Assembly: GCF_023273855.1 (NCBI RefSeq)
Contig: NZ_CP096884.1
Span: forward strand, 2,604,001 to 2,668,000
Reading direction: 5' to 3'
DNA from: Seonamhaeicola sp. ML3
GTDB lineage: Bacteria; Bacteroidota; Bacteroidia; Flavobacteriales; Flavobacteriaceae
DNA length: 64,000 nucleotides
Made by a program: the position numbers and the translations under genes. The notes below the pieces were generated by a model. It searched no databases, was not told the DNA's origin, and was given only the letters and a program-made list of their open reading frames with translations. Positions 1-64,000 of this stretch are shown here, in pieces (positions within the stretch are counted from its first letter, which is position 1; each line of letters starts with the position of its first letter).

Positions 1-225
1 GAACTTGTTTCGAATATAGTAATCCCAGGAAAGGATAATATTTTGGATAAATTAGTCTTAGGTAATCCAAGACCAGTAGGTATTTTAATGCATCCAAACG
101 GACAGTTCGCCTTTGTTTCAAATTTATCTGTTGGAAGAGTTGAAGTCATTGATATGAAAAGTTTTAAAATTGTTAGTAGTATTGAAGCAGGAGCAATGCC
201 AGATGGATTAGCATTGTTAAACTAA
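1..225 (+). CDS. YVTN beta-propeller repeat protein, C-terminal part
   Basis: The reading frame is open from base 1, so the 5' part lies outside the window; an internal TTG at 43 is not a credible start. The visible 74 residues contain propeller-repeat signatures (MHPNGQFAFVSN, VEVID, MPDGLAL). They match, almost residue for residue, the C-terminus of the full-length protein at 3767-4813, so the two are paralogues. YVTN propellers are usually exported binding or scaffold proteins; no substrate can be named. The position just upstream of the rhamnose genes suggests an envelope or surface-polysaccharide setting, which is inference. Confidence 0.8.
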   Translation, partial: ELVSNIVIPGKDNILDKLVLGNPRPVGILMHPNGQFAFVSNLSVGRVEVIDMKSFKIVSSIEAGAMPDGLALLN

Positions 226-357
226 AGATGATTTAAATTGTTTTTATGTTTTGAATAGAATCTTTCAAAAAAGATAATTTTCTAAATAACTAATAGATAT
301 ATTTGTTTTAATATTGAATAAATCAACCTTAAATCTAAACCTATAAAGTAACCAAAA

Positions 358-1233
358 ATGAAAGGAATAATTCTTGCTGGCGGATCTGGGACGCGATTGT
401 ACCCTATTACTAAAGGAACCTCAAAACAACTTCTTCCCATTGGCGATAAGCCTATGATTTATTATCCATTATCTGTATTAATGCTAGCTGGAATAAAAGA
501 AGTTCTAATTATTTCAACTCCTATAGATTTGCCAAGGTTTGAGCAATTACTTGGTGATGGTTCTGATATTGGAATGAAATTTTCTTATGCAGAACAACCC
601 TCACCAGACGGATTGGCACAGGCATTTATTATTGGAGAAGAGTTTATTGGAGATGACCATGTGTGTTTGATATTAGGTGATAATATTTTTTACGGCTACG
701 GATTTTCTGAAATGCTCTCCAATGCCGTTAACACAACAAAGGAGACCGATAAAGCCACTGTATTTGGTTACCATGTTAAAGATCCAGAAAGATATGGTGT
801 AGTTGAATTTGATTCAGATGGAAACGCCTTAAGTATAGAAGAGAAACCTGAAAAACCAAAGAGCAATTTTGCCGTTGTAGGATTATATTTTTATCCAAAT
901 AGTGTTGTTAAGATTGCTAAGCATGTAAAACCTAGTGACAGAGGAGAATTGGAAATAACAACTGTAAATCAAGATTATCTGGAGAGAGGAGATTTAAAAG
1001 TTGAATTAATGGGTAGAGGTTATGCTTGGTTAGATACAGGTACTCATGAAAGTTTACTTGAAGCATCTAATTATATTCAAACTATTGAACATAGACAAGG
1101 ATTAAAAGTTGCTTGTATTGAAGAAATTGCATTTGATAAAGGATATATATCAAAAGAGCAATTACTAGAACTAGCAGAACCTTTAAAAAAGAATGGTTAC
1201 GGACAATATTTAATTGAAAGAGCAAAAGAGTAA
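358..1233 (+). CDS. rmlA: glucose-1-phosphate thymidylyltransferase RmlA
   Basis: It joins dTTP and glucose-1-phosphate to give dTDP-glucose, the first step of dTDP-L-rhamnose synthesis in the cytoplasm. The 291-residue protein has the family length. It opens with the nucleotide-binding signature [16 protein letters not shown] and continues with [17 protein letters not shown], with LGDNIFYG near residue 110 and the [19 protein letters not shown] segment around 160-180. It starts a four-gene run (rmlA-C-D-B) with gaps or overlaps of only a few bases, so it is almost certainly one operon. The ATG at 358 follows an A-rich stretch with no clear Shine-Dalgarno, as is normal in this phylum. Confidence 0.97.
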
Positions 1234-1237
1234 GTAT

Positions 1238-1810
1238 ATGAAATTTATTAGGGCATCTATACCAGATGTAATTATTTGTGAACCCAACGTTTTTGGGGAT
1301 GATAGAGGTTATTTTGTAGAGACTTTTAGGCAAGATAAGTTAGAGGAATTTTTAGGCTTTAATATTGATTTTTGTCAGGACAACGAATCTAAATCTTCTT
1401 TTGGAGTTTTAAGAGGATTGCATTATCAACTACCTCCATATGCTCAAACTAAATTAGTTAGAGTTATTAGTGGTACTGTTTTAGATATTGCGGTTGATAT
1501 AAGAAAAGGGTCTTCTACTTTTGGCAAACACGTTGCTGTTGAGTTAACTGGAGAAAACAAAAGGCAAGTACTAGTACCAAGAGGCTTTGCACATGGTTTT
1601 GTGGTATTAAGTGAAGAAGCCACATTTGCTTATAAGGTTGATAATTATTACAGCCCTGAGTGCGATAGAGGAATTGCCTTTGATGACAAATCCTTGAATA
1701 TTGATTGGAAATTACCTCTTAATGAAATGAAATTATCACCCAAAGATACAAAGCAGCCATTGTTTAAGGATGCTCAGTATTTTGAAGATTTAGTTTCGTT
1801 GTATGAATAA
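1238..1810 (+). CDS. rmlC: dTDP-4-dehydrorhamnose 3,5-epimerase RmlC
   Basis: It epimerises dTDP-4-keto-6-deoxyglucose at C3 and C5, the third step of dTDP-L-rhamnose synthesis. The ATG at 1238, four bases after rmlA, gives a 190-residue protein starting MKFIRASIPD. A TTG eight codons upstream, inside rmlA, would add residues not found in the family. The cupin core shows DDRGYFVETFR, the NESKSSFGVLRGLHYQ motif carrying the catalytic His, and VPRGFAHGFVVLSEEATFAYKVDNYYSP. The 3' end overlaps rmlD by eight bases, so the two are probably translationally coupled. Confidence 0.96.
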   Translation: MKFIRASIPDVIICEPNVFGDDRGYFVETFRQDKLEEFLGFNIDFCQDNESKSSFGVLRGLHYQLPPYAQTKLVRVISGTVLDIAVDIRKGSSTFGKHVAVELTGENKRQVLVPRGFAHGFVVLSEEATFAYKVDNYYSPECDRGIAFDDKSLNIDWKLPLNEMKLSPKDTKQPLFKDAQYFEDLVSLYE

Positions 1811-2660
1811 TGTTCTAGTTACAGGCTCTAATGGCCAATTAGGTTCTGAAATTCGTGAATTAGCGAATTCATACTCTGATTATAATTTTTATTTTAAAGG
1901 GCGTACCGAATTGGATATTACAGATTTCAATATTGTTTCAGAATTTGTTGAGATTGAAAATATTACGGTCATTATTAATTGCGCCGCTCATACTGCTGTG
2001 GATAAAGCAGAGGATGATGTAGAATCTGCGAATAAATTAAATCATTTAGCTGTTGGAAATTTTGCTAGAATAGCAAAAGACAAAAATATTAAGTTGATTC
2101 ATATTTCGACCGATTATGTTTTTGATGGTACAAATCATGTTCCTTATAAAGAGGATGATAAAACGAATCCTCAAGGCGTATACGGAAGAACGAAATTAGA
2201 AGGAGAACAGGCAATGCAAACTATAGACCCTGCAAATTCGGTCATTATAAGAACATCATGGGTGTATTCCAGTTTTGGAAACAATTTTGCAAAAACTATG
2301 CTTCGTTTGGGTAATGAAAGAGATGAATTAGGAATAATAGTAGACCAAGTTGGAACACCTACTTATGCTAAGGATTTAGCAAAAGGAATCCTTGAAATAA
2401 TCCCGAAGTTAGATAATGATTCTGTTGAAGTCTATCATTTTTCTAACAAAGGAGTATGCAGTTGGTACGATTTTGCAAAGGCTATTTTTGCCATTAAAGA
2501 GATTAACGTAAAAGTAAATGCTATTGAGACCTGGCAATATCCAACACCTGCCAAAAGGCCTTTCTATAGTGTATTAAACAAGAGTAAAATAGAAAATAAG
2601 TTTCAAATTGAAATTCCCTATTGGAGAGATTCACTAGAGGAATGCTTACAAAGATTATAA
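1803..2660 (+). CDS. rmlD: dTDP-4-dehydrorhamnose reductase RmlD
   Basis: It reduces dTDP-4-dehydrorhamnose to dTDP-L-rhamnose with NAD(P)H, the last step of the pathway. The 285-residue protein is an extended short-chain dehydrogenase. It has the Rossmann motif VTGSNGQLGSEI at the start, NCAAHTAVDKAEDD near residue 60-70, STDYVFDG near 105 and the catalytic YGRTKLEGE (Tyr and Lys) near 130. It overlaps the end of rmlC by eight bases and is followed by rmlB after two bases. Confidence 0.96.
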   Translation: MNNVLVTGSNGQLGSEIRELANSYSDYNFYFKGRTELDITDFNIVSEFVEIENITVIINCAAHTAVDKAEDDVESANKLNHLAVGNFARIAKDKNIKLIHISTDYVFDGTNHVPYKEDDKTNPQGVYGRTKLEGEQAMQTIDPANSVIIRTSWVYSSFGNNFAKTMLRLGNERDELGIIVDQVGTPTYAKDLAKGILEIIPKLDNDSVEVYHFSNKGVCSWYDFAKAIFAIKEINVKVNAIETWQYPTPAKRPFYSVLNKSKIENKFQIEIPYWRDSLEECLQRL

Positions 2661-2662
2661 AG

Positions 2663-3718
2663 ATGAAGAACAAAAATATTTTAGTAACCGGAGGAGCTGG
2701 TTTTATCGGTTCACATTTAGTTAGGCTTCTAGTAAATAAATATCCTGATTATAATATTATTAACATGGATTTGCTGACTTATGCGGGGAATTTAGCCAAT
2801 TTGAAAGATGTTGAGGACAAGCCAAACTATGAGTTTGTTAAATGCGATATTTGTGATTTTGAACAAGTAAAAAACGTTTTTGAAAAATTTGAAATTAACA
2901 ATGTTATTCATTTAGCAGCAGAATCACATGTTGATAGATCTATTAAAGATCCATTCTCTTTTGCCCAAACCAACGTAATGGGAACCCTTAGTTTATTGCA
3001 GGCGGCCAAATTATTCTGGGATGGTGATTATGATGGCAAATTATTTTACCATGTTTCTACCGATGAGGTTTATGGTTCTTTAGGGGAGAAAGGTTTCTTT
3101 TTAGAAACAACACCATATGATCCGCATTCTCCATATTCAGCATCAAAGGCATCATCTGATCACTTTGTAAGGGCTTTTCATGACACCTATGGATTACCAA
3201 CAGTAATTTCTAACTGTTCGAATAACTACGGGTCTTATCAATTTCCAGAAAAATTAATTCCGTTATTTATAAATAACATATGTCAAAACAAACCGCTTCC
3301 TGTTTATGGAAAGGGGGAAAACGTGCGCGATTGGTTATATGTTAATGATCATGCTCGCGCTATTGATGTTATTTTTTCCAAAGGAAAAATAGGAGAGACC
3401 TATAACATTGGTGGATTTAATGAATGGAAAAATATTGATTTAGTAAAAGTACTTATTGAAACCACAGACCGTCTTTTGGGTAGGCCAAAAGGCACTTCAG
3501 ATAACCTAATAACTTATGTAACCGACCGTGCGGGACACGATATGCGTTACGCCATTGATGCTACCAAGTTGAAAGAAGAACTGGGATGGGAACCTTCATT
3601 ACAATTTGAAGAAGGTATCGAAAAAACGGTTCAATGGTATTTAGAGAATAAAGAGTGGATGGAAAACATCACTTCAGGTGCTTATGAAAAGTACTATTCA
3701 GAAATGTATTCGGTTTAA
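2663..3718 (+). CDS. rmlB: dTDP-glucose 4,6-dehydratase RmlB
   Basis: It converts dTDP-glucose to dTDP-4-keto-6-deoxyglucose, the second step of rhamnose synthesis, using bound NAD+. The ATG at 2663, two bases after the rmlD stop, gives 351 residues starting MKNKNILVTGGAGFIGSH, which is the family's canonical beginning. An upstream TTG inside rmlD is rejected. Landmarks are the GGAGFIGSH dinucleotide motif, HLAAESHVDRS, STDEVYG with the catalytic Thr/Asp/Glu, and PYSASKASSDH with the catalytic Tyr-x3-Lys. It is the last gene of the rml operon. Confidence 0.97.
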   Translation: MKNKNILVTGGAGFIGSHLVRLLVNKYPDYNIINMDLLTYAGNLANLKDVEDKPNYEFVKCDICDFEQVKNVFEKFEINNVIHLAAESHVDRSIKDPFSFAQTNVMGTLSLLQAAKLFWDGDYDGKLFYHVSTDEVYGSLGEKGFFLETTPYDPHSPYSASKASSDHFVRAFHDTYGLPTVISNCSNNYGSYQFPEKLIPLFINNICQNKPLPVYGKGENVRDWLYVNDHARAIDVIFSKGKIGETYNIGGFNEWKNIDLVKVLIETTDRLLGRPKGTSDNLITYVTDRAGHDMRYAIDATKLKEELGWEPSLQFEEGIEKTVQWYLENKEWMENITSGAYEKYYSEMYSV

Positions 3719-3766
3719 CTTTACAGTGAAATATCAATTCAATTTGTCCGCTATTCAATTGTCAGA

Positions 3767-4813
3767 ATGAAAAAACTTAGAGTTTTAGTCGCTATTGCTA
3801 TACTGTTGTTCAGTATTATTGCAATAGCGTTTATCAAAGCTAGGACAACCTCATATTCCATTGAAACCACAGGAAAACTTTTTATAGTTAATAAACTTAG
3901 TAGCAATGTTACTGTATTCGATTTAACTAAAGGAGAACAGGTGGCCATATTACCTATTGATATGGAGCCTCATGAAGCAACAACTTCATTCTATGGGGAT
4001 AAAGTAATTGTCACCAACTATGGCGGACCTGAAGAAATGGGGAAAAGTTTAACCGTAATCGATGCTAAGACTTTTAAGGAGGTTAGACGGGTAAGGGTTG
4101 ATGAAAGTTTAAAACCTCATGGAGTTGTAGCTGTTCCAAATTCTAATTGCGTTGCAGTTGCAACCGATGTTGGAAATGATCTTCTGGTGATTGATATTGA
4201 AGTAGGACAGATAAAAAAGAAGATACCAACAACTCAAATATATAGTCACCTTTTAACGTATCACCCTACAGATTCGATAGCCTATGTGTCTAATCTTAGC
4301 TCCGGTTCGGTCACGGTAATTGATACAAACAAAGATGAGGTTGTCAAGGTGATTCCATGTGGTAAAGGAACCGAGGGTATAGATATAACACCAGATGGTG
4401 AGGAAATATGGGTCACTAATAATAGAGATGAAACCATTTCTATTATTAATACCAAAACTTTAGAAATTGTCTCGGTACTTACCGCAGGAGAGGAACCATC
4501 TCGATTACAGTTTACTTTAGACGGTAAATATTGCTTAGTTGCTAACTCTGTTTCCGGAACAATTTCAGTTTACAACACAGCTACAAAAAAACTTCAAAAA
4601 AATATTGTTCTCCCAGGTAAAAAGAATATTGTTGAAAGAATCCTATATCATACACCTAGACCAGTATGTATAGCCATGCATCCCAATGGTAAGTATGCAT
4701 TTGTTGCCAATTCAAACGCCGTTAGAGTTGAGGTCATAGATTTAAATAGCCTTAAAGTAGTGAGTACTATTGGTACGGGGAGAATACCAGACGGTTTAGC
4801 AATAGCGCTTTAA
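3767..4813 (+). CDS. YVTN beta-propeller repeat protein
   Basis: This is a 348-residue exported propeller. An N-terminal hydrophobic segment (about residues 5-24) is followed by repeated blades of roughly 40-45 residues with the pattern (Y/V)VxN...TVIDxxxxxVVxxIxxGxxPxGI. Examples are AYVSNLSSGSVTVIDT, WVTNNRDETISIINT and AFVANSNAVRVEVIDL. Such proteins act outside the cytoplasm, often in binding or display, but the ligand cannot be read. It lies about 50 bases after rmlB and is a paralogue of the truncated gene at the window start, so the rhamnose operon sits between two copies. Confidence 0.85.
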   Translation: MKKLRVLVAIAILLFSIIAIAFIKARTTSYSIETTGKLFIVNKLSSNVTVFDLTKGEQVAILPIDMEPHEATTSFYGDKVIVTNYGGPEEMGKSLTVIDAKTFKEVRRVRVDESLKPHGVVAVPNSNCVAVATDVGNDLLVIDIEVGQIKKKIPTTQIYSHLLTYHPTDSIAYVSNLSSGSVTVIDTNKDEVVKVIPCGKGTEGIDITPDGEEIWVTNNRDETISIINTKTLEIVSVLTAGEEPSRLQFTLDGKYCLVANSVSGTISVYNTATKKLQKNIVLPGKKNIVERILYHTPRPVCIAMHPNGKYAFVANSNAVRVEVIDLNSLKVVSTIGTGRIPDGLAIAL

Positions 4814-4887
4814 TTTATTACTTTTCTCTCAAAAAATCCTTTTAAACCCTGTGAGTGGTTAAAAATTCCGTTTAATACATAAAAAAG

Positions 4888-4920
4888 TCCATTCGTCTAC
4901 ACCAAATTTCCATTCGTCTA
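4888..4920 (+). promoter_or_regulatory. two direct repeats TCCATTCGTCTA, 21 bases apart
   Basis: The 12-base word TCCATTCGTCTA occurs at 4888-4899 and again, identically, at 4909-4920. The period is 21 bases, two turns of the helix. Direct repeats with this period are the known layout of sites for LytTR-family response regulators. The pair stands 64 bases before the start of the hypothetical gene at 4984. Assignment to a LytTR regulator is inference. Confidence 0.5.
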
Positions 4921-4983
4921 AAGTTGTAAAGTAAATAAGGATGAATAAATTAATTTAGTGCTATAATCTCAAAACCATGACCC

Positions 4984-5364
4984 ATGAAGGCGAATGAAAA
5001 AAATAAGACGATAACAAATGAAATAAAGGGGTATTTAGAAAACCTTGAATTTGAGTTTATCGATAATGATATTTTAGAAGATATCAGAGATTTTTTTGAG
5101 GAGAAACAAGTACAACAAAATACTATTTCTGAAGAAAAAATTAATAACGATGTGAGCCATGAAGCTCAGGTTGCCTTCATAATAGAACATGGTATTGAAA
5201 TTAAACCTAATATTAAAGGTTTACAAAGCGATTATTTAGCTCAAAACTTTAAGAAGATAGAGTTTTATGGAGTTAGATATTATTTAAGAATTCAAGATTA
5301 TGGTGAAAAACAAGTAGTTTTTGATTACCTAATCGATAATCATATTGTTAGTGTTGCTGCTTAA
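4984..5364 (+). CDS. hypothetical protein, 126 residues
   Basis: I do not recognise this gene. The protein is charged and soluble, with no signal peptide or membrane segment. Residues 1-60 are rich in Glu, Lys and Asn and look helical. The second half (VAFIIEHGIEIKPNIKGL and YYLRIQDYGEKQVVFDYLIDNHIVSV) looks like a small alpha/beta fold. The ATG at 4984 is chosen because the nearer upstream ATG (4977) opens a different frame that stops at once. A direct-repeat element lies just upstream and a probable terminator just downstream, so it is likely a single-gene transcript. Confidence 0.6.
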   Translation: MKANEKNKTITNEIKGYLENLEFEFIDNDILEDIRDFFEEKQVQQNTISEEKINNDVSHEAQVAFIIEHGIEIKPNIKGLQSDYLAQNFKKIEFYGVRYYLRIQDYGEKQVVFDYLIDNHIVSVAA

Positions 5365-5395
5365 TTATATTTAACAATATAATTTTTTTGGTTTT

Positions 5396-5448
5396 TCTGT
5401 TTGTTTTTAGACTTTCCCCAAAGCTTAAAGGCAAACAGATTTTTTTTT
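5396..5448 (+). terminator. probable intrinsic terminator after 4984-5364
   Basis: TCTGTTTG (5396-5403) pairs with CAAACAGA (5432-5439), and a run of nine T follows. The 28-base interval contains the small helper hairpin CTTTCCCCAAAG. The long loop makes this weaker than the compact terminators elsewhere in the window. Confidence 0.5.
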
Positions 5449-5584
5449 AGTATATCCTAAAAATATATACAACAAATCTTGTTTGTTTAAAAAAATCATG
5501 CTAAATTTAAACAGACCTTCTTCTAGATAGAGTTCTTCTATTCTAATGTCCTACCAAAACTAAACTAAACATATCCCTAATATT

Positions 5585-5947
5585 ATGACTACTATTTCCC
5601 CTAAACCCAAATTGAAGGATTTCAGATTTAAAGAAACAACCGAAAACCAAAAGCAGAAAAACACATTAAAGTTTCAAGAATCTGAGAATGGTTATCATTA
5701 TCAACTTGATATTCCGGGTTATATAAAGGAAGATTTTCGTTTTTATTTAAGCAGAAACCAATTGGTAATTACAACTGAAAAGGATAGTGAAACAAAAAAA
5801 ACTAAAAGCGATAATGAGAAACATTCTTATTGCTACCCTTCAGCGCTGTTTAAGATGAATATAACCTTACCCAAAAAGCCTGTTGAAAAAAGGATTACTG
5901 CAGAATATAGGAATGAAACTCTGTATTTTAGTTTATATAAGATTTAA
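5585..5947 (+). CDS. short Hsp20/alpha-crystallin-like protein
   Basis: This 120-residue protein has a recognisable alpha-crystallin core: NGYHYQLDIPGYIKEDFRFYLSRNQLVITTEK around residues 40-75, then SALFKMNITLPKKPVEKRITAEYRNETLYFSL at the end. It is shorter than usual small heat-shock proteins (about 140-150 residues). It lacks the C-terminal I-x-I tail used for oligomer assembly, so it may not form normal oligomers. It ends five bases before the convergent moaA stop. Confidence 0.7.
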   Translation: MTTISPKPKLKDFRFKETTENQKQKNTLKFQESENGYHYQLDIPGYIKEDFRFYLSRNQLVITTEKDSETKKTKSDNEKHSYCYPSALFKMNITLPKKPVEKRITAEYRNETLYFSLYKI

Positions 5948-5952
5948 AAAGA

Positions 5953-6960
5953 TTACCCCCCTATAGTAATCATACTACGGTTTTTACCATGTAAATCTGG
6001 TCTTTGGAGCTTTTTTAAAGTGTCCATGCCGCCTCTTGTCTTAAATTTTGATTGAACAGCTTTTGCAATGATAGGTTCTATTGAACCACCCTGTCGCAGG
6101 GTTGTCAATAAATCAGATTCCGAAGAAGAGAACAAACAGTTTTTTATTTGTCCGTTGGCTGTTAAACGCAATCTATTACATGAGTCACAAAATGGATTGG
6201 TCACTGAGCTGATAATGGCAAAACTCCCTTTGTAACCTTTAATTCTATAGTTCTTGGCAGTATCATTTGGAGCATCTTGTAAGCGTTCAACGGTGTCTTT
6301 TGGGAAATGATGATTTACTTTTTTCATGATTTCTTTATAAGATACCATTTTACTTAAATCCCATTTATTCCCATCAAAAGGCATAAACTCTATAAAACGG
6401 ATGGATACAGGTAAATCTTTAGTAAGTTCTATGAAATCTATGATTTCATCTTCGTTGAAATCTTTCATCAATACGGCATTGACCTTAACGGTGAATCCTT
6501 CTTTAACCAATAGTAGAATATTGTTATAAACCTTTTCAAATTGATTTCTACGGGTAATAAGGGTGAATTTGTCCTTATCAAGCGAATCTAAACTCACATT
6601 GATTTTCTTGATTCCGTTGGCTTTTAAAACTTCAATAAATCTGTCAATAATAACTGCGTTGGAAGTAATTGACAATTCTACTGGAAGCGAGGCTAACTTT
6701 TCAAGAACCACTGGAATGTCTTTTCTAACAAAGGGTTCACCGCCTGTAAGTCTTATTTTTGTAACACCGTTATCAACAAAAGTTTTGGCAATCTCATAAA
6801 CCTCTTCATAGGTCATTATATGACTTTTAGGAGATAATTGAACACCTTCTTCTGGCATACAATAAGAGCACCTTAAGTTGCATCTTTCAGTAAGCGAAAT
6901 CCGCAGGTATGTGTGTTCTCTACCAAATTTATCTTGTAATATGTTTGTCGTTTTTGTCAT
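5953..6960 (-). CDS. moaA: GTP 3',8-cyclase MoaA
   Basis: This radical-SAM enzyme performs the first step of molybdenum-cofactor synthesis, GTP to 3',8-cyclo-7,8-dihydro-GTP. The 335-residue protein shows the N-terminal cluster motif CNLRCSYC near residue 27, the SAM-binding TGGEP, and the C-terminal cluster motif CDSCNRLRLTANGQIKNCLF. It ends in the functional Gly-Gly (ITIGG). Its start overlaps the stop of moaCB by one base. It is the last gene of the long minus-strand moa operon. Confidence 0.97.
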   Translation of the reverse strand: MTKTTNILQDKFGREHTYLRISLTERCNLRCSYCMPEEGVQLSPKSHIMTYEEVYEIAKTFVDNGVTKIRLTGGEPFVRKDIPVVLEKLASLPVELSITSNAVIIDRFIEVLKANGIKKINVSLDSLDKDKFTLITRRNQFEKVYNNILLLVKEGFTVKVNAVLMKDFNEDEIIDFIELTKDLPVSIRFIEFMPFDGNKWDLSKMVSYKEIMKKVNHHFPKDTVERLQDAPNDTAKNYRIKGYKGSFAIISSVTNPFCDSCNRLRLTANGQIKNCLFSSSESDLLTTLRQGGSIEPIIAKAVQSKFKTRGGMDTLKKLQRPDLHGKNRSMITIGG

Positions 6961-7871
6961 TAATCGTGTCTAACTCCTTTTAATATTCTAAAAACATGTA
7001 ATACCGAAGGGAAAATGGCATCCATAGATTCCTTAGCACCATTTGTTGAACCAGGTAATGCCAATACCAGAGTGTTTTCTATAGTTCCGGCAACACTTCT
7101 AGATAACATAGAATATGGTGTTCTATCTTGACCGTAGTTTCTAATAGCTTCTTCGATTCCTGGAATACGCCGGTTTAAAATTGGAATTAAAGCTTCCGGT
7201 GTGACATCTCTACCAGAAAGCCCTGTGCCTCCAGTATAAATTACCATATCAATACCCTGTTCCTGATAGGTTTTAGCCTTACCTTGAATAGCATCAGTTT
7301 CATCAGGAATAATAACATATTCTGCAATGGAAACATCGCAGGATTTTAGTTTTTCAATAATAGTCTTACCAGCTTTGTCCTCTTTTTGCCCAGCTGAAAT
7401 AGTATCAGAACAAACAACAACAGCTGCTTTTAAATCTTTTCTGAAATTATCTTTAAAATCTGATTTACCACCTTTCTTATTCAACAGTTTGATGGCATGT
7501 ATTTCAATACCTTTATCAATAGGTTTTAACATGTCGTACATATTAAGTGCTACTACACTAGCACCATGCATAGCTTCTACTTCAACACCTGTTTTGTAGA
7601 TAGTTTTTACCGTGAACAATACGGTGATTTCAAGTCCGTTGATTTCATATTCGACACCCGTAAATTCAATAGGTAAGGGGTGACAATCTGGTAAAATGTC
7701 AGGAGTGCGTTTAACACCTAATAATCCAGCAGCCTTACTCATGGCAAAGACGTTACCCTTTGGTACGGTGTCATTTTTGATGGCCTCTATAGTTTCGGGT
7801 TTGCTAACTGAAACTACAGCTTGAGCAATTGCCGTTCTAAGCGTTGTATATTTATGTGTGATATCAACCAT
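6960..7871 (-). CDS. moaCB: MoaC-MoaB fusion (cyclic pyranopterin synthase / molybdopterin adenylyltransferase-type)
   Basis: Two cofactor-synthesis domains are joined in 303 residues. Residues 1 to about 145 are MoaC, with DCHPLPIEF and VEVEAMHGASVVALNMYDMLK; MoaC makes cyclic pyranopterin monophosphate from the MoaA product. Residues from about 150 are a MoaB/MogA domain, with VVVCSDTISAG, IYTGGTGLSGRDVTPEA and LALPGSTNGAKE. That domain type binds and adenylylates molybdopterin. A fused MoaCB is known in several bacterial groups. It sits between the four-helix-bundle gene and moaA in the same operon. Confidence 0.93.
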   Translation of the reverse strand: MVDITHKYTTLRTAIAQAVVSVSKPETIEAIKNDTVPKGNVFAMSKAAGLLGVKRTPDILPDCHPLPIEFTGVEYEINGLEITVLFTVKTIYKTGVEVEAMHGASVVALNMYDMLKPIDKGIEIHAIKLLNKKGGKSDFKDNFRKDLKAAVVVCSDTISAGQKEDKAGKTIIEKLKSCDVSIAEYVIIPDETDAIQGKAKTYQEQGIDMVIYTGGTGLSGRDVTPEALIPILNRRIPGIEEAIRNYGQDRTPYSMLSRSVAGTIENTLVLALPGSTNGAKESMDAIFPSVLHVFRILKGVRHD

Positions 7872-7902
7872 TTAAAATTTTCTATTTTTTATTTACTATT
7901 GA

Positions 7903-8250
7903 TTATTTCTTATTTGCGGTTTTTCTAGAAGCGACAAAGATTGCTGTTAATTCGCTTGATTCCCTTAGAAGAGATTCTATTTTGACTTTTTCTATTAAAT
8001 TTTCGTCCAAAGCAAATTCTAACCAAAAATTGGATTCATCAACTTCCTCTATAACAATACTGATTTTAGCAACAAAACTGGGTTTTGATTGAGCTAAACA
8101 AGTTGCTCTGTAATTCGCAGCTACAGATGTTGAGCACCTAATCAGTTGTCCTTTTATATGATTAGCTAAATAGGTGTTAGGGAGTAGTTCAGTTAGTTTT
8201 ACGCAATTATAAGCGAATAATTTAGTGCGTTTTTTTAATGCTTCCTTCAA
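7903..8250 (-). CDS. four-helix-bundle protein (S23/IVP type)
   Basis: The product resembles the small four-helix-bundle family found in 23S rRNA intervening sequences and many Bacteroidota genomes. Matching segments are KLFAYNCVKLTELLP, IKGQLIRCSTSVAANYRA, SFVAKISIVIEEVDESNFWLEF and LLRESSELTAIFVASRKT. The frame is open from an ATG at 8370 inside moaE, but those 40 extra residues look unlike the family. A TTG at 8250 gives the usual length of about 115 residues, so I use it with reservation. The gene interrupts the moa operon between moaE and moaCB. It has no evident role in cofactor synthesis and was probably acquired. Confidence 0.7.
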   Translation of the reverse strand: MKEALKKRTKLFAYNCVKLTELLPNTYLANHIKGQLIRCSTSVAANYRATCLAQSKPSFVAKISIVIEEVDESNFWLEFALDENLIEKVKIESLLRESSELTAIFVASRKTANKK

Positions 8251-8305
8251 AGTATTTAATGTTTTAGGATATGAGTGGTAATAGTCAATAATAGTTAATA
8301 AATAA

Positions 8306-8749
8306 TCAATTATTGACTTTCCATTGGTGAGAACTGTCTTCAAAAATTTCTTTGCCAAAAACAGGGACATCGGCTTTTATGGCTTCAACGATATACTCCA
8401 AAGCTTTAAATACCACTTTACGTCTTGGTGAAGACACAAAAACGAATAAACAGATTTCACCGGCTTTTACAGTCCCCAAACTATGATAAATGTGCATACA
8501 GGTAAGCTCGAATTTTTCAAAGGCAGCTTCTCTTATATCATGAAACTTCTGATTTGCCATATCTTCATATGCTGTATATTCAATAGCCGAAACTATTTTT
8601 CCATCAATCTCATCGGCTCTTACTTGACCTAGGAAAATATTATGAGCACCAATACTAGTTTTAGTTTGGTGTTTGTGTATAGAATTGCCTATAAAATCTG
8701 AGGAAATAGCTCCTTCTCTAAATACGTTTTTTGGTTTTTTATCTTTCAT
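8306..8749 (-). CDS. moaE: molybdopterin synthase catalytic subunit MoaE
   Basis: MoaE forms molybdopterin synthase with MoaD and puts the dithiolene sulfurs onto the precursor. The 147-residue protein has HNIFLGQVRADEIDGKIVSAIEYTAYEDMA, HSLGTVKAGEICLFVFVSSPRRKVVFKALEYIVEAIKADVPVFGKE and a C-terminal WKVNN. The Lys in VPVFGKE matches the catalytic lysine region. I chose the ATG at 8749 because the upstream ATG at 8767 lies inside the palindromic repeat 8763-8833 (its edge reads CAATGAC on this strand) and would add six spurious residues. Confidence 0.93.
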   Translation of the reverse strand: MKDKKPKNVFREGAISSDFIGNSIHKHQTKTSIGAHNIFLGQVRADEIDGKIVSAIEYTAYEDMANQKFHDIREAAFEKFELTCMHIYHSLGTVKAGEICLFVFVSSPRRKVVFKALEYIVEAIKADVPVFGKEIFEDSSHQWKVNN

Positions 8750-8762
8750 GATTATATTTTTT

Positions 8763-8833
8763 GTCATTGCGAGGTACGAAGCAATCTATTTAATTTAAAA
8801 AGATTACTTCAGTCGTTCCTCCTTCGTAACGAC
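8763..8833. repeat. GTCATTGCGAGG-type intergenic palindromic repeat
   Basis: The left arm is GTCATTGCGAGGTACGAAGC followed by AATCT. The right arm, read on the other strand, begins GTCGTTACGAAGGAGG and ends AGTAATCT. The arms face each other as an imperfect inverted repeat. A related copy lies at 57449-57533. Such elements are scattered through flavobacterial genomes, usually between genes. Here the right arm encodes the last nine residues and the stop codon of moeB. Confidence 0.8.
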
Positions 8834-9904
8834 ATTAAATTCTTTTAAATAGTTTTTTATTTCTAAAGCACCTTCTTCTATACTGTAACATTTAGTAATG
8901 CCTTGTTCTTTTAAAAAGGCTACAGCTCTTTTACTTCGCGTTCCGGACTGACAGAAAAAGTACTTTTCTTTTTCGTTATTGAATTGTTTAAGATTGGTTT
9001 GTATTGAACTGAGGGGAATATTTTCAACTGACAATCTATCAACTTTAGGTTGTTCATGAGTCTCGCGTACATCAATAAACTGAATACTTTCTTTATTGAC
9101 TATGTTTTGGATGGAAACCAATTCGTTGGTCTCGCAATTTAAATCGAGTGTTCTTTCTGCAAAGGTTGATTGCTGATTTAGGATATCGTTTATAACAGCA
9201 TCATTCCTGTTAATTCTTAAAGTAGATGTTTGATTTGATAAGGAGTTATAGCATAACAATTTACCCGATAATACATCTCCAATTCCTAGAATAAGTTTGG
9301 TAACTTCATTAGCTTGCATGCTACCTATAATACCCGGTAGCACTCCTAGAACTCCTATTTCAGAGCAATTAGGAACGGCGTCCTTTTGAGGTGGGTTAGG
9401 GAACAGGCATCTATAACTTGGTCCGTTATTATAATTGAAGATTGAAACTTGACCTTCAAATTTATAAATCGCTCCAAACACCAATGGTTTATTAGTAATG
9501 ACGCAGGCATCGTTTACCAAATAACGTGTTTCAAAATTATCGGAGCCATCCATAATAATGTCATATTGATTGAATAACTCAAGCGCATTTTGATAGGTAA
9601 GAGCTTCCGGGTAAGCTTTAATTTTAATATCTGAGTTTAAATCTTCCAATCTGGTTTTAGCAGCTTGAGCTTTGTTTTTACCTAACGAGGAAGTTCCAAA
9701 CAACACTTGCCGTTGCAGATTAGATAATTCCACTTTATCAAAATCAATGATACCAATGGTGCCAACACCCGCAGCTGTTAAATACTGTAATATAGGGCAA
9801 CCCAAACCACCAGCTCCAATAACCAATACTTTGGCTTTGGAGAGTTTATCTTGACCCTCTGGACCAATTTCTGATAAAATGATATGTCTGTTATATCTGT
9901 TCAT
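8804..9904 (-). CDS. moeB: MoeB/ThiF-type E1-like adenylyltransferase with rhodanese domain
   Basis: It activates the C-terminal glycine of the sulfur carrier MoaD by adenylation, and the rhodanese domain can hand over sulfur. The 366-residue protein has an N-terminal ATP-binding E1 domain: RYNRHIILSEIG, VLVIGAGGLGCPILQYL, DNFETRYLVND, YRCLFPNPP. Its C-terminal rhodanese domain has the active-site loop CQSGTRSKRAV near residue 318. The zinc-binding CxxC pairs of E. coli MoeB are not evident, as in rhodanese-fused members. The last codons and stop are supplied by an inserted repeat. moaD ends three bases upstream. Confidence 0.93.
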   Translation of the reverse strand: MNRYNRHIILSEIGPEGQDKLSKAKVLVIGAGGLGCPILQYLTAAGVGTIGIIDFDKVELSNLQRQVLFGTSSLGKNKAQAAKTRLEDLNSDIKIKAYPEALTYQNALELFNQYDIIMDGSDNFETRYLVNDACVITNKPLVFGAIYKFEGQVSIFNYNNGPSYRCLFPNPPQKDAVPNCSEIGVLGVLPGIIGSMQANEVTKLILGIGDVLSGKLLCYNSLSNQTSTLRINRNDAVINDILNQQSTFAERTLDLNCETNELVSIQNIVNKESIQFIDVRETHEQPKVDRLSVENIPLSSIQTNLKQFNNEKEKYFFCQSGTRSKRAVAFLKEQGITKCYSIEEGALEIKNYLKEFNVVTKEERLK

Positions 9905-9907
9905 TTT

Positions 9908-10141
9908 TTATCCTCCAGCAAAAGGAGGTAATAATGCAATTTCTAATCCAGTTAATTCAGTTTCCAACGAAACCAATTCTTGATTTTGTGCTATTTGAAA
10001 ATCCTTGTTTTCTAATTGGCCATATTTTGTATTGAGAACTTTCAATAAATCCGAGACTTGACTACCTGCAACTTCTAGAATCTCTTCTTGGGTATTGGTT
10101 ACTTCAACTATTTGTCCAAAATATTTAACCCTTATATGCAT
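9908..10141 (-). CDS. moaD: molybdopterin synthase sulfur carrier subunit MoaD
   Basis: This is a small ubiquitin-fold sulfur carrier ending in PPFAGG. The terminal Gly-Gly is the thiocarboxylation site activated by MoeB and used by MoaE. The ATG at 10141 (MHIRVKYFGQ) gives 77 residues and is preferred over a TTG two codons upstream. The start overlaps the mobA 3' end by 17 bases, suggesting coupled translation. Confidence 0.93.
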   Translation of the reverse strand: MHIRVKYFGQIVEVTNTQEEILEVAGSQVSDLLKVLNTKYGQLENKDFQIAQNQELVSLETELTGLEIALLPPFAGG

Positions 10142-10709
10142 CTTCAATAGTTTTAAGTTCTTCTCTTGTGTTAATATTCATGGTTGTATCATGCTCTTCA
10201 ACCTCCAATGCAACGTTTTTTATTTTCATGGTATTAATAACCCGTCTTAAACGCCGTTCATCATTTTGCAATGCTTTAAAAAATGCTGGTGCGCATTGCT
10301 TTTTATAAAGCGCAATTAAAGGCATGGTCTTTCTATTGCTTTCAATTTGGATGATTTCCGAATCTTCATCAATATTATTAATCAGCTTTTCTAAGATATT
10401 CGTTTTTATTAATGGGATATCACAGCTTAGAATCAAATTATTTTCAGTTCCAGAGGCATTCAAGCCAGAACATATTCCAGCTACGGGACCAGCATCTTTT
10501 ATGTCGTCTTCAACCCTTTTGTATCCAAAAACATCATAATCAGGATTGTCCGAAACAATCAAAATATCATTGACTAAAGGTTTCATCGCTTTGATACTAT
10601 ACTCAACAAAGCTTTTATCATTCAGTTTAATAAAACCTTTGTCTGAGCCCATTCTGGAGCTTTTGCCGCCAGCTAGTATGATTCCTGTTATGTCTTTTTT
10701 GTAAATCAT
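10125..10709 (-). CDS. mobA: molybdenum cofactor guanylyltransferase MobA
   Basis: It transfers GMP from GTP to the molybdenum cofactor to make the bis-MGD form, which the NapA encoded next door needs. The 194-residue protein has the nucleotidyltransferase signature TGIILAGGKSSRMGSDKGFI at residues 8-27, then LIVSDN, DDIKDAGPVAGICSGL and ILSCDIPLI. It overlaps moaD at its 3' end and follows the TSUP gene after one base. Confidence 0.95.
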   Translation of the reverse strand: MIYKKDITGIILAGGKSSRMGSDKGFIKLNDKSFVEYSIKAMKPLVNDILIVSDNPDYDVFGYKRVEDDIKDAGPVAGICSGLNASGTENNLILSCDIPLIKTNILEKLINNIDEDSEIIQIESNRKTMPLIALYKKQCAPAFFKALQNDERRLRRVINTMKIKNVALEVEEHDTTMNINTREELKTIEDAYKG

Positions 10710-10710
10710 T

Positions 10711-11451
10711 TTACGTAAACATTAATTTAGCACAGGCAATGATTAATACAAATGCTAAAATGTACCTTAAGTGTTTGTTATTTATTTTTTTGCTTCCGTA
10801 GTAACCGCCTAAAACACCACCAACTAGAGCAATAGCCACTAATACAAAAGTTGCCATTTCTAATGTAACGCCGCTACTTAACTGACCTACTAGTCCAGAT
10901 GCAGAATTTACCCAAATGAATAGCGCAGAAACAGCGGCAGCTTCTTTCATTTTACCCCAATGGAGCAATAAAATCACTGGACTTAGAATAATACCGCCAC
11001 CAATGCCAATTAATCCGGAAAAGAATCCGATAATACCTCCAACAAGGAGTCCTTGCCAAAGTTTTACTTGTTTTATCGAGTTGCTTTCCTTTCCAAAAAC
11101 ATTCAGCATTTTAAGAATGGCAAATATTAAAAGGACGGCTAGTATCTTTTTATAAACCGAAGCATCTACTTCAATACGACCTCCCAGAAAAGCTAAGGGG
11201 ACGGAAGCAATGGCGAATGATATAAACAACTTTTTATTGAAATATCCTTCCTTATAATAGTAGTAAAACGAAATGCCCGCCACAAACAAATTAAGCAATA
11301 GGGCAGTAGGCTTCATAGTTTCTGGAGCAAATGAAAACAGTGCCATTAATGCTAAATAACCACTAGCACCTCCATGTCCTACACTGGAGTATAAAAACGA
11401 TACAACAGGAAGTATCAGTAAAAAATAATATATGTTCTCAGTTTGCAGCAT
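10711..11451 (-). CDS. TauE/SafE (TSUP) family membrane permease
   Basis: This 246-residue integral membrane protein has about eight hydrophobic segments in two similar halves. Each half carries a Gly-rich TSUP signature: SVGHGGASGYLALMALF near residue 25 and GLIGIGGGIILSPVILL near residue 145. TSUP proteins move sulfur-containing anions or other small anions across the inner membrane. It sits between modE-like and mobA with gaps of zero and one base, so it is co-transcribed with cofactor genes. No ModABC transporter is present here, so molybdate or a sulfur species is a plausible substrate. That is inference. Confidence 0.85.
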   Translation of the reverse strand: MLQTENIYYFLLILPVVSFLYSSVGHGGASGYLALMALFSFAPETMKPTALLLNLFVAGISFYYYYKEGYFNKKLFISFAIASVPLAFLGGRIEVDASVYKKILAVLLIFAILKMLNVFGKESNSIKQVKLWQGLLVGGIIGFFSGLIGIGGGIILSPVILLLHWGKMKEAAAVSALFIWVNSASGLVGQLSSGVTLEMATFVLVAIALVGGVLGGYYGSKKINNKHLRYILAFVLIIACAKLMFT

Positions 11452-11790
11452 TTATAAGCGTTCAATTTTTTGAAGTTGGTCATCTAAAAAGGCCCAACAG
11501 TTTTTATTGATTTCATCGAATGCGCTAATTAAGGAATGGCCATACTCTGTTAATTCGGCACCACCACCACCTTTGCCACCTATACTATTAATGGTTACTG
11601 GTTTTTTAGCCGATTTATTAACCGAATCCAACAATTGCCACGCCTTTTTGTAAGATATATTTAACGATTTTGCAGCTTTAGACAATGAGCCGGTTTCTTG
11701 TATGGCCTTTAGTAAATGAACGCGTCCTTCACCTAACAAAACATTGTTATCAGATTCAATCCAAATACGACTTTTAATTTTGTAACTCAT
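11452..11790 (-). CDS. ModE-type winged-helix DNA-binding protein without molybdate domain
   Basis: The 112 residues match the N-terminal DNA-binding domain of ModE and LysR-like regulators: ESDNNVLLGEGRVHLLKAIQETGSLSKAAKSLNISYKKAWQLLDSVNK, then a Gly-rich wing GGKGGGGAELTEYG. The C-terminal molbindin domains that bind molybdate in E. coli ModE are absent, so molybdate sensing, if any, needs another route. It starts 12 bases after moeA. Autoregulation of the moa operon is likely but unproven. Confidence 0.85.
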   Translation of the reverse strand: MSYKIKSRIWIESDNNVLLGEGRVHLLKAIQETGSLSKAAKSLNISYKKAWQLLDSVNKSAKKPVTINSIGGKGGGGAELTEYGHSLISAFDEINKNCWAFLDDQLQKIERL

Positions 11791-11802
11791 GATCTTGTTT
11801 CT

Positions 11803-12981
11803 TTAAACGGGTAAAACAATAGTTTCTAATGTATCACCAATATTAACTTCAGATATTTCAGCAGGAACAAAAACCAAAGCATTTGACAAAGCAAAAGTCT
11901 GTAACATAGAAGAGTTTTGTCCTTCTAAAAGTTCTACTTCGCCATCATTATAAATCCCCTTTAAAAACTGAGGTCTATCGCCTCTTTTTAAGAATTTTGA
12001 AAGGGATGTTGCCTGAACTCTGGGCAATTCTGTATTGGTTCTATCCATCATATTCTGCAGGGCTATGTATACGTAAACATAAAAGCATGTTAATGCTGCA
12101 GCAGGGTTGCCAGGTAATGCAAAAATGGAAGTATTATCCTTTTTTCCAAAGAATAAAGGCTTTCCTGGTTTTTGCTTCACCTTGTAGAATACCTCTTCAA
12201 CTTGTAATTCGTTTAGAGCTCTACCAACATAATCATAGTCACCTACCGATATCCCGCCAGTAATAAGAACCAAATCATTATTGTTAATTACCGATTTGAG
12301 TAATTCAACGGTCTTTGGATAATCATCGGCAACTTTGTGAAGCGAGATATCATAGAATTTCAAGCTATACAAAACACTTTGTAGCATTTTAGAGTTGCTT
12401 TCATAAATCTGACCATGATGTAATTCTTGTCCGGGCTCAATAAGTTCGTTGCCTGTAGTTACTATAGCAACAGTAGGTTTTTTGTAAACGGAAACTTTTG
12501 TAATACCTAAGGAAGTCAAATATCCAATTCCAGCTGGTGTTAATTTAGTGCTTTTTTTTAGTGCAATATCTCCTTGCTTCACTTGTTCTCCCAAAGGGCG
12601 AATATTTTGCTCCAAATTAATTTGATGTTCAATAGTGATGGTGTCATTATTAGTAATAACCTTTTCCTGCATCATGATAGCATTGGCTGAATCTGGCACT
12701 GGAGCACCTGTAAAAATTCTAACGGCCTCACCCTGGTTTAGAACTGGTTGATGACCATCTCCAGCTTTCACTTCATCAATTAGCTTATAGTTTAAATCAT
12801 CTTGTAAATGCAATGCATATCCGTCCATCGCCGATTGCCTAAAAGGAGGCATGTTAATGGGCGAAATCACATCTTTAGAAAGATAATACCCATTTGCTTT
12901 TTCAATAGCCTTGACATCTTCTTTTGAAAGTGGATTAACATTACTTTTTACTTTAGATAAAGCGTCCTCAATAGAAATCAT
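11803..12981 (-). CDS. moeA: molybdopterin molybdenumtransferase MoeA
   Basis: MoeA inserts molybdenum into adenylylated molybdopterin. Landmarks are MPPFRQSAMDGYAL, VRIFTGAPVPDSANAIMMQE, VAIVTTGNELIEPG, LITGGISVGDYDYVGRAL, KQKPGKPLFFG and ALPGNPAAALTCF. The frame allows an ATG at 13002 (399 residues), but the -7 element TATATTTG ends two bases upstream of it, so a transcript would probably begin at or past that codon. The ATG at 12981 (MISIEDALSK, 392 residues) matches the usual MoeA beginning and is preferred. It is the first gene of a ten-gene minus-strand operon reaching moaA. Confidence 0.93.
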   Translation of the reverse strand: MISIEDALSKVKSNVNPLSKEDVKAIEKANGYYLSKDVISPINMPPFRQSAMDGYALHLQDDLNYKLIDEVKAGDGHQPVLNQGEAVRIFTGAPVPDSANAIMMQEKVITNNDTITIEHQINLEQNIRPLGEQVKQGDIALKKSTKLTPAGIGYLTSLGITKVSVYKKPTVAIVTTGNELIEPGQELHHGQIYESNSKMLQSVLYSLKFYDISLHKVADDYPKTVELLKSVINNNDLVLITGGISVGDYDYVGRALNELQVEEVFYKVKQKPGKPLFFGKKDNTSIFALPGNPAAALTCFYVYVYIALQNMMDRTNTELPRVQATSLSKFLKRGDRPQFLKGIYNDGEVELLEGQNSSMLQTFALSNALVFVPAEISEVNIGDTLETIVLPV

Positions 12982-13003
12982 ATTTTTTTTCGTTATATCC
13001 ATA

Positions 13004-13011
13004 CAAATATA
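13004..13011 (-). promoter_or_regulatory. -7 promoter element of the moeA-moaA operon
   Basis: On the minus strand these bases read TATATTTG, an exact match to the Bacteroidota -7 consensus TAnnTTTG. The predicted transcription start is near 12998. This supports the moeA start codon at 12981 and places the FNR-like box (centre 13041.5) about 43 bases upstream of the transcription start. Confidence 0.65.
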
Positions 13012-13034
13012 GCGAAATATAAATTGTCTGAAAT

Positions 13035-13048
13035 ATGACTTATATCAT
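13035..13048. promoter_or_regulatory. FNR-like box between moeA and napD
   Basis: The sequence ATGACTTATATCAT fits TGA(T/C)-N4-ATCA, close to the FNR consensus TTGAT-N4-ATCAA. It stands between divergent operons at a class II activator distance from the moeA -7 element. It is also about 36 bases from a weak -7-like AATAATTG (13070-13077) facing napD. The same 14-base pattern, ATGAnTTnTATCAT, recurs before the porin gene. Confidence 0.6.
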
Positions 13049-13075
13049 TATTCTAGATAATCTATTTAGAATAAT
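13047..13075. promoter_or_regulatory. perfect 9-11-9 inverted repeat before napD
   Basis: ATTATTCTA (13047-13055) and TAGAATAAT (13067-13075) are perfect reverse complements separated by 11 bases. An overlapping 11-base palindrome, TAGATAATCTA, lies at 13054-13064. The element overlaps the presumed napD core promoter, where a repressor or second regulator could act. The ModE-like protein is one candidate binder; this is inference. Confidence 0.45.
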
Positions 13076-13090
13076 TGTAAATAAATAAAA

Positions 13091-13129
13091 CCTGACAAAA
13101 GTCAGTTTTTTTCCTGCGGTAATACAGGA
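13091..13129 (+). promoter_or_regulatory. two small hairpins in the napD leader
   Basis: CTGAC-AAAA-GTCAG (13092-13105) is followed by seven T. Then TCCTG-N8-CAGGA (13112-13129) ends five bases before the napD ATG. The first has the form of a short intrinsic terminator, with flanking A and T that extend the stem around a bulge. It lies upstream of the genes it would control, so attenuation is possible. The stems are short. Confidence 0.35.
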
Positions 13130-13134
13130 CTTTT

Positions 13135-13398
13135 ATGTCTGAAATAAAAATATTGGAGATGCCGATAAAAAGTTATTTAGCTCATCCTCAGGATGGAAAG
13201 AAGGAATCATTAATAAATGCAATTTCGCAACTGGCTAACTGTGAGGTGATTCCTGCTGAAAACAAAGACGTACTCATAGTCGTTACCGATACCAACAACA
13301 AAGCAGAAGACGAACAATTAAAAGAAAAGATAGAAGCTCTGGACAGTTTAAAGTTACTGGCAATGGTTTCAGGATTTAACACACCAAAAAACAATTAA
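13135..13398 (+). CDS. napD: NapD-like nitrate reductase maturation chaperone
   Basis: This 87-residue soluble protein is followed by napA after three bases. NapD proteins are small ferredoxin-fold chaperones that bind the NapA Tat signal peptide before export. The pattern ISQLANCEVIPAENKDVLIVVTDTNN followed by LKEKIEALDSLKLLAMVSGF matches the NapD layout (xxPGVEV...GKLVVxxE...I..LPGVLSAxxVYH) in order and length, though identity is low. The position first in the nap operon supports the call. Confidence 0.65.
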   Translation: MSEIKILEMPIKSYLAHPQDGKKESLINAISQLANCEVIPAENKDVLIVVTDTNNKAEDEQLKEKIEALDSLKLLAMVSGFNTPKNN

Positions 13399-13401
13399 CT
13401 T

Positions 13402-15726
13402 ATGTATACCTCTTTAACAAACAGAAGAAGTTTTATTAAAAAAATGGCAGCAGCGGCAGCGATGACTGCAGCAGCAACCATGTTTCCGGGTATTGTTTTT
13501 GCAAAGGAACAAGAGGCTGGAATTCCTAACGGAAATTTAGATTGGAAAAAAGGACCTTGTCGTTTTTGCGGTGTGGGTTGCGGTATTTTAGTTGGTGTTG
13601 AAAATGGTAAAGCTGTAGCTGTAAAAGGTGATCCAAATTCTTCAGTTAATAAAGGATTGCTTTGTGTAAAAGGATATCATCAAACAATGTGTATTCAAGC
13701 CAAAGACAGATTAGAACATGCTTTGGTGAAAAAGAATGGGACTTATGTTAAAACACCATTAAATGAGGCTCTGGATTTAGTAGCCAGCAAAATGAAAGAA
13801 ACCATAGAAAAACATGGTAAAGATTCTGTAGCTATGTACACGTCTGGGCAATCTACAATTCCTGAAGGTTATGTAGCGTCAAAATTAATGAAAGGTGCTA
13901 TCGGTACTAATAATTTAGATTGTAATGCCCGTTTATGTATGGCAAGTGCTGTGGCTGGTTTCTTAACAACTTTTGGGGCGGATGAACCTATGGGGTGTTA
14001 TGAAGATTTTGATTATGCCGATTACTACGTGACTTGGGGAAATAATATGGCAGAAATGCACCCGGTATTATTCTCAAGAATGTTAGAACAAAAAAATAAA
14101 AGAGGCGCTAAAATAATAGACTTTGCAACAAGAACATCACGTTCTAGTGCAGCTTCTGATAAATCCATTCTATTCGAACCTCAAACCGATTTAGCAGTTG
14201 GTAATGCTATTTGTTATGAAATAATAAAAAATGGATGGGTAAATAAAACTTTTGTAGAAAAGCACTGTAACTTAAGTAAGGGTCTTACTAACATGGGATA
14301 CGGTTTAGAGGATAAATATAGTTTTACCGACAAACCAGAAAAAATAAATTTTGAGGAGTATAAGGCATTTTTAGAGGATTATACCCCAGAAAAAGTAGCG
14401 AAAATTTCCAGAGTATCTGTAAAGGATATTAAGTACTTGGCATCAATTTTTGGGGATCCCAATAAAAAAGTAATGTCGCTTTGGTGTATGGGTGTCAACC
14501 AACATACCAGAGGAACATGGATGAATAATATTATTTATAACATCCACCTGTTAACAGGTAAAATTTCACAACCAGGTAATGGTCCTTTTTCTTTAACGGG
14601 ACAACCTTCAGCTTGTGGAACGGCCCGTGAAGTGGGTACTTTTACGCATAAATTACCAAAAGGTGTGGTAATGAATCCTAAGCATAGAGAATTAGCTGCA
14701 AAAATTTGGAAAGTGCCAGTAGAGAGAATTCCTGCTAAACCAACCTATCATACTACTGAAATGTTTAGAGCGGTAGATAGAGGCGATATTAAGTTCATTT
14801 GGACTCAAGTAGTGAATCCATTAGTGTCTCTGCCAAGAACCAGTAGATTCCGTCCTGGAATGGAAAAAGATTCTTGTTTTGTAGTTGTTTCGGATGTGTT
14901 CCCAACACCAACAACAGATGTGGCCGATGTTATTTTACCAGCATCATGGCATATTGAAAAATCTGGTTTATATGGAAATTCAGAACGCCGTACACAACAT
15001 TGGGATAAAATGATTGAAGGTCCTGGAGAAACCACACCAGATGCGTGGATGACCATTCAAGTTGCTAAACGCATGGGCTATGGTGATTTGTTTCCTTATT
15101 CTGAAGAAAACCACGTTGAAGAGATATACAACGAATACCGTCAGTTCCATGAAGGTAAAAAACATGGTATGGCTCCACTAGAAGTTCTTAAAAAAGAGTC
15201 TGGAGTAATTTGGCCTTATGTAGATGGAAAATCAACACAATGGCGATTTAATGCAAAGTTTGATCCTGCTTGTAGTAACGGAGAAGATTTTCATTTCTAC
15301 GGTAAACCTGATGGAAAGGCAGTAATCTGGCAGCGTCCTTATGAGCCAGCTGCAGAATCACCAGATGAAGAGTATCCGTTCTGGTTAAATACAGGTCGTG
15401 TCATAGAGCACTGGCATACGGGTTCCATGACACGTAGAATCCCTGTTTTGCATAAAGCGATGCCTCATAGTTATGTAGAGTTTCATCCAAAAGATGCTAA
15501 AGCTTTAGGTATTAGAAATGGAGAAAAGGTAAAAGTATCTTCAAGACGCGGATCTTGTGTGTTGCCAGCTTCTATAAACGAAAGAGGTTTGCCAACACAA
15601 GGACAGGTTTTTGTACCGTTCTTTGATGAAAACATGCTGATTAATGACGTGACTTTGGATGCTTTTTGTCCAATTTCAAAAGAACCTGACTTTAAAAAAT
15701 GTGCTGTTAAAATAGAAAAAGCATAG
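13402..15726 (+). CDS. napA: periplasmic nitrate reductase catalytic subunit NapA
   Basis: It reduces nitrate to nitrite in the periplasm with a bis-MGD molybdenum centre and one [4Fe-4S] cluster. The 774-residue precursor starts with a Tat signal ([14 protein letters not shown]...MFPGIVFA). Cluster ligands are CRFCGVGC (53, 56, 60) and Cys88. Lys90 lies in the next loop, as in the electron-relay lysine of the family. The Mo-ligand region [16 protein letters not shown] has its Cys near 179. [20 protein letters not shown] and [16 protein letters not shown] are typical of NapA/Nas. It is a little shorter than E. coli NapA. Confidence 0.95.
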
Positions 15727-15729
15727 GTT

Positions 15730-16425
15730 ATGAAAAAACGACTGGGTATCATTTCATTATTTATTATTCTATTTATTGCGTTTATCGCCGTTTGGAATTT
15801 TAGCTATCAAATTGGAAAAGAAGAAGCTTATATTCCCTTTGAAAGAAGTACAGAAGTGTCTTCAATTATTCCATCAGAGAAAGGGGTTTTTAAGCGGTCT
15901 GAACATGCGTTAGACTACGCTAATATGCCCGTAGACGAAAATCATCAAAGATCTTTGAAAAATTATTATGATAACAGAGCTTATCATGGGGCACCACCAA
16001 GTATTCCGCACCCTATAAAAGATGAAATGACTATTGGGGCAAATACTTGTTTAAAATGCCATGAAAATGGTGGTTTTACTGAAAAATTTAATGCTTACGC
16101 GCCTGTAGTGCCGCATCCGGAATTGGTTAATTGTAGGCAATGTCATGTGCCAACAAATGCGAGTGGGGTATTTAAACCTTTTGAGCATAGAAGTGTTGTA
16201 GCGCCCCAAGCAGGAATTAATAATGCCTTGGCCGGAAGCCCACCAATTATTCCGCATCAAATTCAGATGCACGAAAATTGTTTGTCTTGTCATGCCGGGC
16301 CAAGTGCGCCAAAAGAAATTAGGGTAACGCATCCAGAGCGGATCAATTGTAGACAATGTCATGTTCCGAACAATAAAGAAATGACCGATATAGGAACCTT
16401 TAAAAGAGCCATTAGCAATGAATAA
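15730..16425 (+). CDS. napB: NapB-like cytochrome c with internal duplication, four hemes
   Basis: NapB passes electrons to NapA and usually binds two c hemes. This 231-residue protein has an N-terminal membrane or signal segment and two tandem NapB-like halves. Half one is PPSIPHPI...CLKCH...PHPELVNCRQCHVPTN. Half two is PPIIPHQI...CLSCH...THPERINCRQCHVPNN. The four CxxCH motifs predict four hemes. The repeated PPxIPH and CRQCHVP(T/N)N wording shows that it arose by duplication. It starts three bases after napA, and its end overlaps the next gene by eight bases. Confidence 0.88.
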   Translation: MKKRLGIISLFIILFIAFIAVWNFSYQIGKEEAYIPFERSTEVSSIIPSEKGVFKRSEHALDYANMPVDENHQRSLKNYYDNRAYHGAPPSIPHPIKDEMTIGANTCLKCHENGGFTEKFNAYAPVVPHPELVNCRQCHVPTNASGVFKPFEHRSVVAPQAGINNALAGSPPIIPHQIQMHENCLSCHAGPSAPKEIRVTHPERINCRQCHVPNNKEMTDIGTFKRAISNE

Positions 16426-17041
16426 TCATAGTATGCATAGAGTCGTTTGTATTTCGTTTATAGTGCTTTTGTTCTTTTCATGTAAACATGGAGAAGGAGA
16501 GTACCACGGTGTAACAGACAAAATCAAAGCTGAAAGCGAGAATTATCATGGTATATCCTTGTCTTCTGAAGCTTATTTGGAAGGTGTTGAAACCATGGAG
16601 ATTACAGAAGGAGAGCATACCTTTTTAATCCCCGAAAGAAAGCGTCAAATTAAATCATTTGCTTGTACCGAGTGTCATTCTAAACCATTATCGCAACTAC
16701 AAAGTAAGGATGGTAAGAAAGCGCATTGGGATATTAAGTTGCACCATGCCAATGAAAATACCATGAATTGTGCTACTTGTCACGATGGAAATAATATGGA
16801 TAACCTTAAAAGTTTAACAGGTAACAGTATCGATTTTAATAACAGTTATAATTTGTGTAACCAGTGTCATACCAAACAATTTGAGGATTGGAAAGGCGGC
16901 GCACATGGGAAACGCATTGGAGGTTGGGCGCCACCAAGAGCATCCATGACTTGTGTGAATTGTCATAATCCGCACAAACCTCATTTTGAGAAGAGATGGC
17001 CTGCACGGTTTAACACACAAAAAATAAAAGAAAGAGAATAG
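16418..17041 (+). CDS. tetraheme cytochrome c lipoprotein of the nap operon
   Basis: The 207-residue precursor has a lipoprotein signal ending FFSC near residue 22 (counted from the ATG at 16418; an ATG at 16433 is also possible). Four heme motifs follow: CTECH, CATCH, CNQCH and CVNCHNPHKPHF, with several extra His as possible distal ligands. It resembles small multiheme cytochromes of the NapM/NrfB/NrfH sort in layout rather than any one family. It overlaps napB by eight bases and precedes the Fe-S subunit by two. It probably relays electrons between the Fe-S/NrfD module and NapB. Confidence 0.85.
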   Translation: MNNHSMHRVVCISFIVLLFFSCKHGEGEYHGVTDKIKAESENYHGISLSSEAYLEGVETMEITEGEHTFLIPERKRQIKSFACTECHSKPLSQLQSKDGKKAHWDIKLHHANENTMNCATCHDGNNMDNLKSLTGNSIDFNNSYNLCNQCHTKQFEDWKGGAHGKRIGGWAPPRASMTCVNCHNPHKPHFEKRWPARFNTQKIKERE

Positions 17042-17043
17042 GT

Positions 17044-18129
17044 ATGAGCAGCGATAATAAAAAATGGTTTTCCTTAAATATTGGTCGCAAGAACCAAGAA
17101 ACTTCAAGTAGTTGCAGTTGTAGTACGCCATCTGGTGGTTGTGGTGGACATGACCATGAGGAAATAAAACATATAGAAGAAAGAAAAGACGGTTTTGAAC
17201 AGGTCTTTGATGTAAAAATGGACCGTCGTTCTGCCTTTAAGCAATTAGCCGCAAGTTTGGCTATTGGTGCAGGGGCGGTAAGTACTTCTTGTAGTATGTT
17301 TTCTGGTGATGAAAGCAAGGAAAAAGCGCAAATAGACTGGGAAGAGCAGTTTAAGGGAAACTACAAGTTAATGACCGATGAAGAAAAGAAAGCCACAGTT
17401 GATAGGTTAGTACGTTCGTATCAATTGCGAACTGGAAAAACTATTAACATGTCTTCTAAAAATGCAGAAGAAAACGTGTTGTTTGGTTATGCTTTCAATA
17501 TTTCAAAGTGCCAAGGATATATGGACTGTGTGAGTGCTTGTGTTGAAGAGAACAATCAAGACAGAAACTCACAAATGCAATACATCCGTATTCATGAAAT
17601 GAAAGATGGAAACGGATTCAATTTCAACGAATCTGATGACAACTACTACCACGAAGTACCAGCAGAAGGTCATTTCTATATGGGTACACAGTGTTTCCAC
17701 TGTGATAATCCACCATGTGTAAATGTATGTCCAGTCCAAGCCACATGGCGTGAAGATGACGGATTGGTGGTTGTTGATTACGATTGGTGTGTAGGCTGTA
17801 GATATTGTATGGCGGCGTGTCCTTATGATGGACGTCGATTTAACTGGAGTAAACCAGAAGTGCCAGAAGAAGAAATCAACAAGAATCAGCATTATTTGGG
17901 CAACAGACTCCGTAAAAAAGGGGTTATGGAGAAATGTACATTCTGTGTACAGCGTTCTAGAGCAGGAAAAAATCCAGCCTGTGTTGAGGCTTGCCCAACA
18001 GGTGCTCGTATCTTCGGAAATTTACTAGACCCAAACAGTACCATTAGATGGGTATTGGAAAACAAGAAAGTATTTAGATTAAAAGAAGACCTAGGAACCG
18101 AGCCTAAGTTCTGGTATTTTATGGACTAA
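17044..18129 (+). CDS. four-cluster ferredoxin-type subunit (NrfC/PsrB/ActB-like)
   Basis: This Fe-S electron-transfer subunit pairs with the NrfD-like membrane protein encoded 15 bases later. After about 57 residues with a Cys/Gly-rich stretch (CSCSTPSGGCGGHDHEE) comes a Tat-like motif MDRRSAFKQLAAS and a hydrophobic segment, so the signal is internal, as in Tat-variant proteins of this phylum. Cluster motifs follow: CQGYMDCVSAC, CFHCDNPPCVNVCP, CVGCRYCMAACPYDGRRF, and CTFC with CVEACPTGAR. That gives four [4Fe-4S] sites. An alternative start at 17218 would remove the extension. The tight spacing to the previous stop favours 17044. Confidence 0.85.
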   Translation: MSSDNKKWFSLNIGRKNQETSSSCSCSTPSGGCGGHDHEEIKHIEERKDGFEQVFDVKMDRRSAFKQLAASLAIGAGAVSTSCSMFSGDESKEKAQIDWEEQFKGNYKLMTDEEKKATVDRLVRSYQLRTGKTINMSSKNAEENVLFGYAFNISKCQGYMDCVSACVEENNQDRNSQMQYIRIHEMKDGNGFNFNESDDNYYHEVPAEGHFYMGTQCFHCDNPPCVNVCPVQATWREDDGLVVVDYDWCVGCRYCMAACPYDGRRFNWSKPEVPEEEINKNQHYLGNRLRKKGVMEKCTFCVQRSRAGKNPACVEACPTGARIFGNLLDPNSTIRWVLENKKVFRLKEDLGTEPKFWYFMD

Positions 18130-18144
18130 TAATCAGTTAATGAG

Positions 18145-19362
18145 ATGAGACGATTTAAAGTTTTTAAAAGTTTAGTAAGAGATAGTTTAGATACCATAAC
18201 ACACGGTTCTAGAAAGTACCATTTATGGATGGCGGCATTAACCTTTATGATGTTAGTGGGTATGTATTGTTATTCCATTCAGCTAAATGAAGGGCTAAGC
18301 GTTACTGGAATGACAGATAGGGTTAGCTGGGGATTATATATTTCAAATTTCACTTTTCTGGTGGGGGTTGCAGCTGCAGCAGTAATGCTCGTTATGCCAA
18401 CCTATGTGTTAAAAGATATTGATTTTAAACAAGCTGTTTTAATAGGTGAAGGTTTGGCAGTAGCTGCATTAGTCATGTGTTTAGCTTTTGTAATTGCTGA
18501 TATGGGTGGGCCTTCTGTTTTATGGCATATGATTCCAGGGATTGGTGTTTTTAATTTTCCGAATTCCATGTTAACCTGGGATGTTATTGTGCTTAATGGG
18601 TATTTGTTTATTAACATTACGATACCTCTATATATTCTTTTCAGGCACTACCAAGGAAAAGAAGCGAAATCTAAAGTTTATATCCCAGGAGCGTTTATAT
18701 CGGTATTTTGGGCAGTGGCGATTCATTTGGTTACGGCATTTTTATATCAAGGTTTACAAGCAAGACCTTTCTGGAATAATGCCTTGTTAGGACCTCGTTT
18801 TTTGGCCTCAGCATTTGCAGCTGGACCAGCTTTAATAATTTTAGTTTTGGCTGTGATAAGGTCGAGTACACCATTTAAAATTCAAGACAAAACCATTAAG
18901 AAAATAGCAATGGTGGTTACTGTGGCGGCTCAGATTAATTTAATTATGCTTATTTCTGAATTGTTTAAGGAGTTTTATGCACCTACACACCACAGTGAAA
19001 GTGCCTATTATCTTTTCTTTGGTTTACACGGAAAAGATGCTTTGTTACCCTGGATTTGGACGGCCATACCATTGAACGTTTTAGCTACTGTAATGTTGAC
19101 CTTCCACAAGCTCAGGAACAATTTTAAAGTCTTATACTTTGCTTGTTTTATATTGTTCATTGCTATTTGGATTGAAAAAGGCTTCGGTTTAATTGTTCCT
19201 GGTTTTATTCCCGGACCTTATGGTAAAATAGCCGAATATATGCCCACAGGAATTGAAATAGGGGTTACGCTAGGAATTTGGGCCCTTGGCGCTTTTGTGT
19301 TTACCATTTTAGCTAAAACAGCAATAGGTATTGAAATAGGAAAACTACGTTATAAGAAGTAG
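18145..19362 (+). CDS. NrfD/PsrC-type membrane quinol oxidoreductase subunit
   Basis: The 405-residue integral membrane protein has about nine or ten hydrophobic segments, starting at residues 30-46 and 68-88. Landmarks are SWGLYISNFTFLVGVAAAAVML, ADMGGPSVLWHMIPGIGVFNFPNSMLTWDVIVLNGYL and, later, HHSESAYYLFFGLHGKDALLPWIW. NrfD-type subunits bind menaquinol in the membrane and pass electrons to a periplasmic ferredoxin-type partner. As the last gene of the nap operon it probably replaces NapC or NapGH as quinol dehydrogenase. Confidence 0.88.
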   Translation: MRRFKVFKSLVRDSLDTITHGSRKYHLWMAALTFMMLVGMYCYSIQLNEGLSVTGMTDRVSWGLYISNFTFLVGVAAAAVMLVMPTYVLKDIDFKQAVLIGEGLAVAALVMCLAFVIADMGGPSVLWHMIPGIGVFNFPNSMLTWDVIVLNGYLFINITIPLYILFRHYQGKEAKSKVYIPGAFISVFWAVAIHLVTAFLYQGLQARPFWNNALLGPRFLASAFAAGPALIILVLAVIRSSTPFKIQDKTIKKIAMVVTVAAQINLIMLISELFKEFYAPTHHSESAYYLFFGLHGKDALLPWIWTAIPLNVLATVMLTFHKLRNNFKVLYFACFILFIAIWIEKGFGLIVPGFIPGPYGKIAEYMPTGIEIGVTLGIWALGAFVFTILAKTAIGIEIGKLRYKK

Positions 19363-19413
19363 TTAATTGGTTTTACCTCACAAAAAGTAATCAAGTCTAA
19401 ATCGTTGGGTAGT

Positions 19414-22400
19414 CTATCTCAAAATAGTTATGTATCCAGAGTGTGACCTATTGGTGCCATCGTTTAGTTGAAAGTAGTAATAATAGTTTCCAGATGGGAG
19501 AGGTTTCCCCTTATGCATTCCGTTCCAAGTATTGTTATAACCCGTAGCACGGTAAACTATATTTCCCCATCGGTTGTATATTGTTAGCGTATTGTTAGAA
19601 AATTTTTCGATATTTTTAATGAAAAAGGTATCGTTACGACCATCACCATTTGGTGTCATGGTATTAGCGAAAAATGGCATACAGTTATTGTTTGTATCCG
19701 TATCGTCATTGTCCATTCTAATAGAAAACGTGCTTAATGAATAACATTGATTGGAAGTGATGTCTTCTGCTCGAGCATAAATGATAAATTCTACACCTGC
19801 ATTAAGATTTATTTGCTCAATACTATTTATACCTTGTATGGCATCACCTTCAAAGAGATGATAACTTAACTTGATATTCGATTGGTCTATGCCATCAAAA
19901 ATCTTAGCGTTTAGTTGGGATAAATTATATTCAGTATTACTTTCATTCAAAGAGCACAGATGAATATCCTCAATAGGATTTACTATTGGGGTATTCACAA
20001 TATTAAGTGAAAACATAAACACTTCGACACAGCCATTTTGATTAGTAATTCTGGCATAGATTTGTTGAGAACTTGAAAGGCTTTTAAATCGTAAAGGTAA
20101 TGGACGTAGACCATTGAAAGCCTCTGGTGATGCTAAGTGAAAACTAACTGTTGGTAATTCGAGATTGTTGTCTGCCAACCCTTCAAGAATATAATTTTTT
20201 TGAGCTGCTAAATCAAATATTGGTGTTTTGGTTGCATCCGGATTTCTACATAGTATCATATCTTGAGGTGTGTTATATCCGGTAATACCGTTTCCTAAAG
20301 TAAAAGATTTTGTTACGCTTAAATCTCTGGTTCCATCGTTTACAGTGAGTGTAACATTATAGGCTTTGTTTAAATCATATCGATGTGTTGGATTTTTATC
20401 GTTACTAATAGGAGAATTATCTCCAAAATCCCAATAGTAGGTTAGGTCGTCGCAACTATTTGATAAGTTCGTAAAACTTACAACATCGCAATTAATTTCA
20501 AATTCATAATCAGGTATTGTTTCAGTAATATCTAGCGTGATTTCTTTACTTTGAGTAAAGATCTGAACACCATCATTAATAGTTAGAGTTACATTAAATG
20601 AACCAGAAGATGTGTAGGTGTGTTTGGGTCTTACTTCATTACTGGCTGTACTGCCGTCACCAAAATCCCAAATATAACTTTCTGCTCTAGAGCATGTTTT
20701 AGACTCATCTGTAAAAGTAACATCAAGGCAATTAACAAGGTAACTAAAATCTGTTTTGGTTTCTATATTGATGTCTAGAGTCTCTGTGTGTGTTGATAAG
20801 GATGTCCCCGGATTATTTATATTGCTAATTGTTAATATAATGGTGAAAGTCCCAGAAGCGGTGTAAATGTGTGTTAATGAGAGTTCGCTATTATTTGTAC
20901 TTACAATAGAGCTGCCGTCACCAAAATCCCAATGGTATACTAAATCAGCAAAATTATCTATTGAAGCTCCACAAATATCACTAGTGTTGTTTATAGTTAC
21001 AGTTTCACAGTTTAAAAAAGAAGTTGAAAATTTGGCTGTTATAAAAGTGTTATACTCATAGGATTTTGATTCGGTAAGGCCATCTTGTGACCTCACAGTT
21101 AAGGTGATGATATATGTTGAGTTATCATTGGTAACAGGAAAACTATGTGAAGGGTTAGTTTCTGTGCTAGTAGTCCCATCCCCAAAGTCCCAATGGTAGG
21201 AGAGTCCACCCTTGCAATAATCTGATAGGTTTTTTAGTTGTATGGTATTGCATATGCTATTACCCATTGTGGCTATTGTTTCGATTTCAAAATCTGCTTT
21301 AGGAAAAGGTGGGCCATTAGAATTTATAACTTTTACGCTGAATGTTTCAGACGGACCATCACAACCGTTTTCATCTCTTGCAATTATAGTATACGTTGTA
21401 TCCTGAGTTGGGCTCAATATTGCAGAATTTCCGGCAGGTGCTATGTCAACGAACTCACCAGGATTAGTTGGGTCCGGCCTTGTATACCGAAAGTCACCAG
21501 TGTGATTCCCTGTGGGTTTTACCAAAACACTCCCGCCTAAGCAAACTTCTTGATCGGGAATCTTATCTATGGTTGCTTGTGGTGTTGGTTCTAGGGTTAT
21601 GGATAGTTTGCTTAAACACCCTGTGTTAGATGTAAAATCAACGCTGTAGGTTTCACCATATTTAGCATTTTCAATTGTGATACTGGGCGTTCCGTCTCCA
21701 TTGGACCAATCGTAACTGGAGAATCCTTCGGGAGCATTCAGTGTCACTGTGTCACCGTTATTACATAAATCTTCTACTTGTATTTTTAGAGGTTCTAAAG
21801 AGGCATCTACATAGGCATATCCACCATGTTCTCCAAGGGTACAATCTAAAGCTATGAATTCAATAGTAATATCTTCACCGATGAAAGGACTTAGGTCTGC
21901 ACTTTCGGTAGTCCAAGGTAGTATTTGGAATTTACCACAATTTATAAAACCCTTATTCAGGGCATTAGGTCCTGAGAAAGCCTCATACCTACCACATGGT
22001 ACAATATTACCATTAGAATCCTTGATATTAGCTACGAATTTTGGCTGGTCTCGTCTTTTGTGTCCTGGGTCTTCTAAAACTACGGCGTAACTGTATTTAA
22101 GTAATGTCGTATTTGGTGTTACTGTAAAAGTATGGCTAATCCTGGCAGCTTTATTTTCACCATCTAGGTTACCTATTCTTGCCGAAAAGCGACCACCAGT
22201 AAAAACTGTAGGAACATTTACAGGTGTTGGGAAACAATTTAAACCAATTTCGTCATAGCTCGGGCTTGAGGGACTCATTAATTTTATTTGTACTCCTAAG
22301 TCATTAGCAGGTCTGGTGTTCCAATCAATTGTTGTGGGATTAGATCTTACTCCTGTGTCCAAAATCCAATTATCGAAATTCCCAAACTCAAAATCTAAGT

Positions 22401-22482
22401 TTTCAGTTTGGGAAAAAGCAGTAGAAATTATTCCCAAAATGGGAATTAATAGCATTAATATTTTTTGTGGCTTCTTCATCAT
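19414..22482 (-). CDS. secreted PKD-domain protein with type IX sorting domain
   Basis: A large surface or secreted protein of 1022 residues, counted from the first of two adjacent ATGs. An N-terminal signal (MMKKPQKILMLLIPILGIISTAFSQ) is followed by a lectin-like region and a Gly/Asp-rich domain. At least four PKD domains follow (YHWDFGDGTTS, YHWDFGDGSSI, YIWDFGDGSTA, YYWDFGDNSPI). A C-terminal gliding-motility/type-B sorting domain (TMTPNGDGRNDTFFIKNIE...YNRWGNIVYRATGYNNTWNG...YITILR) marks it for type IX secretion. The start overlaps the stop of the SprF-like gene (ATGA), so the two are coupled. Adhesion is likely. Confidence 0.9.
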   Translation of the reverse strand: MMKKPQKILMLLIPILGIISTAFSQTENLDFEFGNFDNWILDTGVRSNPTTIDWNTRPANDLGVQIKLMSPSSPSYDEIGLNCFPTPVNVPTVFTGGRFSARIGNLDGENKAARISHTFTVTPNTTLLKYSYAVVLEDPGHKRRDQPKFVANIKDSNGNIVPCGRYEAFSGPNALNKGFINCGKFQILPWTTESADLSPFIGEDITIEFIALDCTLGEHGGYAYVDASLEPLKIQVEDLCNNGDTVTLNAPEGFSSYDWSNGDGTPSITIENAKYGETYSVDFTSNTGCLSKLSITLEPTPQATIDKIPDQEVCLGGSVLVKPTGNHTGDFRYTRPDPTNPGEFVDIAPAGNSAILSPTQDTTYTIIARDENGCDGPSETFSVKVINSNGPPFPKADFEIETIATMGNSICNTIQLKNLSDYCKGGLSYHWDFGDGTTSTETNPSHSFPVTNDNSTYIITLTVRSQDGLTESKSYEYNTFITAKFSTSFLNCETVTINNTSDICGASIDNFADLVYHWDFGDGSSIVSTNNSELSLTHIYTASGTFTIILTISNINNPGTSLSTHTETLDINIETKTDFSYLVNCLDVTFTDESKTCSRAESYIWDFGDGSTASNEVRPKHTYTSSGSFNVTLTINDGVQIFTQSKEITLDITETIPDYEFEINCDVVSFTNLSNSCDDLTYYWDFGDNSPISNDKNPTHRYDLNKAYNVTLTVNDGTRDLSVTKSFTLGNGITGYNTPQDMILCRNPDATKTPIFDLAAQKNYILEGLADNNLELPTVSFHLASPEAFNGLRPLPLRFKSLSSSQQIYARITNQNGCVEVFMFSLNIVNTPIVNPIEDIHLCSLNESNTEYNLSQLNAKIFDGIDQSNIKLSYHLFEGDAIQGINSIEQINLNAGVEFIIYARAEDITSNQCYSLSTFSIRMDNDDTDTNNNCMPFFANTMTPNGDGRNDTFFIKNIEKFSNNTLTIYNRWGNIVYRATGYNNTWNGMHKGKPLPSGNYYYYFQLNDGTNRSHSGYITILR

Positions 22483-23492
22483 AAGGAATATTGTGGACAA
22501 GCACAAAGTAATTTTCTAGGGTTAAACCGGTATCCAATAATTATTTCGTGAGAGCCAGACTGTTGTGTGCTAAAATCCGCGGTAATCCAGTCGTAAGAAT
22601 AGCTTAAAAGTAGGTTTTCTGTAAGGCGTAAACCCAAAAAGCCTATAATGGCTTCCTCGTTACGATAAGCTAAACCTCCCCAGAACTTATCATTATAAAC
22701 TGTTTTAATGCCAGCATCCCATTGTATTGGAGAGTTTTTTACCGTTTTTAATAAAGAGAAAGGTACAACTGTGAGAGCGTCGTTAATTGAAATTCTGCTA
22801 CCTAGAAGCAGGTTGTAACTAGGTAATAAAGATTCTTCATTTGATGTATCTGATAATCGAATTTCTTTGTTCAAAATTTGATTTGCTGCAATGCCTAAAA
22901 AAAGATACTTTGAGTAGGCATATAAACCAAAACTTAAATCAAAGTTTAATACAGAAATATTTTGAACAAGTGGGTCGATGGGGTTGTCGAATAAAACAAC
23001 TTTTCTATCGTCGAATCTAAATTGAGAAACACCTACAAAAGTTCCAAACGATATAAACCATTCTTCTGAGACCTTAAGATGATAAGCATAGCTTCCATAG
23101 AGTCCATTTTGAGAAAGTGGTCCACTAGTATCTGTGTAAAGAAAAACACCCAAGCCATGATGTGTAGTGCCCTCGTTTGGTAAATAACTTGCTCTAGAAC
23201 GATACAGAGAACTATTAACGCTAAACGTAGATGTTCTAGGGGCGCCATCGAAGCCCAGCCATTGGTTTCTGTGAGAGGCATTTACATCCACATAATTCTC
23301 AACTCCTGTCATTGCTGGATTTATAACAAACGGATTCTGTAAATATTGAGAAAATTGAGGAGTTTGTTGTGAATATACTGATATACAGAATGATATAATA
23401 AAAACAAAAAATTGAATCCAGAACAGAAATCTCTTAATTCTTCCTTGAACTAGTTTTTTAAGTAGGTTTAATATAAAAAAATGACCGTACAT
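22479..23492 (-). CDS. PorP/SprF family type IX secretion membrane protein
   Basis: This 337-residue outer-membrane beta-barrel protein of the PorP/SprF family helps export or anchor type-B sorted partners such as the PKD protein encoded next. After a signal segment (about residues 20-42) the mature part begins QQTPQFSQYLQNPFVINPAMTGV, the family's conserved opening. Barrel strands such as GLGVFLYTDTSGPLSQNGLYGSYAYHL and LLLSYSYDWITADFS...GSHEIIIGYRF follow. Its stop overlaps the downstream start codon. It is divergent from the FNR-like gene. Confidence 0.9.
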   Translation of the reverse strand: MYGHFFILNLLKKLVQGRIKRFLFWIQFFVFIISFCISVYSQQTPQFSQYLQNPFVINPAMTGVENYVDVNASHRNQWLGFDGAPRTSTFSVNSSLYRSRASYLPNEGTTHHGLGVFLYTDTSGPLSQNGLYGSYAYHLKVSEEWFISFGTFVGVSQFRFDDRKVVLFDNPIDPLVQNISVLNFDLSFGLYAYSKYLFLGIAANQILNKEIRLSDTSNEESLLPSYNLLLGSRISINDALTVVPFSLLKTVKNSPIQWDAGIKTVYNDKFWGGLAYRNEEAIIGFLGLRLTENLLLSYSYDWITADFSTQQSGSHEIIIGYRFNPRKLLCACPQYSL

Positions 23493-23682
23493 GTACGAAA
23501 ATTATCGTGTAAGTTACATAGTTTTTTTTACATGTCCATAAGGGTAGAGTGTTTTTCAAAATAAGGTATTGTTCATTTCGTAAATTAAAGATGTCTATTT
23601 TCGGTTATTCTAAAATTAAATGGATTAAATTACGAGCTTATCAAAAATAGTCTTGATTGTTATAAAACTAAGTAGTATTACG

Positions 23683-23690
23683 TATATTTG
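23683..23690 (+). promoter_or_regulatory. -7 promoter element of the FNR-like gene
   Basis: TATATTTG matches the Bacteroidota -7 consensus exactly, 17 bases before the start codon. A partial FNR half-site pair, TTGAT-N4-ATAAA (23653-23666), lies upstream. It is centred about 30 bases from the end of the -7 element, closer than in the other promoters, so autoregulation is uncertain. Confidence 0.55.
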
Positions 23691-23707
23691 ATATAACACT
23701 AAACACT

Positions 23708-24457
23708 ATGGTTGCTTCTACGCCTTATTTAAAATCAAAACGAGGATCGACTGGCAAGGTTTCCTGTGGACTTTGTGAGAACGCTAAATGCCTTATAAAA
23801 CGGAATTATAATTCTTTTGAAAACACTGAATTTTTAGAAAGTAAAAATGAGATATTCTGTAAAAAAGGACAACAGTTTGTAATTGAAGGCGCCCCTGTAA
23901 ATGGTTTGTTTTTTATACTAGGAGGAAAAGTAAAAGTTTTTAGAACAGGTATTAACGGTAAGGAGCAAATAGTTCGTTTTGCAAAAGAAGGCGAGATAAT
24001 TGGTCACCGTGGTTTTGGTACCGAAGAGTATTATTCTATAGGTGCTGTTGCTCTAGAAGATAGTTTATTGTGTTATTTTTCTAAAGATGCTTTACAGAAG
24101 GCACTGCGCGATAACCCTCAGTTTACCTACGATATGATGCTTTTTTATGCCAATGAGCTAAACAAAAGTGAGTCTAAGGTAAAATCATTATCCCAAATGA
24201 CCGTTAGGGAACGTGTTGTAGACACTTTACTCTACATAAATAGAAAATTTGGTGAATTAAATGGCTTTTTAAATTTGCCTTTAAGCCGAAAAGAATATGC
24301 CGACTATGCCGGTACTTCTGAAGAACAAGTCATTAGAATTTTTTCTGCACTAAAAAAGGAAGGATTAATTAGTGCTAGTGGAAAAAAAATTGGTATCAGC
24401 GATATCGATTTACTGCGCCGCGAAATAAGCGAACACAACTATTTCTTAGATAGTTGA
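23708..24457 (+). CDS. FNR-like oxygen-sensing Crp-family regulator
   Basis: This 249-residue Crp/Fnr regulator is probably oxygen sensitive. Cys20, Cys23, Cys28 (SCGLCENAKC) and Cys122 (LEDSLLCYFS) stand almost exactly where E. coli FNR has its [4Fe-4S] ligands (20, 23, 29, 122). A cyclic-nucleotide-fold domain spans about 45-150. The winged helix follows, with LPLSRKEYADYAGTSEEQVIRIFSALKKEGLI; it keeps the Glu and Arg of the FNR recognition helix but has Ile in place of Ser. It sits between the nap and globin operons and is the natural candidate for the FNR-like boxes in this window. Confidence 0.9.
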   Translation: MVASTPYLKSKRGSTGKVSCGLCENAKCLIKRNYNSFENTEFLESKNEIFCKKGQQFVIEGAPVNGLFFILGGKVKVFRTGINGKEQIVRFAKEGEIIGHRGFGTEEYYSIGAVALEDSLLCYFSKDALQKALRDNPQFTYDMMLFYANELNKSESKVKSLSQMTVRERVVDTLLYINRKFGELNGFLNLPLSRKEYADYAGTSEEQVIRIFSALKKEGLISASGKKIGISDIDLLRREISEHNYFLDS

Positions 24458-24510
24458 TAATTGAGATTATCCCACATTCATAAAAAACCATAAATTCTAA
24501 AGTATGGTGT

Positions 24511-24538
24511 AAAAACAGTTTATCAGCTGTTTTTTTTT
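24511..24538 (+). terminator. intrinsic terminator after the FNR-like gene
   Basis: AAAAACAG (24511-24518) pairs with CTGTTTTT (24527-24534) around an eight-base loop, followed by further T. It separates the regulator from the globin operon. Confidence 0.7.
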
Positions 24539-24607
24539 AGATAAATATCTGAGGTAAAAAGATATTTTCTCCTGTGTATATACATATTAATTTTAGTTCT
24601 GTACTTA

Positions 24608-24640
24608 TAATTTTGTTTTCAGATAAGTATTAATACTTAT
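24608..24640 (+). promoter_or_regulatory. globin promoter with downstream palindromic operator
   Basis: TAATTTTG (24608-24615) fits the -7 consensus TAnnTTTG. Directly after it, 24623-24640 is the perfect 18-base palindrome ATAAGTATTAATACTTAT, covering the likely transcription start. A nearly identical palindrome stands at the same distance after the -7 element of the nitrate-transporter operon. This placement suits a repressor. A further palindrome, TGTATATACA (24575-24584), is centred 35.5 bases upstream of the end of the -7 element. Confidence 0.6.
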
Positions 24641-24681
24641 TTATTTTCTGGTGAGAAGATTTATTACAAAAGCAATATACT

Positions 24682-25095
24682 ATGGAACAAAAAACAATAA
24701 CACTTGTACAAGAATCTTTTGAAAAAGTAAAACCTATAGCCCCTGCCGCTGCAGAGATTTTTTACGGTAAACTATTTGAATTAGATCCAGAGTTGAAACC
24801 ACTTTTTCCTAGTGACGAGGGAGCTATGAAACAACAGGGTAACAAACTAATGTCCATGCTAGCGGCAGCTGTGGCTGGTTTGAGTAATCTTGATGCTTTA
24901 ATACCAATCCTTCAAGATTTAGGTAAACGTCATGTAGAGTATAAGGTAGAGGCTTTTCATTACGAAACTGTGGGTTCTGCACTTCTGGGTACATTAGAAG
25001 CTGGCTTAGGAGACGAGTTTACTTCTGATGTAAAAGCAGCTTGGACCTCAGTATATGGTACTATGGCAGATGTCATGATTAAAGCAGCATATTAA
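24682..25095 (+). CDS. single-domain bacterial globin
   Basis: The 137-residue globin lacks the reductase domain of flavohemoglobin. It aligns with the globin domain of Hmp and Vitreoscilla hemoglobin: LVQESFEKVKPIAPAAAEIFYGKLFELDPELKPLFP at the start, and LGKRHVEYKVEAFHYETVGSALLGTL with the proximal His of KRHVEY near residue 84. Such globins bind O2 and NO. NO dioxygenation needs a reductase, which could be the flavoprotein encoded three genes downstream. It is first in a five-gene operon next to nitrate-respiration genes, so NO or nitrite stress is the likely context. Confidence 0.93.
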   Translation: MEQKTITLVQESFEKVKPIAPAAAEIFYGKLFELDPELKPLFPSDEGAMKQQGNKLMSMLAAAVAGLSNLDALIPILQDLGKRHVEYKVEAFHYETVGSALLGTLEAGLGDEFTSDVKAAWTSVYGTMADVMIKAAY

Positions 25096-25119
25096 TAACT
25101 AACATAAAAAGAAAGAATT

Positions 25120-25941
25120 ATGGAATTATCTAAAATTAAAAATCAGCTAATAGCACTAACAGTATTGGTAACCCTTTCGGTTTCTTGTGGTGGTGTTCCA
25201 GAGGAAAAAGCAACGGCAGCTGCCGAAGAAAAAGCGTTTTCGGTAGAAGAGGTACTTGAGATGGTGGCCAAGGAAAACGATGTTACAAGAACGCTTTATA
25301 CGAAGGCCATTGTTGGTAAGGGTAAAAAGCAAGGCATGAAATTCGATGAAGATTGGAGAAAAGATGATGTCGAAGCAGGACCGCTACCAGCTTTATTTTT
25401 AAGGGGTGTAGCAACAAGCATTAGAAAAAGTCCAGTACCACTTGGTTTGTACCTTGGGTCTGACTTCCCGGTAAATGCCGCGAATAAATTTGAAGGAAAA
25501 CAAGCGGAACTATTTGCTGAAATTAAAAAAGATCAAAAACCTCAGTTTTTTTATGATGAAGACCAAAAATTGCATACGGCAATGTTTGCAGATTTAGCAA
25601 GTGCTGGCGCTTGTGTATCTTGCCATAACGACCATCCTCAAACAGCTAAATCTGATTGGAAATTGGGAGATGTTATGGGGGCAACAACATGGCAATATCC
25701 TAAAGATTCACTAACATATAAAGAAACAGTAGCGGTATTGAACTCTTATGCCAAAGGTACAGTAGATATATATATGGAATACTTAGATGAAATCGAAGCG
25801 TTCAAAGAAAGCGATAAACCAGAAATTGGTGAAAAATGGCCAGCAGAAGGTAACTATCTACCAACGGCAGAAGTTTTTCTGGATAGCGTAAGAAAGTTAG
25901 CGTCTTACGAAACAATGAAACAACTAGTAGCTGTTAAATAA
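25120..25941 (+). CDS. mono-heme lipoprotein with DUF3365/Tll0287-like domain
   Basis: The 273-residue precursor has a lipoprotein signal ending SVSCGG near residue 23, then a domain resembling DUF3365 (Tll0287-like), a PAS-like fold with one c-type heme. The heme motif is CVSCHNDHP near residue 166, inside ADLASAGACVSCHNDHPQTAKSDWKLGDVMGA. It would be anchored on the periplasmic face of a membrane. Its role, whether heme sensor, gas-binding protein or electron acceptor, is not known from sequence. It lies 25 bases after the globin gene. Confidence 0.8.
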   Translation: MELSKIKNQLIALTVLVTLSVSCGGVPEEKATAAAEEKAFSVEEVLEMVAKENDVTRTLYTKAIVGKGKKQGMKFDEDWRKDDVEAGPLPALFLRGVATSIRKSPVPLGLYLGSDFPVNAANKFEGKQAELFAEIKKDQKPQFFYDEDQKLHTAMFADLASAGACVSCHNDHPQTAKSDWKLGDVMGATTWQYPKDSLTYKETVAVLNSYAKGTVDIYMEYLDEIEAFKESDKPEIGEKWPAEGNYLPTAEVFLDSVRKLASYETMKQLVAVK

Positions 25942-26001
25942 AGACATTTTGTTTAGTGTTAAGATTACAATCTAGTGGCTCAATGTCCTGCATAATGGGA
26001 T

Positions 26002-26535
26002 ATGAGCCAAGATTGTAATTCAAAATTAATTAGTGTAGCATCAACAATAAATATGGTATTAACTAATAATAAATCTACAGTCTTAGGTTTGTTGTTATTC
26101 ACAGCATTCTTTTTACAGTTTATATTTAGTATTCAGTGGGGCTGGTTATTAGAGTTACAGCAAGATCAGATGTACAGAAGGTGGTCTGGCCTTGCGTTGG
26201 CAATTATCATTGCTTTTCAATGGCTTTTGTCAGTAGTAAGAACGAGTAAAAAGTTGAGGAAACATGCACTCTCAATGCAAAACATACATAAATGGCTCGG
26301 GGCAATTAGTCCATTGATATTCTATGTTCATAGTATGGATATGGGGTATGGCTATTTGTTGTTATTATCATATATATTCTTTTCCAACACTATTCTGGGG
26401 TATTTAAACCTAGATGTTATCAAAAATGATAGTGAAGCTCTATTTAAAGGCTGGATGATAAGTCATGTGGCCTTATCTCTAATTATTACCATTCTAATGA
26501 TATTTCATATTGTTATGGTGTTTTATTATAAATAG
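26002..26535 (+). CDS. bis-heme b membrane protein, minimal cytochrome b core
   Basis: This 177-residue protein has about five hydrophobic helices. His96 and His110 bracket one helix and His155 and His169 another. Both pairs are spaced H-x13-H, the arrangement that holds two stacked b hemes in cytochrome b, ferric reductases and NADPH oxidases. No longer family name can be assigned with confidence. The flavin/2Fe-2S reductase gene starts five bases downstream, so the two together resemble a ferric-reductase/NOX enzyme split in two genes. An internal ATG at 26053 is an alternative start. Confidence 0.75.
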   Translation: MSQDCNSKLISVASTINMVLTNNKSTVLGLLLFTAFFLQFIFSIQWGWLLELQQDQMYRRWSGLALAIIIAFQWLLSVVRTSKKLRKHALSMQNIHKWLGAISPLIFYVHSMDMGYGYLLLLSYIFFSNTILGYLNLDVIKNDSEALFKGWMISHVALSLIITILMIFHIVMVFYYK

Positions 26536-26540
26536 GAAGA

Positions 26541-27569
26541 ATGAAATTAGTAGTAAAAGATATAATCAAGGAGACTGATGATGCGGTAAGTCTTTGTTTT
26601 AAAAACGGAAACTTTTTTAAAAAGCTAAAGTACAAGCCTGGGCAGTTCTTAACAATACATGTGCCCATAGAAAAGAAAACCCACAAGAGAGCTTATTCGT
26701 TTAGTAGTAACCCCTATACAGACAAAGACTTAAAAATTACCATTAAGCGCGTAGAGAAAGGGTTGGTGTCCAATTATGTTCATGACTATTTAAAGGTTGG
26801 TGACAAATTAGAGGTTGATGATCCAGCAGGTTCGTTTTGTATTAGTCCAGAAAGTGAATCAAAGAAACAATACGTTTTATTTGCAGGCGGTAGTGGAATT
26901 ACACCTATGTTCTCAATAGTAAAATCCATATTAACCGAAGAGAAAGATTCTAAAGTTCTTTTGGTCTATGCCAATCAAAATATAGAATCTATTATTTTCC
27001 ATGACGAAATAAAGGCCCTTGAAAAGGATTATCCCGAAAATTTTGCTGTAGAGCATATTGTCTCCACTTATCAGGAATCTAAATTAAATTATCATAAAGG
27101 TCTAGCAACCCACGAACTTTTGGATGAGATATTTCTAAAACACGATTTAACATTCCAAGACCATAACTACATGATTTGTGGTCCTTTTGGTTATATGGAG
27201 AAAATCAAGGAAATTCTGAAAGATAACGGTATTACCAGAGATAAAATAAAACTTGAAGTTTTTAAAGCGCCTCAAGTTAAAGTATCTGGAAAGGATTTAA
27301 TTAGTGATGTTACTATAAAGTATAATGGGGAAAACCACGACTTACAAGTTAGAGGTGATAAATCCATTTTACGTCAGGCTATGTCTAATAATATCGTAAT
27401 CCCTTATTCTTGTCGCTCGGGCATGTGTTCCACTTGTAAAGCAAAATGTGTTGAGGGTGAAGTAAAAATGACAGATGGACATTTATTATCAGAAGACGAG
27501 GTAGCAAGTGGTGATATCCTTACTTGCATTACCTACCCGTTAAGCGAAAAAGTTGTAATAGAAATATAG
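26541..27569 (+). CDS. FAD/NAD(P) oxidoreductase with C-terminal 2Fe-2S ferredoxin domain
   Basis: This 342-residue soluble reductase is laid out like PaaE. An FAD-binding barrel (PGQFLTIHVP, RAYSFSSNPY) is followed by an NAD(P) domain (LFAGGSGITPMFS and MICGPFGYMEKIK) and a plant-type ferredoxin domain (YSCRSGMCSTCKAKCVEGEV, with the last ligand in LTCITYP). It takes hydride from NAD(P)H and delivers single electrons. The partner could be the adjacent heme b protein or the operon's globin. It follows the membrane-protein gene by five bases. Confidence 0.93.
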   Translation: MKLVVKDIIKETDDAVSLCFKNGNFFKKLKYKPGQFLTIHVPIEKKTHKRAYSFSSNPYTDKDLKITIKRVEKGLVSNYVHDYLKVGDKLEVDDPAGSFCISPESESKKQYVLFAGGSGITPMFSIVKSILTEEKDSKVLLVYANQNIESIIFHDEIKALEKDYPENFAVEHIVSTYQESKLNYHKGLATHELLDEIFLKHDLTFQDHNYMICGPFGYMEKIKEILKDNGITRDKIKLEVFKAPQVKVSGKDLISDVTIKYNGENHDLQVRGDKSILRQAMSNNIVIPYSCRSGMCSTCKAKCVEGEVKMTDGHLLSEDEVASGDILTCITYPLSEKVVIEI

Positions 27570-27585
27570 ACCAAATTATTGTTGC

Positions 27586-28296
27586 ATGTTAAAAGTGAAC
27601 CCTTTACGAAAAAGACAAATAATAGGAAGTCTCGTAGGCTTGGTTGTTGGAGTTACCTTATTTTATGTGTTAACACTAGAATCAACTGAAAAATATGTCT
27701 CCATAGGCCCTATGAACACAGGACACCAAGATTTATCATGTTTTACATGTCATGCAGATGCAAAAGGTAATCTTATGCAGCAACTACAATCTAATGTTTC
27801 TCATGCTTTTGGGGCTAGGGAAGAGAGTGTAGATTTTGGTACTCAAGATGTAACTGTAGATAATTGCTTGGAGTGTCACGATAGGCCTAATGATAGACAC
27901 CCTACATATCGATTCTCGGAACCAAGATTTAAAGATGCGATAAAAAATATAGATGCTACAACCTGTATTACTTGCCATACTGAACATAAAGAAGAACGGG
28001 TATCTGTAGCATCTATAGATTATTGCATGAATTGTCATCAAGAATTAGTCGTTGAAAATGATCCATTAGATATGTCTCATGAAGAAATTATAGCTAAAGC
28101 CCAATGGACCACTTGTATTCAATGTCACGATTTTCATGGTAACCATCGTTATGAAGTTCCAGAAAAAATGAAGGACACCATTCCTATGCTACATGTTCAA
28201 AAGTATTTTGATGGTGGTGAGGACCCTTACGGAACAGACAAAAAATATATTGCACTTTCTCAAGAAGAGTGGATAAAACAATTAAATAAAAACTAA
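27586..28296 (+). CDS. membrane-anchored pentaheme cytochrome c
   Basis: The 236-residue protein has an N-terminal membrane anchor (about residues 12-29) and a periplasmic part with five CxxCH motifs: CFTCH, CLECH, CITCH, CMNCH and CIQCHDFHGNH. Additional His residues could be distal ligands. The layout recalls cytochrome c3/NapC-type electron carriers, but no precise family is claimed. As the last gene of the globin operon it may carry electrons from the b-heme protein into the periplasm. Two hairpins follow it. Confidence 0.85.
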   Translation: MLKVNPLRKRQIIGSLVGLVVGVTLFYVLTLESTEKYVSIGPMNTGHQDLSCFTCHADAKGNLMQQLQSNVSHAFGAREESVDFGTQDVTVDNCLECHDRPNDRHPTYRFSEPRFKDAIKNIDATTCITCHTEHKEERVSVASIDYCMNCHQELVVENDPLDMSHEEIIAKAQWTTCIQCHDFHGNHRYEVPEKMKDTIPMLHVQKYFDGGEDPYGTDKKYIALSQEEWIKQLNKN

Positions 28297-28380
28297 GTAT
28301 ATATGCGTAATACGTATTTATTAGTTTTTTACTTAGTTTTTGATTTGTGTTAATGCCCTATAAATCAAATAAATACAATT

Positions 28381-28407
28381 AAAACCTGTCTTTTGACAGG
28401 TTTTTTT
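28381..28407 (+). terminator. intrinsic terminator of the globin operon
   Basis: AAAACCTGTC-TTTT-GACAGGTTTT forms a ten-base stem with one mismatch at most, followed by further T. It ends the pentaheme-cytochrome transcript before the nitrate-transporter promoter. Confidence 0.8.
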
Positions 28408-28433
28408 GTGGTGTAAAAAGTGTAAATGGTATG

Positions 28434-28447
28434 GTGATTGTCATGAA
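28434..28447 (+). promoter_or_regulatory. FNR-like box before the nitrate transporter
   Basis: GTGATTGTCATGAA reads TGAT-N4-ATGA, one base short of the FNR core TGAT-N4-ATCA. Its centre is 33.5 bases upstream of the last base of the -7 element TATATTTG (28467-28474), near the class II activator position. Confidence 0.45.
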
Positions 28448-28466
28448 ATAGAACTTGAACTACTTA

Positions 28467-28499
28467 TATATTTGCCTTGTAATTAAGTATAAATACTTA
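28467..28499 (+). promoter_or_regulatory. nitrate-transporter promoter with downstream palindromic operator
   Basis: TATATTTG (28467-28474) matches the -7 consensus. TAAGTAT-AA-ATACTTA (28484-28499) follows and spans the likely transcription start. The arms are identical to those of the palindrome in the globin promoter, and the offset differs by about one base. Shared control of both operons by one repressor is the simplest reading. Confidence 0.6.
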
Positions 28500-28522
28500 G
28501 AAAATTAATTAACATCGTAAAT

Positions 28523-29905
28523 ATGAAAACACTGATCAAAAAATCAATTTGGACTTTACCATTAGCAGCTTTGCTTTTTGCTTGTGGTGGAAAAGAGAAG
28601 AAGAAAGATTCAGTTACAGAAGAAGTTGTAACTGAAACAACTAAAACATTAGAGATAGAAAAACCACAGTTAACTTTTGGTTTTATAAAATTAACAGATA
28701 TGGCACCTTTAGCAATTGCTAAAGAAAAAGGATTCTTCGAGGATGAAGGTTTATTTGTGTCTGTTGAAGCACAATCGAACTGGAAAAATGTTTTAGACCG
28801 AGTAATCGATGGTCAATTAGACGGTTCTCACATGTTAGCTGGTCAGCCAATTGCAGCCGGTGCTGGTTTTGGTCGTCAGGCTGAGTTAGTAACGCCATTT
28901 TCAATGGATTTAAATGGTAATGGTATTACCGTTTCTAATGATGTGTGGTCTAAAATGAAACCAAATGTACCTAAAGGAGCAGATGGTAAGCCAGTACATC
29001 CAATTAAAGCCGATGCTCTTAAACCTGTAATCGAAGATTACAAAAGTACAGGTAAAGCATTTAAAATGGGTATGGTATTTCCAGTATCTACTCATAACTA
29101 CGAAATTAGATATTGGTTAGCTGCAGCTGGAATTCACCCGGGAATGTATACTGCAGATAACGTACAAGGGCAGGTAGATGCAGAAGTATTATTATCTGTT
29201 ACACCTCCACCACAAATGCCAGCTACACTTGAGGCAGGGACTATTTACGGTTACTGTGTAGGTGAGCCTTGGAATCAGCAAGCGGTATTTAAAGGTATTG
29301 GTGTACCTGTAACTACAAACTACGACATCTGGAAAAATAACCCAGAAAAAGTATTTGTAATGACAAAGAAGTTTATTGACGAAAACCCTAATACAGCAGT
29401 AGCAGTTACTAAAGCATTAATTAGAGCTGGTAAATGGTTAGATGAGCCAGGAAATAGAGCAGAAGCTGTTAAGATTTTATCTATGTCTCAATACGTTGGT
29501 GCTGATGAGGTTGTATTAGCAAACTCAATGACAGGAACGTTTGAGTTCGAAAAAGGAGATAAACGTGAAATGCCAGACTTTAACGTATTTTACAAGTACA
29601 ATGCAACTTATCCATTCTATTCAGATGGTATCTGGTTCTTAACTCAAATGAGAAGATGGGGACAGATTCCTGAGTCTAAACCAGCTGGATGGTACGAAGA
29701 AACTATAAAAGATATTTACAGACCTGATATCTGGGAAAAAGCGGCTAAGTTATTAGTAGCAGAAGGAAAGATTCCTGCTAGTGATATTCCTGCAACAGAT
29801 GGATATAAGCCTGCAACTACAGACTTTATAGACGGAACCAAGTATGATGCTAAAGATCCTATTGGATACATCAATAGCTTTTCAATTGGTAATAAAGACA
29901 AATAA
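28523..29905 (+). CDS. nrtA: CmpA/NrtA-type nitrate ABC transporter substrate-binding lipoprotein
   Basis: This 460-residue periplasmic binding protein has a lipoprotein signal ending LLFACGG near residue 22 and then a charged linker. The body resembles NrtA/Cmp[87 protein letters not shown]. These bind nitrate/nitrite or bicarbonate. Nitrate is favoured here by the neighbouring nap genes. It heads the transporter operon. Confidence 0.87.
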
Positions 29906-30001
29906 TTTTTTGAGATTATAAAATTTGCCTAACAGGCATTAGCAATAATGCCTGTTAAGGTAAATAACACAAAACATATACACTAAACAAACACTTGAAA
30001 A

Positions 30002-31237
30002 ATGAAAGACTCTATTATTAAAATCGTTAAGCGTATCGGGTTAGGTTTTTTAGAGCCTTTAATAAGATTAATTGCTGGAGAAGAGCCTAAAAAAAACACC
30101 AAAGAAGTCTTAAATAAAATTGGGGCGCCAATTCTAGCTATAATTATCTTTTTGGTATTATGGACTTCAGGGGCCAACTCATTATATAATAGTCTTGCTG
30201 AATCTAAGATCGAAAAAGCGAGAGAAGTAGGAGGAGATGCAGAAGCCGAGCGAGTTGAAGCATTGATCAATTCTGCAAAGGAAAAACTAGACGGAGACTT
30301 TATTATTAGCGATGATGCAGCCGATTTCAAGTTGTTGTCGGAACCTGGGACACATGCTGTTGCAGTTGAAAACGACAATGGTACCTTCGATATACAATAC
30401 GGTTTAACTCCAGATGAGAAAAAAGAAGTACCTGTTACTTTACCTTCACCAAGCCAAACAAAAAATGCCTTTTATACCTTATTAACAGATTACAAAATAG
30501 TAAGTCATGATAAAAAAGCTTTTAAGGAAAAAACCAAGGCGTTAAATAAGAAGCGTAAGGCTGAAGGCAAAGATCCAATCACTTATACGGGTAGACCTTC
30601 TTTCGTGGATCAAATTGTAACAAGTTTAAAGACAGTATTCGCAGGTTTTTTATTAGCAATTTTTGTAGCGGTTCCTATAGGTATTGTTATAGGTTTAAGT
30701 CCAACATTAAGAGCAGCATTTAACTGGGTTATTCAAATTTTTAAACCGGTTTCTCCAGTAGTTTGGTTATTGTTGGTAACTATGATTGTTACTACGCTAC
30801 TAAGAAATTCTACAGGAGATAGTTCGTTTATCATTTCATTTATTTCAGTAGGATTATGTTCCATGTGGGCAACTTTGGTTAATACCGCCATGGGTGTTGC
30901 TACTGTAGATACAGACTACATAAACGTTGCAAAAGTTTTAAAACTGGGAGGGTCTCAAAAGATATTTAAAGTAGTACTTCCTGCGTCTTTACCATTAATA
31001 TTTACGGGTTTAAGAATTACGTTATCTGTAGCTTGGATGGTACTTATCGCTATTGAGTTATTGGCACAATCACCTGGTTTAGGATCTTTCGTTTGGGAGG
31101 AATTCCAAAACGGAGCAAACGATTCGAACTCTAAGATAATTGTAGCAATGTTCGTAATTGGTCTTATTGGTTTTGCACTAGATAAAATCATGTTGTTTGT
31201 ACAGAACTTAGTGTCTTTTGAAAAAGAAAGTATTTAA
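30002..31237 (+). CDS. nrtB: NrtB-type ABC transporter permease with long insertion
   Basis: The inner-membrane permease of the nitrate-type importer has 411 residues, where NrtB proteins are usually about 280. A first membrane helix (about 38-56) is followed by a hydrophilic insertion of roughly 130 residues (about 60-200), probably periplasmic. The standard binding-protein-dependent permease domain then follows (TVFAGFLLAIFVAVPIGIVIGLSP, KPVSPVVWLLLVTMIV), with the coupling-loop motif YINVAKVLKLGGSQKIFKVVLPASLPLIFTGLRITLSVAW. Confidence 0.87.
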   Translation: MKDSIIKIVKRIGLGFLEPLIRLIAGEEPKKNTKEVLNKIGAPILAIIIFLVLWTSGANSLYNSLAESKIEKAREVGGDAEAERVEALINSAKEKLDGDFIISDDAADFKLLSEPGTHAVAVENDNGTFDIQYGLTPDEKKEVPVTLPSPSQTKNAFYTLLTDYKIVSHDKKAFKEKTKALNKKRKAEGKDPITYTGRPSFVDQIVTSLKTVFAGFLLAIFVAVPIGIVIGLSPTLRAAFNWVIQIFKPVSPVVWLLLVTMIVTTLLRNSTGDSSFIISFISVGLCSMWATLVNTAMGVATVDTDYINVAKVLKLGGSQKIFKVVLPASLPLIFTGLRITLSVAWMVLIAIELLAQSPGLGSFVWEEFQNGANDSNSKIIVAMFVIGLIGFALDKIMLFVQNLVSFEKESI

Positions 31238-31257
31238 TCCTAAAAAGACAGAAACCT

Positions 31258-32103
31258 ATGGCATTTTTAGAATTAAATAACATTTATAAAACCTATAACC
31301 CGAACAAGGAGTATAAAGGTGAGATATTAGACAATATTAACCTTCAAATTAACGAAGGGGAGTTTGTTGCAATCGTTGGGTTCTCCGGAAGTGGTAAAAC
31401 TACACTGGTGAATTTAATTAACGGTTTGCTTAAACCAACCGAAGGAGAAGTGCTTTTTAAAGGAGAAAAAGTAGAAGGTACAAGTCATGAAAGAGGCGTA
31501 ATTTTTCAAAACTATTCTTTATTACCATGGTTATCTGTGTTTAGTAATGTGGAAATGGCAGTGAAAGAAGCATTTAAAAGTGACTCAAAAAAAGAGATTA
31601 AGGAACGTGTAGAAAAATTTGTTGATATGGTAGGTTTAACACCGGCTATTAACAAATTTCCAAAAGAATTATCTGGAGGAATGCGTCAAAGAGTTTCTGT
31701 AGCAAGAGCTCTAGCTATGGATCCTGAAATGATCATTATGGATGAGCCTTTAGGAGCATTGGATGCTTTAACCAGAGGAAACCTTCAAGATGAGATTTTA
31801 AAGATTTGGGAAACCAATAAGCGCACGGCATTGTTGATTACTAACGATGTGGACGAGGCAGTTTACATGGCCGATAGAATTATTCCTTTAAAACCAGGTC
31901 CTAAAGCAACATTAGGTCCCGAATTTAAAGTAAATATTGAAAGGCCAAGGGATAAGACTAGTCTTAATGATAATCCAGAATACAAGAAAACACGTAATGC
32001 TATCATTGCGTATTTAATGGATTTAGGTGATGAAAAGGCCGCAGCAACAAGCGATGTGGAATATGAATTACCAGATATTCAACCAAGAGATTATAGATGG
32101 TAA
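31258..32103 (+). CDS. nrtC: NrtC/D-type ABC transporter ATPase, Asn in the H-loop
   Basis: The 281-residue ATPase has Walker A GFSGSGKTT, signature LSGGMRQRVSVARA, and Walker B MIIMDEPLGALDALTR. The switch loop reads LLITNDVDEAVYMAD, so the usual His is Asn. The C-terminal tail of about 50 residues is family-like, and there is no fused binding-protein domain as in cyanobacterial NrtC. The next gene encodes a second ATPase, and the two would form a heterodimer under the permease. Confidence 0.87.
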   Translation: MAFLELNNIYKTYNPNKEYKGEILDNINLQINEGEFVAIVGFSGSGKTTLVNLINGLLKPTEGEVLFKGEKVEGTSHERGVIFQNYSLLPWLSVFSNVEMAVKEAFKSDSKKEIKERVEKFVDMVGLTPAINKFPKELSGGMRQRVSVARALAMDPEMIIMDEPLGALDALTRGNLQDEILKIWETNKRTALLITNDVDEAVYMADRIIPLKPGPKATLGPEFKVNIERPRDKTSLNDNPEYKKTRNAIIAYLMDLGDEKAAATSDVEYELPDIQPRDYRW

Positions 32104-32123
32104 CCCTTTAAAATGTAAGAGAA

Positions 32124-32936
32124 ATGAGCGCAGTAAAAGAACATTATAAAATAGAAAAGTTTCCTTCTAACGAGGTTATGTTAGATTTGGAAAACTTAAA
32201 GAAAGTATATCCTACACCAAAGGGCGACTATGTTGTATTAGAACATCTAGATCTTCAAATTCGAAAACAAGAGTTTATAACTATAATTGGACATTCTGGA
32301 TGTGGTAAAACCACTATGCTATCTATGATTGCAGGTTTAAACCCTATTTCAGATGGAAAAATAAAGGTGTTAGGGTCAAGTATAAAAGGTCCAGGGCCAG
32401 ACAGAGGGGTTATTTTTCAGGCACCGAGTTTAATGCCATGGTTGACCACTTTCGAAAATGTTATGTTGGGAGTTAAAAAAGCATACCCTGATGCAACAAA
32501 AAAGCAAAAACAAGATATCTGTAAATATTACTTGCATAAAGTAGGTATGGATAATTCCTTGAATAAAAAAGCATCAGAGATTTCACAAGGAGAGCAACAA
32601 CGAGTAGGTATAGCAAGAGCATTTGCCATTAAACCTAAAGTGTTATTGCTTGATGAGCCTTTCGGAATGTTGGATTCTTTAACAAGAGGACAATTACAGG
32701 ATGTATTGATAGATGTCTGGAACAAGGAAAAGATTACAGCTGTTATGATTACGCACGATGTGGACGAGGCCATCTTTTTGGCAGATCGTGTAGTAATGAT
32801 GACCAGCGGCCCAAGAGCAAAAATTGGAGATGTACTATCGATAGATTTTGAACGTCCTAGGTCCAGAAAAGCAATACTTGATCATGATGATTATTACAAA
32901 TACAGAAAGCATTTAATTGACTTTTTGGAACACTAA
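32124..32936 (+). CDS. nrtD: NrtD-type ABC transporter ATPase
   Basis: The second ATPase of the importer has 270 residues. Walker A is GHSGCGKTT, Walker B LLLDEPFGMLDSLTR, and the H-loop MITHDVDEAIFLAD keeps its His. Its signature motif is altered to ISQGEQQRVGIARA rather than LSGGQ. It is 20 bases downstream of the first ATPase gene. Confidence 0.87.
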   Translation: MSAVKEHYKIEKFPSNEVMLDLENLKKVYPTPKGDYVVLEHLDLQIRKQEFITIIGHSGCGKTTMLSMIAGLNPISDGKIKVLGSSIKGPGPDRGVIFQAPSLMPWLTTFENVMLGVKKAYPDATKKQKQDICKYYLHKVGMDNSLNKKASEISQGEQQRVGIARAFAIKPKVLLLDEPFGMLDSLTRGQLQDVLIDVWNKEKITAVMITHDVDEAIFLADRVVMMTSGPRAKIGDVLSIDFERPRSRKAILDHDDYYKYRKHLIDFLEH

Positions 32937-32965
32937 AAATGAACGAAAAAAAAGCAGTTTGAAAC

Positions 32966-33009
32966 ATGAGTTTTATCATAAAAGAGACATTTGGGTCTTT
33001 TTATATTTG
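32966..33009 (+). promoter_or_regulatory. FNR-like box and -7 element before the porin gene
   Basis: ATGAGTTTTATCAT (32966-32979) fits TGAn-N4-ATCA. The -7 element TATATTTG lies at 33002-33009. From box centre to the end of the -7 element is 36.5 bases, which puts the box about 42 bases upstream of the predicted start site, the textbook class II FNR position. The box shares ATGAnTTnTATCAT with the moeA/napD intergenic box. Confidence 0.65.
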
Positions 33010-33076
33010 CCTCAAATAATAGAACTGTAACTAATTAATAACTAATTCAAAAACATATAATTTAAAATTAGAAAAC

Positions 33077-34354
33077 ATGAGAAAACAATACGTTTTAATA
33101 GCAATTTTAGCTTTAGTTGTACAATTCGCACAAGCACAGTTTACCTTAGATGGAGAGTTTAGACCACGTACAGAGTACAGACATGGTTTTGGAAGTATTT
33201 TACCGGAATCTGCAGAGCCAGGTTTTGGTATTTCTACAAGAGCAAGACTAAATGCAGGTTTTGCCACAGATGCTTACAAAGTATACATCAGTCTTCAGGA
33301 TGTTATGGTTTGGGGTGAAAACAGACAAATTTTACCTTTTGACCAAAACAATTCATTCGCTATTTTTCAAGCATGGGCAGAAATTAAACTAGGTGAAGGT
33401 TGGTCTACTAAATTAGGTCGTCAAGTTTTATCTTACGATGATCAACGTATACTAGGTGGTTTAGATTGGGCTCAACAAGGACGTAACCATGATGCGGCAA
33501 TGATTAAATACAAAAAAGATAAATTTATCTTAGATTTTGCATTTGCATTTAATCAAGACAACCAACAGCCAACAGGTTTCCAATCAGTAGGAAACACGTA
33601 TAACACTACAGGTTTCTTTTCATACAAGACTATGCAAATGCTTTACTTAAAGCAAGCTTGGGAGAAGTTTACAGGTAGCTTATTATTACTTAACAATGGT
33701 TTTCAAAACTTTGATGGTTCTGGAGCTCAAGATGGTTTGAGTAGCCTACAAACTTTAGGAACGCACTTAGTTTACAAATCTGGAGCATTTACAGCTGCTG
33801 CCAATGCATTTATCCAAACAGGAGAGCGTCAAGGAGAAGTAAAAGTTAAAGGTGCTTACTTAGTAGGTTTAGATTTAAAAGTTAAAACATCAGATAAAGT
33901 TACTTTAGGTGGTGGTTTAGAAATCATTAGCGGTAACGATGGTGGTGCCGGTGAAACTGGAGCTTTCTTCCCATTATATGGAACAAACCACAAGTTTAAT
34001 GGTTTAATGGATTATTTCTACGTAGGTAACCATGCCAACTCTGTAGGTTTATTTGATGTGTATGTAAACTCTAACTTTAAATTGGGTGCTAAGTCTAGTT
34101 TAATGGTTGCATTCCATAACTTTAGCGGAGAGCAAGATTTACCTAGCGGGGAAAGTGCTTTGGGATCAGAACTTGATTTAGTTTTCAAAAAAGTATTTAA
34201 TGGATTTGCTTTAGTAGCAGGTTACTCACACATGTTCCCTTCAGATGGTATGTACGAGCTTAAAGGTGTAGCTGAAAGTGATGCTGCTAGCGGACAAAAC
34301 TGGGCTTGGGCGATGTTGGTTATTAAGCCTAAATTCTTAAACACAGCAAAATAA
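33077..34354 (+). CDS. outer-membrane porin, alginate-export-like family
   Basis: The 425-residue beta-barrel protein has a clear signal peptide (MRKQYVLIAILALVVQFAQAQ). The mature protein begins FTLDGEFRPRTEYRHGFGS and shows TRARLNAGF and the conserved AWAEIKLGEGWSTKLGRQVLSYDDQRILGGLDWAQQGRNHDAA segment, recalling alginate-export/porin families. Alternating strands fill the rest. It has its own FNR-like promoter right after the nitrate transporter, so a role in nitrate or nitrite passage across the outer membrane is a reasonable inference. Confidence 0.82.
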   Translation: MRKQYVLIAILALVVQFAQAQFTLDGEFRPRTEYRHGFGSILPESAEPGFGISTRARLNAGFATDAYKVYISLQDVMVWGENRQILPFDQNNSFAIFQAWAEIKLGEGWSTKLGRQVLSYDDQRILGGLDWAQQGRNHDAAMIKYKKDKFILDFAFAFNQDNQQPTGFQSVGNTYNTTGFFSYKTMQMLYLKQAWEKFTGSLLLLNNGFQNFDGSGAQDGLSSLQTLGTHLVYKSGAFTAAANAFIQTGERQGEVKVKGAYLVGLDLKVKTSDKVTLGGGLEIISGNDGGAGETGAFFPLYGTNHKFNGLMDYFYVGNHANSVGLFDVYVNSNFKLGAKSSLMVAFHNFSGEQDLPSGESALGSELDLVFKKVFNGFALVAGYSHMFPSDGMYELKGVAESDAASGQNWAWAMLVIKPKFLNTAK

Positions 34355-34404
34355 TATTTAAAATAAAATCTGATTATTCAGGTTTATCATGACTATTTTT
34401 ATTG

Positions 34405-34431
34405 AAACCCCACCGGATGGTGGGGTTTTTT
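34405..34431 (+). terminator. intrinsic terminator of the porin gene
   Basis: AACCCCACC-GGAT-GGTGGGGTT (34406-34427) followed by a T run is a strong, compact hairpin 50 bases after the porin stop codon. Confidence 0.92.
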
Positions 34432-34767
34432 ATACTTTTAAAGATTAAGCTATCTAGATAAATATCTCCAATTTTTAAGTTATTTATTTCCAAAATGAAT
34501 CTTATTGAAAGAAGAGTGTGTTTTTGTAGCTTCAGGTAGATAGTAATTCCAAGTAATTGTAAAGCTAATTAGTAAAAGTTTACCTAATATATTTTCATTG
34601 AAAAGTACCGAGCGTAGCTAATCAAAAGGTGTCTAAATAGCGCTATTTTAACTAGGTTTATAGACTGAGCTCAACCTGATAATAAGGTTTAGCTTGATTG
34701 TTTTCAGTAAAATATGAATGTAACCATATCTTGCTTGAGTTAATTTAAAGCAGAGGCTCATAAAAGA
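34432..34767. other. non-coding stretch, nothing recognised
   Basis: AT-rich sequence between two terminators with no open frame of note, no tRNA-like fold and no repeat that I can recognise. Confidence 0.6.
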
Positions 34768-34805
34768 AAGCGTCTTCTAGATATTTTTCTAGAAGACGCT
34801 TTTTT
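34768..34805. terminator. bidirectional terminator after the susD-like gene
   Basis: AAGCGTCTTCTAGA (34768-34781) and TCTAGAAGACGCTT (34788-34801) form a perfect 14-base stem with a six-base loop and T runs on both strands. It lies 33 bases past the minus-strand susD-like stop. Confidence 0.85.
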
Positions 34806-34837
34806 ATCTTATCTAAGTTTTAGTGTTGAATCTAATT

Positions 34838-36715
34838 TTACCAACCCGGATTTTGAGGGAAACCTTCATAAAACTGTGTTTGGTTAGCTTCGAACGGTAA
34901 CCAGTAATGTTTTGGATACTCACAAACTCTCTCTACAAGCAGGAATTCTTCAAAGAATGTCCAGTCCTTATCAAAGTTTAATCCCGTCTTCATTTTGTAC
35001 TTGTCCTCATGGGCAACTCCCCAACGACGGATATCCATCCATCTGTGTGCCTCATAAGACAGCTCTACTGCTCTCTCTCGTCTCAGCTCGTCCATGAACT
35101 TGATGTTGTCTGCAACAATTGCAGGGTGTACATTGGGTATCCCCGCTCTGTCCCTTAGCGTGTTTATCGCCTGTTCCGCAGTCAATGCAAAACCATTGGA
35201 CGGTGTAGTTGCTCCCTTGGCTACATGAAGGGCCTCTGCATACATTAGGTAAACATCGGTCAACCTCATGTGGATGCGCATTCCCGTAAACCTTCTAATG
35301 ATATTGTTCCCGCGCTGTACATGGTACTGGCCATTGATCTCCGGATAGAACTTCTTGAACATATACCCTGTTCGTGATACATTACCAGCACCACGGTGTG
35401 AACCGGAATTACCGCTTCCGTCGTCCCATAACTGGGCAACTCTATTCTGTGGTTGTACGCCCCCTCTGGTAGAGATAACGTCCCTATCGGAAAAAATCCA
35501 TGCATCGAAACGTGGGTCACGGTTATCGAACGGCTTGGTCGGGTCGTATAGCGTAGGGCCATAGGCACCGCTCAAATCGTCCTCTATGGATAGCCCATTG
35601 GCCATTCCAAAATTGTTGTATATAAAATTATGCGTGGCCGCATCGTTCCCTGATGCAGATTGACCGATAGGTCTTGGGATACCGGCTGCCATGAAGGCTA
35701 TCGTCTGCCCAACGGATGAACCTCCCGAACCTGCAAAGATAAGCTCCCTAGCTTCTGGAGCAAGACCGGGCCACCTGTTTCTCGGTACTTCCCATAATAC
35801 TTTCTTGTAATCTTCCATGTTCTGTGCCAGTGAATATTCGCCGGCCTGTGCCAACTTGAGCACTTCTGCAAAAGCCTCGGCGGCCATTGAGGCCAGTTCC
35901 GTATCATAGGTATAGGTGTCGATTCCCGGCTGGTTGTTAAAGAACATCAGCGGGCTGGCAGCCCATAACAGGTTCTTTCCCTGAAATGCGTAAGCAGCTC
36001 CTTTTGTTACCCTACCGGCATTGTTGCCCAATGTTGCCTGTCCGTAAGTCTCGTTGTCCCAGTTTACGGGCAATAGCTCGATGGCCTTTTTGTAATCCTC
36101 GTTAACGGATAATGCAACCTCTTTATAGGTCTCCGGACGGGGAATGGTAATCGCCCCCTCGAATACTTCTGTGATGTGTGGGAAACGCCCCCAGAACTTC
36201 ATGATCTCGTTGTGGAAGAAAGCCCTGAAAAAGTAGGCCTGTCCCAATATTACGTTCTTTTCCTCGGTGCTAAGGCCTTCCATTAAATCTTGGTTGGCAA
36301 GCACGATATTGGCCTTACGGATACCTGTCATACTACCTCTCCATATCCTTGGTCTACGTCTGGCCTGGTTGTTATTGGAATCTCCAGGTCTGTTTTGGTG
36401 CGTGTTCTTACCAAAATAAGCAAATCGCTGGGTTACCCAATTGTCGAGCTGTCCACGATCCACGGCGCCACTGAACTGGCCAGTCCTGAAGGTGTCATCA
36501 CCAAAGGTATAGTCCTGGAATGAATGTCCGGAAGTACCGTACTCCACTACCAAATTGTACATCTCCTCTACAAAACCCTGAGAGGTACGGAAAGTCGCAA
36601 ATACATCTGTAATATCTATCTCAGCTTCCGGTGCGATATCTAAATATTCTTCACAGGAGTAGGTAGACAGTAGCAGCCCAAGAAGCAAGACTGCTTTTGC
36701 TTTAAAATTTTTCAT
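34838..36715 (-). CDS. SusD/RagB family outer-membrane lipoprotein, orphan
   Basis: The 625-residue glycan- or nutrient-binding lipoprotein has a signal ending LLLSTYSCEEYLDIAPEAEI, with the lipid Cys near residue 21. The family features follow: GIRKANIVLANQDL, NVILGQAYFFRAFFHNEIMKFWGRFPHI, and near the C-terminus GMRIHMRLTDVYLMYAEAL, AINTLRDRAGIPNV and DELRRERAVELSYEAHRWMDIRRWG. SusD proteins normally work with a SusC TonB-dependent transporter encoded directly upstream, but none is present. The base composition is visibly richer in G and C than the flanks, suggesting transfer. Substrate unknown. Confidence 0.92.
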   Translation of the reverse strand: MKNFKAKAVLLLGLLLSTYSCEEYLDIAPEAEIDITDVFATFRTSQGFVEEMYNLVVEYGTSGHSFQDYTFGDDTFRTGQFSGAVDRGQLDNWVTQRFAYFGKNTHQNRPGDSNNNQARRRPRIWRGSMTGIRKANIVLANQDLMEGLSTEEKNVILGQAYFFRAFFHNEIMKFWGRFPHITEVFEGAITIPRPETYKEVALSVNEDYKKAIELLPVNWDNETYGQATLGNNAGRVTKGAAYAFQGKNLLWAASPLMFFNNQPGIDTYTYDTELASMAAEAFAEVLKLAQAGEYSLAQNMEDYKKVLWEVPRNRWPGLAPEARELIFAGSGGSSVGQTIAFMAAGIPRPIGQSASGNDAATHNFIYNNFGMANGLSIEDDLSGAYGPTLYDPTKPFDNRDPRFDAWIFSDRDVISTRGGVQPQNRVAQLWDDGSGNSGSHRGAGNVSRTGYMFKKFYPEINGQYHVQRGNNIIRRFTGMRIHMRLTDVYLMYAEALHVAKGATTPSNGFALTAEQAINTLRDRAGIPNVHPAIVADNIKFMDELRRERAVELSYEAHRWMDIRRWGVAHEDKYKMKTGLNFDKDWTFFEEFLLVERVCEYPKHYWLPFEANQTQFYEGFPQNPGW

Positions 36716-36947
36716 AATTTTTGTTTTTTTCTTAAAATTAGATATTTTTTTTGAGAAATTATAATTGGTATTAAAAATTTAGACTCAATGAAATACCAAA
36801 GGTTTAAAACGTGTTTTAGATTTTTAATAATTTTAAATGATAGATAATGTGTAGGTTACGCATTGTAAGTGTTGTTTCACTCAATGTTGTTTTTCTTTTT
36901 TTTATCTTACAGTTAGTTTAGATGTGAATCTAAAAAACGCTTACATC

Positions 36948-37418
36948 ATGAAACACAAAAACAAAATTTTTCAATTAAGATTTGATTATGGTAAAATGAA
37001 ATTTTTCAAAATTAGTCTTGTTTTATTTTTTCTATTATCCTCACAAAGTTATTTTGCTCAACAGATACAAAATGATAAAGAAAACACGAATTCAGTTAAT
37101 ACTTATTTAACAGGTGTTGTGCTCGATCATGATAAATTGCCATTACCTAATATGAGTATTGTTTTAAAAGGTACAGAAATTGGAACGGCAACTAATTTTG
37201 ATGGGGAATATATATTTCCAGAAATACTCAAAGAAGGTGATGTATTAATTTTTAGCGCTTTAGGTTATGCGCCTAAGGCCATTACCATAGGCAAAGACCA
37301 AAAAATCCTCAATATTACTTTAGAAGCAGAACTTGTTGAGCTCATGGGGGCAGTAGACGGTGATAAAGTTTATAAAACTAAGCGTAACTTATGGCTTAGG
37401 ATAAAAGGACTGTTTTAA
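36948..37418 (+). CDS. small exported protein with carboxypeptidase-regulatory-like domain
   Basis: A signal peptide (MKFFKISLVLFFLLSSQSYFAQ) is followed by one CarboxypepD_reg-like beta-sandwich: LTGVVLDHDKLPLPNMSIVLKGTEIGTATNFDGEYIFPEILKEGDVLIFSALGY. This is the domain found at the N-terminus of SusC-type receptors, but here it ends after about 155 residues with no plug or barrel. I use the ATG at 36948; 36996, directly before the signal peptide, is also possible. Its stop overlaps the start of the transglutaminase-like gene by one base. Confidence 0.8.
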   Translation: MKHKNKIFQLRFDYGKMKFFKISLVLFFLLSSQSYFAQQIQNDKENTNSVNTYLTGVVLDHDKLPLPNMSIVLKGTEIGTATNFDGEYIFPEILKEGDVLIFSALGYAPKAITIGKDQKILNITLEAELVELMGAVDGDKVYKTKRNLWLRIKGLF

Positions 37419-38443
37419 TGTATAAACTTAGTTACTTTGTCTTTTTATTGGTTTTTAATCTTCAAGCTCAGGTTTCAGATTTCAATCAAGTGAATTTTAA
37501 AAAAGCAGATAGTATAGCGAGGAATCTTAACGGTGCCTCGCTTTCTAATTTACCCATATTGGCATATAGATTAACGGGCGATTTAGACTCTGAGGTCGAA
37601 AAACTTAGAGCTATTTACATGTGGATTTGCCACAACATAAAAAACGACTATGGTCTTTACGCTTTGAATATGAAAAAGAGAAGGAAATATAAGGACGATA
37701 GTTTTGCACTTGCAGATTGGAATGAATTTTTCAAGGAAAAAACATTGACAAGACTATTGAAACAAAAAAGAACAATATGTACAGGATATGCTTATTTACT
37801 TCAAAAACTTTCTGTATTTGCTGGGCTTGAATGTAAAATGATTCATGGTTATGGCAGGACGGTTAGTACCAATATAGACGTGTTGAGTATTCCGAATCAT
37901 TCTTGGAATGTGGTTCAATTAAATGGTAAATGGTATTTGGTCGATCCCACATGGTCCAGTGGATATTTCAACTTTGAAGAAAAACAATTTATCCCATCAT
38001 TTAACGAAGGTTATTTTTTGACAGACCCCAATCTATTCATTAAAAGTCATTACCCTTTAGACTTTCAGTGGGCTTTAACTGATACCGATTTCACTATTGA
38101 TGAGTTTTTAACTGGTCCATTGGTTTATGGAAATTCGTTTAAACACGACATAATTCCAGTTTCACCTTTAAAAATGAGATTCGAAGTTGAGCAAAATGAA
38201 AAATTTAAATTTCAGTTTGAAGTTGTTGATAAAACAAATATTCATCATGTTAGTCTGCTATTGGCAGATTCAGGTAAAACTTTAAATGCTGAGATGTCTT
38301 TCAATAAAAAAGAAAACCTGCTTGAAGTCGAGACCTTTATAAAACACAGGGGAATATATGATATTCACGTTTTGGTAAAAGAAGATATAGTGGCCACTTT
38401 TGTAGTTAAAGTTAGAAAAAGCCAAATCAAAAATCATAATTAG
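37418..38443 (+). CDS. secreted transglutaminase-like protein
   Basis: The 341-residue protein has a short signal peptide (ending FNLQAQ) and a transglutaminase-like cysteine-protease fold. The triad is visible as Cys in [15 protein letters not shown] (near 119), His in [16 protein letters not shown] (near 161) and Asp in [11 protein letters not shown] (near 176). [15 protein letters not shown] matches the helix before the Cys. The C-terminal 130 residues look like an Ig-type beta domain. Such proteins cut or cross-link peptides in the envelope. It is coupled to the preceding gene by a TAATG overlap. Confidence 0.87.
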
Positions 38444-38484
38444 TTAAATTACTTTTCTTACATTTAAAACTGAAAACAAGTTTT

Positions 38485-40023
38485 ATGTTGAAGAAAGTAT
38501 TTGGTAGTGCCGTTTTTGGTGTAGAGGCTACCACGATTACCGTCGAGGTAAATGTAGATTCAGGAATTGGTTATCATCTCGTGGGCTTACCTGATAATGC
38601 TATCAAAGAGAGTAATTACCGTATAGCGGCTGCTCTTCAGAATAATGGTTATAAAATTCCAGGAAAGAAGATTACAATTAACATGGCACCTGCCGATTTA
38701 CGGAAAGAAGGTAGTGCCTACGATTTAACCCTAGCCATGGGTATACTTTCGGCGTCTAATCAAATAAAAGCAAAAGATTTAGATAGGTATTTAATTATGG
38801 GCGAGCTATCTCTAGATGGTAGTTTACAACCTATAAAAGGGGCTTTACCCATTGCAATTAAAGCTAGGGAAGAAGGTTTTAAAGGCTTTATTCTTCCACG
38901 CCAAAATGCAAAAGAAGCTGCCATTGTAAATGATTTAGAAGTTTTTGGTGTTGATAATATCAAACAGGTTATTCATTTTTTTGATAAAGGTGAAACTCTA
39001 GAAAGAACTATAGTAGATACTCGTGAAGAGTTTTATAAAAATTTAGAGTTCCCCGATTTTGATTTTGCAGATGTAAAAGGTCAGGAAAGTATTAAGCGTT
39101 GTATGGAAATTGCCGCTGCAGGTGGTCATAATATTATTTTAATAGGTCCGCCAGGAGCTGGGAAAACGATGCTTGCCAAACGATTACCAAGTATCTTACC
39201 ACCAATGACCTTACACGAAGCCTTAGAAACGACTAAAATACACTCTGTGGTTGGTCGAGTAAGAGATAATACAGGTTTAATGGCTCAAAGGCCTTTTAGA
39301 AGTCCACATCACACAATTTCAGATGTGGCCCTTGTAGGTGGTGGGGCTTATCCTCAACCGGGAGAGATATCCTTATCGCATAATGGCGTGTTGTTTTTAG
39401 ATGAATTGCCAGAATTTAAACGTTCGGTTTTAGAGGTGATGCGTCAGCCCTTAGAAGATAGAGAAGTTACTATTTCTAGGGCTAAGTTTACGGTAACATA
39501 TCCGTCATCTTTTATGCTAGTGGCCAGTATGAATCCCAGTCCTAGTGGTTATTTTAACGACCCAGATGCTCCTGTAACTTCTAGTCCAGCAGAGATGCAG
39601 CGTTATTTAAGTAAAATTTCAGGACCACTTTTAGATCGCATTGATATTCATATAGAAGTCACACCAGTACCATTTGAAAAACTATCGGATGATAGAAAAG
39701 GGGAGTCTTCAGTAGACATAAGAAAACGTGTTACTGCAGCCCGAGATTTTCAAAGTAAACGTTTTGAAGATAATGGAAGCGTACATTACAACGCCCAAAT
39801 GAATACCAAACAGATTAGACAATATTGTGTTTTGGATGAAGATTCCAAAAGTCTTTTAAAAACTGCTATGGAGCGTTTAAATCTTTCAGCAAGGGCATAC
39901 GACAGAATTCTTAAAGTAGCGAGAACCATTGCAGATTTAGAGGCTTCTGAACATGTAAATGGCGCTCATATTAGTGAGGCTATTCAATATCGAAGTTTAG
40001 ACAGAGAGGGTTGGTTAGGGTGA
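38485..40023 (+). CDS. comM: YifB/ComM family Mg-chelatase-like AAA ATPase
   Basis: This 512-residue ATPase matches ComM/YifB, a hexameric helicase-like protein that promotes branch migration during natural transformation. The N-terminal Lon-like domain includes [27 protein letters not shown]. The AAA core has Walker [36 protein letters not shown], Walker [26 protein letters not shown] and the sensor segment [13 protein letters not shown]. The C-terminal domain has [17 protein letters not shown]. Confidence 0.95.
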
Positions 40024-40071
40024 TTTTAGTTTTTAAATAAAAATAACAATTTAAAGTCTTGTTTATAGATA

Positions 40072-42231
40072 ATGAAAACTATTTTTAAAATAATTATTTT
40101 GATAAGTTTAAATCTTTGTGGTGCTCAGGTACAAATAGGACAAGATATTGATGGAGATGAAGGACTTAGTGAATCAGTTTGGTCGGTAAGTCTATCATCT
40201 GACGGAAACATAGTAGCTATCGGAACTCCTTACAATGCTGGTAATGTGGGAAAAGTGAGTATTTATAGATATGCTTCTTGTGAATGGACTCAAATTGGAG
40301 ATGATATTCATGGAGAGGCTATCTCTGATCTTTCTGGTAGATCTATAAGTTTATCATCCGATGGAAGTATTGTGGCAATAGGAGCAATTGGAAATGATGG
40401 AAATGGAAATTCTTCTGGACATGTAAGGTTATATGAAAATTTATCAGGAACATGGACCCAAATAGGAAATGATATTGATGGAGAAGCAGCCAATGATCGA
40501 TCAGGTTATTCTGTAAGTCTTTCAGATAATGGCAATATAGTGGCTATTGGTGCTACGGAGAATGATGGGAAAGGACATGTTCGGGTATATGAAAATCTGG
40601 CAGGAACATGGACCCAAATAGGAGTTGACATTGATGGAGAGGCACTTGGAGATTTATCGGGGTATTCCATTAGCCTGTCTTCAAATGGAATGGTGCTAGC
40701 AATAGGTGCGCCAGAAAACGATAGAAATGGTACAGATTCAGGTCATGTAAGAACATATGAATACATATCTGGTACATGGATTCAAACAGGCGGCGATATA
40801 GATGGAGAAAATAGTTTAGGTAGGTCTGGACAATCTGTAAGTCTATCATCCGATGGAAGTATTATAGCAATAGGTGCGCAAGGAAACAATGGAAATGGTG
40901 CAGATTCAGGTCATGTACGTATATATGAAAATAGATTAGGAGTATGGACACAAATAGGGAATGATATAGATGGAGAGGCAGAAGGTAATCTTTTTGGTTA
41001 TTCTGTAGATTTATCAAATGATGGTAGTATAGTGGCAATAGGGGCACGACTTAGTGATGTAAACGGACCTGCTTCTGGTCATGTAAAAGTTTTTCAGAAC
41101 ATTTCTGGTTCTTGGATTCAAATTGGTGACACTATTAATGGTGTAGCACCTGGAGATAATTATGGTTTTTCAGTTAGTTTGTCAGCAGATGGTAATCGTT
41201 TAGCTATTGGTGCAAGAAATTCGCGTAATAATAATAGACCTGGTCACGTACGTGTTTTTAGTTTTTCTTCAGAGCTAACCCCAGTATTTGATGTTGTAGA
41301 CCAAATATGCGAAGGGGATACCTTGGGTCCTTTGCCAACAACTTCTATTAATGGTATTACAGGAACATGGTCCCCAGCATTAGATACTACAACTACTACA
41401 ACTTATACTTTTACACCCAATATGGGAGAGTGCGCTAACAGCATAAGATTAACTATAGATGTTAATACTATAGTTGATCCAGTTTTTGATGTTATAAATC
41501 CAATAATAGGAGGAACTAGCCTAGATCCTTTGCCAACAACTTCAAATAATGGTATTACAGGTACATGGTCTCCAACACTAGATAATACTGCTACCACTAC
41601 TTATACTTTTACACCCAATGCAGGTGAGTGTGCTAACAGCACAACAATAACAATAGTTGTCGATGATTCAATTGTTCCAGAGTGTACAACATTAATTTTA
41701 CCAACTTCTGGAGGTTTTGGTATTCCGATTAATACAGATTTGGAATGGAATGTCGCTTCAAATGCTACAGGCTACAGATTAAGAATTGGTACAAGCTCTG
41801 GTGCTTCAGATATTTTGAACGCTCTGGATGTTGGGGATGTAACAGCATACGATTTTGTTTCAGACCTACCAAATAACACCAATATTTTTGTAACTATTAT
41901 GCCTTATAACGACAATGGCGACGCTTTAAGTTGTAGCGAATATTTTTTCATGACTGAAGGAAATACTTTCAATAGCGAATTACCTCCAAAATTTTTCACT
42001 CCTAATAATGATACTATCAATGATTCATGGGTAGTACCCAATACAGAAAATAATATATCAAGCATATTTATTTATGATCGCTATGGTAAACTTTTGAAAG
42101 AGATACTAGATCCTTCAACAGGTTGGGATGGTATATTTAATGGCAAATTAATGATGGCCAGTGAGTATTGGTATAAAATTGTATACAATGATGGCACCTT
42201 GTTTACAGGGCATTTTAGTTTAGTTAGATAA
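40072..42231 (+). CDS. secreted seven-repeat propeller with type IX sorting domain
   Basis: The 719-residue surface protein has a signal peptide (ending NLCGAQ). Seven repeats of about 50 residues follow, with the pattern (T/I)QIGxDIDGEAxxDxSGxSVSLSSDGxIVAIGAxxNDGNGxxSGHVRVYE, the count and form of a seven-bladed beta-propeller of FG-GAP type. Two near-identical modules come next (LPTTSxNGITGTWSP...TYTFTPN.GECANS), then a fibronectin-like region. It ends with the type-B sorting domain (PKFFTPNNDTINDSW...IYDRYGKLLKEI...GHFSLVR). It is exported by type IX secretion. Adhesion or ligand binding is likely; the target is unknown. Confidence 0.87.
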   Translation: MKTIFKIIILISLNLCGAQVQIGQDIDGDEGLSESVWSVSLSSDGNIVAIGTPYNAGNVGKVSIYRYASCEWTQIGDDIHGEAISDLSGRSISLSSDGSIVAIGAIGNDGNGNSSGHVRLYENLSGTWTQIGNDIDGEAANDRSGYSVSLSDNGNIVAIGATENDGKGHVRVYENLAGTWTQIGVDIDGEALGDLSGYSISLSSNGMVLAIGAPENDRNGTDSGHVRTYEYISGTWIQTGGDIDGENSLGRSGQSVSLSSDGSIIAIGAQGNNGNGADSGHVRIYENRLGVWTQIGNDIDGEAEGNLFGYSVDLSNDGSIVAIGARLSDVNGPASGHVKVFQNISGSWIQIGDTINGVAPGDNYGFSVSLSADGNRLAIGARNSRNNNRPGHVRVFSFSSELTPVFDVVDQICEGDTLGPLPTTSINGITGTWSPALDTTTTTTYTFTPNMGECANSIRLTIDVNTIVDPVFDVINPIIGGTSLDPLPTTSNNGITGTWSPTLDNTATTTYTFTPNAGECANSTTITIVVDDSIVPECTTLILPTSGGFGIPINTDLEWNVASNATGYRLRIGTSSGASDILNALDVGDVTAYDFVSDLPNNTNIFVTIMPYNDNGDALSCSEYFFMTEGNTFNSELPPKFFTPNNDTINDSWVVPNTENNISSIFIYDRYGKLLKEILDPSTGWDGIFNGKLMMASEYWYKIVYNDGTLFTGHFSLVR

Positions 42232-42319
42232 TTGAATTCAATTGTTTTATAAACTCATTTTGATAAACTATTTCATTAAATTTATGTGAAGTTTTATTAC
42301 TGTTTTTAAATTGAATATT

Positions 42320-43447
42320 ATGAAGATGAAATGGTTAGTCATAATAATGGTGCTCTTGGTGGGGTGCAATTTCTCAAAAACCGAGGATGTAGAAGCATCT
42401 AAAAAAAGTAACTCAGAAAGTATTGCGAATAACAGTAAAATCCAAAAACTAGATTTAGAACAAGCGAATAAACTTGCCGACTTACCCTTGCACTGTATGA
42501 ACATAGAGTATCCCAATAGGTTATCGCAGACTTTAGGGGATAGTACAGATCTACTGCCGCCAAGGATTTTACACCCCGCGTTTTACGGATGTTTTGATTG
42601 GCACTCTGCTGTTCATGGGCATTGGAGTTTGGTAAGTTTATTGAAACAATTTCCAAATCTTGATAAAGCGGAAGACATAAAAAAACGTTTGCTAGATAAT
42701 ATGTCTAAAGAAAATATAGAAGCCGAGGTTGCGTATTTTCATGGAAAGCACAATAAGTCTTTCGAGCGTACCTATGGTTGGACGTGGCTCTTAAAGTTAG
42801 CTGAGGAGTTACATACATGGAACCATACTACCGCAAGAACGTTAGAACAGAATTTACAACCTCTCACTAATCTTATTTGTGACAAGTATATTGAATACTT
42901 ACCAAAACTTAACTATCCACAGCGTGTGGGCACTCATAGTAATACTGCATTTGGATTGTCCTTTGCTTATGATTATGCAAAGACTGTAAATCATGAAGCC
43001 TTAAAAAAAGCGATTGAAGAAAGGGCGTTATTTTTCTTTTTGAAAGACGAAAATTGCCCCATGTCTTGGGAGCCAGGCGGCAGTGACTTTCTCTCGCCTT
43101 GTTTGGAAGAAGCAGCGTTAATGAAACGGCTTTTACCTCAAGATGAGTTTAAATCTTGGTTGAACCATTTTTTGCCTGCTCTAAAAGGTAAGGACTACAG
43201 TTTAGAGCCTGGTGTAGTTTCTGATAGGGCCGATGGTCACCTGGTGCATTTAGATGGTGTTAATTTTTCTCGTGCTTGGAATTTATATGAGATTTCTAAA
43301 AATCTACCTGAATACAATCATTTAAGGCATGTTGCGAATCAGCATATCAATTATTCACTACCAAGTATTTTTGGCGATGATTATATGGGTGGACATTGGT
43401 TAGGTAGTTTTGCTATTTACGCTCTAAATACAGCTTCTCAAGATTAA
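42320..43447 (+). CDS. DUF2891 family lipoprotein
   Basis: The 375-residue protein has a lipoprotein signal ending VLLVGCNFS, then a DUF2891-like domain: NIEYPNRLSQTLGDSTDLLPPRILHPAFYGCFDWHSAVHGHWSL, YGWTWLLKLAEEL, RVGTHSNTAFGLSFAYDYA and GGHWLGSFAIYAL. The family has a helical barrel look, and its function is not known to me. The ATG at 42320 is chosen over a TTG three codons earlier. It appears to be a single-gene unit. Confidence 0.82.
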   Translation: MKMKWLVIIMVLLVGCNFSKTEDVEASKKSNSESIANNSKIQKLDLEQANKLADLPLHCMNIEYPNRLSQTLGDSTDLLPPRILHPAFYGCFDWHSAVHGHWSLVSLLKQFPNLDKAEDIKKRLLDNMSKENIEAEVAYFHGKHNKSFERTYGWTWLLKLAEELHTWNHTTARTLEQNLQPLTNLICDKYIEYLPKLNYPQRVGTHSNTAFGLSFAYDYAKTVNHEALKKAIEERALFFFLKDENCPMSWEPGGSDFLSPCLEEAALMKRLLPQDEFKSWLNHFLPALKGKDYSLEPGVVSDRADGHLVHLDGVNFSRAWNLYEISKNLPEYNHLRHVANQHINYSLPSIFGDDYMGGHWLGSFAIYALNTASQD

Positions 43448-43538
43448 AAGTTAAAGTATGTTAATTAATGTTTAATTAATGGGATTGACCATTTGATTAA
43501 TATTATTTTTAGTCTTTAAATCAAATCAATCCAAAAAC

Positions 43539-46500
43539 ATGAAACAGCTCTTGCAATTAAAATGCGTGTGTCTTTTTCTTTTCACGTTAAATACATTTTC
43601 TCAGGATCCAATAATAAATTTCCCATCAATAAGCCCAGATGGTCAATCTATAGCCTTTAATTTTCAGGGAGATATTTGGACTTCAGATATTAATGGTAAC
43701 AATGCCAAACGTTTAACGGTTCATGAAGCCTACGATACAAAACCCATCTGGAGTGTATCTGGCGATAACATTGCTTTTCAAAGTAACAGGTATGGTAATA
43801 ACGATATCTATATAATACCATCTAGGGGTGGGGTTTCTAAAAGGATAACACACCATTCGGCAACAGATGTTATAACAGATTATACTAGTAATGGGGATAT
43901 CATCTTTTCTACAAGAAGGAATTTTGTTCAGGTTGAACGTTCAGCTGAAACTCATATTATTAGCGAAAATGGAGGTACACCATACCGATTCATGGATGCT
44001 ACGGGTTTCGATACTAAATTATCCCCCAACGGAAAACGCATAGTATTTACAAGAGGCAGATGCCGTTTAGAGCGTGAAGCCTATAAAGGTCCTGCCAATA
44101 GAGATATTTGGTTGTACGATATTAAAAACGACAAATATTCTCAGCTCACAGATTTCGATGGAAATGATTTTTATCCACATTGGGGAGATAACAATACCAT
44201 TTATTTTCAGTCATCTAGAAGTGGAAAATATAATATTCATAAACTTAAAATCGATAATTCAGGTAAAAAAATAGCCGCTATTACTCAGGTGAGCAATTTC
44301 AAGGATATGGGCATTTTTTCATTTCATTTAAGTAAAAATGGAAGCGATTTAATCATGACAAAGGGGAATCAAGTATTTCATATTAATGCTAAGACTAATG
44401 TTCAAAATGAAATTAAAATTAATATAAATTCAGATAGCCGATTTGATCCCATAGTACACAAAACATATGCGGGCAATGTACGAGAAGTGGCCATTTCTCC
44501 AAACGGAAAACTTAGTGCTTTAGAAATTAGAGGAGAGATTTTTTTAAGGGAAACTAATAAGGATAAAAAACGTGTTGTAAATGTTTCTAAATCGCCTTAT
44601 CGAGATAGGGATGCTGTTTGGTTAAATGATAGTACACTAATTTTTGTTTCTGATAGAGACGGACAAAAGGATATCTATTTAGTAGCGTCTAACGATGCCA
44701 ATGAATCTGATATTTTCAAATCTTTGAAGCATAAAATAAAAAGAATTACAAAAACCGATGAAGAAGAACATGGTTTAAAATTATCTCCCAACGGAAAACA
44801 AATAGCGTATATTAAGGGGCGAGGAGAGCTCATAGTCGCTGATATTGATGGTAAAGGAAAATTATCTAACCAGACCATTTTGTTAAGTGGTTGGGCAACT
44901 CCAAGCGGTGTGTCATGGTCTCCAGATTCTAAATGGTTAGCGTATAGTTTGGCAAACCTCGACTTCAATACAGAAATATTTATCCACAAGGCCGATAATG
45001 CTTCAAAACCTGTAAATATTTCTATGCATCCAAAACAAGATAGTAATCCGGTTTGGAGCCCAGATGGAAAGAAAATCATGTTTTCCTCAAACAGAAACAA
45101 TGGTGATTACGATGTCTGGTTTACTTGGTTAACAAAAACCGATTGGGAAAAAACAACTCAAGATTGGGAAGAGGTAGTTGAAGAAAAGAAACCTGAAAGT
45201 AAAAAAGGGACAGATAAAAAGAAAGATGCCGAGAAAGAGGTAAAACCAGTTGCGATAGATTTTCAAGATATTCATGAGCGTCAAGTTCAAGTAACATCTT
45301 CTGTTGGAGGAGAGTTTGGAGTATTGTTTTCAAAAGATAGCAAGACGATTTATTATGTTACTGGTAATGGTAGCCGAGGTGATGCTGAAGTAGATTCAGA
45401 TTTATACAAAATTAAGTGGGACGGAAAAGACAAAAAGGCAATTACAACAAAAAACAGTAGACCTTCTAATTTTACTGCAGACAAAAAACGCTCTAAGATA
45501 TATTACACTAAAAGAGGGAGCTTATCTAGCTTAAACCTATCTAACGATAAGTCTGAAAGTTTACCTTTTCTAGCCAAAATGGATATTGATTACGATAATG
45601 AATCTCAGCAAATATTCAATGAAGCTTGGAAAGCTATTAATGACGGATTTTACGATCCTAATTTCCATGGGCAAAATTGGAATACCTTAAAAAAACAATA
45701 CGAACCTCTGGCTTTGGGCGCCTCTACGAGAACAGATTTTCAAACAATGTTCAATAGAATGTTGGGACAAATTAATGCGAGCCATATGGGATTGTATAGT
45801 GTAGAGACTAGAAATAAAACGCAAAGAGAATCTACTGGTCTATTGGGTGTTGAGGTTAAGCCTAATGCCAATGGGAGTTTAAAAGTAACCTCGGTTATTA
45901 ATGGTATGCCGGGCGACAGGAAAGCAAGTAAGCTCCTTCTTGGTGATGTCATTAAAAATATTAATGGTACAGAACTCTCCAAGAATTTAAATGCTTACAG
46001 TTTATTGCAAGGCACTTCAAACGAAAAAATTTATTTGGTTGTTGAACGTAATGGTGAATCTATAGAAATTGTAATTAGGCCAAAAAGCAGCAACCGTACC
46101 GAGAACTATAAGGCTTGGGTTAAGCAACGAAAAAAGCTAACCGACTTATATTCTAATGGTAGGTTGGGATACATTCATATTCAGGGCATGAACTGGACAA
46201 GTTTCGAGCGTTTTGAAAGAGAATTAATGGCTGCCGGTCACGGCAAAGAAGGCGTGGTTATAGATGTGCGTTACAATGGCGGAGGTTGGACTACAGATTA
46301 CCTCATGGCTGTTTTAAATGTAAAACAGCATGCCTATACTGTTCCTAGAGGCGCAACTAAAAACTTAGAATCTGAACATAAAAAATTCGTGAATCACTAT
46401 CCGTTTAGTGAGCGTTTACCTTTAGCTTCCTGGACAAAACCCTCCATTGCACTTTGTAATCAAAATAGCTATTCTAATGCAGAAATATTTTCTCATGCCT

Positions 46501-46757
46501 ATAAATCATTAGATTTGGGGACTTTAGTGGGAACGCCAACATTTGGTGCAGTTATATCTACTGGAGGCACTGGGTTAATAGACGGTTCTTTCGTCAGGAT
46601 GCCTTTTAGGGGTTGGTTCGTAAAAGAAACCATGTCTAATATGGAACTAGGTCCTGCCGTCCCAGATATTATTATTTACAATAGGCCAGATGATAAAGCT
46701 AAAAATAAAGATACGCAGCTAAAAAAAGCGGTGGACGAATTATTAAGTCAGCTTTAG
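43539..46757 (+). CDS. tricorn-like S41 family serine protease
   Basis: The 1072-residue exported protease has a signal peptide (ending LNTFSQ). Two TolB-type propellers follow (SPDGQSIAFNFQGDIW, SPNGKRIVFTRGR, WSPDSKWLAYS, WSPDGKKIMFSSNR). A Lys/Glu-rich linker lies near 545-575, then a PDZ domain (GLLGVEVKPNANGSLKVTSVINGMPG) and an S41 core (GRLGYIHIQGMNWTSFERFERELMA, VIDVRYNGGGWTTDY). The nucleophile is probably the Ser in NQNSYSNAEIFSHAYK, with a His in NASHMGLYS. It follows the tricorn-protease domain order and degrades peptides, here outside the cytoplasm. Confidence 0.92.
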   Translation: MKQLLQLKCVCLFLFTLNTFSQDPIINFPSISPDGQSIAFNFQGDIWTSDINGNNAKRLTVHEAYDTKPIWSVSGDNIAFQSNRYGNNDIYIIPSRGGVSKRITHHSATDVITDYTSNGDIIFSTRRNFVQVERSAETHIISENGGTPYRFMDATGFDTKLSPNGKRIVFTRGRCRLEREAYKGPANRDIWLYDIKNDKYSQLTDFDGNDFYPHWGDNNTIYFQSSRSGKYNIHKLKIDNSGKKIAAITQVSNFKDMGIFSFHLSKNGSDLIMTKGNQVFHINAKTNVQNEIKININSDSRFDPIVHKTYAGNVREVAISPNGKLSALEIRGEIFLRETNKDKKRVVNVSKSPYRDRDAVWLNDSTLIFVSDRDGQKDIYLVASNDANESDIFKSLKHKIKRITKTDEEEHGLKLSPNGKQIAYIKGRGELIVADIDGKGKLSNQTILLSGWATPSGVSWSPDSKWLAYSLANLDFNTEIFIHKADNASKPVNISMHPKQDSNPVWSPDGKKIMFSSNRNNGDYDVWFTWLTKTDWEKTTQDWEEVVEEKKPESKKGTDKKKDAEKEVKPVAIDFQDIHERQVQVTSSVGGEFGVLFSKDSKTIYYVTGNGSRGDAEVDSDLYKIKWDGKDKKAITTKNSRPSNFTADKKRSKIYYTKRGSLSSLNLSNDKSESLPFLAKMDIDYDNESQQIFNEAWKAINDGFYDPNFHGQNWNTLKKQYEPLALGASTRTDFQTMFNRMLGQINASHMGLYSVETRNKTQRESTGLLGVEVKPNANGSLKVTSVINGMPGDRKASKLLLGDVIKNINGTELSKNLNAYSLLQGTSNEKIYLVVERNGESIEIVIRPKSSNRTENYKAWVKQRKKLTDLYSNGRLGYIHIQGMNWTSFERFERELMAAGHGKEGVVIDVRYNGGGWTTDYLMAVLNVKQHAYTVPRGATKNLESEHKKFVNHYPFSERLPLASWTKPSIALCNQNSYSNAEIFSHAYKSLDLGTLVGTPTFGAVISTGGTGLIDGSFVRMPFRGWFVKETMSNMELGPAVPDIIIYNRPDDKAKNKDTQLKKAVDELLSQL

Positions 46758-46877
46758 TCTCGTGTGTAAACTAAATTTTTTCCATTGTCATAAAATGTTA
46801 GTAGTGAAGATTAAGATTTCTTATCTTGTATATTGATTATTTGGTTTTAATCAAGTTTTCGAATTTACAAGTATCTC

Positions 46878-47618
46878 ATGAATTTTTTTAAAATAGATAT
46901 TAATGCCGACGTAGGCGAGGGCTTAGGTAACGAATCTATGTTAATGCCCTATATCTCTTCTTGTAACATTGCCTGTGGCGGACATGCCGGAGATGAGCTT
47001 ACCATGAGAGAAGTTGTAAAGCTAGCTAAAAATAGCAACGTTAAGATTGGTGCTCATCCTTCGTTTCCTGATAAAGAGAATTTTGGACGCGTAAAAATGG
47101 ACATTTCATGTGCTGCCTTATATACGTCGTTAAAACATCAAATTACAGATATGTTAGCTGTATTAGAACAAGAGCAAGCTACTTTGCATCATATTAAACC
47201 TCATGGCGCACTTTATAATTTAGCAGCAAAGGACAAAAAAGTAGCGAATGTTATTATCGAAGTAGTTAAAAGTATGCACAGACCAGTACAGCTATATGTG
47301 CCATACAAATCGGTTGTTGCAGAATTAGCTCAAGAAAATGGACTCTCAATAACTTATGAAGCTTTTGCCGATAGAAATTATAATCCGGATTTAAGTTTGG
47401 TCTCCAGAAACGAAGATAATGCCTTGATAACAGATGTAGATAACATGGCAGAACATGTTCTAAATATGATTCTAAATAAAAAGCTTAAGACTGTTTCCGG
47501 GGAAGAACAGCATATTATTGCAGAAACAATCTGTGTTCATGGCGACAGCCCAAACGCCATACAAATGGTAAAAAAATTAAACGATCACTTAAGGGAAAGT
47601 GAAATTAGAATTCAGTAG
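46878..47618 (+). CDS. pxpA: 5-oxoprolinase subunit PxpA (LamB/YcsF)
   Basis: The 246-residue TIM-barrel subunit of the ATP-dependent 5-oxoprolinase PxpABC opens the 5-oxoproline ring to glutamate. Family motifs are DINADVGEGLGNE, ISSCNIACGGHAGDE, KIGAHPSFPDKENFGR, HIKPHGALYN, ADRNYNPDLSLVSR and ICVHGDSPNA. It is followed by pxpB after three bases. Confidence 0.95.
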   Translation: MNFFKIDINADVGEGLGNESMLMPYISSCNIACGGHAGDELTMREVVKLAKNSNVKIGAHPSFPDKENFGRVKMDISCAALYTSLKHQITDMLAVLEQEQATLHHIKPHGALYNLAAKDKKVANVIIEVVKSMHRPVQLYVPYKSVVAELAQENGLSITYEAFADRNYNPDLSLVSRNEDNALITDVDNMAEHVLNMILNKKLKTVSGEEQHIIAETICVHGDSPNAIQMVKKLNDHLRESEIRIQ

Positions 47619-47621
47619 TTT

Positions 47622-48353
47622 ATGTCTTATCAACTAACCTATAAACCTTTTGGAGAAAGGTCTATTTTAATTGAATGGCCTCAAAAAACACATAAAGATA
47701 TACTAACCGATGTTTTAAATTTCAAATCGAATATTCAGAAAAGTAGTAGTAAACCAATATCTCAGGTAAATCATGCATATAATTCATTATTAGTAACTTA
47801 TGAAGAATCCATGATTGGGTTTGAATATGAAATTGAAGATTTAAAGCGTATCTATAAAACAGATAAGTTTAATGCCAATCCAGATTGCAAACTATGGAAA
47901 ATTCCTGTTTGTTATGATATTGATTTTGGTATTGATATTGAAGAATTAGCAAAAGAAAAAGGTTTTTCGGTCAATGAGGTCATCAAGATTCACACTCAAA
48001 CAAGCTATACCGTTTATTTCATTGGGTTTTTACCAGGCTTTCTATACTTAGGAGGTTTGGATAAAGCACTTTACACACCAAGAAAGGCTACACCACGTTT
48101 AAAAATTGAGCGGGGAGCTGTGGCTATTGGTGGAGAACAGACAGGTGTTTATCCCAGTGCTAGTCCTGGAGGTTGGAACATTATAGGTAATTCTCCAATA
48201 CATTTTTTTAATGTTGAAAAGGAATCACCCTGTTTTGCATCAGCTGGGGACCAAATTCAATTTTATTCTGTTTCTAAAAAGGAGCATGCCGATATACAGG
48301 TTTTAGTCAAAGCTGGTGTATATCAAATAGAAAGTGAGGTGATTCTTGATTAA
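47622..48353 (+). CDS. pxpB: 5-oxoprolinase subunit PxpB
   Basis: The 243-residue KipI-type subunit has the conserved stretch IKIHTQTSYTVYFIGFLPGFLYLGGL, then PRKATPRLKIERGAVAIGGEQTGVYPSASPGGWNIIGNSP. Together with PxpA and PxpC it forms 5-oxoprolinase. Its end overlaps the TTG start of pxpC by eight bases. Confidence 0.95.
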   Translation: MSYQLTYKPFGERSILIEWPQKTHKDILTDVLNFKSNIQKSSSKPISQVNHAYNSLLVTYEESMIGFEYEIEDLKRIYKTDKFNANPDCKLWKIPVCYDIDFGIDIEELAKEKGFSVNEVIKIHTQTSYTVYFIGFLPGFLYLGGLDKALYTPRKATPRLKIERGAVAIGGEQTGVYPSASPGGWNIIGNSPIHFFNVEKESPCFASAGDQIQFYSVSKKEHADIQVLVKAGVYQIESEVILD

Positions 48354-49221
48354 GGTATTACACCCAGGATTGTATACTTCTGTTCAAGACTTTGGGAGGT
48401 TTGGGGTTCAAGCCTACGGTGTGCCTATTTCGGGAGTTATGGATAGGCAAGCAGCCTCCTTTGCCAATGCTATTTTGGGAAACCCAAAAGGGTCTCCAGT
48501 TTTAGAAATTACAATGGTTGGCCCTAAGCTAGAGTTTCAGTGTCATACATCGGTTTGTGTCTCTGGTGCTGATATGTCCCCAAAATTAAATGGCACTGAA
48601 GTTCCAACAAACAAATTGGTTTCAGTCAAAAAAGGTGATATTTTATCTTTTGGAAAATTAAACTTCGGATTTAGAACGTATTTGGCAGTTTCGGGAGGTT
48701 TTAAAACCGAGCAAATTTTGAATAGTCGTAGCATGTATCAAGGTATAACCCAAACTTCTAAAATAGAGAAAAACAATATTTTAGATATTGCTCCTCAGGA
48801 CGCTATTACCTTAGAACATCATGCTGCTATTAAAATGCAACATGATTATATACTTACAGAAAAAATAGAAGTGCTCAAAGGCCCCGAGTTCGATAAGCTT
48901 TCCGAAGTACAAAAAAGTCTTCTGTTCAATACGAGATTTACTATATCTAAAGATAATAATAGGATGGCTTATCAGTTAGATGAAGTTTTAGAGAATCATC
49001 TAAAACCTATTATTACCTCCTTGGTACTTCCCGGTACAGTTCAGTTAACGCCCTCAGGAAAACTCATTGTATTAATGCGAGATTGCCAAACTACTGGAGG
49101 ATATCCACGTGTGTTGCAACTCAAAGAATCGGCAATCAATACCGTGTCTCAAAAGTTCACTGGACAGGCCATTCAATTTGTTTTACATGAATATAAAGCG
49201 CTAATAAATATGGGATTATGA
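48346..49221 (+). CDS. pxpC: 5-oxoprolinase subunit PxpC (KipA-type)
   Basis: The 291-residue carboxyltransferase-like subunit has IKVLHPGLYTSVQDFGRFGVQAYGVPISGVMDRQAASFANAILGN, then EITMVGPKLEF, YLAVSGGF and MRDCQTTGGYPRVLQL. The start is a TTG at 48346 inside pxpB. No ATG gives the full conserved N-terminus, and the overlap fits coupled translation. Confidence 0.94.
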   Translation: MIKVLHPGLYTSVQDFGRFGVQAYGVPISGVMDRQAASFANAILGNPKGSPVLEITMVGPKLEFQCHTSVCVSGADMSPKLNGTEVPTNKLVSVKKGDILSFGKLNFGFRTYLAVSGGFKTEQILNSRSMYQGITQTSKIEKNNILDIAPQDAITLEHHAAIKMQHDYILTEKIEVLKGPEFDKLSEVQKSLLFNTRFTISKDNNRMAYQLDEVLENHLKPIITSLVLPGTVQLTPSGKLIVLMRDCQTTGGYPRVLQLKESAINTVSQKFTGQAIQFVLHEYKALINMGL

Positions 49222-49970
49222 CAATAAGAATAGTTTTATTTTACATAGGCGCTCTTATTCTTTTTGGGTGTGATACGTTAAAACCTTTATCTGCAGATGA
49301 GATTGTTACTAAATCCATAGAAAAATCTGGTGGAGTACTTATTGAGCAGTCAAAAATAGATTTTGAATTTCGGAATATAAACTACACTGCTATCAGGAAT
49401 TCTGGAACGTTTAAGTTATGTAGAAATTTCACAAGCTATACTGATACCATTACCGATTGTTTGAGTAATGATGGTTTTAAGAGATTTATAAATGGTGCGA
49501 CTACTAAAATACCTGATAGTATGGTGACAAGGTATTTGGCTTCGGTAAATTCGGTGCATTATTTTTCTGTATTGCCCTATGGATTAAACGGTAAGGCGGT
49601 TAATAAAACCTACCTAAAAAAAGTTAAAATTAAGGGGAAAGAATATCATAAAATTAAAATCACTTTTAACGAAGACGGAGGCGGAGAGGACTTTGAAGAT
49701 GTCTTTCTATATTTCTTTGACACCGCTACTTTTAAAGTTGATTATTTAGCGTATTCCTATGAAGAGTCTCATGGAGTAGGATTGCGATTTAGAGAAGTAT
49801 ACAACGAACGCTTTATTAAAGGTGTTCGTTTTGTGGATTATAATAATTATGGCCCAAAAAATGAAAATGCCATTTTAGATGATATTGAAGTCTTATTTCA
49901 AAATGATGAATTAAAACTAGTTTCAAAAATAGAACTGGAAGATGTTAATGTAACGTTAGGCCAATTCTAG
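49218..49970 (+). CDS. DUF6503-like lipoprotein of unknown function
   Basis: The 250-residue precursor has a lipoprotein signal ending ILFGCD near residue 18. The body begins [16 protein letters not shown] and contains [21 protein letters not shown] and [47 protein letters not shown]. This resembles DUF6503 proteins with a LolA/LolB-like envelope fold. The assignment is by recall of pattern. It starts within the last codon of pxpC and overlaps the convergent deoD end by 15 bases. Confidence 0.65.
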
Positions 49971-50654
49971 GGCGATTTCAATCATATCTTTAAAACTGGT
50001 TTCACGATCCTTACTCGACAGTTTATCCCCAGTTACTAGCGAATCGGAAATTGTTAATATACTCAGTGCATGAACATCATATTTAGATGCGATGGTATAC
50101 AAACCAGCAGTTTCCATTTCTACGCACAAGACTCCAAACTTTGACCATTTTTTGTAAGACTCGAAGTCGTCGGCATAAAATTCATCCGAGGTAAAAATAT
50201 TTCCTGCTTTAATAGGGATATTTTTATTTTTTGCGGCTTCAACCGCTTTTTGAAACAATTCAAAATTTGCTGTTGGGGCATAGTCTGCGCCATTAAAACG
50301 TAATTCGTTTAGTCCTGAGTTAGAAGACGCAGCCATAGCTAATACAACATCTCTAATCTTTACGTGTTTTTGGTAAGACCCCGCACTTCCAACGCGAATA
50401 AGGTTTTTTACACCGTATTCGTTTATTAATTCGTGTACATATATAGAAATAGATGGCACCCCCATTCCCGTACCCATTACAGAGATTGGTTTGCCATTGT
50501 AAGAGCCTGTATACCCAAGCATACCTCTAACTTCATTAAAACACACAGGGTTATCGAAAAAAGTTTCTGCAATCCATTTAGCTCTTAATGGATCTCCAGG
50601 AAGTAAAATAGTTTCGGCTATATCCCCTTTTTTAGCTTCTATGTGTACGCTCAT
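49956..50654 (-). CDS. deoD: purine-nucleoside phosphorylase DeoD
   Basis: It splits purine (deoxy)nucleosides with phosphate. The ATG at 50654 ([33 protein letters not shown]) gives 232 residues and the standard DeoD N-terminus; upstream codons belong to the end of deoC. Motifs are [53 protein letters not shown] and ISDSLVTG. It follows deoC directly, forming a nucleoside-salvage pair. Confidence 0.94.
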
Positions 50655-50658
50655 TATC

Positions 50659-51324
50659 TTAGTAATTAGATTTTGAAGATGTACCCTCAATAATGGCTAT
50701 ACCAGATGAAGTACCCAAACGGTTAACACCCAAATTTATGTATTCAAGGGCCGTTTTTGTATCTCTAATACCACCAGAGGCTTTTATGCTAACACACATT
50801 TTGCAAACACTTTTCATTAGTTTAACATCTTGTACTGTTGCACCTCCTGTACCAAATCCGGTTGAGGTTTTAATAAAATCGGCACCGCATTGTATGGCTA
50901 ATTCACTAGCTTTGATAATTTCCAGCTCTTCGAGATAACAAGTTTCTAAAATCACTTTCAGAATTTGACCGTTCATACAGGCTTTTACAGCTTCTATATC
51001 CTTCCATACAGCATCAAAATCCTTGCTTTTTAAAAGGCCTATATTGATAACCATGTCAATCTCATCGGCACCATCATTTAAAGCGGCTTCAGTTTCGGCA
51101 ACTTTTGCTGTTGTGGACATGGCGCCTAATGGAAACCCAACGACTGTGCATACCTTTACATCAGAATCTTTTAATTCCTCTTTGGCCAAAGCCACATAAC
51201 AACTGTTTACACACACCGAAAAGAAGCGGTATTGTTTAGCTTCATTACAGAGATTAACAATATCTTGCTTTGTAGCAGTTGCCTTAAGTAGCGTATGGTC
51301 TATATATGTATTTAAAAGTTTCAA
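50659..51324 (-). CDS. deoC: deoxyribose-phosphate aldolase DeoC
   Basis: It cleaves deoxyribose-5-phosphate to acetaldehyde and glyceraldehyde-3-phosphate. The 221-residue TIM barrel has [34 protein letters not shown], and [10 protein letters not shown] with the Schiff-base Lys. It also has [10 protein letters not shown] with the proton-relay Lys and NRLGTSSG as the phosphate loop, so all expected active-site residues are present. It runs into deoD four bases downstream. Confidence 0.95.
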
Positions 51325-51435
51325 AGTCCTGCTAAAGTTAAACTATTTATTTTGAAATAAACGGTGTTGTCCCATTACGCTAATATGCAAGATTATGCAG
51401 TATGGAAACAATGATAATAGTCAGTTATGGGTAGG

Positions 51436-51470
51436 AATAAAAAAGCTATTTGAAAATCTCAAATAGCTTT
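51436..51470 (-). terminator. intrinsic terminator after the deoC-like paralogue
   Basis: On the minus strand AAAGCTATTTGA pairs with TCAAATAGCTTT, a 12-base perfect stem with a five-base loop, and then comes a run of T. It separates the paralogue transcript from deoC-deoD. Confidence 0.88.
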
Positions 51471-51494
51471 AGATAGTTTATATTTAGTTTTTGT

Positions 51495-52142
51495 TTATGC
51501 AGACAGTCTATGGACTCTAAATCCTATTGGAACACCAACTCTATTTACGCCAACTTCTAGGTACTTATCGGCAGTCTCTATATCATCAATACCATCGAAA
51601 GCACAAATTTTTATTTGATTTTTTACGGTTTTCTTGATGATTTTGACAACAGTTAACGTGGCGCCGTTTTTTGTGAAACCACTCGATGTTTTTATAAAAT
51701 CTACATTAGCGTCTAAACAAATTTGACAGGCTTTGATAACTTCATTTTTGTTTAGCTCCGAAATTTCCAAAATAACTTTTAGAGGTGTATCTCCAATGGC
51801 TAATTTTACATCGGTAATATCTTTTAGTACAGACACGTAGTTCTTGCTTTTTAGATACCCTAAATTGATGACCATATCAATTTCGTTGGCACCATTTTTT
51901 ATGGCTGTTTTGGCCTCATGTATTTTAGAATCGGTATCTGTGGCTCCAAAAGGAAAACCAATAGTAGACGCAATTTTTACATCACTACCTGTTAAAAGTT
52001 GCTTTACTAAAGGTACAAAACAACTGTTTACGCACACGGAATGTGCTTCATGGTCTCTTGCCTCATTACAAAGATCAATAATGTCTCTTTCTGTAGTTTT
52101 AGGGTGTAGTTGGGTAAATTCAATGACTTGAAATATGTTCAT
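51495..52142 (-). CDS. degenerate DeoC paralogue, probably not an aldolase
   Basis: The 215-residue protein aligns with DeoC over its whole length (LCNEARDHEAHSVCVNSCFVPL, STIGFPFGATDTDSKIHEAKTAI, NEIDMVINLGYLKSK, VDFIKTSSGF). The Schiff-base Lys is kept, but the proton-relay Lys motif IKASGG is changed to ICAFDG (Lys to Cys), and the phosphate loop GTSSG is changed to GVPIG. The N-terminal IDHTLLK motif is IEFTQLH. It likely arose by tandem duplication and then lost normal aldolase activity. A pseudoenzyme or a changed substrate is possible. It has its own terminator. Confidence 0.85.
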   Translation of the reverse strand: MNIFQVIEFTQLHPKTTERDIIDLCNEARDHEAHSVCVNSCFVPLVKQLLTGSDVKIASTIGFPFGATDTDSKIHEAKTAIKNGANEIDMVINLGYLKSKNYVSVLKDITDVKLAIGDTPLKVILEISELNKNEVIKACQICLDANVDFIKTSSGFTKNGATLTVVKIIKKTVKNQIKICAFDGIDDIETADKYLEVGVNRVGVPIGFRVHRLSA

Positions 52143-52402
52143 GGTATAAGTAGGTTTTAAAATTATTCTTGCTTTTACAAAACAAGAATATAGCTATCAA
52201 TCAATAAAAGAGAATGTAATGTTTGGGGTTACATTCCTTGACCAAATTATAAATTTTTTAGATTAAAAAAGACTTTAAAAATATTTTTTCGATGAACTAC
52301 ATCTGTAAAAAAATTAACTCATTTATTTTCAGTTTATTGCTTTTAGGCCGATTTTTTTGTTTTTAAGCGTGTTTTTAGGCTTTTAATGATTTGGATAGAT
52401 TC

Positions 52403-52897
52403 CTAATCACGTTTAATAAGTTTTGGTTTTAAATGCAATAGACGATCTTCAAAAATTGTTTCGTTTACAGGGTTATTTACCGATTCGAAAAGGTCCATGA
52501 ATGCTTTGGAGTGTGTTTCTCTTTTTTGCTTTAAGAGATTAAAATGAACAAAAGTTCCCCACAAAACAGCCTTTAATTGTGTTTTATCTTCATTATACAT
52601 ACGCATTTCTACCTTAAGTTCACTTTCGTTAAAGTGAATTAATTGTGATTGAATGCAAACGGTTTCCATCAATAACGCCTGTTTTAAATAGGCTATTTGA
52701 TTGGTACTAGACACCCAACTTTTGCCAATAGATCTTGCTAGTTTGTAAATATCGATATCGTACTTTTTTATAAGTTCATCTTCGCGATGATTCATAAAAT
52801 AATTGAGATAACTGCTGTTATTTAAATGATTAAATGGGTCACAATCCTGAAATCGAATTTTGGTCTTACTTTCTAATACTTTAGGTAATTGGGTCAT
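52403..52897 (-). CDS. 4HBT hotdog-fold acyl-CoA thioesterase
   Basis: The 164-residue hotdog-fold thioesterase shows TKIRFQDCDPFNHLNNSSYLNYFMNHREDELI (with the Asp of FQDCDP in the catalytic position of 4HBT enzymes), then SWVSSTNQIAYLKQALLMETVCIQSQL and LKAVLWGTFVHFNL. It would hydrolyse an acyl-CoA; the acyl group is unknown. It is the neighbour of a TetR gene, with a copy of the same operator just upstream, so it is a likely target of that repressor. Confidence 0.88.
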   Translation of the reverse strand: MTQLPKVLESKTKIRFQDCDPFNHLNNSSYLNYFMNHREDELIKKYDIDIYKLARSIGKSWVSSTNQIAYLKQALLMETVCIQSQLIHFNESELKVEMRMYNEDKTQLKAVLWGTFVHFNLLKQKRETHSKAFMDLFESVNNPVNETIFEDRLLHLKPKLIKRD

Positions 52898-52909
52898 GCT
52901 TAGTGAATT

Positions 52910-52925
52910 TATACCGATTGGTATA
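52910..52925 (-). promoter_or_regulatory. TetR operator copy before the thioesterase gene
   Basis: TATACCGATTGGTATA is a near-perfect palindrome. It differs from the core of the operator upstream of the TetR gene (TATACCAATTGGTATA, 53562-53577) by one base. It sits 13 bases before the thioesterase start codon. Confidence 0.7.
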
Positions 52926-52941
52926 TTATTATTTAAAAAAA

Positions 52942-53538
52942 TTATACTTTTAATTCGTTATGAATCATTTGGTCTATTTGATTCATGGTGTCTTTTATGT
53001 AAAATTCATCATCCATAGTGTAGGCCATAAATATAGCACCCTGTATCATGGTGTCTATACGTTTTGCATATTGCATGGCATTAATCTCTGAAGATATTTC
53101 GTGCGCTTCAATACCACTTTCTATAATGCTGCACAATTGGTCTTGAATACGCTGAATAAGGTTCCTGACCTTTTTAAGAAGTAAGGAATTACTATGGTTA
53201 GCATCAACCCCAATATTAATAACCGGACATCCACCTAATGGTAGAGTTAGTGGGTAGTAGTTTCTGTAAAAGTCGGTAATAAGAAACAGTTTTTGTAGGG
53301 GAGAGTCACTTAAACTTAAATGATCGGTTAAAGGTTTCATTATGGTGTTAACCATATATTTAAAAGCGGCATAAGCTAGTTCTTCTTTGTTTTTAAAATT
53401 ACCATAAATGGCACCCTTTGTTAAACCAGTAGCTTTGGTAATATCACTCAAGCTCGTTGCAGCATACCCATTTTTATTGAAAATGGGTGCTACCGTTTCA
53501 ATAATATATTGTGATGTTATTGCTGCTTTTGTAATCAT
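52942..53538 (-). CDS. TetR/AcrR family transcriptional regulator
   Basis: The 198-residue repressor has an N-terminal helix-turn-helix domain (IIETVAPIFNKNGYAATSLSDITKATGLTKGAIYGNFKNKEELAYAAFKYM) and an all-helical ligand domain with GGCPVINIGVDANH near the pocket. The ATG at 53538 (MITKAAITSQYI) is preferred over one seven codons earlier, since the longer version runs toward the operator. A 40-base palindrome lies immediately upstream, so autorepression is likely. Confidence 0.9.
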   Translation of the reverse strand: MITKAAITSQYIIETVAPIFNKNGYAATSLSDITKATGLTKGAIYGNFKNKEELAYAAFKYMVNTIMKPLTDHLSLSDSPLQKLFLITDFYRNYYPLTLPLGGCPVINIGVDANHSNSLLLKKVRNLIQRIQDQLCSIIESGIEAHEISSEINAMQYAKRIDTMIQGAIFMAYTMDDEFYIKDTMNQIDQMIHNELKV

Positions 53539-53549
53539 ATTTAAAACAA

Positions 53550-53589
53550 ATATAGTCAAAATATACCAATTGGTATATTTTGACTATAT
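53550..53589 (-). promoter_or_regulatory. 40-base perfect palindrome, TetR operator
   Basis: Positions 53550-53569 and 53570-53589 are exact reverse complements. The centre reads TATACCAATTGGTATA, and the outer arms read ATATAGTCAAAA and its complement. It starts 11 bases upstream of the TetR start codon. A perfect palindrome of this length in the promoter of a TetR gene is most simply its operator, perhaps two overlapping sites. Confidence 0.8.
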
Positions 53590-53610
53590 GTAATTAAGTT
53601 TATTGAGTTT

Positions 53611-54468
53611 TTATTGAAACGCAGTAACCGTATAGCCAGCCTCTCTTAATAAGTTTATAACACCATTTTCACCTCCTAAGTGACCAGCGCCAACACCATA
53701 AAATGTGGGTTGTTCTTTGGAGTATTCAGCAATTTTGGGAATCCAATTTTTGTTTCTTTTTACTAACAGTTCATCTTCGTAAGTTGCCACGACACTACTG
53801 TCATCTTTAATTAGATTGTATAGTTTAGAAACATTTTCGCTATCGTATATTTTTAGCATTTCGGCAAACTTAGCCTTATCTGCTGAAAGGTCGTCTTTCG
53901 CCATTTTTACCAAATCTTCAATTTGTGCTTCATAAGGTATATCCTCGAATACTTGAAGTTGCTCTTCAATGGTTTCTAAACCTTTAATCTCTTCGTTTTG
54001 TGCTTTAGCTACTTGAACTAATGACATTTCGAAAGATTGCATGGGGCAGTCAATCATTTTGGGATAAAGCATAGCCATTAAAAAGAAAGGCTTTACGTTT
54101 TCAATCATTTTAATGCCCATACCCATATTCTTTATGAATAAAGAATCTACAGCAGTATAATCTTCCTTAGAAACGAAATCTTTTATGGTCTTTCCTTCTT
54201 TCATGTACATACCTGTCATCATTTTAGATTGAAGCGCTGGGTCATCCATATCTATTTCTAAAACTACCTGAGAGGTTTCATCTAGTGCTTTTTGAACGTC
54301 TTCATCAATTGAAGCATCACAGGTAATGTGAATAGTACCAAATAAATAAGAAGGTTGTTCCAATCCGTTTCCACTTATTTTCCAAAGTGTTGAGCTTTCT
54401 AGTTCTTGAGCATTAACAGCAAGTACAGAAATTAATGCTAGTGCGAATACTGATAATTTTAATTTCAT
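53611..54468 (-). CDS. TraB/GumN family protein
   Basis: The 285-residue exported protein has a signal peptide (ending SVLAVNAQ). TraB/GumN motifs are SSTLWKISGNGLEQPSYLFGTIHITC near the start, VVLEIDMDDP, and FYGVGAGHLGGENGVINLLREAGYTV at the end. The two GTIH and GAGHLGG motifs resemble the metal-binding elements of TIKI-type proteases, so a metalloprotease-like role is possible. It appears to be a single gene, divergent from nothing and upstream of clpB's terminator. Confidence 0.88.
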   Translation of the reverse strand: MKLKLSVFALALISVLAVNAQELESSTLWKISGNGLEQPSYLFGTIHITCDASIDEDVQKALDETSQVVLEIDMDDPALQSKMMTGMYMKEGKTIKDFVSKEDYTAVDSLFIKNMGMGIKMIENVKPFFLMAMLYPKMIDCPMQSFEMSLVQVAKAQNEEIKGLETIEEQLQVFEDIPYEAQIEDLVKMAKDDLSADKAKFAEMLKIYDSENVSKLYNLIKDDSSVVATYEDELLVKRNKNWIPKIAEYSKEQPTFYGVGAGHLGGENGVINLLREAGYTVTAFQ

Positions 54469-54521
54469 AAGTAAATTGATTTTGGCTTATAAGTATCGTT
54501 TCAATATAATTTGTTACAAAA

Positions 54522-54561
54522 AAAAGCAACGATCTTCTAATTAAAGAATCACGTTGCTTTT
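54522..54561 (-). terminator. intrinsic terminator of clpB
   Basis: AAAAGCAACG (54522-54531) pairs with CGTTGCTTTT (54552-54561) around an AT-rich interval, with a run of T on the minus strand. It lies 68 bases past the clpB stop. Confidence 0.8.
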
Positions 54562-54629
54562 CAACTAACCAACCTACTATAATAGACTATCGAAACAAAG
54601 AAATGTTACAATAGTTTTTGTTATTGTTT

Positions 54630-57236
54630 TTATAATTTTTCGGAAACCAAGTCACCTTGGTTTCTAAATACCAATTTGTCATCAAAAGCATCGAGTAAAA
54701 TAATACTATCTGTGGTTACTTTTCCAGCTAGTATTTCTTTACTCAAGGCGTTAAGCACTTCTTTTTGAATAACACGCTTTACTGGTCTGGCACCATATTC
54801 GGGATTGAACCCCTTGTCTGCTAAGTACGTTATAGCTTCTTGTGTTGCATCAAAGGTAATGCCTTGTTGTGCTATCATTTTTGTAACACCTTTAAGTTGT
54901 AAACCTACAATGTCTATGATGTTTTCTTTTGAAAGTGGCGTAAACATAATAGTATCGTCAATTCTGTTTAAGAATTCTGGTCTAACACTTTGTTTTAACA
55001 AACCAATAATTTCTATTTTGGCAGATTCCATTGCTGTTTCTAAGTCCTTGACCGCTTCAAATTTCTCTTGAATGATATGGCTTCCCATATTAGACGTCAT
55101 GATTATGATCGTGTTTTTAAAATCTGCGACACGCCCTTTATTATCGGTTAACCTTCCTTCATCTAAAACCTGAAGTAAGATGTTAAACGTATCTGGATGT
55201 GCCTTTTCTATTTCATCTAACAACACAACCGAATATGGTTTTCTGCGAACAGCTTCTGTTAATTGCCCGCCTTCATCGTAGCCTACGTATCCTGGAGGTG
55301 CGCCGACCAATCTGCTCACCGCATGACGCTCTTGGTATTCACTCATATCTATTCGTGTTAAGGCATTTTCGTCATCAAAAAGATACTCTGCTAAAGCTTT
55401 TGCCAGTTCGGTTTTACCAACTCCCGTGGTTCCAAGGAATAAGAATGTACCAATGGGTTTTTGTGGGTTCTGCAAACCGGCTCTACTTCGTCTTACCGCA
55501 TCACTAACTGCAACAATGGCTTCCTCTTGACCAACGACACGCTTGTGTAATTCATCTTCTAGTTTTAATAGCTTTTCGCGTTCACTCTGAATCATTTTTG
55601 TAACAGGAATCCCGGTCCATTTGGCCACAACTTCTGCAATATCTTCATAAGTAACCTCTTCTTTTATCAAAGCGTTTTCTTGTTGTGCTTGCAATTGCTT
55701 TTGGTAGCCTTCAAGAGCTTCTTGGGCTTCTTTTATTTTCCCGTATCTTAGCTCGGCCACTTTCCCGTAATCACCATCACGCTCTGCGCGTTCGGCTTCT
55801 AGTTTATAATTTTCAATATCCTGTTTTATATTTTGGATGTTGTCCACAACTTCTTTTTCGCTTTTCCATTTGGCATTAATTTCGTTTCTCGCTTCTTTCA
55901 AGTTAGCTAAATCGGAACGCAACGATTTCAACTTAGCTTCATCTTTCTCGCGTTTAATGGCTTCAATTTCAATTTCTAACTGCATGATTTTTCTATCTAG
56001 AACATCTAGCTCTTCTGGTTTGGAATTTATTTCCATTCGGAGTTTAGAAGCGGCTTCATCCATTAAATCGATGGCCTTATCTGGTAAAAATCTGTTTGTG
56101 ATATATCGCGTAGATAACTCTACGGCCCCAATAATCGCTTCATCTTTAATTCTTACTTTATGATGCGTCTCATACTTTTCCTTAATTCCTCTGAGGATAG
56201 AAATAGCACTTTCGGTATCAGGCTCATCAACAGATACTTTTTGAAAACGGCGCTCTAATGCTTTATCCTTTTCAAAGTATTTTTGATATTCATCTAGGGT
56301 AGTGGCTCCAATGGCTCTCAATTCTCCCCGCGCCAATGCCGGTTTTAGGATATTGGCCGCATCCATGGCGCCTTGTCCGCCACCTGCACCAACAAGTGTA
56401 TGGATTTCATCGATGAACAATACTATGTCGCCTTCACTAGTTGTTACTTCCTTGATAACTGCTTTTAAGCGCTCCTCGAATTCACCTTTATATTTTGCGC
56501 CAGCAATTAAAGCGCCCATATCTAAGGCAAAAATCTGTTTGTCTTTAAGGTTTTCTGGAATATCGCCGTCTATAATTCTATGGGCTAATCCTTCGGCAAT
56601 AGCGGTTTTACCCGTTCCGGGTTCACCTACCAAAATAGGGTTGTTCTTGGTTCTACGAGACAAAATTTGAAGAATCCTACGGATTTCTTCGTCTCTACCA
56701 ATTACGGGATCTAGTTTACCATCTTTGGCCAACTGATTCAGGTTTTTGGCATATTTACTCAAAGAGTTATAAGTGTCCTCTTGACTTTGAGAAGTCACCC
56801 TGTTGCCTTTACGCAATTCTTCAATACTGGCATTCAATGATTTTTCGGTTACGCCCTGGTCTTTTAGCATTTGCGCTATTTTACTTTTCGATTTAAAAAC
56901 AGCGATGATTAAATGCTCAACAGACACAAAATCGTCTTTCATTTTTTTTGCGATAATAGAGGCTTCATTTAATGCTTTGCCGGCCTCGCGTGATAGCATA
57001 AGCTCACTTCCGCTAACTTTAGCAAAACTTTCTAGTTGTTTGTCTAGAGCCTGTTTAAGGACAGGAACATTTACATTTAACTTCTTTAAAATAAAAGGCA
57101 GAACGTTTTCGTCAACCTCAAAAAGGGCTTTAAAAATATGTTCGTTCTCTATTTGTTGGTGGCCATAACTTTGCGCTATTTGTTGTGCTTGTTGTATGGC
57201 TTCTTGTGATTTTATGGTATAATTATTAAAGTTCAT
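54630..57236 (-). CDS. clpB: ATP-dependent disaggregase ClpB
   Basis: ClpB rescues aggregated proteins with DnaK. The 868-residue protein has the full set: an N-terminal repeat domain, first AAA domain ([15 protein letters not shown], Walker [16 protein letters not shown]), a long coiled-coil middle domain (about residues 410-525), and second AAA domain ([53 protein letters not shown]). Near the end is [15 protein letters not shown] and the [16 protein letters not shown] sensor. The length is normal. Confidence 0.97.
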
Positions 57237-57400
57237 AGCTTAAAATTGTTTTCTTTACATCTTCATTTTGTCAATAACCTTACCAATGGGAATTGTAAGA
57301 CAAAATGTCGGTTCAAGCCCTTGTTTTAGTGACTTTTAGTCAGTTTGTAAGATTTGAAATAAGTTTCGACTTATAGGCTTAAGTAAGCACATAACAGTGG

Positions 57401-57575
57401 TGCGTTAGGGATTGCAACGGCATCCTTTTTAAACTTAAGCAAATTGGTCGTCATTACGAGGAAGTATGACGAAGTAATCTCTTATCGACTAAGAGATTGC
57501 CATAGTAAATTAGAAATTTACTTCGCAATGACGTTTAAAAAGATATAGTGTAAAGCCCGACCGATAGGGAACGCC
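57401..57575. repeat. intergenic repeat pair TGCGTTAGGGATTGCAACGG ... AAGCCCGACCGATAGGGAAC, split by a second repeat
   Basis: The left part (57401-57430) reads TGCGTTAGGGATTGCAACGG then CATCCTTTTT. The right part (about 57539-57575) reads AAAGATATAGTGTAAAGCCC then GACCGATAGGGAACGCC. I recognise this pair from memory as the two ends of an intergenic element common in Flavobacteriaceae. Here the middle holds the unrelated palindromic repeat 57449-57533. The whole fills most of the 359-base gap between clpB and ytxJ; the remainder shows nothing. Confidence 0.55.
57449..57533. repeat. GTCATTACGAGG-type palindromic repeat, second copy
   Basis: It starts CGTCATTACGAGGAAG and ends CTTCGCAATGACG, the two ends being inverted complements. 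Each arm runs inward to AATCTC/GAGATT. It is related to the copy at 8763-8833 (shared GTCATT(G/A)CGAGG and (C/T)AATCT). Confidence 0.75.
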
Positions 57576-57595
57576 AAAAAAAGAAAAAGAATTAT

Positions 57596-57985
57596 ATGGG
57601 ACTAATTAATAAAATTTTTGGAAGTTCGAGTGCACCCAAGGAAGAAAAGATTTTACCTTGGATTGCCTTGAATAATATCTCGCAATTGCAGGATATAGAA
57701 GATAAATCAAGACAAAAAACACAAGTTATCTTTAAGCATTCTACACGTTGTGGCATTAGTAGAATGGTTTTAAACCAGTTTGTAGACGCTTATAATTTAA
57801 GTGAGGACGATATTGATTTATACTTTTTGGACCTATTAAGTTATAGACCTGTTTCTGATGAAGTTGGTTACAAATTTCAGGTGATGCACGAATCGCCTCA
57901 ACTTTTGGTCATAAAAAATGGAAGAACAGTAGAACACGCCTCTCATGGTCAAATAAACACCATAGATTTAAGTAGTTTTCTATAA
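57596..57985 (+). CDS. ytxJ: bacillithiol-system redox protein YtxJ
   Basis: The 129-residue monothiol thioredoxin-fold protein of the YtxJ family probably acts in low-molecular-weight thiol redox control. The motif VIFKHSTRCGISRMVLNQF carries the single active Cys (TRCG). YFLDLLSYRPVSDEVGYKFQVMHESPQLLVIKNGRTV with the cis-Pro loop (ESPQ) completes the fold. It precedes a gamma-glutamylcyclotransferase-like gene. Confidence 0.9.
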   Translation: MGLINKIFGSSSAPKEEKILPWIALNNISQLQDIEDKSRQKTQVIFKHSTRCGISRMVLNQFVDAYNLSEDDIDLYFLDLLSYRPVSDEVGYKFQVMHESPQLLVIKNGRTVEHASHGQINTIDLSSFL

Positions 57986-57996
57986 ATAGTTATACT

Positions 57997-58404
57997 TTGA
58001 ATTCCGATTTTCTTTTTGTTTATGGAACGTTGCTACAAAATGCAGATAACGACATGTCTAGATTTTTAGCAGCTCATTCCAAAGTAAAAGGTAAAGCCTA
58101 TTTCTTCGGAAAACTCTACAAAATTTCTTGGTTTCCTGGAGCGATTTTAAGTGATGATACCTCTAATAAGGTACACGGCACATGTATTAAGTTGACTAAT
58201 ACAGAAGCAACACTATCTGCTTTAGATGATTATGAAGGGTATGATGCCAATGATTTAGAATCGAGTTTGTTTACAAGGCAATTGGTTACAATTTACGACG
58301 AAAATGACGCTTCTTATAAAGCATGGGTGTATCTTTACAACCAAAATATAGAAGGTGAAACACGTATACCTTCTGGTGATTTTCTAAATGAAACAAAACC
58401 ATAG
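57997..58404 (+). CDS. gamma-glutamylcyclotransferase-like (AIG2/YtfP) protein
   Basis: The 135-residue protein has the AIG2-fold signature FLFVYGTLLQNADNDMSRFLAAH (YGTL substrate loop) and SALDDYEGYDANDLESSLFTRQLVTIYD with the conserved acidic residue of the catalytic region, then AWVYLYNQ. Enzymes of this fold release 5-oxoproline or trim gamma-glutamylamines; the exact substrate is unclear. The start is a TTG at 57997, 11 bases after ytxJ. No ATG keeps the N-terminal strand. Confidence 0.85.
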   Translation: MNSDFLFVYGTLLQNADNDMSRFLAAHSKVKGKAYFFGKLYKISWFPGAILSDDTSNKVHGTCIKLTNTEATLSALDDYEGYDANDLESSLFTRQLVTIYDENDASYKAWVYLYNQNIEGETRIPSGDFLNETKP

Positions 58405-60082
58405 TTTTACCGATACTTTTTTTCATCCGCTTGAACAGGTTGAAGGTGTATCTTTACCCGAGCAGTTCACGTTTCCGTTTTATTACGAACCTCATGAATT
58501 GAGTATTCTAGCGGCCAAGGATTTGCAACATTATTTAGAAAATCAAAGCGATTTCAGCCATAATTTTGGACTTAGTTCAGAAGACGAAGGATTAGTTATT
58601 GGGAAGATGTTTGGGGTTATGGTTGTTAAGAAAATAGACGCTACCCTTGGGTATTTGGCGGCATTTTCTGGAAAGTTGGGAGAACGTAACGATTTAAAAG
58701 GTTTTGTGCCAACAGTTTATGATACCTTAAATCCGAAAGGGTTTTATAAAAAAGGAGAGCAGGGGTTAAATGCTCTTAATCGAAAGATTGAAACTTTAGA
58801 ATCGTCTGAAGATTACCTGAAAGCAAAAAAGGCTTTACAATCTCATTTGGAAGATTATCAAATCGCACTAACCGATTTGAAATCGACAATAAAAACCAAG
58901 AAACAAGAACGCAAAGCCCTTAGGGAATCGGAGATATTAAATTTATCCTCAAGCGATTATGAAAACCTCCTTGAGGATTTAAAAAAGCAAAGTATCTACT
59001 ATCATTTTAGGTTGAAGGATTTAAAAACCGAATGGAAAACTAAGATTGAAACTGCCGAAATACGCCTAAAGTATATTCAAACCGAAATAGATACCCTTAA
59101 AGAAAAACGCCGTTTACAATCTGCTGCACTACAAAAGCGTTTGCACGAGCAGTATGCGTTTTTAAATGCCAATGGAGAAACTAAGGATTTACTAGAAATA
59201 TTTAAGGATACTACTGTCAGGGTACCACCCGCAGGGGCTGGTGAATGTGCTGCGCCTAAACTATTTCAGTATGCCTACGAACATCATTTAGAACCTGTTG
59301 TTATGGCCGAATTTTGGTGGGGGGCCTCACCTAAATCTGAGGTACGTAGGCACAAACATTATTATCCGGCATGCCGTAGTAAATGTGAACCTATTTTAGG
59401 ACACATGATGGTTGGATTAAACGTTGAGGACAATCCTATTTTAGAGGTTAAAAGTCATTCAAACCCTTTGGAAATCGTTTATGAGGATGATTTTCTACTT
59501 TTGGTCAACAAGCCTCATGAGTTTTTATCGGTTCCCGGGAAAACCATTTTAGATTCGGTACAGACTAAAATGCAGCAATATTTACCAGAGTGTTCAGGAC
59601 CTTTGCTTGTGCATCGTTTAGATATGTCTACTTCAGGTTTGTTACTAGTGGCAAAGAATGAAAAGACCCATAAAAACCTGCAAAAACAATTTATAAAGCG
59701 TACTGTTAAAAAGCGTTATGTAGCGCTTTTAGATGGAGAATTAGATCAACAAAGTGGGGAGATTGATTTGCCGCTACGGGTAGACTTAGATAATAGGCCG
59801 CAACAGCTGGTATGTTGTGAGCATGGTAAACCTGCCAAGACTAAGTTTGAAGTTTTGAAAGTAGAACATGGTAAAACTAGAATCCATTTTTACCCAATTA
59901 CAGGGCGTACACATCAGTTACGGGTACATGCGGCACATCAAAATGGTTTGAAAACACCTATTTTGGGTGATGACCTTTACGGAACCAAAGGAGAACGCTT
60001 ACACCTTCATGCTGAATATATCAGTTTTGAGCATCCTGTGACTAAAAAAAATATGGAGATTACCTGTAAAGTACCTTTTTAA
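58388..60082 (+). CDS. RluA-type pseudouridine synthase with long N-terminal extension
   Basis: The 564-residue protein has a C-terminal RluA-type catalytic domain (about 355-560): YEDDFLLLVNKPHEFLSVPG, LVHRLDMSTSGLLLVAKN with the catalytic Asp, KRYVALLDGEL, and ITGRTHQLRVHAAH. The first 350 residues are an extension with a coiled coil (about 130-260). A Cys/His-bearing segment, AGAGECAAPKLFQYAYEHH...FWWGASPKSEVRRHKHYYPACRSKCEPILGHM, recalls larger enzymes of this class in several phyla. The RNA target is unknown. It overlaps the previous gene by 17 bases. Confidence 0.9.
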   Translation: MKQNHSFTDTFFHPLEQVEGVSLPEQFTFPFYYEPHELSILAAKDLQHYLENQSDFSHNFGLSSEDEGLVIGKMFGVMVVKKIDATLGYLAAFSGKLGERNDLKGFVPTVYDTLNPKGFYKKGEQGLNALNRKIETLESSEDYLKAKKALQSHLEDYQIALTDLKSTIKTKKQERKALRESEILNLSSSDYENLLEDLKKQSIYYHFRLKDLKTEWKTKIETAEIRLKYIQTEIDTLKEKRRLQSAALQKRLHEQYAFLNANGETKDLLEIFKDTTVRVPPAGAGECAAPKLFQYAYEHHLEPVVMAEFWWGASPKSEVRRHKHYYPACRSKCEPILGHMMVGLNVEDNPILEVKSHSNPLEIVYEDDFLLLVNKPHEFLSVPGKTILDSVQTKMQQYLPECSGPLLVHRLDMSTSGLLLVAKNEKTHKNLQKQFIKRTVKKRYVALLDGELDQQSGEIDLPLRVDLDNRPQQLVCCEHGKPAKTKFEVLKVEHGKTRIHFYPITGRTHQLRVHAAHQNGLKTPILGDDLYGTKGERLHLHAEYISFEHPVTKKNMEITCKVPF

Positions 60083-60180
60083 ATAGTTGTTTTAAACCTT
60101 TATTATTTCTTACAGTCTAAACCATAGTTATACTATAAATATCTAACCTAATTTAGATTAATAGCAACCGAAATACATAA

Positions 60181-60203
60181 CGCCCGACTCAGTCGGGCGT
60201 TTC
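60181..60203. terminator. terminator shared by convergent genes
   Basis: CGCCCGAC-TCA-GTCGGGCG forms a GC-rich eight-base stem with a three-base loop and a T-rich tail on the plus strand. It lies between the RluA-type gene and the convergent lipoprotein gene. Confidence 0.88.
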
Positions 60204-60204
60204 T

Positions 60205-61386
60205 TTATCCATTAAATCGTTGTCTAGCGATTACGTTTTTGAGTTTTAACTTGAGGTCTTCACCAGTATCAAAAATCATTTGTTCACTAGTAGGGAATGG
60301 GACTCTAGCATTGTTTAACAACTGTCTGTCTTGCTTGTTTAAAGCACGTTTGTCACCCCTGTATCTGGCGAATACATTTTCGAATACAAAACCGCTATCA
60401 AAAGAGAACTTATCAAGTAACTGATTCGATTTTAAATCGGCATAGACCACATCGGCAATAATTTGAGATTCCTTGGTTTGAATAAACTCGTTATATCTTG
60501 CGCGTACTTTTACAATCTTATCAATTTTTATATAGTTACCTAAACTATCTTTTACAGCATTGCCCTTAGGGTCTTTTTTATACTCCCAGCCATCAACGAT
60601 ATCACGTTCTCTAATGAACTCACGTTCCCTAATACGTTCTGGAGAAATATTTATGCGTTTTAACTGGAGTTGCATGGTATAATCGTATACAATGTCTTCT
60701 GCAGGTGAGGCATGATAAACTGTCCAGAATTGGTTTAATCCGTAAGTGTCAAAATTCAGTAAATCAGCTTCCAAACGCCTAGGAATAACTTGCTGTGTTT
60801 GATTGTTAATAGAAACTAACACGTAGTTTATACCTCTCTCATGAGCTTCTTGTAAAAGTTCTCGTGTGGTTTCAAAATTAGGATTTATTTGCTCTAAGTA
60901 TTCTAAGTTGTTGTAGGCTTCTCTAATGGTAGGTTTATCATCAGATTCTAAAAGTGCAATGCCTCTTTCATACAAATGGTCTGAAAGTTTTGTTTTGGCT
61001 TCAACAATATCGTTACTGTAATCGTTAAACTTAAATGTGATGTTTTTGCCATCTACATATAAAGGCAAGATAGGTTTAATGGCTTCTTGTCTATTGTGTA
61101 AATCGGTATATAGTTCAAAAATATCACGGTATAGTTCTGGGTTGTTGTCTTTTTTAAGATGGTCAATCGTGTTTAAATCACGCTCAACTACTTTGTAATA
61201 TGCATTTTGAAGCATTATAACGTAGTCGTATTTACGTTTTTTGTCCTTATTAGTTCTTAGTTTGTTAAGTGCTGTTCTAATGGCATGGTCGTAATTACCT
61301 GTATTGACAGCTTGTTCTACTTGCTTTTTAGCGCTACAAGCAAACAACAATGAAATGACAGTAGAAAAAAGTAGTAGTTTCTTCAT
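60205..61386 (-). CDS. lipoprotein with TPR-like helical region, function unknown
   Basis: I do not recognise a named family. The 393-residue precursor has a lipoprotein signal ending SLLFACSAKKQ near residue 17. Residues 20-200 are helical with tetratricopeptide-like pairs (VEQAVNTGNYDHAIRTALNKL, YDYVIMLQNAYYKVVERDL, AYNNLEYLEQINPNFETTRELLQEA). The rest is a mixed beta region with a highly charged stretch (ERIREREFIRERD). It probably sits in the envelope. Confidence 0.8.
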   Translation of the reverse strand: MKKLLLFSTVISLLFACSAKKQVEQAVNTGNYDHAIRTALNKLRTNKDKKRKYDYVIMLQNAYYKVVERDLNTIDHLKKDNNPELYRDIFELYTDLHNRQEAIKPILPLYVDGKNITFKFNDYSNDIVEAKTKLSDHLYERGIALLESDDKPTIREAYNNLEYLEQINPNFETTRELLQEAHERGINYVLVSINNQTQQVIPRRLEADLLNFDTYGLNQFWTVYHASPAEDIVYDYTMQLQLKRINISPERIREREFIRERDIVDGWEYKKDPKGNAVKDSLGNYIKIDKIVKVRARYNEFIQTKESQIIADVVYADLKSNQLLDKFSFDSGFVFENVFARYRGDKRALNKQDRQLLNNARVPFPTSEQMIFDTGEDLKLKLKNVIARQRFNG

Positions 61387-61599
61387 AGGTTAAAATTTTA
61401 GGTTATTTGGGGTAACCAATTCAATAGTGATGCCAAAATATTAACCATACTAGTTAAACACAAAAAAATACGATTAAAAGAGTGGAGAATGTTGTTTTTG
61501 AAAGTTAAATATTACGATATAATGTAATATTCATTAATTTGCTATGTTTTATTATTCATTTTGTCTTGATACAAAACGAATCAAAAAATCAAATCAAAA

Positions 61600-61850
61600 T
61601 ATAGGAAATTGCTAAAGCACCATTCACTTTCGAAATTCCATGCTTGAAGCTGCGCTTCGCACTTCCATTTCTTCGTTCTCTATTTCTGAATTTTGATGCT
61701 TCCGACTATGTCGGAATTTTGGACTAGACTATCTTTTTGGATTCTTGTTTACTCCAAAGTTTTTCCTCTTTGCTAATCCAAGGTTTTAGCCGACAATACA
61801 AACTGTCACTTCGAGTGTCACGCTTAAGAGCGTGATGTATCGAGAAGTAA
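61600..61850. repeat. hairpin-rich non-coding stretch with TGTCACTTCGAG repeat
   Basis: This is part of a 523-base gap between two genes. TTCCGAC-TAT-GTCGGAA (61700-61716) is a perfect hairpin followed by T. TGTCACTTCGAGTG (61804 onward) opens a nested palindrome whose inner stem is TCACGCT-TAAG-AGCGTGA and whose outer right arm reads TATCGAGAAGT. The latter is an intergenic repeat type I recall from flavobacterial genomes. The remaining gap (61387-61599 and 61851-61909) shows only AT-rich sequence. Confidence 0.6.
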
Positions 61851-61909
61851 TTTTTAGTTCAAAACTTTATTTATTTTGGAACTAATGATTTCCTTGGGTA
61901 AACTTGGAT

Positions 61910-63193
61910 TTACTTTTTCGAGAAAACTGGCAACAACTCCGTTTTTACTTCACCAAAACCAATTCGGGTGCCATCATTTTCACAGTAACCACGCATAATA
62001 ACGGTATCATGGTCGTTGATGAATTTACGCTTGGTGCCATCTTTCATGGAGATGGGTTTTTCGCCTTTCCAAGTGAGTTCAAGCATAGAACCGTAGCTAT
62101 CTTCTGTTGGTCCCGAAATTGTACCGCTACCCATCATATCACCAGAATTCACCGGACACCCATTTACGGTATGGTGAGCCAATTGTTGTGACATATTCCA
62201 GTACATGTATTTGAAATTAGATTTAGTGACCACAGTTTCTTTAGCACCTTTTGGTTGAATGGCTACCTCTAGATTAATATCAAAACTCTTCTTGCTTTTA
62301 TATTGTAGGTATTCTAACTGTGGTTTTATGGGTTTTGGCCCCTCAACACGATAAGGCTCAAGAGCATCTAAAGTAACAATCCATGGAGAAATGGACGATG
62401 CAAAATTTTTAGCTAGGAACGGTCCCAACGGCACATATTCCCATTTTTGAATATCTCGGGCACTCCAATCGTTAAACAATACCAATCCGAAAATGTATTC
62501 TTCTGCTTCATTTACAGGAATAGGCTCTCCTAAATCATTGGCGTCTGTGGTAATAAAGGCCATTTCCAATTCAAAATCTACCAATCTACTCGGTCCAAAA
62601 ACGGGTTCAGTAGCACCCTTAGGCAAGGTTTGGCCTTGTGGCCTGTGCACTGGTATTCCAGATGGAATAATAGATGAACTCCTGCCGTGATACCCCACAG
62701 GAATGTGTAACCAATTTGGTAATAAGGCATTTTCAGGGTCTCTGAACATTGACCCCACATTAGTAGCGTGCTCTTTGCTTGAATAAAAATCGGTATAATC
62801 ACCAATTTGAATAGGCAATTGCATTTCAATTTCATCTAATCTAAACAATACAATTTCCTTATGTTTTACATTGTTTTTCAAGCTGTTGTTTTCAGCATCA
62901 AAAATTTCAGCTATGCGATTTCTTACGGCTCGCCATGTTTTTCTTCCGTCTGCAATAAAATCATTGAGCGTGTCTTGTAGAAAGATGTCATCTGTTAAGG
63001 CAATGCCTTCAAAATAACCCAGTTGGTGTAGTGCACCTAGATCTATTGCAGTGTCTCCAATACGTGTTCCAATGGTGATAATATCGTCTCGGGTTAAAAA
63101 CACGCCAAAAGGGATGTTTTGAATTGGAAAATCTGAATTTTTATCGACATGTAACCATGATTCTCTATCGGGATTGTTAGCTGATAATGGCAT
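61910..63193 (-). CDS. fahA: fumarylacetoacetase
   Basis: It catalyses the last step of tyrosine breakdown, fumarylacetoacetate to fumarate and acetoacetate. The 427-residue protein has the family length and motifs: NIPFGVFL near the N-terminus, DYTDFYSSKEHATNVGSMFRDPENALLPNWLHIPVGYHGRSSSII, PSRLVDFELEMAFI (metal-binding Glu), FNDWSARDIQKWEYVPLGPFLAKNFASSISPW, and NSGDMMGSGTISGP. It is divergent from glyA. Confidence 0.96.
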   Translation of the reverse strand: MPLSANNPDRESWLHVDKNSDFPIQNIPFGVFLTRDDIITIGTRIGDTAIDLGALHQLGYFEGIALTDDIFLQDTLNDFIADGRKTWRAVRNRIAEIFDAENNSLKNNVKHKEIVLFRLDEIEMQLPIQIGDYTDFYSSKEHATNVGSMFRDPENALLPNWLHIPVGYHGRSSSIIPSGIPVHRPQGQTLPKGATEPVFGPSRLVDFELEMAFITTDANDLGEPIPVNEAEEYIFGLVLFNDWSARDIQKWEYVPLGPFLAKNFASSISPWIVTLDALEPYRVEGPKPIKPQLEYLQYKSKKSFDINLEVAIQPKGAKETVVTKSNFKYMYWNMSQQLAHHTVNGCPVNSGDMMGSGTISGPTEDSYGSMLELTWKGEKPISMKDGTKRKFINDHDTVIMRGYCENDGTRIGFGEVKTELLPVFSKK

Positions 63194-63368
63194 AATTAAT
63201 AGATTATTTTGTTAGGGGTTTCCACTCAAACGTACGTATTTTTTTCCATATTCTCATTAAAAGTGTTTTAAATCTGTTAAAATTTAAAATTTAAAAAACC
63301 GTTAATAAAATCGTTTAAAACTTGAACTTAATTCTATGTTTTTTGGTGTTTAAAACTATTCTATTTGC

Positions 63369-63376
63369 TATTTTTG
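63369..63376 (+). promoter_or_regulatory. -7 promoter element of glyA
   Basis: TATTTTTG matches TAnnTTTG and lies 27 bases before the glyA ATG. A TTTTGG at about 63341-63346 is at a suitable -33 distance. Confidence 0.6.
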
Positions 63377-63403
63377 CCGGATAATTAATCATAATTTAAT
63401 TTT

Positions 63404-64000
63404 ATGCAACGCGACGAACAAATTTTTGAACTTATTGAAGCTGAAAAAGAGCGTCAATTACACGGTATAGAACTTATCGCCTCAGAAAACTTTGTTAGCG
63501 ACCAAGTTATGGAAGCAGCAGGTTCTGTTTTAACTAATAAATATGCCGAAGGATACCCTGGAAAGCGTTATTATGGCGGTTGTGAAGTGGTTGATGAAAT
63601 TGAACAATTAGCTATAGATAGAGCAAAAGAATTGTTTGGTGCCGAATATGTTAATGTACAGCCACACTCTGGTAGTCAGGCTAACACCGCAGTTTTTGCA
63701 GCTTGTATCAAACCAGGAGATAAGATTTTAGGTTTCGACCTTTCTCATGGTGGGCATTTAACTCATGGGTCTCCTGTAAACTTTTCCGGTAAATTATACA
63801 ACCCTGTGTTTTATGGCGTAGAAGAGGAAACAGGTGTTTTAAATTACGATAAAATTCAAGAGATTGCTACTGCAGAGCAACCAAAATTAATTATTGCTGG
63901 GGCTTCTGCATATTCTCGAGACATAGATTTCAAGCGTTTTAGAGAAATAGCCGATAGTGTTGGTGCCATTTTAATGGCAGATATTTCGCATCCAGCAGGA
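63404..64000 (+). CDS. glyA: serine hydroxymethyltransferase GlyA, N-terminal part
   Basis: It interconverts serine and glycine with tetrahydrofolate, using PLP. The ATG at 63404 begins [32 protein letters not shown]; the frame runs off the window end after 199 codons. Motifs are [57 protein letters not shown] and ADISHPAG, all standard for GlyA. The PLP Lys lies beyond the window. Confidence 0.97.

Follow-up and report, generated by a model that had tools for sequence, protein, structure and literature searches.

Several described systems share parts with the locus analysed here. In the narK-bjgb-flp-nasC cluster of Bradyrhizobium, NasC is accompanied by a flavoprotein and by a globin of the single-domain kind, which act against NO (PMC4724949). 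MsrQ-Fre and SpNOX carry NAD(P)H electrons into the membrane, the former from a flavin reductase that is a separate protein. Heme-Cache domains of the DUF3365 type bind NO, and those fused to signalling modules act as NO sensors; one DUF3365 protein that stands alone showed only weak NO binding and was assigned a redox-related role, even after its axial Cys had been lost, and Cys/His axial ligation is not required across the Tll0287/sCache_heme family (preprint PMC12889525).

We analysed a window of 64,000 nucleotides from Seonamhaeicola sp. ML3, meaning the whole stretch, whose own positions serve as coordinates. Its five-gene stretch at 24682-28296 holds, in operon order, the genes labelled GLB, TLL, MEM, RED and PHC:

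24682..25095, plus strand: GLB, single-domain globin of the Vgb / flavohemoglobin heme-domain type (Pfam Globin, E 5.8e-19)
25120..25941, plus strand: TLL, Tll0287/DUF3365 (sCache_heme) mono-heme c lipoprotein (PF11845 above cut-off)
26053..26535, plus strand: MEM, membrane protein of 160 aa, putatively of ferric-reductase type and bis-heme b (PF01794 in orthologues, invariant His)
26541..27569, plus strand: RED, flavin reductase of the FNR type carrying a plant-type 2Fe-2S domain at its C-terminus, PaaE/Hcr-like (Pfam)
27586..28296, plus strand: PHC, pentaheme cytochrome c with an anchor at the N-terminus (five CXXCH, six further invariant His)
28381..28404, plus strand: intrinsic terminator-like hairpin at the operon end (10 pairs, then a T run)

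Databases name the unit only by its separate parts, as globin, DUF3365, hypothetical, ferredoxin--NADP reductase and cytochrome c3 family.

Compared with narK-bjgb-flp-nasC, the operon has in common a globin, a separate NAD(P)H flavoprotein, a tie to assimilatory nitrate use and a proposed part in NO detoxification. However, the Bradyrhizobium cluster lacks the membrane b-heme protein, the pentaheme cytochrome c and the heme-Cache lipoprotein, Flp is likened to RED by description, and in our genome NasA and NarK stand elsewhere, sharing a palindrome with the operon (NasA at one mismatch). MsrQ-Fre likewise pairs a heme-b membrane protein with a separate flavin reductase and delivers electrons from NAD(P)H to an acceptor in the periplasm, whereas our unit has no MsrP molybdoprotein, its acceptors would be c-heme proteins, RED carries an extra 2Fe-2S domain and the genes form a fixed operon with a globin. 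No molybdoprotein gene lay between the unit genes at any of 80 loci, the nap genes seen at 16 of them being a separate cluster. SpNOX shares the two His-X13-His pairs, a membrane part apparently of PF01794 type and the NAD(P)H and FAD donor, but here the membrane and flavin parts are separate genes at all 80 loci, MEM is the membrane part only, and the FAD motif of RED is RxYS and not of the NOX HPFT type. GLB is similar to the heme domain of Hmp, and RED to its FAD/NAD half, although the two are separate proteins and Hmp has no 2Fe-2S domain. TLL passes the PF11845 cut-off and its model matches Tll0287 (5B82) best; unlike Tll0287, it has no available axial Cys and bears a long conserved C-terminal extension past residue 200. 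The operon is undescribed as an assembly, its component parts being already known.

Conservation of the five-gene unit

All five open reading frames that an earlier note had placed on one strand in this stretch were recovered. The annotated start of MEM (26002) is too early; homologues start at the ATG at 26053, and MEM therefore has 160 aa and is separated from TLL by 111 bases, which exceeds the gaps of 5-60 bases given in that note. A terminator had also been proposed to close the operon; a hairpin with a T run does stand at 28381-28404, but the scan that located it gave no more hairpins than were found in shuffles.

The order TLL-MEM-RED-PHC was complete in 80 of 80 public loci, an arrangement for which chance is far from sufficient, with RED directly 3′ of MEM (median gap of 12 bases between match ends). 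GLB headed the operon in 71/80 loci and was missing from the operon in 9/80, so the core consists of four genes; the globin is the most dispensable member. Exactly the same 16 of 199 Flavobacteriaceae genera hold MEM, TLL and close GLB orthologues, and when distances between orthologues are compared pairwise, the five proteins agree with correlations of 0.68-0.90. In Flammeovirga, which belongs to another class, a copy from the plasmid collection has GLB, TLL, MEM, RED and PHC all side by side, with hemA in front and every ligand retained. No additional complete unit was found with the MEM profile in a sampled search of the phylum (395 genomes) or with the TLL profile in a sampled search of the class (203 genomes). 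Because of the invariant core, the frequent globin and the Flammeovirga copy, the five genes are a real conserved unit; a lack of joint conservation in other genomes had been set beforehand as refuting, and joint conservation was observed.

Cofactor sites and folds of the proteins

Inspection of the five proteins bore out the parts that had been named from the letters: a globin without reductase domain, a mono-heme DUF3365-like lipoprotein, a putative bis-heme b membrane protein, a reductase with FAD, NAD(P) and 2Fe-2S sites and a membrane-anchored pentaheme cytochrome. GLB (137 aa) contains the Globin domain alone, with relatives in the PDB (3s1i, 3ubc, 1vhb). A globin-centred system was weakened as a candidate by the nine operons without GLB and by GLB relatives on other plasmids, most of which have no adjoining nitrate genes.

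TLL matched PF11845 with an E of 1.3e-7 (32.6 bits; cut-off 24.1) and carries a lipobox and a single CXXCH, in which C165, C168 and H169 are invariant. Its only cysteines are the lipid-anchor C23 and C165/C168 of the CXXCH, leaving none for Tll0287-type Cys/His axial ligation, as is also the case in the Flammeovirga TLL. A sequence search against solved structures (E up to 1) gave no match; the best match of the TLL model was 5b82 in Foldseek (prob 0.97), which also occupied the top row in VIA (Z 8.6, rmsd 4.1, 138 aligned). The mature part of TLL showed a mean identity of 0.80, the highest among the five operon proteins.

PF01794 (Ferric_reduct) was matched by 59/60 MEM orthologues at E<=1 (best E 1.9e-6), while the MEM of the window by itself reached 13 bits vs a cut-off of 28 and passed no Pfam cut-off. 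Residues H79/H93 and H138/H152 form two H-X13-H pairs, in agreement with the His-X12/14-His filter applied to find bacterial NOX (PMC5676040). Since these four His are invariant in 80 sequences, the bis-heme b label seems reasonable. A sequence search of MEM against solved structures (E up to 10) gave no match, and Foldseek with the MEM model returned chance helical bundles only. In VIA, MEM aligned with SpNOX (Z 8.3, rmsd 3.5, 114 aligned, 20% identity), helical-bundle matches being weak according to the tool's own note; cytochrome b6f, SpNOX, b561 and designed bundles all fell within about 2 Z of one another, and the family of MEM is therefore not nameable from fold alone.

RED combines the Pfam domains FAD_binding_6, NAD_binding_1 and Fer2, and its nearest NCBIfam models, TIGR02160 and PRK10684, both stayed under their cut-offs. 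Invariant motifs were RxYS (RAYS at R50-S53), GSGITP (117-122), CGP and C-x4-C-x2-C...C; the FAD motif specific to NOX, H(PSA)F[TS][LIMV], is absent from RED, which has RAYS instead. PHC, a multiheme c protein with five CXXCH and an N-terminal anchor, is likely a bis-His electron wire to judge from its conserved ligands. Two other assignments for PHC were rejected: a NapC/NrfH quinol dehydrogenase, on finding no Cytochrom_NNT (PF03264) match at E<=0.1 and a weak NrfH match, and an NrfA pentaheme nitrite reductase, the catalytic CXXCK being absent and 5/5 motifs being CXXCH.

Putative regulatory sites and the link to nitrate metabolism

The surroundings of the operon contain the following features:

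13402..19362, plus strand: nap cluster (NapA, NapB, multiheme c, NapG-type Fe-S, NrfD), a variable neighbour that the operon does not need
23708..24457, plus strand: CRP/FNR-family regulator directly 5′ of the operon (Pfam cNMP_binding and HTH_Crp_2)
24624..24639, no strand: palindrome of 16 bp, TAAGTATTAATACTTA, a putative site for a regulator of the operon (<=1 mismatch, 66/80 loci)
28484..28499, no strand: second copy of the palindrome, 5′ of NrtA (<=1 mismatch 5′ of NrtA, 54/60 loci)
28523-32936, plus strand: NrtABCD nitrate ABC transporter, a neighbour outside the operon (Nrt genes at 68/80 loci)
33077-34354, plus strand: porin-like Alginate_exp protein, a neighbour outside the operon

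The palindrome TAAGTATNNATACTTA lies about 50 bases 5′ of the operon in most loci, and its frequency there compares with 0.15 per 80 in shuffles. The promoter architecture that the earlier note saw as shared is present as exact copies before the operon and before NrtA; in the whole genome, exact copies occur only 5′ of the operon, NrtA and NarK. At one mismatch the palindrome was found at NirBD, a NarL-like regulator and NasA, and near-matches precede sdhC and gltA, with one upstream of acnB. The CRP/FNR-family regulator, present at 59/80 loci, has a CxxC-x(3-6)-C motif in 59/59 (N-terminal C20, C23 and C28 invariant); it stands outside the transcription unit and probably regulates the operon. 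Either this FNR-type protein or the NarL-like regulator may read the palindrome.

Nap genes were found at 16/80 loci and nrfHA adjoins the operon at 8/80. Among 199 Flavobacteriaceae genera, 16/16 operon genomes had assimilatory NasA (p 6e-12) and NrtABCD (NrtA p 1e-13), both p values being uncorrected for shared ancestry. NapA and NrfA were each present in 11 of these 16 genomes, and three (G110, G173 and G177) had neither. Within NrtA-positive genomes the operon was associated with NrfA (11/12 vs 5/26, p 4e-5) and with NapA (p 8e-4), again uncorrected for ancestry. A dedicated nap link was rejected as the main link, NapA being absent from 5/16 operon genomes and the operon occurring in 0/20 genomes with NapA and without NasA. 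No annotated nitrate genes were found within 12 kb of the Flammeovirga unit, and the annotated neighbours of the operon at the loci included no gene recognised as coding for an NO-specific enzyme. The assignment of the unit to nitrate metabolism is supported, but the strict link is to NasA/NrtABCD, not nap; from the place between nap genes and a nitrate transporter and from the shared promoter architecture, the earlier note had suggested handling of NO or nitrite.

Proposed electron path and alternative readings

The cofactors of the five proteins fit a transfer of electrons from NAD(P)H to the periplasm, as had been proposed, and from them we infer the direction of flow and the partners. RED would draw electrons from NAD(P)H via FAD and 2Fe-2S and pass them to MEM in a split pair of the NOX/ferric-reductase type, in which two b hemes would cross the inner membrane; MEM would then deliver to the pentaheme wire PHC and this to the heme-c lipoprotein TLL. 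TLL, which offers no Cys for the Tll0287-type axial bond, is probably the periplasmic end of the chain, and would be the terminal site because it has the highest identity of the five and because NapA and NrfA are both missing as acceptors from three operon genomes. RED probably also reduces soluble GLB, the two forming a two-piece flavohemoglobin for putative NO dioxygenation in the cytoplasm. NO is a plausible substrate given the context: the analogy with narK-bjgb-flp-nasC, the NO-binding DUF3365 domains and a genome (G180) in which a globin gene lies immediately 5′ of NasA argue for the link. The most likely task would be to remove or withstand NO or reactive nitrogen arising from nitrate and nitrite reduction, and we give an even chance to a dedicated NAD(P)H-driven unit of nitrate-using marine Bacteroidota, with the path RED to MEM to PHC to TLL and a globin arm, that protects against these species during nitrate use. 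Evidence on the other side comes from the weak NO binding of the stand-alone DUF3365 protein, the lack of recognised NO-specific enzyme genes among annotated neighbours, the nine operons without GLB and the plasmid-borne GLB relatives, most of which do not adjoin nitrate genes.

RED, MEM and PHC could instead supply Nap and/or Nrf with electrons from NAD(P)H for the reduction of nitrate or nitrite, by a non-quinol route that runs either straight to these enzymes or through TLL; the globin would then be a side gene. The loci at which nap or nrfHA adjoins the operon and the association with NrfA and NapA in NrtA-positive genomes favour this, but three operon genomes have neither enzyme and five lack NapA, the nap cluster has its own NapG/NrfD-type quinol route as NrfA has NrfH, and no genome with NapA but without NasA holds the operon; we consider it unlikely. 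A general periplasmic redox or repair chain resembling MsrPQ, in which MEM and RED feed PHC and TLL and keep periplasmic hemes or proteins reduced or vent excess reductant, would make the nitrate link a mirror of low-oxygen lifestyle and regulation only. Split FRD-FNR pairs such as MsrQ-Fre do supply periplasmic acceptors (PMC5676040), stand-alone DUF3365 domains were judged redox-related (PMC12889525), the Flammeovirga unit has no annotated nitrate genes nearby, and palindrome near-matches occur at sdhC, gltA and acnB. NasA and NrtABCD in every operon genome, exact palindromes at nitrate transport genes and a globin in 71 operons argue against such a chain, which appears rather improbable to us. 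Finally, TLL might be a periplasmic NO or redox receptor whose redox state the other proteins merely set, in keeping with the NO-sensor behaviour of DUF3365 domains fused to signalling modules (PMC12889525); TLL, however, is a lipoprotein without signalling domain and no signalling gene is a constant neighbour at the loci, making this very improbable.

Marine Flavobacteriia, many of which assimilate nitrate, count among the major degraders of algal biomass; to our knowledge, little is known of how they handle the NO formed during nitrate assimilation. The operon gives a concrete hypothesis for the role of the stand-alone heme-Cache domain. It also offers a NOX-like electron path in naturally split form, which is easy to test since both halves and the acceptors lie in one operon. 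The protective unit favoured above could, as a tentative and rather doubtful extension, be a new class of NAD(P)H-powered transmembrane reactive-nitrogen defence, in which one reductase serves both the cytoplasmic globin and, by way of a two-piece NOX-like carrier in the membrane and the pentaheme wire, a periplasmic heme-Cache enzyme reacting with NO or nitrite; if true, this would be, to judge from the literature, the first case of a heme-Cache domain of the DUF3365 type with an enzymatic role.

The five-gene operon and its conservation

The earlier note had placed five open reading frames on one strand at 24682-28296 of the window, and the positions matched exactly. In gene order on that strand, the features are:

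GLB, 137 aa: single-domain globin; best solved relatives 3s1i/3ubc (bacterial globin domains) and Vitreoscilla hemoglobin
TLL, 273 aa: heme-c lipoprotein with one CXXCH, above the Pfam cut-off for Tll0287-like PF11845
MEM, start at ATG 26053, 160 aa: membrane protein; start reset because homologues begin there
RED, 342 aa: FNR-type reductase with FAD, NAD(P) and a C-terminal plant-type 2Fe-2S domain
PHC, 236 aa: pentaheme cytochrome c, five CXXCH and an N-terminal anchor
28381-28404: hairpin and T run, 3' of the operon

MEM has no family of its own, the nearest named models to RED (PaaE and Hcr) each score under their own cut-offs, and TLL is the only PF11845 match in the ML3 genome.

A single MEM search across 199 Flavobacteriaceae genera returned 16 clear homologues, and all five genes stood in order at 16/16 of these loci, the window included. 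TLL orthologues were confined to the same 16 genomes, as were GLB orthologues above 70% identity. Scanning GTDB contigs gave 80 public loci, from genomes partly overlapping the 16-genome set, in Tamlana, Algibacter, Seonamhaeicola, Flavivirga, Maribacter, Zobellia, Aquimarina, Polaribacter, Wenyingzhuangia and others. The proposal that the genes are kept together was borne out: TLL-MEM-RED-PHC was intact and ordered in 80/80 loci, with GLB ahead of it in 71. A copy from another class, hemA-GLB-TLL-MEM-RED-PHC, is found in Flammeovirga kamogawensis on a replicon of 640 kb; identities are 47-65% for GLB, TLL, MEM and PHC, and all ligands are retained. GLB-TLL-MEM-RED-PHC is almost certainly a real unit.

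The hemA gene heading the Flammeovirga unit (L151:9170-14336) suggests a private heme supply. In an Aquimarina locus, PHC is followed by the gene for a small CXXCH lipoprotein (L101:12264-12617); several loci (L090, L093, L094) have split CcsBA genes for cytochrome c maturation downstream.

Heme and flavin components

The four His of two H-X13-H pairs in MEM are invariant (80/80 loci); His-X12/14-His pairs have been used to define bacterial NOX, of whose design MsrQ-Fre is a split form (PMC5676040). Ferric_reduct was matched by 59/60 MEM proteins (best E 1.9e-6), the window MEM alone falling far under the cut-off. The predicted MEM model (pLDDT 87) is a membrane-type bundle of six helices, with SpNOX among its VIA matches (Z 8.3, rmsd 3.5, 114 aligned, 20% identity); since such Z values are common for helical bundles, the split-NOX case rests on the His pattern and the profile. 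RED follows MEM directly (median gap 12 bases between match ends) and retains RxYS, GSGITP, CGP and four 2Fe-2S cysteines. Unlike in NOX, RED is a separate chain and lacks the NOX-type FAD motif; the MEM-RED pair is therefore not a NOX, although it would function like one.

The five CXXCH and six further His of PHC are all invariant (n=80), judged from sequence enough for five bis-His hemes, so PHC is probably a wire rather than an enzyme; neither a CXXCK nor a NapC/NrfH domain match was found in it. The predicted TLL model (pLDDT 79) had a sole strong match, 5B82 (Tll0287; Foldseek prob 0.97; VIA Z 8.6, rmsd 4.1, 138 aligned). Tll0287 has a Cys axial ligand, whereas the only Cys in TLL are the lipid Cys and two heme Cys; such ligation is thus impossible, and the sixth site is open or filled by another residue. 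A 2026 preprint describes tight NO binding by a signalling-fused DUF3365 protein without the axial Cys, but no tight hold by a stand-alone one, even after Cys removal (PMC12889525), making NO binding by TLL, by analogy, a fair hypothesis. Mature TLL has the highest mean pairwise identity of the five (0.80; other four 0.61-0.77).

Nitrate genes and a shared palindrome

Neighbours vary yet are nitrate-related: among the 80 loci, Nap was present at 16, NasA-like at 23, NirB at 17, NrfHA at 8 and Nrt at 68, with none of these in the locus DNA at 9. NasA was carried by 46 of the 199 genera, NrtA by 38, NapA by 37 and NrfA by 27; operon-bearing genomes had NasA and NrtA in 16/16 and NapA and NrfA in 11/16 each, both of the latter being absent from three (G110, G173, G177). 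Within NrtA-positive genomes the operon tracks NrfA (p 4e-5) and NapA (p 8e-4), as though it worked for species with nitrate or nitrite respiration as well; the p-values ignore shared ancestry.

Most loci have the palindrome TAAGTATNNATACTTA about 50 bases ahead of the operon's first gene, or 100-190 bases ahead if that gene is TLL; allowing up to one mismatch, it stands upstream of the operon in 66/80 loci and of NrtA in 54/60. The ML3 genome holds three exact sites, one each at the operon, at NrtA and at a NarK-type transporter; sites with one mismatch precede NasA, NirBD and the gene for a NarL-like regulator. Others stand before the succinate dehydrogenase operon, before citrate synthase and upstream of acnB (G000:C1:1643250, 1954416, 2475283), and these TCA-cycle sites may reflect chance or a wider respiratory regulon. 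Candidate readers are the FNR-type protein beside the operon, with C20/C23/C28 invariant, and the NarL-like regulator.

The NirBD cluster also holds a NarX/NarQ-like histidine kinase with a NarL-like response regulator (L128:8896-11819). Between nap and the regulator, window 19414-23492 carries an insert that most related loci lack: a PorP/SprF gene and a gene for a T9SS CHU_C protein containing PKD domains. A 1173-aa NasA ends in a NirB-like NAD(P)H-oxidoreductase half (L128:12484-17441, G000:C1:2568483 onward; L032:3016-4449); the following gene encodes 479 aa without an NCBIfam match, whose relatives combine a partial sulfite/nitrite reductase half domain with a rubredoxin domain. This may be an unusual assimilatory nitrite reductase.

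Proposed electron route and possible NO defence

Most likely, electrons would pass from NAD(P)H through RED, the MEM hemes and PHC to TLL, with RED additionally reducing GLB, and the chain would defend against NO and related species from nitrate and nitrite reduction. The inside-to-outside path is probable, while we give the NO role, which the earlier note had proposed, an even chance. In function, the nearest precedent is narK-bjgb-flp-nasC of Bradyrhizobium, in which NO sensitivity rises without the globin or the flavoprotein (PMC4724949). An independent hint of an NO role comes from a genome that has no operon, yet carries, directly upstream of NasA, a gene for a single-domain globin with 47% identity to GLB (G180, L132:10300-14406), without MEM, RED, PHC or TLL. 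Against over-reading this role stand the globin relatives on other plasmids, mostly away from nitrate genes, and the Flammeovirga locus, where no nitrate gene is annotated within 12 kb. Elsewhere in the ML3 genome, another single-domain globin (G000:C1:1123786-1124184) shares 62% identity with GLB, and no nitrate gene was recognised next to it.

No system with this gene set was found in the literature searched. The modules are all known; what is new is how they are put together and where the set fits in nitrate metabolism.
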